A stretch of DNA of 23,358 nt from a virus. The number at the start of each line of letters is the position of its first letter. Position 1 is the first letter of the stretch. Below the pieces are notes generated by a model that was not told the DNA's origin, searched no databases, and saw only the letters and a list, made by a program, of their open reading frames with translations. Position numbers and translations under genes: made by a program. Positions 1 to 23,358 of this stretch are shown piece by piece. Location of the stretch: positions 1-23,358 of IMG/VR virus record IMGVR_UViG_3300027608_002354; one strand, 5' to 3'.

Positions 1-45
1 TTCCATAGAACTTGTGAAGTTATTGAAGAAGACGCTGGTGGACAT
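1..45 (-). CDS. Neck protein gp14-like, N-terminal 15 codons only (runs off left edge)
   Basis: The minus strand reads ATG at 45-43 and stays open to the window edge, giving MSTSVFFNNFTSSME. From memory, marine T4-like gp14 neck proteins begin with a similar 'SVFFNNF' segment. The start is supported by a strong Shine-Dalgarno AGAGGA at 54-59 and by position directly after the gp13-like gene, as in T4 (13 then 14). In T4, gp13 and gp14 form the neck that closes the filled head and accepts the tail. Only 15 residues are visible, so the family call rests on this short match plus gene order. Confidence 0.65.
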   Translation of the reverse strand, partial: MSTSVFFNNFTSSME

Positions 46-134
46 TAAAGTTTTCCTCTAATCCATTCTGGACCAGGACATTCGGCTTTTCTTGTATTCT
101 TCAATCCGTTATTCCACCAAAAGGTATATTTCAA
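45..134 (-). CDS. Possible 29-codon ORF with WWNNG...CPGPEW motif, perhaps an endonuclease remnant
   Basis: In the 85-base gap between the gp13-like and gp14-like genes, one minus-strand frame reads FWWNNGLKNTRKAECPGPEW followed by IRGKL and a TAA. That TAA overlaps the gp14 ATG as TAATG, an arrangement used elsewhere in this cluster. The only start I find is TTG at 134-132, overlapping the gp13-like stop; the frame has stops further upstream. The aromatic WWNNG and CPGxEW pattern resembles a short motif I recall from phage homing-endonuclease-associated proteins and short marine-phage proteins, but I cannot search to confirm this. It may be a tiny leader gene, a remnant of an inserted endonuclease gene, or non-coding. 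Confidence 0.35.
   Translation of the reverse strand: MKYTFWWNNGLKNTRKAECPGPEWIRGKL
54..59 (-). promoter_or_regulatory. Ribosome-binding site of the gp14-like gene
   Basis: The minus strand reads AGAGGA nine bases upstream of the ATG at 45. It fixes the start of the truncated gp14-like gene and lies inside the 29-codon reading frame. Confidence 0.7.
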
Positions 135-871
135 CCTACTAGATCCATAACAGGAAGTGAGTAACTGCTAATCATCTTATCTTCTAAGTCTGTAATTTCA
201 GCAACAGCATCATTATAGATCTTCTCGCCATTAAACGTTAATCCGCCGGGAAGTTGCATACCAGTAAATTTAGTTAGATTAGAACCCCATTGGCGTTTAA
301 TCAAAGCGGTTGCATATCTCAACAGCCATTGATCTTTCCAGACGTCAACATATTCCGTTGGATCTATGATTTGATAAGCTTCAACAAGTAGATATTCATT
401 TGAAAGCGAGTTCCAATCCATGTCGATGTACAGACGATTCATATGGCGATTAAAACGTAGAAGTTGCTTACCGACCAACATCTCAGAAATCAATGAAAGA
501 TGTTCCATGACCATGTAATAAGGAACCATCGATACAGATGTAAGTGTATAGAGATCGTTTAGCGCAATCTGATAGCGAATATTGAATAGGTCATCTGAGC
601 GAATAGATGGATCGGCAATATTAAAAAGATTCACTGCACCGATTATATTATCTGGAACAGTAATATATTTGTTGGTTATATCTGTATTGGTGACTAAATG
701 CTTATAATAGATTTTCTCAGTACCATCAAAGTGATAGTCCCAATAATATCGTAAAGCATCATCGACGCGATCTTCTACTTGATCATCGTCAACATTGATT
801 TCAATAACTGGAGCACCTAGCCTTCTAAGACAATATGCTTTAAATTGATCTCGTGTAGTTGGAACAGCCAT
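131..871 (-). CDS. T4-like neck protein, gp13-like
   Basis: This 246-residue protein matches what I recall of the neck protein gp13 of marine T4-like phages: an N-terminal CLRRLGAPVIEINVDDDQ at residues 14-31, DALRYYWDYHFDG at 38-50, ALNDLYTLTS at 103-112, a central LIKRQWGSNLTKFTG at 190-204, and a C-terminus ending SYSLPVMDLVG. In T4, gp13 acts with gp14 at the head-tail junction. The reading frame opens at a TTG (883), but ATG at 871 is the better start: GGAG at 878-881 is well placed and the TTG is part of that TTGGAG. A T4-type late promoter lies about 30 bases upstream. Identification is strong as a neck component; the exact T4 numbering (13 versus 14) rests on memory and gene order. 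Confidence 0.85.
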   Translation of the reverse strand: MAVPTTRDQFKAYCLRRLGAPVIEINVDDDQVEDRVDDALRYYWDYHFDGTEKIYYKHLVTNTDITNKYITVPDNIIGAVNLFNIADPSIRSDDLFNIRYQIALNDLYTLTSVSMVPYYMVMEHLSLISEMLVGKQLLRFNRHMNRLYIDMDWNSLSNEYLLVEAYQIIDPTEYVDVWKDQWLLRYATALIKRQWGSNLTKFTGMQLPGGLTFNGEKIYNDAVAEITDLEDKMISSYSLPVMDLVG

Positions 872-877
872 GTAAAT

Positions 878-881
878 CTCC
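878..881 (-). promoter_or_regulatory. Ribosome-binding site deciding the gp13-like start
   Basis: GGAG sits six bases upstream of the ATG at 871. The nearby in-frame TTG at 883 overlaps this site and is therefore unlikely to be the true start. Confidence 0.7.
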
Positions 882-899
882 AAAAAAGACTTTATTGAG

Positions 900-907
900 T
901 ATTTATA
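900..907 (-). promoter_or_regulatory. T4-type late promoter (TATAAATA) before the neck genes
   Basis: The minus strand carries an exact TATAAATA, the consensus of T4 late promoters recognised by the gp55 sigma-like factor. It lies 28 bases upstream of the gp13-like ATG in the longest non-coding gap of the window, immediately before a late structural gene. Function is inferred from consensus and position. Confidence 0.7.
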
Positions 908-966
908 ATGATCATACTTTTATCTATATAGAATAGCCACTTTTCAACGTATTTTATTTCATTCTT

Positions 967-981
967 GCATATAGTATATGC
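967..981 (-). other. Imperfect inverted repeat after the last glycan-island gene
   Basis: The 124-base gap 872-995 contains GCATATA-G-TATATGC (plus strand), an almost perfect palindrome flanked by CTT and, after a two-base GC bulge, AAG. It sits 15 bases past the stop codon of the gene at 996-2186 and before the late promoter. There is no U-tract on the minus-strand RNA, so it is not a typical intrinsic terminator. It could be an mRNA-stabilising hairpin or a protein-binding site. Confidence 0.3.
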
Positions 982-995
982 GCAAGTTGTACCAA

Positions 996-2186
996 TTATC
1001 TATCCTCCAAAAGCTTTATTGCAAGCTCTCTAGCTTGCTCAACAATATTATCCCACCTGCCACATTCTGTTTGTCTAATACACCAGGCATTTTCGTACCA
1101 ATCACTCTTACCAACCTGATCAACAGAGCACCATGTAAAATAATCCGACATATTGTTTAAAGCAATTACTTTTTTCCCAAGAGCCCCTGCTGCATGCGAA
1201 AGACTGGTACAAGCAGTAACAATTAGATCACATGAATCAATAATAGCAAGCGTGTCTTCCCATGTTTCAATTTTTGGGTAGGTTATATTTTCATTTGCCT
1301 CTATAACGTCCTTTTGAATATTAACTAGTTCACCTAGATCTTTTAAACTATCAACAAGCATTTTTAAAGGAATAATTCTCATATGAATTTCAGGATGGGT
1401 AATATCACCAGTATTATTAATACCAATTCGAATTTTATTTCCTACTTTCTTAAGTGATTTATTAGATGTGAGGTATGTGAGTGGTTCAGGGTCATTGCTT
1501 TTTAAAAGATAAGGAAGACTCATACAAGGTACTAGATAGTCACATTGTTGTCCATTATACTTCTCAATATTAAATACTCTACATATAACATCATCAATAA
1601 AAATTTTATGAGGATGATAAACAACTTTACCGCAATGTTTTTTAAGTTCTGGTATCCATCTTGCAAAAATTATTTCATCCCCGCATCCGCTTTCACCGCA
1701 AACTAGTAAGGTTTTATTAGTATCAATCCCGTCCCAAACAGGAAGGCCGGGTGGAGTATTATTCCACCAGTAGACACCATTTCTTGCTTTTTCTGTAACT
1801 TCAAAAGCTTCTCTAAATTTACCTGTCTTATGTAAATACCACCCATGAAAAAGATATTTCTCACTCCTTTCCGGTAAATCAGATATCATTCTCAAAAAAT
1901 CATTATATCTTCCTAGTAATCGCATAAATTGAATTTTATCTCTTGTATGCTCCCAGCCAATTTCATATTTAAGTTCTTCAAGCTTTAATAAAAATTGATA
2001 TGCCTTCTCAATATCAGTACTTAAAAAATAACACATTTTAGCATTATCAATCAGTTCTTTTATTATTCCTGGCTGATCTTTTGGGGCTAATTCAATACAG
2101 CAAGAAAGCAAATCTCCCGCTTCTCTATATTTTTTATTCGTGTAAAGAAAGTGACTTACATTATTAATTTGTTCACCAATATTCAT
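996..2186 (-). CDS. TPR-like plus heptosyltransferase-like (GT9-type) protein
   Basis: A 396-residue protein. Residues 1-135 are helical and TPR-like (for example YLFHGWYLHKTGKFREAFEV at 111-130). Residues 158-390 resemble the ADP-heptose:LPS heptosyltransferase fold (GT9): GESGCGDEIIFARW at 164-177 matches the glycine-rich 'G-GD-I' loop, and CDLIVTACTSLSHAAGALGK at 319-338 matches the family's C-terminal segment. It is clearly paralogous to the N-terminal two thirds of the gene at 3484-5202, including a W-E-D-T motif shortly before the CTS segment. It ends the four-gene glycan island, seven bases after the methyltransferase gene. It probably transfers a sugar to an unknown acceptor such as a phage fibre, host lipopolysaccharide or another glycan. 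The TPR-GT9 architecture supports a protein acceptor but does not prove it. Confidence 0.7.
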   Translation of the reverse strand: MNIGEQINNVSHFLYTNKKYREAGDLLSCCIELAPKDQPGIIKELIDNAKMCYFLSTDIEKAYQFLLKLEELKYEIGWEHTRDKIQFMRLLGRYNDFLRMISDLPERSEKYLFHGWYLHKTGKFREAFEVTEKARNGVYWWNNTPPGLPVWDGIDTNKTLLVCGESGCGDEIIFARWIPELKKHCGKVVYHPHKIFIDDVICRVFNIEKYNGQQCDYLVPCMSLPYLLKSNDPEPLTYLTSNKSLKKVGNKIRIGINNTGDITHPEIHMRIIPLKMLVDSLKDLGELVNIQKDVIEANENITYPKIETWEDTLAIIDSCDLIVTACTSLSHAAGALGKKVIALNNMSDYFTWCSVDQVGKSDWYENAWCIRQTECGRWDNIVEQARELAIKLLEDR

Positions 2187-2193
2187 AATAAAC

Positions 2194-2793
2194 CTATAAT
2201 TTTATAAAGGCGGTTTGGCTCATATCCGGTATATGAACAATATTCAACTTATGCCAATTGCATTGTATAAAGGCATCAACAGCCATCTTTGGAGACATTT
2301 GTGCTGAAGTGGTTCCATTTTGATCAGTGTATTTCCAGACAGAAGCATCATCACATAAAATCACACCACCCTTAACAAGTATTTTCCAGGACAAAACAAG
2401 ATCAGTTAATACTTCGCTTGCTCTATGGTCTCCATCAATATAGATAAGCTCCGCCTTGACCTCATTATTGATTAAATCCATCAAAGCAAATTCACTATGC
2501 TTTCTCATATACTCAACATTTTTATTTTTACATTCTTGTATATTGTGTATAAAATTTTTATGCACCAAATTTAAATCATCTGGAAGGTCTATACTACTGG
2601 CATGAGGATCAATAGCATAAATTTTTAAATTTTTATTATACTTGGTTAGCTCATCACTAACCCAAAACGTTGTTGACCCTTCAAAAACACCTACTTCAAC
2701 AATAGTGTTAGGTACTCCATACGTGTTAATAAGATGGCTAATGTTTACACAGGCCCCTCTACCACAATTAAAATCCATCGTAAATTTATACAT
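2194..2793 (-). CDS. Class I SAM-dependent methyltransferase (Methyltransf_24-like)
   Basis: A 199-residue protein with a class I methyltransferase pattern: motif I VEVGVFEGSTTFW at residues 32-44, an acidic strand end AIDPHAS at 60-66, LIYIDGDHRASEVLTDL at 116-132 and KGGVILCDDASVW at 141-153. The 'YIDGDH' and 'GG-I-DD' motifs are typical of the Methyltransf_24 family and of related enzymes near polysaccharide gene clusters. Its ATG overlaps the TAA of the preceding GT25-like gene (TAATG at 2791-2795), so the two are probably translationally coupled. It likely methylates a sugar or a glycan intermediate made by the neighbouring glycosyltransferases; the substrate is unknown. Confidence 0.7.
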   Translation of the reverse strand: MYKFTMDFNCGRGACVNISHLINTYGVPNTIVEVGVFEGSTTFWVSDELTKYNKNLKIYAIDPHASSIDLPDDLNLVHKNFIHNIQECKNKNVEYMRKHSEFALMDLINNEVKAELIYIDGDHRASEVLTDLVLSWKILVKGGVILCDDASVWKYTDQNGTTSAQMSPKMAVDAFIQCNWHKLNIVHIPDMSQTAFIKL

Positions 2794-3530
2794 TACACTT
2801 CCAAATTACTATTTAATTTTGTTGAACGGCCTGTATCCGGTCTTTTGTTAATAGTGTTTTCTAATTCTGAATCATCAAAAGCATATAATCCTTGATGAGT
2901 AATATTGAATAAATCAGCTCTCATCATAATATCTAACGGAGCACAAATTCCAAATTTGATAACGTGAGCAATAAGATTTTTTGCTACCATAGGATCAATT
3001 GAATATGCATGAGCTCTACAAATAAAAAGATAATTTGGACCTTCGGATGCATGGGGAGGAATTGGATAAATTTTCCAATCTTTTTTTGCCCACTCACGAC
3101 CTCCGAGATATACGATTGAGTTTAAATGTCCATGATGTTCAAATTTTCTCACCATAATAGCATCATGTTCAAGTACAACAATTGGGGAGTCTATCAGTAC
3201 ACATTTTACCCACAAACTTATATGACTCAGTGCGCATGCAAGTTCCGTTCTTGTCAAATAATGGTCAGTGACTTTTAACATTTTCATTATATCACTATTC
3301 TTTGAATGACCGGGTATATCTATAGTACCTTGTGTGCCATCAAAAGCATCCCAAACAGTAAAGGGCATTTCTACCTTTCTGCACGATTCTTGGCATCTTC
3401 TAGAATAGTTTTCTGAAACAGAATTATTTTTCAGTGTAATAATATAAGATTGTTCAACATTAATATTATGTGAGTAAAATAAACTATTTCTTGTTGAGGA
3501 TTGACTCAACTGCTCGTCTAAATTCATCAT
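2793..3530 (-). CDS. Glycosyltransferase family 25-like protein (LPS-type)
   Basis: A 245-residue protein with GT25 hallmarks: the N-terminal strand SYIITLKNN at residues 28-36, RTELACALSHISLW at 94-107, VVLEHDAIM at 118-126 (the family's E-D/D-x-D-type metal-binding site), and the late segment HAYSIDP at 174-180. GT25 enzymes transfer galactose or glucose in lipopolysaccharide or protein glycosylation. The reading frame opens with TTG at 3536, but GGGAAG at 3539-3544 favours the ATG at 3530 (a second ATG follows at once). This makes the gene overlap the end of the upstream GT9/methyltransferase gene by 47 bases, longer than the other overlaps here. The 'EHD' arrangement, in place of the more usual 'EDD', is a small deviation. 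Confidence 0.7.
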   Translation of the reverse strand: MMNLDEQLSQSSTRNSLFYSHNINVEQSYIITLKNNSVSENYSRRCQESCRKVEMPFTVWDAFDGTQGTIDIPGHSKNSDIMKMLKVTDHYLTRTELACALSHISLWVKCVLIDSPIVVLEHDAIMVRKFEHHGHLNSIVYLGGREWAKKDWKIYPIPPHASEGPNYLFICRAHAYSIDPMVAKNLIAHVIKFGICAPLDIMMRADLFNITHQGLYAFDDSELENTINKRPDTGRSTKLNSNLEV

Positions 3531-5202
3531 TATCAATTCTTCCCGGTTTATGAACCTGTATTAAGATTCTTGTAGCAGAAGCAACATTATTAAGATGGTT
3601 AAGTGTGTAGACTAATTCTTCTTCACTAATTTCACCTTTCTTTATTTTTTCCTTAAATGGGTGAGTATATTCAAACTGCAAATCACAAATTTCTATATCA
3701 ACATCATTTTCAAAAGATAGAAATGAATCAGGCTCACCACTCTGAATCTTTTCAATTTGAATTTTCTTATTGAACAAATTAAACATTCTAGGTGTAATTT
3801 GTTTTTTATGAGTAGGATCATCTACCGAAACATCACATCTCCAATGCGGTACTTGAATTTCCCATATTGCACCGTTATAACTTACTCTATACATCTCTTT
3901 AATTAGTTTAACAAAGTCACAATCAAGATGTTCAAGCACATCTTTAGCAATTATATGATCAAATTCATTATCAGACCAAGGAAATGGCAGCACGCTCAGA
4001 TCAACTCGTTGATCAGGTTTAACATAATCAGCTTTATCAACATTAAGAAACCCATTAAACTTCTTTAATCCACAACCAATATTGAGTCTTTTTATAATTC
4101 TGTCCTCATTTGGTTGATTAATATATTTGAGATTAAACTTTTTTTCAAGATGTGTATATAAAGATTGAAAAGTATCATTCCAATTTGATGGATCTTGTTG
4201 TCTAAAAATTTTTACACAATCATAATACGGTGTTGTTGTGCTATCGGGTGATTTGTATGTCCAAGTATGATAAGGAAGAATCGGAACAATAACCCATGTT
4301 TCTTTACCCATGGCGGCTGCAAGATGGGCAATACTTGTGCATGAGGAAATAATAATGTCCATATTTGCAATTGCTGCCACTGTATCTTCCCATGACAGTA
4401 GAAAATGCTGCAAGTCTATTATACTTTCTGGAAGAGCAATAGTGTTATGATCTCTCTGTAAGCTATAAATTTGCAGCTCATCATACTTGCTCAAATTAGT
4501 AATAAACTTTTCAGGAAAACGTCTAAACTGTTGATGCTCAAACTTTGGATTACCTGCCCAACGAATACCCACTTTAACTTTATCACTTTTAATAAGCGAT
4601 TTCCAAATTTCAACAGATTCTGTTTTTGGTGTTATATACGGCTTTGATAAGAAATTTTGAAAAGTATGCCCAGCAACCCATCCAGATGAAAATCCAGGAA
4701 TCCAATAATCGTGGTTAACAGTATGAGCTTGATTTCTAAGAATTACACCATCAACGCCTTCTATTCTTGAAAATAGCGACATCAGTTCTGGTGCAGCTGC
4801 AATATATACATAGCTTGCACCTTGGTTCTTAAAACTAGTTGCAAATCTTGCATGAATAATTTCATCACCAAAACCACCTTCTAGTGAGAGAATGATGGAT
4901 TTGCCTTTTATAGAATGAATGTCCGGATTAAAAATAGGTGCATTTGTTCTTAGTGGTGGGGAACCATAAACATTTAAAAACCTACCGTGCTCAAGTAGCT
5001 TCGCACCGGCCTGATAATCACCCTCTTGAATAAGAAACCACCCACGATTAAAACTATGACGAAACCAAATATCCTCTGTATTTGTACCTTTTGCATCTAG
5101 AATTTTTGTTGGGCCTTGTAATTCTAACTTATCTGAAATTGCTCTTGCTTCTTCATGTTTCCCATCAAGTTGTAATTTTAACATCAAATCAATATCATGC
5201 AT
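3484..5202 (-). CDS. Fusion: TPR-like, GT9-type glycosyltransferase and C-terminal methyltransferase
   Basis: A 572-residue three-part protein. Residues 1-95 are helical, with FNRGWFLIQEGDYQAGAKLL at 51-70 resembling a TPR repeat. Residues 102-350 are heptosyltransferase-like (GT9): SLEGGFGDEIIHARF at 106-120 and MDIIISSCTSIAHLAAAMGK at 281-300. Residues 372-550 form a class I methyltransferase: LNIGCG at 373-378, LPFPWSDNEFDHI at 405-417 and KDVLEHLDCDFVKLIKEMYR at 420-439. Its N-terminal two parts are paralogous to the gene at 996-2186, so a duplication followed by gain or loss of the methyltransferase is likely. The frame opens at TTG 5214, but GGAG at 5209-5212 points to ATG 5202. It is the first gene of the glycan island, directly after the fibre chaperone. 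The acceptor and sugar cannot be read from the sequence. Confidence 0.75.
   Translation of the reverse strand: MHDIDLMLKLQLDGKHEEARAISDKLELQGPTKILDAKGTNTEDIWFRHSFNRGWFLIQEGDYQAGAKLLEHGRFLNVYGSPPLRTNAPIFNPDIHSIKGKSIILSLEGGFGDEIIHARFATSFKNQGASYVYIAAAPELMSLFSRIEGVDGVILRNQAHTVNHDYWIPGFSSGWVAGHTFQNFLSKPYITPKTESVEIWKSLIKSDKVKVGIRWAGNPKFEHQQFRRFPEKFITNLSKYDELQIYSLQRDHNTIALPESIIDLQHFLLSWEDTVAAIANMDIIISSCTSIAHLAAAMGKETWVIVPILPYHTWTYKSPDSTTTPYYDCVKIFRQQDPSNWNDTFQSLYTHLEKKFNLKYINQPNEDRIIKRLNIGCGLKKFNGFLNVDKADYVKPDQRVDLSVLPFPWSDNEFDHIIAKDVLEHLDCDFVKLIKEMYRVSYNGAIWEIQVPHWRCDVSVDDPTHKKQITPRMFNLFNKKIQIEKIQSGEPDSFLSFENDVDIEICDLQFEYTHPFKEKIKKGEISEEELVYTLNHLNNVASATRILIQVHKPGRIDNDEFRRAVESILNKK
3539..3544 (-). 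promoter_or_regulatory. Ribosome-binding site of the GT25-like gene
   Basis: GGGAAG lies eight bases upstream of the ATG at 3530, within the coding region of the upstream gene. It supports the overlapping start. Confidence 0.5.
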
Positions 5203-5208
5203 ATTATT

Positions 5209-5212
5209 CTCC
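5209..5212 (-). promoter_or_regulatory. Ribosome-binding site deciding the start at 5202
   Basis: GGAG is followed by AATAAT and then ATG on the minus strand. The upstream TTG at 5214 overlaps the site, as at the gp13-like gene. Confidence 0.6.
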
Positions 5213-5219
5213 AAAATTT

Positions 5220-5720
5220 TTAACTAATAAAATATGGCCACTCAATATTAAACGGATCATTTTGTTTTGTTATATCTGCAAGTGCCTGCATATAAGTATC
5301 TAGGCTCTCTAAAGTATCAGTGGATGGTACACCTAATCTTTTTTCTCTTTCATATCTCGAATAATGCCAATCAAAATCATTCATCATTTGATTGCGCTGT
5401 ATTCTTATTTCTTCCCATTTTATCATTTTTAAGTATTCAGGGTCTGGTTCCGGTGGGGGTGCGGCCGGCGGTGGTAATTCTACTATCTTAAAAGATTCAT
5501 ACACTTGGCCATTTTCAATATAATGGTATGGGATGTCTATTCTATGCGTATTTGAATTATAATCAGGCGGTGTCTTTATTAATTTAAACCAGCCAAGTAA
5601 ATTAAGATAGTTCCAATCATTTTCAAGAGCACGAAAATTACTAATGTTTCTCCAATTCTCAGGGAGAAAATCGTATACACTTTGAACTTCATTATTTTCT
5701 ATAAAAGCGTAATTAGCCAT
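5220..5720 (-). CDS. Tail-fibre assembly chaperone-like protein
   Basis: A 166-residue protein. The N-terminal part, with VYDFLPENWRNISNF at residues 15-29 and LLGWFKL at 41-47, resembles short marine myovirus proteins beginning with a 'YD-LP-WRNIS...LGW' pattern. A proline-rich linker, ELPPPAAPPPEPDPEY, lies at 81-96. The C-terminal part, RIQRNQMMNDFDWHYSRYE at 106-124 and DTYMQALADIT at 141-151 ending in NIEWP, follows the 'RN-LL--sDW ... Y--aLrdi' pattern of phage tail-fibre assembly chaperones (Phage_TAC / DUF4376-like). Chaperones of this kind help a fibre fold or trimerise and are usually encoded just after their client. The client here would be the RCC1-repeat protein, whose gene ends 20 bases upstream. 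No cysteines or membrane segments are visible. Confidence 0.7.
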   Translation of the reverse strand: MANYAFIENNEVQSVYDFLPENWRNISNFRALENDWNYLNLLGWFKLIKTPPDYNSNTHRIDIPYHYIENGQVYESFKIVELPPPAAPPPEPDPEYLKMIKWEEIRIQRNQMMNDFDWHYSRYEREKRLGVPSTDTLESLDTYMQALADITKQNDPFNIEWPYFIS

Positions 5721-5740
5721 TTAAAATTTCCAAATTACTA

Positions 5741-8700
5741 TTATATTGTAATTGCAGCATTATGTGATATTCCTGAGCTTACTAATTGAGCTGAGAGTCC
5801 AACAGCACTGTTAATATCATGTATAAACTGATCAGTGAATACCATTGTATAACTAACATTATTACCCCATGTGTATAGAGCGTTTGAAGAATCAATAGCA
5901 GTGCTAAAATTTAATCCAGCGGATATTTGTTTCCATGATGAGGTGCCAATCTGCGTTATATTACTATTTATTCTATTTCTTAATGAACCATAATTAACAG
6001 CCACAGGTGACGATCTGGTAAAGGTATCGTTTAATCCTAATTGACCGGAGCCATTATTTCCCCATATAAATAAGGCGCTATCAGTACGTGTAGCTGTCAT
6101 GTGTGAGCCGCCTGCAGCCACCTGTGACCAAGAACTAGTACCTACCTGTACTGGTGAAGATCTGCTAACTAAATCTCCTTGGCCTAATATACCGGTGGAA
6201 TTATCTCCCCATGTAAATAACGCACCATCAGACCGTATAGCTGCTGTCTGCCCACTACCTGCTGCTACCTGAGACCAAGAACTAGTCCCTATTTGTACAG
6301 GAGAAGATTTGCTAATGAGTGTATTATCACCTAATCGACCATTACTACCTAATCCCCAGGTAAATAGTGCACCATCCGAACGAATGGCTGCTGTGTGTGT
6401 ACCACCTGCTGCTACCTGTGACCAAGAGCTAGTACCTATTTGTACTGGTGAAGATCTGCTTGTAGAGGTGCCATCACCTAATTGACCACTACCACCTGAT
6501 CCCCATGTAAATAAGGCACCATCAGTTCGTATAGCGGCTGTATGCCCACCATCTGCAGATACCTGTGACCAAGAACTAGTACCTACCTGTACTGGTGATG
6601 ATCTAAGAACTAAATCTCCCTGGCCTAATTGACCGGAGCCATTATTTCCCCATGTAAATAAGGCGCTATCAGTACGAATGGCTGCTGAGTGACTATCACC
6701 CACATCTACCTGTGACCAAGAACTAGTACCTACCTGTACTGGTGATGATCTATGAACTAAATCTCCTTGACCTAATTGACCAGATCCATTAATGCCCCAT
6801 GTAAATAGTGCACCATCAGAACGAATGGCTACTGTGTAGCTACCTAATATTCCTGCAGCTACCTGTGACCAAGAACTAGTACCTACCTGTACTGGTGAAG
6901 ATCTGCTAACTAAATCTCCTTGGCCTAATTGACCACTACTATTCAACCCCCATGTAAATAGTGCGCCATCAGAACGAATGGCTGCTGTGTGCGACCTGCC
7001 TATTGATACTCGTGTCCAGCTTGTGTATGATGTTAATGTTAGACTGTCACCGGCAAAATTCCCCCACCCAAATAGCAAATTGTCATTTTTTATTGCAAGA
7101 CTGTGTGAATATCCTGCTGATATCTGTGACCATGAACTGGTGCTTATTTGAACTGGTGAAGATCTGCTAATGAGTGTACCATCACCTACTTGTCCTGTAG
7201 CATTTTGTCCCCAAGCATATAATGTTTTATCAAAGCGGGTTGCAATATTATGAACATCCCCTGCAGCCACCTGTGACCAAGAACTAGTACCTACCTGTAC
7301 AGGTGATGATCTATGAACTAAATCTCCCTGACCTAATTGTCCTTGATTATTTCTACCCCATGTAAATAATAAATTGTCACTACGAATAGCTAGAACATGG
7401 CTACTACCAGCTGATACTTGTGTCCAAGATGACGAACCAATCTGAACTGGTGAGTTAGAATATGAATTAAAAATTAATACAGGGGAAGATCTACTTGTAG
7501 TTGTATTATCACCTATTTGCCCCTCGCCATTTGATCCCCATGCATATAGTGCACCATCAACTCTTATAGCAATATCTACTCCACTTACACCACCTGCTGC
7601 TACCTGTGACCAAGAGCTAGTACCTATTTGTACTGGCGAAGATTTGTTTGTAGAGGTGCCATCACCCGCTCGACCGGAGCCATTATTTCCCCATGTAAAT
7701 AATGCACCATCAGTACGAATGGCTAGTGCGTGGTAGCCACTTATGGCCACCTGTGACCAAGAACTAGTACCTACCTGTACTGGTGATGATCTGTCAACTT
7801 GATCTCCTTGACCTAATTGACCTAGAACGTTGAACCCCCATATGAATAATGCACTATCAGTTCGTATGGCTGCTGTGTTAAGTTGACCGGCTGCTACCTG
7901 TGACCAAGAACTGGTGCCTATTTGTACCGGGGATGATCTGTTTGCAATTGTACTGTCACCTAATTGACCGTAGATATTATACCCCCATGTAAATAAAGCA
8001 CCATCAAAACGAATAGCAGCTGTATGGTCAAGGCCGCCTGCAACCTGTGACCAAGAACTAGTCCCTATTTGTATTGGTGATGAGTAACTAGTAGTTGTAC
8101 CAGCACCTAATTGACCATTATTATTCGACCCCCATGTAAATAAGGCACCATCAGTACGAATGGCTGCTGTCTGACCACTACCTGCTGCAACCTGTGACCA
8201 AGAACTAGTCCCTATTTGTACTGGTGATGAGTAACTAGTAGTTGTACCGTCACCTAATCGACCATTATTACCTAATCCCCAGGTAAATAGTGCACCATCC
8301 GAACGAATGGCTGCTGTGTAACTGGTCCCCGCGGCTACTTGTGACCAGGAACTAGCACCTATTTGTATTGGAACAGAGCTGCTTAGTACTAAACTGTTCC
8401 CTAATTGACCACTATCTCCGTTCCCCCATATAAATAGTGCACCGTCAGTTCGTATAGCGGCTGTATGATTGGTACTCTCTGATATTTTTGACCATGATAA
8501 CACAGCGCCTGATATAGTTGTACCTAATTGCCCAATAGTATTCCAGCCCCAAGCGTATAGCAACCCATCGGTTTTTATTCCAAATGATGCTCTTGAAGTT
8601 GCTGACACTTTTGACCAAGAACTGGTACCAACCTGTACAGGTGAAGATTTACTAACAACTGTATTATCACCTAACTGCCCAACAGCATTTTCACCCCATG

Positions 8701-8920
8701 CAAATAATGCACCATCATTGCGAATAGCAAGTGTATGATTAACACCAGCTGATATTTGAGACCAAGAACTAGTACCTACCTGTACCGGTGATGAACGCGA
8801 AATAATTGTATTGTCGCCTAATGCACCGTAGCCATTATATCCCCAAGTATATAACCGAGCGAAATTGGCGCTAGCAGCAGCACCAGCACTTTTTAATAAT
8901 AGCCATTTTTCAAGTAACAT
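5741..8920 (-). CDS. Giant RCC1-repeat (beta-propeller) virion adhesin
   Basis: A 1059-residue protein built from about 21 RCC1-like repeats of roughly 49 residues. The typical unit is LFTWGxNxxGQLG, then SSPVQVGTSSWSQVAAG, then HTAAIRxDGA. Repeats start near residue 23 after an N-terminus with little recognisable character (MLLEKWLLLKSAGAAASANF). Units 3 and 13 are shortened, units 10 and 20 carry insertions, and the last unit is degenerate. RCC1 repeats form seven-bladed propellers, so 21 units would make three. In phages such proteins are usually fibre tips or adhesins binding surface ligands; the eukaryotic nucleotide-exchange role is not implied. The ATG overlaps the stop of the preceding fibre gene (TAATG), and a fibre chaperone gene follows. 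Repeats are also very similar at the DNA level, suggesting recent expansion or gene conversion. Confidence 0.85.
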   Translation of the reverse strand: MLLEKWLLLKSAGAAASANFARLYTWGYNGYGALGDNTIISRSSPVQVGTSSWSQISAGVNHTLAIRNDGALFAWGENAVGQLGDNTVVSKSSPVQVGTSSWSKVSATSRASFGIKTDGLLYAWGWNTIGQLGTTISGAVLSWSKISESTNHTAAIRTDGALFIWGNGDSGQLGNSLVLSSSVPIQIGASSWSQVAAGTSYTAAIRSDGALFTWGLGNNGRLGDGTTTSYSSPVQIGTSSWSQVAAGSGQTAAIRTDGALFTWGSNNNGQLGAGTTTSYSSPIQIGTSSWSQVAGGLDHTAAIRFDGALFTWGYNIYGQLGDSTIANRSSPVQIGTSSWSQVAAGQLNTAAIRTDSALFIWGFNVLGQLGQGDQVDRSSPVQVGTSSWSQVAISGYHALAIRTDGALFTWGNNGSGRAGDGTSTNKSSPVQIGTSSWSQVAAGGVSGVDIAIRVDGALYAWGSNGEGQIGDNTTTSRSSPVLIFNSYSNSPVQIGSSSWTQVSAGSSHVLAIRSDNLLFTWGRNNQGQLGQGDLVHRSSPVQVGTSSWSQVAAGDVHNIATRFDKTLYAWGQNATGQVGDGTLISRSSPVQISTSSWSQISAGYSHSLAIKNDNLLFGWGNFAGDSLTLTSYTSWTRVSIGRSHTAAIRSDGALFTWGLNSSGQLGQGDLVSRSSPVQVGTSSWSQVAAGILGSYTVAIRSDGALFTWGINGSGQLGQGDLVHRSSPVQVGTSSWSQVDVGDSHSAAIRTDSALFTWGNNGSGQLGQGDLVLRSSPVQVGTSSWSQVSADGGHTAAIRTDGALFTWGSGGSGQLGDGTSTSRSSPVQIGTSSWSQVAAGGTHTAAIRSDGALFTWGLGSNGRLGDNTLISKSSPVQIGTSSWSQVAAGSGQTAAIRSDGALFTWGDNSTGILGQGDLVSRSSPVQVGTSSWSQVAAGGSHMTATRTDSALFIWGNNGSGQLGLNDTFTRSSPVAVNYGSLRNRINSNITQIGTSSWKQISAGLNFSTAIDSSNALYTWGNNVSYTMVFTDQFIHDINSAVGLSAQLVSSGISHNAAITI
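5870..8855 (-). repeat. Coding RCC1 repeat array (about 21 units of about 147 bases)
   Basis: The same DNA words recur throughout, for example ctgtgaccaagaactagtac and acctgtactggtgaagatct (plus strand). Spacing is mostly near 147 bases, with shorter and longer exceptions. The conserved DNA codes for the SSPVQVGTSSWSQVAAG segment, while the loops between differ. Boundaries are approximate. Confidence 0.85.
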
Positions 8921-10647
8921 TATAGGTTCTGCCCTGAAACAAATGCATACCAGTTAGTTCCTCCATCATAGGTAACCGTTGTAATAAAATCTTTCTTATT
9001 TAATGTAGATGTGAGCGTGGGTGCTGTACCTCCTGGCCATTTAAAAGATGCTGGCCAGGTTACAGATCTTGCAGTACCATCTCCAATCAAGCTGAGAACA
9101 AATGACGATGTGTTACCTGAGTTCTGAATATTGTTTATTGTTAGCGTTGTTATATTACTATTAAGAGTTACTTCGAATACAGTAGCTTGATTTAAATCAA
9201 GTGTTAAAGTGTTGGTAGAAATAGAAGAAGAAGCTTTCCCTTGTGAAGTGCTGTTAGCATATAGAGTGCTGCTTTTAATGCTATTAACAACACTGATAGC
9301 AACCGCATTCACTAATGTTGAATTAGCAGTAAAAGCAGTACCGACATTAGCACTAGTGGTTACGTAAAGAGTGGCTGTATTTGTTTGATTGACAACATTG
9401 AGAGCGACAGCATTAACCAACGAACTATTAGCTGTAAAAGCAGTACCGACATTAGCGCTAGTGGTTGCAAAAAGAGTTGCAGTATTAGTTTGATTAACAA
9501 CATTAAGCGCTATAGCATTAACCAACGAACTATTAGCTGTAAGCGCTGTACCAATGTTGGCACTAGTGGTTACAAACAATGTTCCAGTATTAGTTCGATT
9601 AACAACATTAAGCGCTATAGCATTAACCAACGAACTATTAGCTGTAAGCGCTGTACCAATGTTGGCACTAGTGGTTACAAACAATGTTCCAGTATTAGTT
9701 TGGTTTACCACATTGAGTGCTTGCAAATTGGCAAGAGCACTATTGACGGTCATTGATCCAATTGCAAGAGCTACCGGTGTTAGGTTTGCTGTACTGGTTG
9801 AGTTGGATGCCTGTAATAAATTAAATGAATGTGTTGCGTTGACGGTACTATTACCAACAACAATGGACGTGTTAGTAATGTTAACACCGTTAGTGGTGCC
9901 AAAGGAGCCAACATTAAGATTAGAAGTAGCATTTACAGTTGGTGTAACTATAAATGTTGGGTTAATATTTGATGTACCAGTCGAGTTTGCTGTTCTAATT
10001 AAGTTGTATGAGAGTGTTGCATTAGCTGTTGAGTTTCCAACAACAGTCGCGGTATTTGTTATGCTAACACCATTGGTTGTTCCAAATGAGCCAACATTGA
10101 CTGTGTTCACAGCATTTAATGCTATCGCATTCACTAATGTTGAATTAGCAGTAAACGCTGTTCCAACGTTAGCTGATGTGGTTACAAAAAGAGTTGTTGT
10201 ATTAGTTTGGTTTACAACATTGAATGCTATAGCATTAACCAACGAACTATTAGCAGTAAAAGATGTACCGACATTAGCTGATGTTGTTACATATAATGTA
10301 GCAGTGTTGGTTTGATTAACAACATTGAGTGCTGCAGCATTTATTAATGCAGCATTAACAGTTGTTGTACCAATTGTAAGAGTTGTTGGGGTAAGATTTG
10401 CTATACTGCTTGTATTAGCTACTGATACAAGGTTATTTCTATAAATTGCATTGGCAGTTGTGTTGCCGAGAATAATTGCAGATGTGTTTACAACAACACC
10501 GTTTGTGGTTGCAACTGTACCTCCAACAATTATTACAGACGAATTAACAATAGAATTAGCAACTGTATTTCCAGCAGTTAAACTATTAACACTATAATCA
10601 AGCGTATTTGCAACACTAGAAGGTTTTATTCTTGTAAATTCAGTCAT
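8920..10647 (-). CDS. Repeat-built tail-fibre protein
   Basis: A 575-residue protein rich in Asn, Thr, Ser, Ala and Val and low in charged residues, typical of beta-structured phage fibre shafts. Its body consists of 35-residue modules (ALNVVNQTNTATLFVTTSAN, then VGTAFTANSSLVNAI) alternating with TTNGVxIxNTxxxxGNSTxN modules. The last 115 or so residues form a separate domain with VFEVTLNSNITTLTINN, SVTWPASFKWPGGTAPTLTS and YDGGTNWYAFVSGQNL, a C-terminal domain I recognise from other phage fibres. The start ATG follows a GAG at 14 bases from the previous stop. The same modules occur in the fibre proteins at 13960-15351 and 20974-23358. It is likely a trimeric fibre or fibre segment connected with the RCC1 protein encoded next. 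Confidence 0.8.
   Translation of the reverse strand: MTEFTRIKPSSVANTLDYSVNSLTAGNTVANSIVNSSVIIVGGTVATTNGVVVNTSAIILGNTTANAIYRNNLVSVANTSSIANLTPTTLTIGTTTVNAALINAAALNVVNQTNTATLYVTTSANVGTSFTANSSLVNAIAFNVVNQTNTTTLFVTTSANVGTAFTANSTLVNAIALNAVNTVNVGSFGTTNGVSITNTATVVGNSTANATLSYNLIRTANSTGTSNINPTFIVTPTVNATSNLNVGSFGTTNGVNITNTSIVVGNSTVNATHSFNLLQASNSTSTANLTPVALAIGSMTVNSALANLQALNVVNQTNTGTLFVTTSANIGTALTANSSLVNAIALNVVNRTNTGTLFVTTSANIGTALTANSSLVNAIALNVVNQTNTATLFATTSANVGTAFTANSSLVNAVALNVVNQTNTATLYVTTSANVGTAFTANSTLVNAVAISVVNSIKSSTLYANSTSQGKASSSISTNTLTLDLNQATVFEVTLNSNITTLTINNIQNSGNTSSFVLSLIGDGTARSVTWPASFKWPGGTAPTLTSTLNKKDFITTVTYDGGTNWYAFVSGQNL
9492..9700 (-). repeat. Perfect 104-base tandem duplication inside the fibre gene
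   Basis: Reading by eye, 9492-9595 and 9597-9700 are identical over 104 bases at a period of 105 bases (35 codons). Related but diverged copies of the same 35-residue module flank both sides. The identity points to a very recent duplication or gene conversion. Confidence 0.8.
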
Positions 10648-10661
10648 TTATTTGCTCTAAT

Positions 10662-10826
10662 TTATTGAGTATCTGAAATTCTTACAACATCTTCTGGGTG
10701 ATTTAAACCGATAACAATTAAACTGTCTAGCACCATATTTACAGAAATAGCTATTAACTCAGTAGATGGAAAGAGATCTGTAATTAAAGTTGCATCTGTA
10801 GTATTAAAATCTGTTAATGCTGCCAT
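10662..10826 (-). CDS. Small hypothetical protein (54 residues)
   Basis: Between the stop of the gene at 10831-11952 and the fibre start at 10647, the minus strand reads ATG at 10826 to TAA at 10662 without interruption. The product is 54 residues, starting MAALTDFNTTDATLITDLF and ending EDVVRISDTQ. It fills the only otherwise unexplained gap in this stretch, with four bases before it and 14 after it, consistent with this tightly packed cluster. No strong Shine-Dalgarno precedes it; translation may depend on coupling to the upstream gene. The middle is hydrophobic (ELIAISVNMVLDSLIVIGL), which could be a beta or weak membrane segment. I do not recognise a family. It is probably a small virion or fibre accessory protein by context. 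Confidence 0.6.
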   Translation of the reverse strand: MAALTDFNTTDATLITDLFPSTELIAISVNMVLDSLIVIGLNHPEDVVRISDTQ

Positions 10827-10830
10827 ATGT

Positions 10831-11952
10831 TTAACTCGTTAACAACAATAACCCTACACCTCTAGGGCTAACTAAGGTACCAGAATTAAAATATGTGTAT
10901 GTTGTACCATTAATATCAACGGTATCCCCTGTCGTTGCTATACCTGCTCTAGTAGCGTATATGTTGCATATAGATGAAATATCAATTGTTGGATACCCAA
11001 TTGCTTGCCCATTAATAAAAATAGGAGTTATAAGATTTCTTGTTACCCCTGAAGAATTAATCGATCCAAGTTTACCAAGAGGAAAAAGATATGGCTGTAT
11101 TGATAGGTTTGTGGTAGCGGTGGCCTGACTCCAATCATCAGGCGACCCCATCGACAATGTACCATAATACGTACCTGTGCTTGGCACGGTTATACCAAAT
11201 AAATTAAAATTCCACCCGTTACTGGCAGTACTCGAGAAATATATCGATTGAGTTGACGCAGAATAAACCGAATCAACTGATGACCCCATAGATATACTAG
11301 TAGAAGTGTTATCTAAATTAACCTGTACAAATGGTGCAGCAGTACTGCTATAAAACGTGTGAACATCTGTAATTGCAGTTTCCCACAACCCGGTAAACAT
11401 AGCGCCTTCTTTAATTATTGTAATGTGTCTGGGTGTTGCAATTAAATGAAATGTACCTATTCCTGCTACCTGTGTTAAACTGAGCGAAGAGCCGGCGGCA
11501 GCGACGCTGCCGTTTGCTTGTCTTCTCCATCCCTCGTTTGTAACAGTGTTGCCAGAAGCAATATTTGTTGCCCCGCTTAATGAAAATCCATATACAGTAT
11601 TTGAGGCATCGCTATTCGCGCGGTTGGTGGACGCTCCAGTTGTCAGTTTTACATATTTTAATGTACCGTTTGCTACAAGAGGTCCAAGACAAGGAGCACT
11701 CATACCCCACCAATCAGCTGCGCTAGTAGGTGTCACGGAAGGAGCAGCTGCTACAGTTGCTAAAGTCCCACTATCAACAGTGCTCCATTCATATGTCCAA
11801 CCGGCCGGTGTTGCATCAATAATAGAACTAGATGTGTTTGAAAACCCCCCAAGATCTGCTGTTGATGGTGAATTAGACGTGCAAAGTCTAATAACATCTC
11901 TTGCTAATATAGATGGGCTAGTATTTGAGCTTGTAACCAATTTTGCGTACAT
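10831..11952 (-). CDS. Virion-type structural protein, family not recognised
   Basis: A 373-residue protein rich in Ser, Thr, Gly and Ala with few charged residues, predicted to be mostly beta. The N-terminus begins MYAKLVTSSNTSPSILARDV; there is a WWGMSAPCLG segment near the first third and FINGQAIGYPTID, then TTGDTVDINGTTYTYFNSGT, near the end. Its ATG overlaps the stop of the 62-residue gene upstream (TAATG at 11950-11954). Composition and position among fibre genes suggest a baseplate, fibre or decoration component. I recognise no enzymatic motif. The ordered, non-repetitive sequence contrasts with the modular fibres on both sides. Confidence 0.65.
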   Translation of the reverse strand: MYAKLVTSSNTSPSILARDVIRLCTSNSPSTADLGGFSNTSSSIIDATPAGWTYEWSTVDSGTLATVAAAPSVTPTSAADWWGMSAPCLGPLVANGTLKYVKLTTGASTNRANSDASNTVYGFSLSGATNIASGNTVTNEGWRRQANGSVAAAGSSLSLTQVAGIGTFHLIATPRHITIIKEGAMFTGLWETAITDVHTFYSSTAAPFVQVNLDNTSTSISMGSSVDSVYSASTQSIYFSSTASNGWNFNLFGITVPSTGTYYGTLSMGSPDDWSQATATTNLSIQPYLFPLGKLGSINSSGVTRNLITPIFINGQAIGYPTIDISSICNIYATRAGIATTGDTVDINGTTYTYFNSGTLVSPRGVGLLLLTS

Positions 11953-12140
11953 TAAACTAACTCCATTCTATTATCTGCGGGTGTATATGTTTCATCAGAA
12001 GACACACTAAAATAAATTGTTTCGTTTGTAATCAGCATGGTAAAACTTGTCCCTACAATTTCTTGTAATTCTTCTTTTGTACCAGAAAATGTATAAACTG
12101 GTCTATTACTAAAATAACTTTTTATTTCTTCTATTGTCAT
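11952..12140 (-). CDS. Small hypothetical protein (62 residues)
   Basis: A 62-residue protein starting MTIEEIKSYFSNRPVYTFSG and ending PADNRMELV. A GAGG lies five bases before the ATG, its stop overlaps the next ATG (TAATG), and only seven bases separate it from the upstream gene, so it is very likely translated. One N-terminal helix is followed by beta-prone sequence (VYTFSGT, SFTMLITNETIYFSV). No family is recognised. Its coupling to the 373-residue protein suggests that the two work together, for example as a small partner or chaperone. Confidence 0.65.
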   Translation of the reverse strand: MTIEEIKSYFSNRPVYTFSGTKEELQEIVGTSFTMLITNETIYFSVSSDETYTPADNRMELV

Positions 12141-12147
12141 ATATGCC

Positions 12148-12624
12148 TCAAACGTATCTTAAATAAACAATTAGCCCAAGCCCTGTTCTTGTTGTTCCCA
12201 CCTGTGTAACATCCACAAAGACGTTGTCATTAACATTAACAGAATAATTGGTTGTTACTGTGTTACTTGTACCATTGATAGGCAATGTTACAGTTCCTAG
12301 CGATGTTGTTACATTAGTAGAACTTTTCTTTCTCAGTGAAACAATTAATGATTTGCCTGTTGGGTATGCTATGTCTGATGACAGTTTACCTCTTAATTCA
12401 GCACTAACACTAAGAATAGAAATGTTTGATGATGCTTTCCACCCATTTGTCGAGGTGACCACTGAAACAGGCATTCCTGCTGGTTTAATTTCAATAGCAG
12501 CTTGCTTAAGTACCCCGCTTGTAATTGTATTTACAGAAGAAGCTTCTGACGTTTTAGATATTGTAGTGTATATTGCACCTACTGTAGCTGAATTGTCAAT
12601 AATCATTCCACGTGTTCTTGCCAT
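12148..12624 (-). CDS. Virion-type structural protein, 158 residues
   Basis: The frame opens at a TTG (12663), but the ATG at 12624 is better: it overlaps the stop of the preceding fibre-like gene as TAATG, and AGAGG lies about ten bases upstream. The product begins MARTRGMIIDNSATVGAIYT and is beta-rich with many Ser, Thr and Val, ending GLGLIVYLRYV. The last 60 residues (SLGTVTLPINGTSNTVTTNY and following, then VFVDVTQVG) look like an immunoglobulin-like or jelly-roll sheet. It resembles small marine-phage virion proteins generally; I cannot assign a family. By position it belongs with the 353-residue fibre-like protein encoded just before it. Confidence 0.65.
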   Translation of the reverse strand: MARTRGMIIDNSATVGAIYTTISKTSEASSVNTITSGVLKQAAIEIKPAGMPVSVVTSTNGWKASSNISILSVSAELRGKLSSDIAYPTGKSLIVSLRKKSSTNVTTSLGTVTLPINGTSNTVTTNYSVNVNDNVFVDVTQVGTTRTGLGLIVYLRYV

Positions 12625-13685
12625 TACTGTGATACCTCTACTGTTGTAACTTGAGCTACCCAACGTATGGTTTTTGCTGTTGTTCCTGTAACGTATATAT
12701 TTATACTGTCTGTAGTGTTATTCGCTCTTGCATCCACTGACAATGCATTGTCATCTCTTGCTACTATTACCTCATAGAGCAAACCAACATCAGCAACGGT
12801 GCCTGAAAAATTATCTGCAACACCTTTGAGATGGAATCCAGCACCCTCATTAATTGCGTCTGTTCTTCTTGCTACAATGTCTGCAGTATAGTAGACAGTA
12901 GTATTTGCATTAACGAGTACTCTTTCTGAGCCTCTAATTAACAGCTCTGTTTCTGTATTACCTGTGGTTGTACCGTACAGCAAGTATTGTTTTGCTGTCA
13001 GATCACCATTTGATGCAAACGCACCAATTGTTAAAGTTAAATTATTACTCGTCGCTCTCAGCTCAGTATTACTAATTGTAATGTAGCTATTACCATTACC
13101 ACCGGTATAGGTCGCTGGACCGCCAGCACCACCTAATCTTTTAACAACAATAGTATCAAGTGAGGCAGGAGATTCAGAAAATGTAATAATGTTATTTGTA
13201 CCAACAACCACGTAAGTGTTATTGGGCTGCAATAATCCGTTAATTGTGGCAAGAACGGCATCTTGTGTTGTGTTTCCGCTTAAAGTATACTGTGTGTTAC
13301 TTCCATTACCTGTAAATGTGTCTTCATATACAACTGTATTGGATGTTGTTGCAGCTATCGCAGTCCAGTATGGAGATCCTACAGAACCATTACTTGCTAA
13401 TACTTGACCTTGAGTCCCGACGCTGCCATTAGCAGATAATGGAATACCTGTAATAGTAATCTGAGATGAATTAGCAATTAGAGCGCCGCCGCCAATAGAA
13501 GTGGCAGTTAAATTTGAACCGATAGTTATTAAACCATTAGTGGCATTAGCACTATACAGAATTGAATCTGTAAGATTTAATGCTAATTCGCCTATATTAA
13601 TATATTGGTTGTTTGCAGAATTAGTCGTATTTGGGGTACGACCAGATGTAGCAGTTCTTCTAATTTGAAAAGTGTTATTCGCCAT
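12624..13685 (-). CDS. Fibre-like virion protein with a VARRTD/IRWVA C-terminal domain
   Basis: A 353-residue protein. Residues 1-45 (MANNTFQIRR ... IGELALNLTDSILYS) match the common phage-fibre N-terminus 'QIKRS...NGELA-N--D--LY', shared with the protein at 13960-15351. Residues 123-183 (TFTGNGSNTQYTLSG, INGLLQPNNTYVV, ITFSESPASLDTIVV) form a repeat domain often found in phage tail proteins. Residues 248-353 carry LLIRGSERVLVNANTTVYYT, ADIVARRTDAINEGAGFHL and TAKTIRWVAQVTTVEV, a C-terminal domain I recognise from fibres of other phages and prophages. AGGGAG precedes the ATG. It probably forms a short fibre or a fibre tip. Its stop overlaps the next start. Confidence 0.75.
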   Translation of the reverse strand: MANNTFQIRRTATSGRTPNTTNSANNQYINIGELALNLTDSILYSANATNGLITIGSNLTATSIGGGALIANSSQITITGIPLSANGSVGTQGQVLASNGSVGSPYWTAIAATTSNTVVYEDTFTGNGSNTQYTLSGNTTQDAVLATINGLLQPNNTYVVVGTNNIITFSESPASLDTIVVKRLGGAGGPATYTGGNGNSYITISNTELRATSNNLTLTIGAFASNGDLTAKQYLLYGTTTGNTETELLIRGSERVLVNANTTVYYTADIVARRTDAINEGAGFHLKGVADNFSGTVADVGLLYEVIVARDDNALSVDARANNTTDSINIYVTGTTAKTIRWVAQVTTVEVSQ

Positions 13686-13701
13686 ATGGCTCCCTATTTA
13701 A

Positions 13702-13715
13702 TTGGTATATACCAA
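13702..13715. other. Perfect 14-base palindrome between two structural genes
   Basis: TTGGTATATACCAA is exactly self-complementary and lies in the 44-base gap between the coiled-coil gene and the fibre-like gene starting at 13685. It is AT-rich and lacks a following U-tract, so it is not a standard terminator. It might be a protein-binding site or an RNA hairpin near the ribosome-binding site. Confidence 0.4.
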
Positions 13716-13729
13716 GGGAATTTTATAGA

Positions 13730-13942
13730 CTAGAAGGAAGTTTCTTCAGTCTTTATTATTTTTTCTTTTTTCTTAGAAAGCATTTCTATTTTAGACTGTG
13801 CTTCTGTTAATTCCTTGGTTAATGCATCTACTCGTTGTGTCGCTATTATTAATTGAGTTTCTATTAATATATTCTTAGCAAGAAAATCATCTAATGTAGC
13901 CTTCATTCGTTCAATATACGCATTAACAAATTCAGTATCCAT
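13730..13942 (-). CDS. Small coiled-coil protein (70 residues)
   Basis: A 70-residue protein starting MDTEFVNAYIERMKATLDDF. Residues 18-62 read as one continuous helix with heptad-like hydrophobic spacing (IETQLIIATQRVDALTKELT, then EAQSKIEMLSKKKEKIIK), so a coiled coil is likely. The start is secure: GGAGG precedes it, and the upstream fibre gene stops 18 bases before. No signal peptide or membrane segment is visible. Proteins of this size and type often sit among fibre genes of marine T4-like phages. A scaffold, chaperone or trimerisation partner for the neighbouring fibre is possible, but the function is unknown. Confidence 0.65.
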   Translation of the reverse strand: MDTEFVNAYIERMKATLDDFLAKNILIETQLIIATQRVDALTKELTEAQSKIEMLSKKKEKIIKTEETSF

Positions 13943-13959
13943 ATTAAACCTCCATTATA

Positions 13960-15351
13960 CTAAAATATTCCACCGTCCAAAACTCCATATGCTGGAAGAT
14001 TATTTGTTATTTGAAGAACTTGCCCATTTGCTATAGAACCAGGAATCGATAATATACTTAAAGCTGTTGGATTAACAGAACCCGCATATAAAATATCACC
14101 AGTCGCATATGTATTTACACCGGTACCACCAGAAGTAGCAACAAGTGCAGTCGTTAATGTCATAGAGTTAGCTGCAATAGCTGAACTGATAGATCCAGTT
14201 GCAGTAATATTGACTACTGTGCTATTCGCAATTAATCCTCCAGCATTTATATATGCTTGTAATAATGCTTGTGTTCCACCTGTAACAGTAGTAGTAGGTT
14301 CAGAACCAGCAGAAATAGCGTCAATCAGTTTCCAGTTTTTTGATGCATTATCTCTATATAATGCGGTAAAATACCCGGCTGTCGTATTAGTGTATTGACC
14401 ATATAACCCGATATCGATATTATCAGCAGTAGTCGTGTTATTTGATGCTAATTTAATTAGAGGATCTGCAACTACAACGCTGCTTACGTTAATAGTTACA
14501 AGAGAACCGGTTACATTTACATTTCCAGAAACCGTTAAATCTTTTCTAACAGTAATATAATCTGAAGTAAGAGTTGCTCCTGTTGCAGTAACGTTTGCAG
14601 TAGAGTTACCTATTGAAATGGTACTTACACCAATTGAAGTGCCATTAGTTGTGCCAACAGTTCCAAGATTAACAAAAGTGCTATTAGCAATTAATGTGCC
14701 GATAGTTAATGCTAATGGCGATAAATTTGCTGTGCTTGTTGCATTAACTATGGAAAGTACACCAAATGTTAAGTTAGCATACGCAGCAGTATTGCCTATA
14801 AGAATAGCCGTATTTTGAATGTTTACGCCATTGGTAATACCATATGAACCAACTGCTAAATTAGATGTAGCATTAACAGTTGGAACAATAAGCGTATTTC
14901 CAACGCTGACGTTATTTGTAACTTTATTAAACGTGAACCCAGCAGTTGCGCCAAAGCTTGTACCACCATCATTAAATTGTACGTGTGTATCTGAACCTGA
15001 TGCAGTAGCAGAAGCGGTAGCATTTGACCAAAAAATGCCACCAGTAGCATTTGATGTTAAAACTTTACCATTAGTACCAGTTGCTCCATTTGCAACGATA
15101 ACATTCATCGTTGCCTGACCACTTACTTTTATACTATCAATAAAACTCGATGCATCTACTACGATTGCTTGGTTAGCCGTAAGTGTACCGGGAAATCTTT
15201 TACCGCCAATTGCGATTGGAGTATTTGTTGCAGATGGATCGCCGATATATAATACATTTATTGCACCTGAAAAGGCTAATTCACCATTTGCTAATATCGA
15301 AGGAGCTGCTGCACTTGTACTTCTTTTTATTTGTATAGTATTATTTGCCAT
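13960..15351 (-). CDS. Tail-fibre protein with a QIKRS-type N-terminus
   Basis: A 463-residue protein. The N-terminus MANNTIQIKRSTSAAAPSIL, followed by ANGELAFSG and LYIGDP, is the common fibre start also seen at 13685. The middle has fibre modules shared with the gene at 8920-10647 (VPTVNATSNLAVGSYGITNG, NTAILIGNT, TANLSPLALTIGT). Around residue 115-135, SGSDTHVQFNDGGTSFGATA is a familiar fibre motif, and residues 270-340 (TVSGNVNVTGSLVTINVSSV, VVADPLIKLASNNTTTADNI) resemble long-fibre segments in other marine phages. The C-terminus ends PAYGVLDGGIF, nearly the same as the end of the 87-residue protein encoded just upstream. AGGAA precedes the ATG. It is probably a trimeric fibre subunit; its place in the virion is unknown. 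Confidence 0.8.
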   Translation of the reverse strand: MANNTIQIKRSTSAAAPSILANGELAFSGAINVLYIGDPSATNTPIAIGGKRFPGTLTANQAIVVDASSFIDSIKVSGQATMNVIVANGATGTNGKVLTSNATGGIFWSNATASATASGSDTHVQFNDGGTSFGATAGFTFNKVTNNVSVGNTLIVPTVNATSNLAVGSYGITNGVNIQNTAILIGNTAAYANLTFGVLSIVNATSTANLSPLALTIGTLIANSTFVNLGTVGTTNGTSIGVSTISIGNSTANVTATGATLTSDYITVRKDLTVSGNVNVTGSLVTINVSSVVVADPLIKLASNNTTTADNIDIGLYGQYTNTTAGYFTALYRDNASKNWKLIDAISAGSEPTTTVTGGTQALLQAYINAGGLIANSTVVNITATGSISSAIAANSMTLTTALVATSGGTGVNTYATGDILYAGSVNPTALSILSIPGSIANGQVLQITNNLPAYGVLDGGIF

Positions 15352-15363
15352 TTGTAATTCCTA

Positions 15364-15627
15364 TTAAAATGTTCCACCGTCTAAATCGACAGTGCCTGAT
15401 ATATCTGTAAATTGAAGAGGTTTAATTTCATATTTATCAGTCGAGGAATTATAAATTAGAGTCGCGCCGGTCGTAACATTAATTTCATCGACATCGGCTA
15501 TTTGTTCAATTGAAGTAATTTCAGTAATCTGATTTTTGAGTGTAAAAGGTGAAACACCGGTCAGCACATTACCTAGGTTATTTAATGTAACCGTCTGTTT
15601 TGTAACTGTTGCAATTTTTGCTTGCAT
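15364..15627 (-). CDS. Small virion-type protein (87 residues) ending in LDGGTF
   Basis: An 87-residue beta-rich protein starting MQAKIATVTKQTVTLNNLGN and ending with SGTVDLDGGTF. The middle has INVTTGATLIYNSSTDKYEI, a segment like those in marine-phage structural proteins. The 'LDGG-F' ending is shared with the fibre encoded next. It lies five bases after the gene at 15633-15959 and 12 bases before the fibre, in the same transcription unit. The Shine-Dalgarno is weak (CGAGA). It is likely a baseplate or fibre-attachment accessory protein; the function is not established. Confidence 0.65.
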   Translation of the reverse strand: MQAKIATVTKQTVTLNNLGNVLTGVSPFTLKNQITEITSIEQIADVDEINVTTGATLIYNSSTDKYEIKPLQFTDISGTVDLDGGTF

Positions 15628-15632
15628 TGTGA

Positions 15633-15959
15633 TTATCTCGTTACTTGTGGTGAGACAGTTATTAGACCTTCTAGCACTCTTGAGACTGTGCCTGACTTTG
15701 TCAATTCACAATCATATACATATCTACTTGATGATATATTAGCAGTTTGATTTGCTGTTAAAGACAGTGTCACTTCACCTTCCGATTCATTTACTACAAC
15801 AGTAAAAGCTACCGCGGTTGAAGAGGTATAGTGCTTTCTAATCTGAGCAGCGCCTGTATACCCGGTCAAATCAATTACAGCACCATCATCGTCCGTAATA
15901 GTGATGGTAGTAGTAAATGTTGCACCTTGATCTATGACTAAATTTGCTTTTGTTGCCAT
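15633..15959 (-). CDS. Small beta-sandwich virion protein (108 residues)
   Basis: A 108-residue protein starting MATKANLVIDQGATFTTTIT and ending ITVSPQVTR. The N-terminal 'L-IDQGATFTTTITITDDDG' followed by DLTGYTGAAQIRKHYTSS matches the pattern of small beta-sandwich phage proteins related to the BppU N-terminal domain and similar baseplate or fibre-mounting modules; residues 55-95 (GEVTLSLTANQTANI, YVYDCELT) complete the pattern. A gap of 49 bases containing a possible late promoter precedes it, so it may start a transcription unit of fibre genes. The role, attaching fibres or decorating the baseplate, is inferred from relatives and neighbours. Confidence 0.65.
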   Translation of the reverse strand: MATKANLVIDQGATFTTTITITDDDGAVIDLTGYTGAAQIRKHYTSSTAVAFTVVVNESEGEVTLSLTANQTANISSSRYVYDCELTKSGTVSRVLEGLITVSPQVTR

Positions 15960-15988
15960 TTATATTCTCAGAATTAATTCTATTCTTC

Positions 15989-15996
15989 TATTTATT
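15989..15996 (-). promoter_or_regulatory. Possible late promoter (AATAAATA) before the small fibre genes
   Basis: The minus strand reads TAATAAATAG in the 49-base gap between the TauD-like gene and the 108-residue protein, 30 bases before its ATG. It differs from the T4 late consensus TATAAATA at one base. Spacing matches that of the better promoter at 900-907. AT-rich sequence makes chance matches likely. Confidence 0.4.
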
Positions 15997-16008
15997 AAAT
16001 GAAATTGT

Positions 16009-16890
16009 TTATGGATCTAAATTAAAAATAAGCCTGTGCAATAATCTATCTGTATTTTGGTATGCATCTCTAGAGTGCTGAGTGCATATTGAATCAAAGA
16101 ATACTAAATCGCCATCATCCCAATAGTGCTTATAAACATTTTCTTCTTTGAATAATAAACACTTTAACCATTTAGTTATCTCAAGACTTTCTTTGAACGT
16201 CTTATCTTTAAATGTTATAGCGGTATTGTAGTCATATCCAAATCCTACAAGACCAGTTAATGAAGTTCTTATTAGCGATCTTTCTAAAACTTCACTTGAA
16301 TAGTTATCAGTGTAGTTTAATAAAATCTCTTTATAAAGAAGACTAGGATATGATGGAGCAATCTTTTTATTCAATGCCCTCTCAATACCTTGAACTAATA
16401 CGTCAGACCGATATTCATAAACTAAAGAATTAACAAAATCTCTATCAGCCAATGATAACTTGTAATATTCAGAAACAGTTTCTAAAAATGAAGTGCTCGT
16501 ATTAACTGTGTTTTTACCATGCAAACAAATAGTATTATACACTTTTCTATATGCAGGACCATCTCTATGCCAATTTAAGTATTCATTAGTAGGAACAATT
16601 CCTTCCGAAACACCTTTTTCATTCTTTTTGGATTGAACTTTTAATACACCCGGATATTCTGGATATGTCGCAGACTTAAAGAATTCGATATACTCTTTCT
16701 TTCCTTGTTGTCCATAATAGAACTCGATGATTGGGTATTTGGGTTCTCCATAATATGCTAAGTCAAGATCTTTAAAGAAATACCAAATATCAGAAAGCTC
16801 TAGATATTTATTTTTTATAAAAACAACCAAGTTATTTTTAAATGCATCTCTAACTTCTTCAAGAGATTTCACTTCTTTTACAAATTCCAT
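16009..16890 (-). CDS. TauD-like 2-oxoglutarate/Fe(II)-dependent dioxygenase
   Basis: A 293-residue enzyme with the TauD/TfdA layout: the metal-binding HRD at residues 108-110 in NWHRDGPAYRKVYNTICLHG, and, after the usual long insertion, the second His 272 in WDDGDLVFFDSICTQHSRDA with Arg 282 or 286 in DRLLHRL for 2-oxoglutarate. These positions are as expected for the family, so the enzyme is probably active. It would hydroxylate a small molecule or a side chain using 2-oxoglutarate and oxygen; the substrate cannot be told. GAGAG precedes the ATG, and the desaturase gene ends only seven bases upstream, which suggests co-translation. Related oxygenases occur in many marine phages. No signal peptide is visible, so it should act in the cytoplasm. 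Confidence 0.8.
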   Translation of the reverse strand: MEFVKEVKSLEEVRDAFKNNLVVFIKNKYLELSDIWYFFKDLDLAYYGEPKYPIIEFYYGQQGKKEYIEFFKSATYPEYPGVLKVQSKKNEKGVSEGIVPTNEYLNWHRDGPAYRKVYNTICLHGKNTVNTSTSFLETVSEYYKLSLADRDFVNSLVYEYRSDVLVQGIERALNKKIAPSYPSLLYKEILLNYTDNYSSEVLERSLIRTSLTGLVGFGYDYNTAITFKDKTFKESLEITKWLKCLLFKEENVYKHYWDDGDLVFFDSICTQHSRDAYQNTDRLLHRLIFNLDP

Positions 16891-16897
16891 AATACTC

Positions 16898-17665
16898 TCA
16901 ATTGAATAATTTTTTACTCACTACACCCAATATATCTATTTCATACCATTTCTTACTATGAACTGCATCACCAGGAAATTGGTGATGGTTATTCTGATAA
17001 CCTTCTCCGAATACTAAAAGCCCAATCAAAGTATTGTTTCTGCTCAAGTCTTTTGTATCATATGATGTATATCCATAAAGATGTCCTAGTATACCAATGC
17101 CTAGACTCGTTGCAATCCAAGACCAAACAGCGGGAGCAACATAACCATATATAAAATACTGAGGACCAAGCAGTAAAAGAGTAATAGAATATACTGCAAT
17201 GATATGCCAATAATACTTATGGAATGCTATAGCAAGATGATCTTTGAGTAATCTACCACCGTAATGAACGCTGATATTGGTTTCATATTTTAAAGCAGTC
17301 CAATATAATTTAAATGGATTACAGAAATGTGGACTGTGAGGATCTTCTTGCGTGTCACTCTTTTTATGGTGTTTTCGATGTTTCATTACCCATTCTATAA
17401 TAGTACCCTGAGAAGCTAATGTGCCGAATGTTAATCCAATGCATTTCATCCATTCAGGAAAATACCTATAAGATAGGTGTGAGTAATACCGGTGAAAGGT
17501 TACTGAGATGCCTATGCCTCCAAATAAGACATAGAACCATAATCCCCAAAGATTATATTCGATAGGATATATGAAAAAAGAAGCAAAGAAGATTAGATGC
17601 AGAATTACCTGATATGATAACTTTGCATATGGTTTGGCTCTATTTAAAAACGGCAAGAAGAACAT
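16898..17665 (-). CDS. Membrane fatty-acid desaturase (delta-9 type)
   Basis: A 255-residue di-iron desaturase with three His boxes: HRYYSH at residues 58-63, HRKHH at 96-100 (in EWVMKHRKHHKKSD), and GEGYQNNHHQFPG near 220-232. Hydrophobic segments near 16-35, 39-57, 155-174 and 176-198 fit a membrane enzyme of the acyl-lipid or acyl-CoA delta-9 family, and the C-terminal WYEIDILG also fits. The third box starts with Gln where the classic 'HNNHH' has His. The frame opens at TTG 17671, but AGAAGG at 17674-17679 supports ATG 17665, giving a 26-base overlap with the upstream gene. It needs host electron donors and would act in the host inner membrane, probably changing lipid unsaturation during infection. 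Its location inside a structural cluster is notable. Confidence 0.85.
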   Translation of the reverse strand: MFFLPFLNRAKPYAKLSYQVILHLIFFASFFIYPIEYNLWGLWFYVLFGGIGISVTFHRYYSHLSYRYFPEWMKCIGLTFGTLASQGTIIEWVMKHRKHHKKSDTQEDPHSPHFCNPFKLYWTALKYETNISVHYGGRLLKDHLAIAFHKYYWHIIAVYSITLLLLGPQYFIYGYVAPAVWSWIATSLGIGILGHLYGYTSYDTKDLSRNNTLIGLLVFGEGYQNNHHQFPGDAVHSKKWYEIDILGVVSKKLFN

Positions 17666-18242
17666 TATCAATACCTTCTATGTGTAAATCCTTAGCTGTA
17701 GTAACATATGTCACTTGTTTATGAAGGCGTCTATGGCCATTAATAACAATTTCACCCTCTAATGGAATTAGATAAGATTCATCTTGAATGAATTTGTATA
17801 AATTATCGCCAGTATTTACCGCAATAACATCATTTAAAGTCATAACTTTATCTTCTGTTATTTTCCCATCTTGATTTATACAAATAATAGAAGAGTCATT
17901 CTCTAATGGATATGCATGCCTAGGAATATTGTCATCAACAATTGTTTCTCTTACAGTTTGATTATCGGAGCATGAAATTATATGAGTTCTGTTTGGAGAA
18001 TATGCGTTATTGTGAGTAGTAAAATCACCGCGATAATATGTCGGATCAACAGATAATATTGTATCTTTGTCTGGATGATTGTCTATATCATAAAATCCAT
18101 ATTTCCAAGAACCACTTGATACTATTTGCCCAATTGTAAATTTAGCAATACGTGCAAAATCTTTTGGAACTTTAATTGGTTTAGAATTAAATTCTGTAAG
18201 ATTATGTATCGTTTGTTTTACAAAAAATGGCGTTTGTTTCAT
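17640..18242 (-). CDS. Hypothetical protein, 200 residues
   Basis: A 200-residue soluble protein starting MKQTPFFVKQTIHNLTEFNS and ending DNVLLAVFK. Segments include SSGSWKYGFYDIDNHPDKD near 42-60, an internal run of short beta strands (DSSIICINQDGKI, VIAVNTGDNLYKFIQDESYL), and EIVINGHRRLHKQVTYVTTA in the last third. I recognise no family. It has no signal peptide, membrane segment or metal-binding cluster that I can see. Its start lies one base after the stop of the gene at 18244-18723, and its end overlaps the desaturase start by 26 bases, so it is part of this operon. A virion or baseplate-associated role is as likely as an accessory enzymatic one. Confidence 0.6.
   Translation of the reverse strand: MKQTPFFVKQTIHNLTEFNSKPIKVPKDFARIAKFTIGQIVSSGSWKYGFYDIDNHPDKDTILSVDPTYYRGDFTTHNNAYSPNRTHIISCSDNQTVRETIVDDNIPRHAYPLENDSSIICINQDGKITEDKVMTLNDVIAVNTGDNLYKFIQDESYLIPLEGEIVINGHRRLHKQVTYVTTAKDLHIEGIDNVLLAVFK
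17674..17679 (-). promoter_or_regulatory. Ribosome-binding site of the desaturase gene
   Basis: AGAAGG lies eight bases upstream of the ATG at 17665, within the end of the preceding gene. It decides for the ATG over the TTG at 17671. Confidence 0.6.
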
Positions 18243-18243
18243 T

Positions 18244-18723
18244 TTAGAGCACTACGGTTGATGAAGGAACGTCAATATCAACTTCTTCTATAATTTCAAT
18301 TGGATCAGGATAAACTAAATCAATTTCATGTTCTGTTGATAATAGATCAGATAGATCGGATCTTTCTGCAGCTAGTTTTCTACTATATACAGTTTCAAAA
18401 TAATCATGAGGATATTGCTTAGCAATATGTTCTGTAAGAGCCTCGGCTGAAATAAAATTACCATCTGAATTTACTGGAATATCATAAGAATATACCAAAT
18501 CTTCATTAGGATTATCTGTATTCATAACCATACGTTTTTCTTTAATACGGTTTCCTTCTAAATCAAAATGGTTCGTGTCAACTTCAATTTCAATTAGAAA
18601 ATCGTCAAGCGAGCGAGTACCGAGTTGTATTGGACCATACGGATTAATAAGACGAACAATACATTGCCCATTAATTTGATCAATACTTTCAAATTTAAAT
18701 AATGTTTTTCTTGTGATTGGCAT
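18244..18723 (-). CDS. Hypothetical protein, 159 residues, with an acidic tail
   Basis: A 159-residue protein starting MPITRKTLFKFESIDQINGQ. The first 85 residues are beta-prone (CIVRLINPYGPIQLGTRSLD, DFLIEIEVDTNHFDLEGN), residues 90-130 helical (EALTEHIAKQYPHDYFETVY and following), and the end is strongly acidic and proline-containing (DLVYPDPIEIIEEVDIDVP). I do not recognise it. GGGAT precedes the ATG, and it lies four bases after the glycine-rich adhesin gene and one base before the 200-residue gene. Immediate downstream position to a gp38-like adhesin is where T-even phages place fibre-assembly functions, but nothing in the sequence itself shows such a role. Confidence 0.6.
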   Translation of the reverse strand: MPITRKTLFKFESIDQINGQCIVRLINPYGPIQLGTRSLDDFLIEIEVDTNHFDLEGNRIKEKRMVMNTDNPNEDLVYSYDIPVNSDGNFISAEALTEHIAKQYPHDYFETVYSRKLAAERSDLSDLLSTEHEIDLVYPDPIEIIEEVDIDVPSSTVVL

Positions 18724-18727
18724 ATTT

Positions 18728-19807
18728 TTATCCCGCAGTAGGACCAGTAACTGTGCCGGCTACTGGAAATGTTATTAATGAATATCCTTGAATAGCAACC
18801 CCAGTAGCACCACCAGTTCCAGCATTAGTTGAAGACGATTCAACATTGGCTGTTGCAGCTGGCGTAGTTGAACCAGAACCAGCGCCACCTGCAGAACCAG
18901 CTGCGCCTCTTGCACCGCCAGCACCCCCGGTGCCACCAATAGCAACAAATGTAGCAGGTACAGCTGGAGCTAGTTTAGGTAATGTTACTGCTGCTGTTGT
19001 TGCGCCTCCAGAAGTAGAACCAGATGTTCCTGCAGTTCCATTAGCTCTTGCATAGTTTACTGGAAATCCTGGAGAAGGAACAGTTGTAGGCACGGTTCCT
19101 GCTGGTCCACCGACACTGACGCTTTGTGAAGATCCTCCACCTCCACTTCCTCCACTTCCTCCTACAACAGCACCATATTGTCCAAGTGGATTTGTTGTAG
19201 CATATGATTTGCCTCCTCCGCCTCCTCCGCCTCCAGCAGCAATAACTCCTCCGCTATTATTAATAGTTATAGGAGAAGCTATTGTCATTCCTCTTCCACC
19301 TGCAGAACCAGCAGCACCATTCACGAATGTAACAGGATATGAGAACATTGTAGGTTTACCTGGAACGGGTGTAGCAGCATTCAAGGTAGCATCGCCACCG
19401 CTGCCTCCTGCGCCTCCTTCACCAACAATCGTACCAGCATTTGTTAAAGTAACAGTTGATAGTGCTGGTAATGCAGGACTTAATGTAAACGCTGCAGTGG
19501 GTGTTGCAGTTGAATATACAACAATAGCAGGATTTATTGTAATGCTTGCATCTACATCATCAGTACCATTCCAACCTGCGGCAGTTAATTTGGTTCTTAG
19601 ATTATAATTTGCTGTAGGAACAGATATAGTTTCTGTATAAGTAAACACACCAGCAAAAACTTGACGCCAGGCCACGCCATCATTGACATATGATGATTTC
19701 ACGTTTCGCCATGCAGCGCCATCATTAATGTATATAGTTTTTACTCGTTTCCAATCGGTAGCAGGAGTTGCTGTTTCTGTAACTTTTATGTATGTATTTG
19801 CTGCCAT
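18728..19807 (-). CDS. Glycine-rich receptor-binding adhesin, gp38-like
   Basis: A 359-residue protein. Residues 24-50 hold two copies of a short motif (INDGAAWRNV and VNDGVAWRQV) common at N-termini of marine-phage tail proteins. Residues 67-128 (NYNLRTKLTAAGWNG, ITINPAIVVYST, VTLTNAGTIVG) match the pattern preceding the glycine-rich part of T-even gp38. Several glycine-rich motifs follow near 129-138, 168-173, 186-199 (with eight Gly in a row at 192-199), 216-225, 290-312 and 329-336. The C-terminal GVAIQGYSLITFPVAGTVTG at 336-355 resembles the conserved gp38 ending. In T2 and related phages, gp38 sits at the long-fibre tip; its glycine motifs form a polyglycine-II sandwich carrying variable receptor-binding loops. 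Here it follows the giant fibre and the double oxygenase genes. Confidence 0.7.
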   Translation of the reverse strand: MAANTYIKVTETATPATDWKRVKTIYINDGAAWRNVKSSYVNDGVAWRQVFAGVFTYTETISVPTANYNLRTKLTAAGWNGTDDVDASITINPAIVVYSTATPTAAFTLSPALPALSTVTLTNAGTIVGEGGAGGSGGDATLNAATPVPGKPTMFSYPVTFVNGAAGSAGGRGMTIASPITINNSGGVIAAGGGGGGGGKSYATTNPLGQYGAVVGGSGGSGGGGSSQSVSVGGPAGTVPTTVPSPGFPVNYARANGTAGTSGSTSGGATTAAVTLPKLAPAVPATFVAIGGTGGAGGARGAAGSAGGAGSGSTTPAATANVESSSTNAGTGGATGVAIQGYSLITFPVAGTVTGPTAG

Positions 19808-19812
19808 GCGTC

Positions 19813-20958
19813 TTACCTAAAATATGGACCAATCATCCAACATACTGTTGCATGCCGAGTACCTGATATTACATCTTCTACGCCATGTAGTAAAAATGAT
19901 GGAAACACTATAACTGTTCCTTTAGTTTGTAATGGATAAAGCTTTTCATCTGATACTTGTAGAAAAAATTTACCACCTTCAAAATCATCATTAAGAAATG
20001 CAAGAGCTGTAAGCTTTCTACATTCTTTTGTTGGTGTTGTTATAAACGTATCCAAATGAGATTTATATCTACCTGTTTCATTATATTTTAAATATTCTAT
20101 TTGTTGGCACTGTGTTAAATCAAATTTCCATGCTTGTTGATTTGCAACAAACGCGTTTGAAATTAATTGAGTTCCTATCCCTTCATGAATAGGAAGAAGC
20201 ATTCTCTTAACATTTCTTATTTGCTTATTTATAACTCCATTTATATGTCCCCCAATTTCAGCATCTTCTAATTCAGAAGAACCATATTTTAAAATAATTG
20301 AATCGCAATATTCTTTCGAAATAACATTTGGAAATTGCCAAAAATAAATTACAGAATCTTCTTGTTTCGCATGAACAACCCTTTGTGTTTCACTAGAAAC
20401 ATTTAAACTTGATCTACCATCATATTTTTGATTTGCATGTGGACCATTTGCATCAACATAATGAAAGAACACTTGGCACTGCCATTCGCCCTCAAAAGAA
20501 TTTCTCCAATGATATATTTCTGTGCCTTTATATAGAGCAACATCACCTGGTTTAAGAATAACCGCATTTCCATTTTCAGTTGAATTTTCTTTATTAAAAG
20601 AAATAGGCCATTCTTTTCCACTAAGACCAAGTGTAACAGTTGCACTTATTTCGCATGCAGGTCTATCTCTATGAATAGTTAAAATTTCACCAGGTCTATA
20701 AACTCTAGCATAACTATATGTAGGAATAAGTGGGGTACCTGCAATTTCAGAAAATTGCTCTGTTAAAGCTTCTAATAAACTATCAAAATACTCATCACCG
20801 TATATGGCATCCGATAAAGGGCACTGTTCATCTTTACTGGTTTTTTTTTCATCTGCTAGCAAAAATAATCTTGATACTGCTTCATCACACATTTGTTTTG
20901 GTAGCAAATCTCTTAGCAGCACATAATAATTTTCATTAAAATCATCAGTAATAGTCAT
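19813..20958 (-). CDS. Double-domain 2-oxoglutarate/Fe(II) oxygenase (prolyl-hydroxylase-like)
   Basis: A 381-residue protein with two complete 2-oxoglutarate/Fe(II) oxygenase domains. Domain 1 (about 10-170): YARVYRPGEILTIHRDRP with H96 and D98, GDVALYKGTEIYHWRN with distal H150. Domain 2 (about 200-381): YLKYNETGRYKSHLDTF with H301 and D303, ALAFLNDDFEGGKFFL, and VFPSFLLHGVEDVISGTRHA with H358 and R368. Domain 2 is a clear prolyl-4-hydroxylase-type fold; domain 1 is more divergent but retains its H-x-D...H triad. The enzyme would hydroxylate a protein side chain or small molecule in the cytoplasm. GGAG before the ATG fixes the start. It lies between the giant fibre and the gp38-like adhesin, so virion proteins are candidate substrates, but this is inference. 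Confidence 0.85.
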   Translation of the reverse strand: MTITDDFNENYYVLLRDLLPKQMCDEAVSRLFLLADEKKTSKDEQCPLSDAIYGDEYFDSLLEALTEQFSEIAGTPLIPTYSYARVYRPGEILTIHRDRPACEISATVTLGLSGKEWPISFNKENSTENGNAVILKPGDVALYKGTEIYHWRNSFEGEWQCQVFFHYVDANGPHANQKYDGRSSLNVSSETQRVVHAKQEDSVIYFWQFPNVISKEYCDSIILKYGSSELEDAEIGGHINGVINKQIRNVKRMLLPIHEGIGTQLISNAFVANQQAWKFDLTQCQQIEYLKYNETGRYKSHLDTFITTPTKECRKLTALAFLNDDFEGGKFFLQVSDEKLYPLQTKGTVIVFPSFLLHGVEDVISGTRHATVCWMIGPYFR

Positions 20959-20973
20959 AAAATAATCTCCACG

Positions 20974-23358
20974 TCAATATATATAATATATATCACCTAC
21001 TGATCCCCCTGTCGGGGTTATACCTGTACCTACAGTTCTCTTACCAGCTGCATTTGTATTTGATGTAATAACAGTTGTTCCTATAGTAACTGATGTTGTT
21101 GCAAACAATGTTCCAGTATTAGTTTGATTAACAACGTTTAGCGCAGCAGTATTAATCAAAGAGCCGTTAACAGTTGTTGTACCAATATTTAAATTTGATG
21201 ATATGTTGGCAGTGCCAGTGACAGTAAGACCAGCGGCCGCTGTCAATAAACTAGCAACACCTAGAGTACCACCAACATTAGTATTACCTTGAACGTTTGC
21301 TGTAGCACTAACGTCAATATCTCCAGTAACTCTTAGAGCAACACCGGGAGCAGTATTATTGATACCTACACGAGCATTCACAGTATCAACAAATAAGTCA
21401 CCGCCACCAATATTAGTATTAGGAGCTACAGTAAATGCTGTGGCGCTAATCGTTAATGCTGTGCCTACGTTAGCACTTGTGGTTACAAAAAGCGTCGCTG
21501 TATTTGTTTGATTAGTGACGTTAAGAGCAGAAGCAGTCAATAAACTAGCAACACCTAGAGTACCACCAACATTAGTATTACCTTGAACGTTTGCTGTAGC
21601 ACTAACGTCAATATCGCCAGTAACTCTTAGAGCAACACCGGGAGCAGTATTATTGATACCTACACGATTATTGACAGCATCTACAAATAGTGTACCTGAG
21701 TCAAAGTTAGCATTAGGAGCTACAGTAAATGCTGTGGCGCTAATCGTTAATGCTGTGCCTACGTTAGCGCTTGTTGTTACATAAAGGGTACCAGTATTAG
21801 TTTGATTAGTGACGTTAAGAGCAGAAGCAGTCAAAAGACTGGCTACACCTAGAGTACCACCAACATTAGTATTACCTTGAATGTTAGCTGTACTACTAAT
21901 ATCAGCATCACCAGTAACTCTTAGAGCAACACCGGGAGCAGTATTATTGATACCTACACGACCATTTACAGTATCAACAAATAAGTCACCGCCACCAATG
22001 TTAGTATTAGGCGCTACAGTAAGTGCTGTGGTACTAATCGTTAATGCTGTGCCTACGTTAGCACTTGTTGTTACAAAAAGAGTCGCTGTATTTGTTTGGT
22101 TTACAACATTTATAGCAGCAGCATTAACTAGTGTAGAGTTAGCAGTAAATGCTGTGCCAACTGTGTGTGAAAAGGCATTAGCCACACCAGTCGTATATAC
22201 GCCAGTAGCATTAATAAATGCAGCAGTGCCAACATTTGCGCTTGTTGTTACAAAAAGCGTGGCTGTATTTGTTTGGTTAGTGACGTTAAGGGCAGATGCA
22301 GTCAACAAACTAGCAACACCTAGAGTACCACCAACATTAGCGTTACTTTGAATGTTAGCTGTACCAGTAATATCAGCATTACCCGTAACGCTTAAAGGAG
22401 AACCGGGAGATGCAGTACCAATACCTACACGATTATTAATGTTATCAACAAATAGTTTACCAGAACCGATGTTAACGTTAGCACTGATTATATTTAAAAC
22501 GTTTGCGCTCGTAGAACTTCCAGCAACGATAGTAAACCCAGATGTATTTGAAACCAATCTTGTGTCAAAGTCATCAGCATAAGGAGTTTTAAAATCGATA
22601 AATGCTGAAGTAGAACCACCAAGTTCAATCGATGCATTATTGCCTGCTTGTGCTCCTAAAACAATAGTAGAATTTGATGTAGTATTTCCATGTTGTAATG
22701 TTATAGAACCACCAACTTGATCAGTTGAAGCTAATGACAACAAACTAGAAGTATTACCGGTAGCAGTAGTCTGTATTACTATTTGAGAAGGAGATATCTG
22801 AGTATTTACAGAACTATTGCCTAATAAAATGCTGGTATTAGTTATAGTCGCGCCATTTGTAGTTGCAACACCACCACCAACATTAAATTGTGCTGAAGTA
22901 TTTGTAGTACCCGTTACTGTTAAACCAGCAGTACCAGTCAATAGACCAGCAACGTTTAGAGTATTAGAAAGGGTAGCAGCACCAGTTACTGCAATTGTGT
23001 TAGCGAAAGTAGATGCGCCAGTAATACCTAGAGTACCACCAACATTAGTATTACCTTGAACGTTTGCTGTAGATGAAATATCAGCAGCGCCAGTAACTCT
23101 TAGCGCAACACCGGGAGCAGTGTTATTGATACCTACACGATTATTTAAAGCATCTACAAATAGTGTACCAGAATCAAAATTAGTATTAGTAGTACCTTCA
23201 CTTAAAATATTAAAAAAATTAGTACCATCAGCTGTTATTTGCCAGGTATCGCTACTTTCATTCCATTGTAATCGTGAATTAGCTGAACTACCACGATTAA
23301 TTTCAATGCCGGCATTTTCTGTAGGAGCAGTTATCGCAGGTAAATCAGCATTTAATGT
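20974..23358 (-). CDS. Giant modular tail-fibre protein, C-terminal 794 residues (start beyond right edge)
   Basis: The frame is open from the right edge to TAA at 20974; the TTG at 22941 is internal, so the gene is truncated by the window. The first visible residues include ENAGIEINRGSSANSRLQWN and SSDTWQITADGTNFF, a motif typical of long tail fibres of marine T4-like phages. After this come repeats of about 98 residues (VDxVNxRVGINNTAPGVALR, VTGDIDVSATANVQGNTN, VGGTLGVASLLTASALNVTN) and copies of the QTNTATLFVTTSANVGTA module shared with the fibre at 8920-10647. The C-terminus ends TPTGGSVGDIYYIY, a fibre-like ending. Composition is Asn/Thr/Ala/Val-rich. It probably forms the shaft or distal part of a long trimeric fibre, with the adhesin encoded downstream as a candidate tip. 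Confidence 0.85.
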   Translation of the reverse strand, partial: TLNADLPAITAPTENAGIEINRGSSANSRLQWNESSDTWQITADGTNFFNILSEGTTNTNFDSGTLFVDALNNRVGINNTAPGVALRVTGAADISSTANVQGNTNVGGTLGITGASTFANTIAVTGAATLSNTLNVAGLLTGTAGLTVTGTTNTSAQFNVGGGVATTNGATITNTSILLGNSSVNTQISPSQIVIQTTATGNTSSLLSLASTDQVGGSITLQHGNTTSNSTIVLGAQAGNNASIELGGSTSAFIDFKTPYADDFDTRLVSNTSGFTIVAGSSTSANVLNIISANVNIGSGKLFVDNINNRVGIGTASPGSPLSVTGNADITGTANIQSNANVGGTLGVASLLTASALNVTNQTNTATLFVTTSANVGTAAFINATGVYTTGVANAFSHTVGTAFTANSTLVNAAAINVVNQTNTATLFVTTSANVGTALTISTTALTVAPNTNIGGGDLFVDTVNGRVGINNTAPGVALRVTGDADISSTANIQGNTNVGGTLGVASLLTASALNVTNQTNTGTLYVTTSANVGTALTISATAFTVAPNANFDSGTLFVDAVNNRVGINNTAPGVALRVTGDIDVSATANVQGNTNVGGTLGVASLLTASALNVTNQTNTATLFVTTSANVGTALTISATAFTVAPNTNIGGGDLFVDTVNARVGINNTAPGVALRVTGDIDVSATANVQGNTNVGGTLGVASLLTAAAGLTVTGTANISSNLNIGTTTVNGSLINTAALNVVNQTNTGTLFATTSVTIGTTVITSNTNAAGKRTVGTGITPTGGSVGDIYYIY
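21244..22302 (-). repeat. Coding 294-base tandem repeats in the giant fibre gene
   Basis: A unit beginning caa(t/a)aaactagc (with variants) recurs at 21244, 21538 and 21832, exactly 294 bases (98 codons) apart, and again at 22303 after 471 bases, which is one unit plus a 177-base insertion. A further diverged copy lies near 23025-23165. The first 128 or so bases of the first two units differ, by eye, at only one position. The copies stay in frame and so lengthen the fibre shaft. Confidence 0.8.

Follow-up and report, generated by a model that had tools for sequence, protein, structure and literature searches.

The 23,358-nucleotide stretch of viral DNA analysed here (IMG/VR record IMGVR_UViG_3300027608_002354, positions 1 to 23,358; hereafter the window) carries, on its minus strand, an RCC1-repeat (beta-propeller) protein that is likely a distal tail adhesin (5741..8920; phrog_7220, E 1.8e-127; 20 PF13540 matches), followed by a tail-fibre assembly chaperone (5220..5720; PF16778, 30.4 bits, cut-off 26.6; phrog_4912). 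Downstream lie a fusion of a GT9-fold glycosyltransferase with a class I methyltransferase (3484..5214), a GT25 glycosyltransferase (2793..3536), a Methyltransf_24-type SAM methyltransferase (2194..2793) and a second GT9-fold glycosyltransferase (996..2186). The remnant of a GT2 glycosyltransferase gene (927..999) and a neck or head-tail adaptor gene (131..883; phrog_211, E 9.8e-41) come next on the same strand. The four enzyme genes are thus found between the chaperone and neck genes, as a preliminary description of this DNA had placed them. They are tightly packed, with 7 nt between 996-2186 and 2194-2793, a 1-nt overlap between 2194-2793 and the GT25 gene, an overlap of up to 53 nt between the GT25 and fusion frames (a shorter one if the third residue of GT25, conserved in 46/49 sequences, is its start) and 5 nt between the fusion frame and the chaperone gene. 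The fusion protein probably begins at residue 5 of its frame (ATG at 5202), which hardly varies among 47 relatives; this position coincides with the island's end in the preliminary description. The island recurs at 99.8-100% identity in three other contigs from other samples and is therefore no assembly error. Scanning for regulatory signals yielded 32 promoter-like sites, under the shuffle mean of 39.5, and 1 terminator-like site versus 4.5 in shuffles. The T4-late-type sequence TATAAATA lies just upstream of the neck gene (900-907), and its count in the window is not above chance (5 observed, 4.17 expected).

The fusion protein comprises a helical N-terminus (residues ~1-97), a GT-B domain (98-362) and a methyltransferase (373-557; Methyltransf_11 PF08241, 24.5 bits, cut-off 21.2). 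Its sequence retrieved no usable relative among solved structures; comparison by fold did. In the AlphaFold2 model (pLDDT 90.9), about two helical hairpins precede a glycosyltransferase domain with the predicted GT-B fold of heptosyltransferases, matching 3tov (Z 17.9, rmsd 2.8, 245 residues aligned), WaaF (1psw; Z 17.2, rmsd 3.1, 241 aligned), TibC (4rap; Z 16.4) and WaaC (2h1f; Z 16.0). The model of 996-2186 (pLDDT 89.7) matches 3tov (Z 17.2), 1psw (Z 16.9) and TibC (4rb4; Z 15.8). OGT/GT41 enzymes are not among the fold matches listed for the two models. Both proteins miss the Pfam cut-off for PF01075 (16.9 and 12.0 of 22 bits) and are therefore termed GT9-fold here, not GT9 members; in an alignment of the short GT9 form, 4/12 members match PF01075 at E <= 0.01 (best 8.9e-5). 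Asp117, in an N-terminal Gly-rich motif, is present in 87/87 aligned sequences. By correspondence with what we take to be the catalytic Asp motif of WaaC, and not by explicit structural superposition, we propose that it is equivalent to the catalytic base of WaaC and TibC. Among contigs of cellular genomes, the fusion profile detected 2 loci; each belongs to a metagenome bin and has phage-like genes around it.

That the island encodes two paralogous GT9 enzymes, as first described, is borne out by BLASTP (E 2e-19) and by the matches of both models to solved heptosyltransferases (Z 17-18). As to the accompanying TPR label, four TPR-like helical hairpins precede the glycosyltransferase domain in 996-2186, and about two in the fusion. 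Residues 1-138 of 996-2186 align with the TPR protein 4r7s at Z 11.6, a range that possibly reflects just a common arrangement, and TPR Pfam matches occur in single relatives only. WaaF and WaaC, which act on LPS, fit the GT9 model as well as TibC does, which counts against a reading as adhesin glycosylation; the fold alone is compatible with modification of the host surface too.

The GT25 enzyme scores 60.7 bits against PF01755 (cut-off 24). Residues E123-H124-D125 are found in 49/49 unique relatives, preserving the E-x-D motif that presumably has a role in GT25 enzymes, and a sequence search of solved structures returned no usable relative. The product of 2194-2793 matches Methyltransf_24 (PF13578, 62 bits, cut-off 26.3) and, weakly and below cut-off, RMNT_CmcI, a rhamnosyl O-methyltransferase family (20.6 bits). 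A GT25-like enzyme and two methyltransferases had been predicted, and all three families are recovered above their cut-offs. Families and folds agree with a small set of glycan-type enzymes; the preliminary description had made this reading depend on domain-level support for glycosyltransferase folds, which was obtained. Hydropathy gives no hint of a membrane segment in any of these four enzymes (best 19-residue value 1.38-1.59). In the sibling contigs L003 and L004, the GT2 gene is whole (269 aa) and forms a fifth gene. By blastn, the window matches these contigs at 99.8% over 4374 b, after which ~730 b are absent from the window; its remnant has an altered start codon. The L003 copy scores 22.6 bits against PF13704, below the cut-off of 27.5.

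Across phages, the fusion-type GT9 domain is tied to the RCC1 gene. We kept 80 of 121 confirmed relatives in a first list. A later set of 118 locus rows includes near-identical contigs and was therefore collapsed at 90% identity of the GT9 domain into 70 clusters. An RCC1-type propeller gene lies directly upstream of GT9 in 61/70 clusters (60/70 without the cluster L046/L048, which counts as RCC1 only in a laxer search, at 64 bits and 22% identity), two genes upstream in 5/70 and at neither position in 4/70. At the level of single loci, it is directly upstream in 65 of the 74 that have an upstream gene. Approached from the RCC1 side, GT9 occurs in 56 of 63 distinct records carrying an RCC1 DNA motif; 25 of the 63 were already in the first list of relatives, both totals being hand counts. 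As the motif was taken from the window's own RCC1 gene, this sample leans to its clade; a back-translated peptide scan gave only 7 loci. Of the 7 RCC1 records without GT9, 5 end inside RCC1 and 2 in a sulfotransferase frame right after it; one of these two frames matches the N-terminal part of a sulfotransferase-GT9 fusion exactly. The pair is also present in the cultured phages BUCT-ZZ01 and S-SRM01. In BUCT-ZZ01 it consists of the RCC1-type protein UTS52180.1 and the GT9-methyltransferase UTS52179.1, and S-SRM01 carries RCC1 genes, the TPR-GT9 and, close by, a sulfotransferase. The fibre chaperone, in relatives where it is seen, usually lies upstream of RCC1. The linkage to RCC1 is thus far stronger than originally claimed, and the preliminary description's other ground for rejection, an island unlinked to fibre genes in relatives, did not materialise. 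The neck genes turn out to be neighbours and not partners: of 78 additional neck records, the 24 that reach 20 kb were searched, and RCC1 and GT9 occur together in the same 2, whereas 22 have neither (Fisher p 0.0036).

The pairing is positional. GT9 similarity is uncorrelated with similarity in the last 250 residues of RCC1 (Spearman -0.016, n=24, with 1072/2000 permutations at or above; -0.141 in a larger set, n=56), and correlations with the neck protein are equally flat (n=24; 0.012 for GT9, 0.037 for RCC1), so that sequence matching of enzyme to adhesin finds no support in the permutation tests. In 6/7 distant RCC1 phages inspected, none of the genes adjoining RCC1 is annotated for glycans. 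A search of mostly open literature found no published account of an RCC1-GT9 cassette.

Around this pair, the other genes vary. Relatives carry GT25, GT2, a sulfotransferase, several methyltransferases and HldE/HldD-like sugar-nucleotide genes, and the GT9 domain itself occurs alone or as GT9-methyltransferase, GT9-sulfotransferase and sulfotransferase-GT9 fusions. The core of the cassette is therefore the near-obligate RCC1 and GT9 pair and not a fixed four-gene island; the four genes first described are real, and the set around the pair changes, as the GT2 gene of L003 and L004 illustrates. An HldD-like gene (E < 1e-40, a threshold picked after viewing the list) is present in 18/36 GT9/RCC1 records, and absent from the other 18, versus 0/22 RCC1-free neck records (p 1.5e-4 with near-identical records collapsed); weaker epimerase matches occur in 2 of these 22 controls. 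The HldE-like protein (303.8 of 521 bits) and two HldD-like proteins (195.3 and 271.5 of 274.6 bits) fall under the NCBIfam equivalog cut-offs, and the HldD cut-off is exceeded in 1/58 records.

On balance, we lean towards reading the island as the downstream portion of a cassette whose task is to glycosylate the RCC1 virion adhesin; the RCC1-then-GT9 gene order in many aquatic phages suggests that these viruses coat their own host-gripping protein. From here we infer acceptor, linkage, donor and role of the glycan. The phage would make the RCC1 propeller together with its virion proteins, and soluble enzymes from the next genes. The RCC1 protein is probably a virion component; in phage GAP32, mass spectrometry is reported to have placed an RCC1-like protein among the structural proteins (PMC5259590). 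Ser/Thr residues of RCC1 would receive their first sugar from the GT9-fold enzyme, whose helical N-terminus may hold the adhesin; the likeliest sugar is a heptose or a related one, supplied by a donor of the ADP-heptose type. Judged by their families, chain extension could fall to GT25, the second GT9 and the GT2 enzymes of relatives, and capping to methyltransferases, joined in relatives by sulfotransferases. Such a glycan would tune the binding of the virion tip or shield it, and swapped decorating genes would alter it from phage to phage.

The enzymes might instead modify host surface glycans such as the LPS core or capsule, masking the RCC1 receptor and thereby guarding against superinfection or against progeny being lost on debris, with the RCC1 linkage reflecting a match of adhesin to receptor. 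The GT9 fold is that of the LPS heptosyltransferases WaaF and WaaC, HldE/HldD-like genes are donor genes for the LPS inner core, and Pfam describes GT25 as an LPS biosynthesis family. However, the locus lacks a gtr-like flippase or membrane glucosyltransferase, its four enzymes appear to be free of membrane segments, its genes sit within a structural run directly behind the adhesin, and receptor matching alone leaves the near-obligate adjacency to one adhesin fold unexplained. We therefore consider this explanation rather unlikely, where the preliminary description had judged it equally possible.

Less probable still is that another fibre carries the glycan and RCC1 is a mere neighbour. The window encodes Asn/Thr-rich fibres at 8920-10647 and 20974-23358, and fibre genes often precede RCC1 in relatives. 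These fibres are equally Ser/Thr-rich, so that such enrichment is not specific to RCC1 (median 23.8% versus 23.6% in other fibres), and in the loci L077 and L264 GT9 follows a different fibre-like gene. Both the position of RCC1 directly upstream of GT9 in most clusters and the lack of GT9 from every RCC1-free neck record argue against this explanation. Finally, phage glycosyltransferases that modify DNA exist, as PMC12619734 relates, and the enzymes could act on phage DNA or a small molecule while merely lodged near tail genes; yet no recognised modified-base maker lies next to the cassette, the linkage is to an adhesin, and the sulfotransferase and HldE/HldD-like neighbours suit a glycan, which renders this very improbable.

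Receptor binding by phages is generally deduced from protein sequence only. Should RCC1 adhesins be glycosylated through a cassette of their own, neither host range nor adsorption in a common group of aquatic phages would be predictable from the adhesin sequence, and an adhesin produced without its cassette would not behave as it should. Glycosylation of RCC1 would also offer a likely substrate for many phage glycosyltransferases, methyltransferases and sulfotransferases now without functional assignment; the cultured phages BUCT-ZZ01, whose host is Synechococcus elongatus PCC 7942, and S-SRM01 make the idea testable. More tentatively, a widespread group of aquatic phages may combine a propeller adhesin with their own protein O-heptosyltransferase-like enzyme, an exchangeable set of enzymes for sugars, methyl groups and sulfate, and in many cases their own donor synthesis, the glycan on the receptor-binding tip forming a second, gene-swappable layer of recognition or disguise.

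Several known systems bear comparison with this arrangement. Seroconversion loci of the gtr type encode a membrane flippase and a membrane glucosyltransferase, whereas the four enzymes here have no strongly hydrophobic segment. Phages of Clostridioides, Pseudomonas, Brevibacillus and Bacillus likewise have RCC1 repeats in their tail regions, but no GT9 match was found in them. The LPS heptosyltransferases WaaC and WaaF resemble the fusion in fold (Z 16-17.2) and in having HldE/HldD-like neighbours, whereas the fusion is phage-encoded, lies beside an adhesin gene and falls under the Pfam GT9 cut-off. Mycobacteriophage virion proteins carry glycans on capsid and tail-tube C-termini (as cited in PMC12619734), whereas we propose the receptor-binding propeller as acceptor. 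TibC, a BAHT enzyme, heptosylates the bacterial adhesins TibA and AIDA-I (PMC4358343). It shares with the fusion the GT-B heptosyltransferase fold (Z 16.4), a repetitive surface adhesin as proposed partner and a catalytic Asp to which, by motif, Asp117 would correspond in role. BAHTs are defined, in the same paper, by an N-terminal beta-barrel and an iron finger with four conserved cysteines; both GT9 models here are helical instead, and only C292 and, in the methyltransferase, C381 are near-invariant in the 47-sequence fusion alignment, one per domain. The acceptor, an autotransporter beta-helix for BAHTs, would here be a virion propeller, and the fusion differs further in being joined to a methyltransferase (in relatives also a sulfotransferase). 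FlmG is a TPR-GT-B enzyme that glycosylates flagellin in the cytoplasm (PMC7591256), using pseudaminic acid, whereas fold and neighbours here point towards heptose, and the fusion has just about two hairpins. In 996-2186, a possibly TPR-like N-terminus precedes the GT-B domain, and in both systems a soluble enzyme would act on a target that assembles into an extracellular filament.

Every gene in the 23,358-base IMG/VR virus record lies on the minus strand, and in that direction long repetitive fibres are followed by an RCC1-repeat protein (5741-8920), a tail-fibre chaperone (5220-5720), four enzymes and a T4-type neck protein (131-883). The enzymes comprise a GT9-methyltransferase fusion (3484-5214), a GT25 enzyme (2793-3536), a Methyltransf_24 protein (2194-2793) and a second GT9 enzyme (996-2186). 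Directly upstream of the neck gene is a T4-late-type TATAAATA (900-907, minus strand), which may set a boundary between the neck and glycan units; its match count is not above chance. The tail-fibre genes are interspersed with a TauD-type dioxygenase, a DesA-type fatty acid desaturase and a 2OG-Fe(II) oxygenase (16009-17671 and 19813-20958, minus strand).

The GT25, Methyltransf_24 and Methyltransf_11 domains score above their Pfam thresholds. The GT9 domain scores below its cut-off in the window proteins, and AlphaFold2 models settle its predicted fold. In the fusion model, the glycosyltransferase domain (residues 98-362) matches a Veillonella GT9 protein (Z 17.9), WaaF (Z 17.2), TibC (Z 16.4) and WaaC (Z 16.0); for residues 373-557 the matches are SAM methyltransferases, with Z up to 13.1. 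The modelled second GT9 enzyme has four TPR-like hairpins, followed by a glycosyltransferase domain with the same list of fold matches; the two GT9 proteins are paralogues (E 2e-19). All 87 aligned sequences have Asp117, which by its motif would correspond to the catalytic base of GT9 enzymes. On the basis of these domains, modelled folds, paralogy and conservation, the four-gene glycan island proposed in the preliminary description is real.

We mapped 80 viral loci whose encoded relatives are 51-100% identical to the fusion, out of 121 confirmed relatives. RCC1 is the adjacent same-strand upstream gene in 65 of the 74 loci in which any upstream gene is present. In an enlarged set including later-fetched loci (118 loci, 70 clusters at 90% identity), RCC1 lies immediately upstream of GT9 in 61 clusters, two genes upstream in 5 and in neither position in 4; one of the 61 depends on a weak match (contigs L046 and L048). 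The window, with its chaperone between RCC1 and the enzyme, represents a minority arrangement. Among the exceptions, RCC1 is on the opposite strand in L063 and three genes upstream, one past the two-gene counting limit, in L292; L077 carries a glycine-rich fibre-like protein (7929-9971) in RCC1's place immediately upstream of GT9, and L264 has a fibre-like gene at the contig end, with an RCC1 gene about 8 kb off. In L046 (3-2783) and L048 (2102-9829), a different long repeat protein, with repeats like 'IAVGN..TSIDGINW', fills the RCC1 position before GT9 and is perhaps a different propeller adhesin. RCC1-GT9 pairs also occur on contigs binned as Bacteroidetes and Bdellovibrionales genomes (L257 and L258), where the neighbours are phage-like.

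The pairing holds from the RCC1 side. Among 63 distinct records gathered by the DNA motif of the RCC1 repeat, 56 carry the GT9 enzyme, 25 of them already in the GT9 list and 31 of the other 38 recognized by a profile of 47 fusion relatives. Inspection of all seven misses revealed no counter-example with intact sequence: the contig stops inside RCC1 in five, and in two within a sulfotransferase ORF immediately after RCC1, one of which is identical over 177 residues to the N-terminal start of a sulfotransferase-GT9 fusion elsewhere. A control independent of both genes drew on 24 neck-gene records no shorter than 20 kb: RCC1 occurs in 2, the enzyme in the same 2 and neither in 22 (Fisher p 0.0036). 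The linkage to the RCC1 adhesin, suggested from location in the preliminary description, is far stronger than the window alone could reveal. Of 30 RCC1 matches among annotated phage records, the enzyme accompanies the four closest, from BUCT-ZZ01, S-SRM01 and marine virus AG-345-E08; the distant RCC1 phages are without it. The GT9 protein is annotated as 'hypothetical protein' in cultured BUCT-ZZ01 (L255:8281-9996) and as 'tetratricopeptide repeat protein' in cultured S-SRM01 (L256:9431-10780). Sequence co-variation between GT9 and RCC1 was sought and none was found.

Gene content downstream of the pair differs between loci. Within eight genes, and counting near-duplicates, the 118 loci encode GT25 (71), three GT2 groups (39, 20 and 8), Methyltransf_24 (32), sulfotransferase (31), HldE-like (31), cupin (27) and HldD-like (21) proteins. 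In 81 loci the GT9 domain forms a fusion with the methyltransferase and in 5 with a sulfotransferase, in either order; in 32 it stands separate, 2 of these being cut at a contig end. In some sulfotransferase cassettes there are also FkbM methyltransferases and a P-loop kinase that resembles APS kinases. That this kinase supplies the sulfate donor is a guess, given that its KTI12 match is slightly better. Cassette change is also recent. L003 and L004 share 99.8% identity with the window across 4374 bases, yet have an extra GT2 gene beside the neck gene (L003:5093-5902), of which about 730 bases are gone from the window and the related contig L002. A remnant persists in both, at positions 927-999 (minus strand) of the window, where the start codon is altered.

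As modelled, the GT9 domain shares its fold with ADP-heptose transferases. Of 34 long GT9 records, 16 contain HldD-like genes (E < 1e-40), as do the two neck records that bear RCC1; the 22 neck records without RCC1 contain none (p 2e-5; 1.5e-4 once near-identical records are collapsed). With one exception the HldD-like proteins score under NCBIfam cut-offs, and therefore a related sugar is possible; half of the records have no HldD-like gene, and there is none in the window, a genome fragment. Adjoining the RCC1-GT9 cassette in three contigs (L052:12372-15111, L057:12519-15087 and L063:7502-9991) are gene blocks that encode HldD-like, small HAD, cupin and HldE-like proteins; in L063, HldE- and HldD-like genes immediately precede GT9.

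With its gene order, near-obligate pairing, variable decoration genes and predicted folds, the island is best read as a cassette dedicated to glycosylating the virion adhesin. Judged by their families, the enzymes would carry out sugar transfer and O-methylation, with sulfation in relatives. RCC1 would be the acceptor, probably through Ser/Thr; the first sugar may be heptose-like, and the glycan could alter binding or shield the virion tip. Two results speak against this reading: GT9 and RCC1 show no sequence co-variation, and a high Ser/Thr content is common to all fibres. A single passage on phage GAP32, which places an RCC1-like protein among structural proteins by mass spectrometry (PMC5259590), is the basis for treating RCC1 proteins as possible virion parts. 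The GT9-fold model fits LPS heptosyltransferases equally well, and therefore the enzymes might instead modify the host surface; we consider this unlikely because they look soluble and their partner gene encodes an adhesin.

No earlier description of such an adhesin-glycosylating cassette was found in the open-access literature searched. The closest working parallels are TibC, which adds heptose to the adhesins TibA and AIDA-I and is required for adhesion (PMC4358343), and FlmG, a soluble enzyme of TPR-GT-B type that binds flagellins through its TPR part (PMC7591256). Membership in the TibC type was rejected, as the phage enzymes are without its beta-barrel and iron finger, and they are not classed with FlmG because the TPR match is only moderate. 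The cassette is best regarded as a variation on the known adhesin-plus-glycosyltransferase arrangement.
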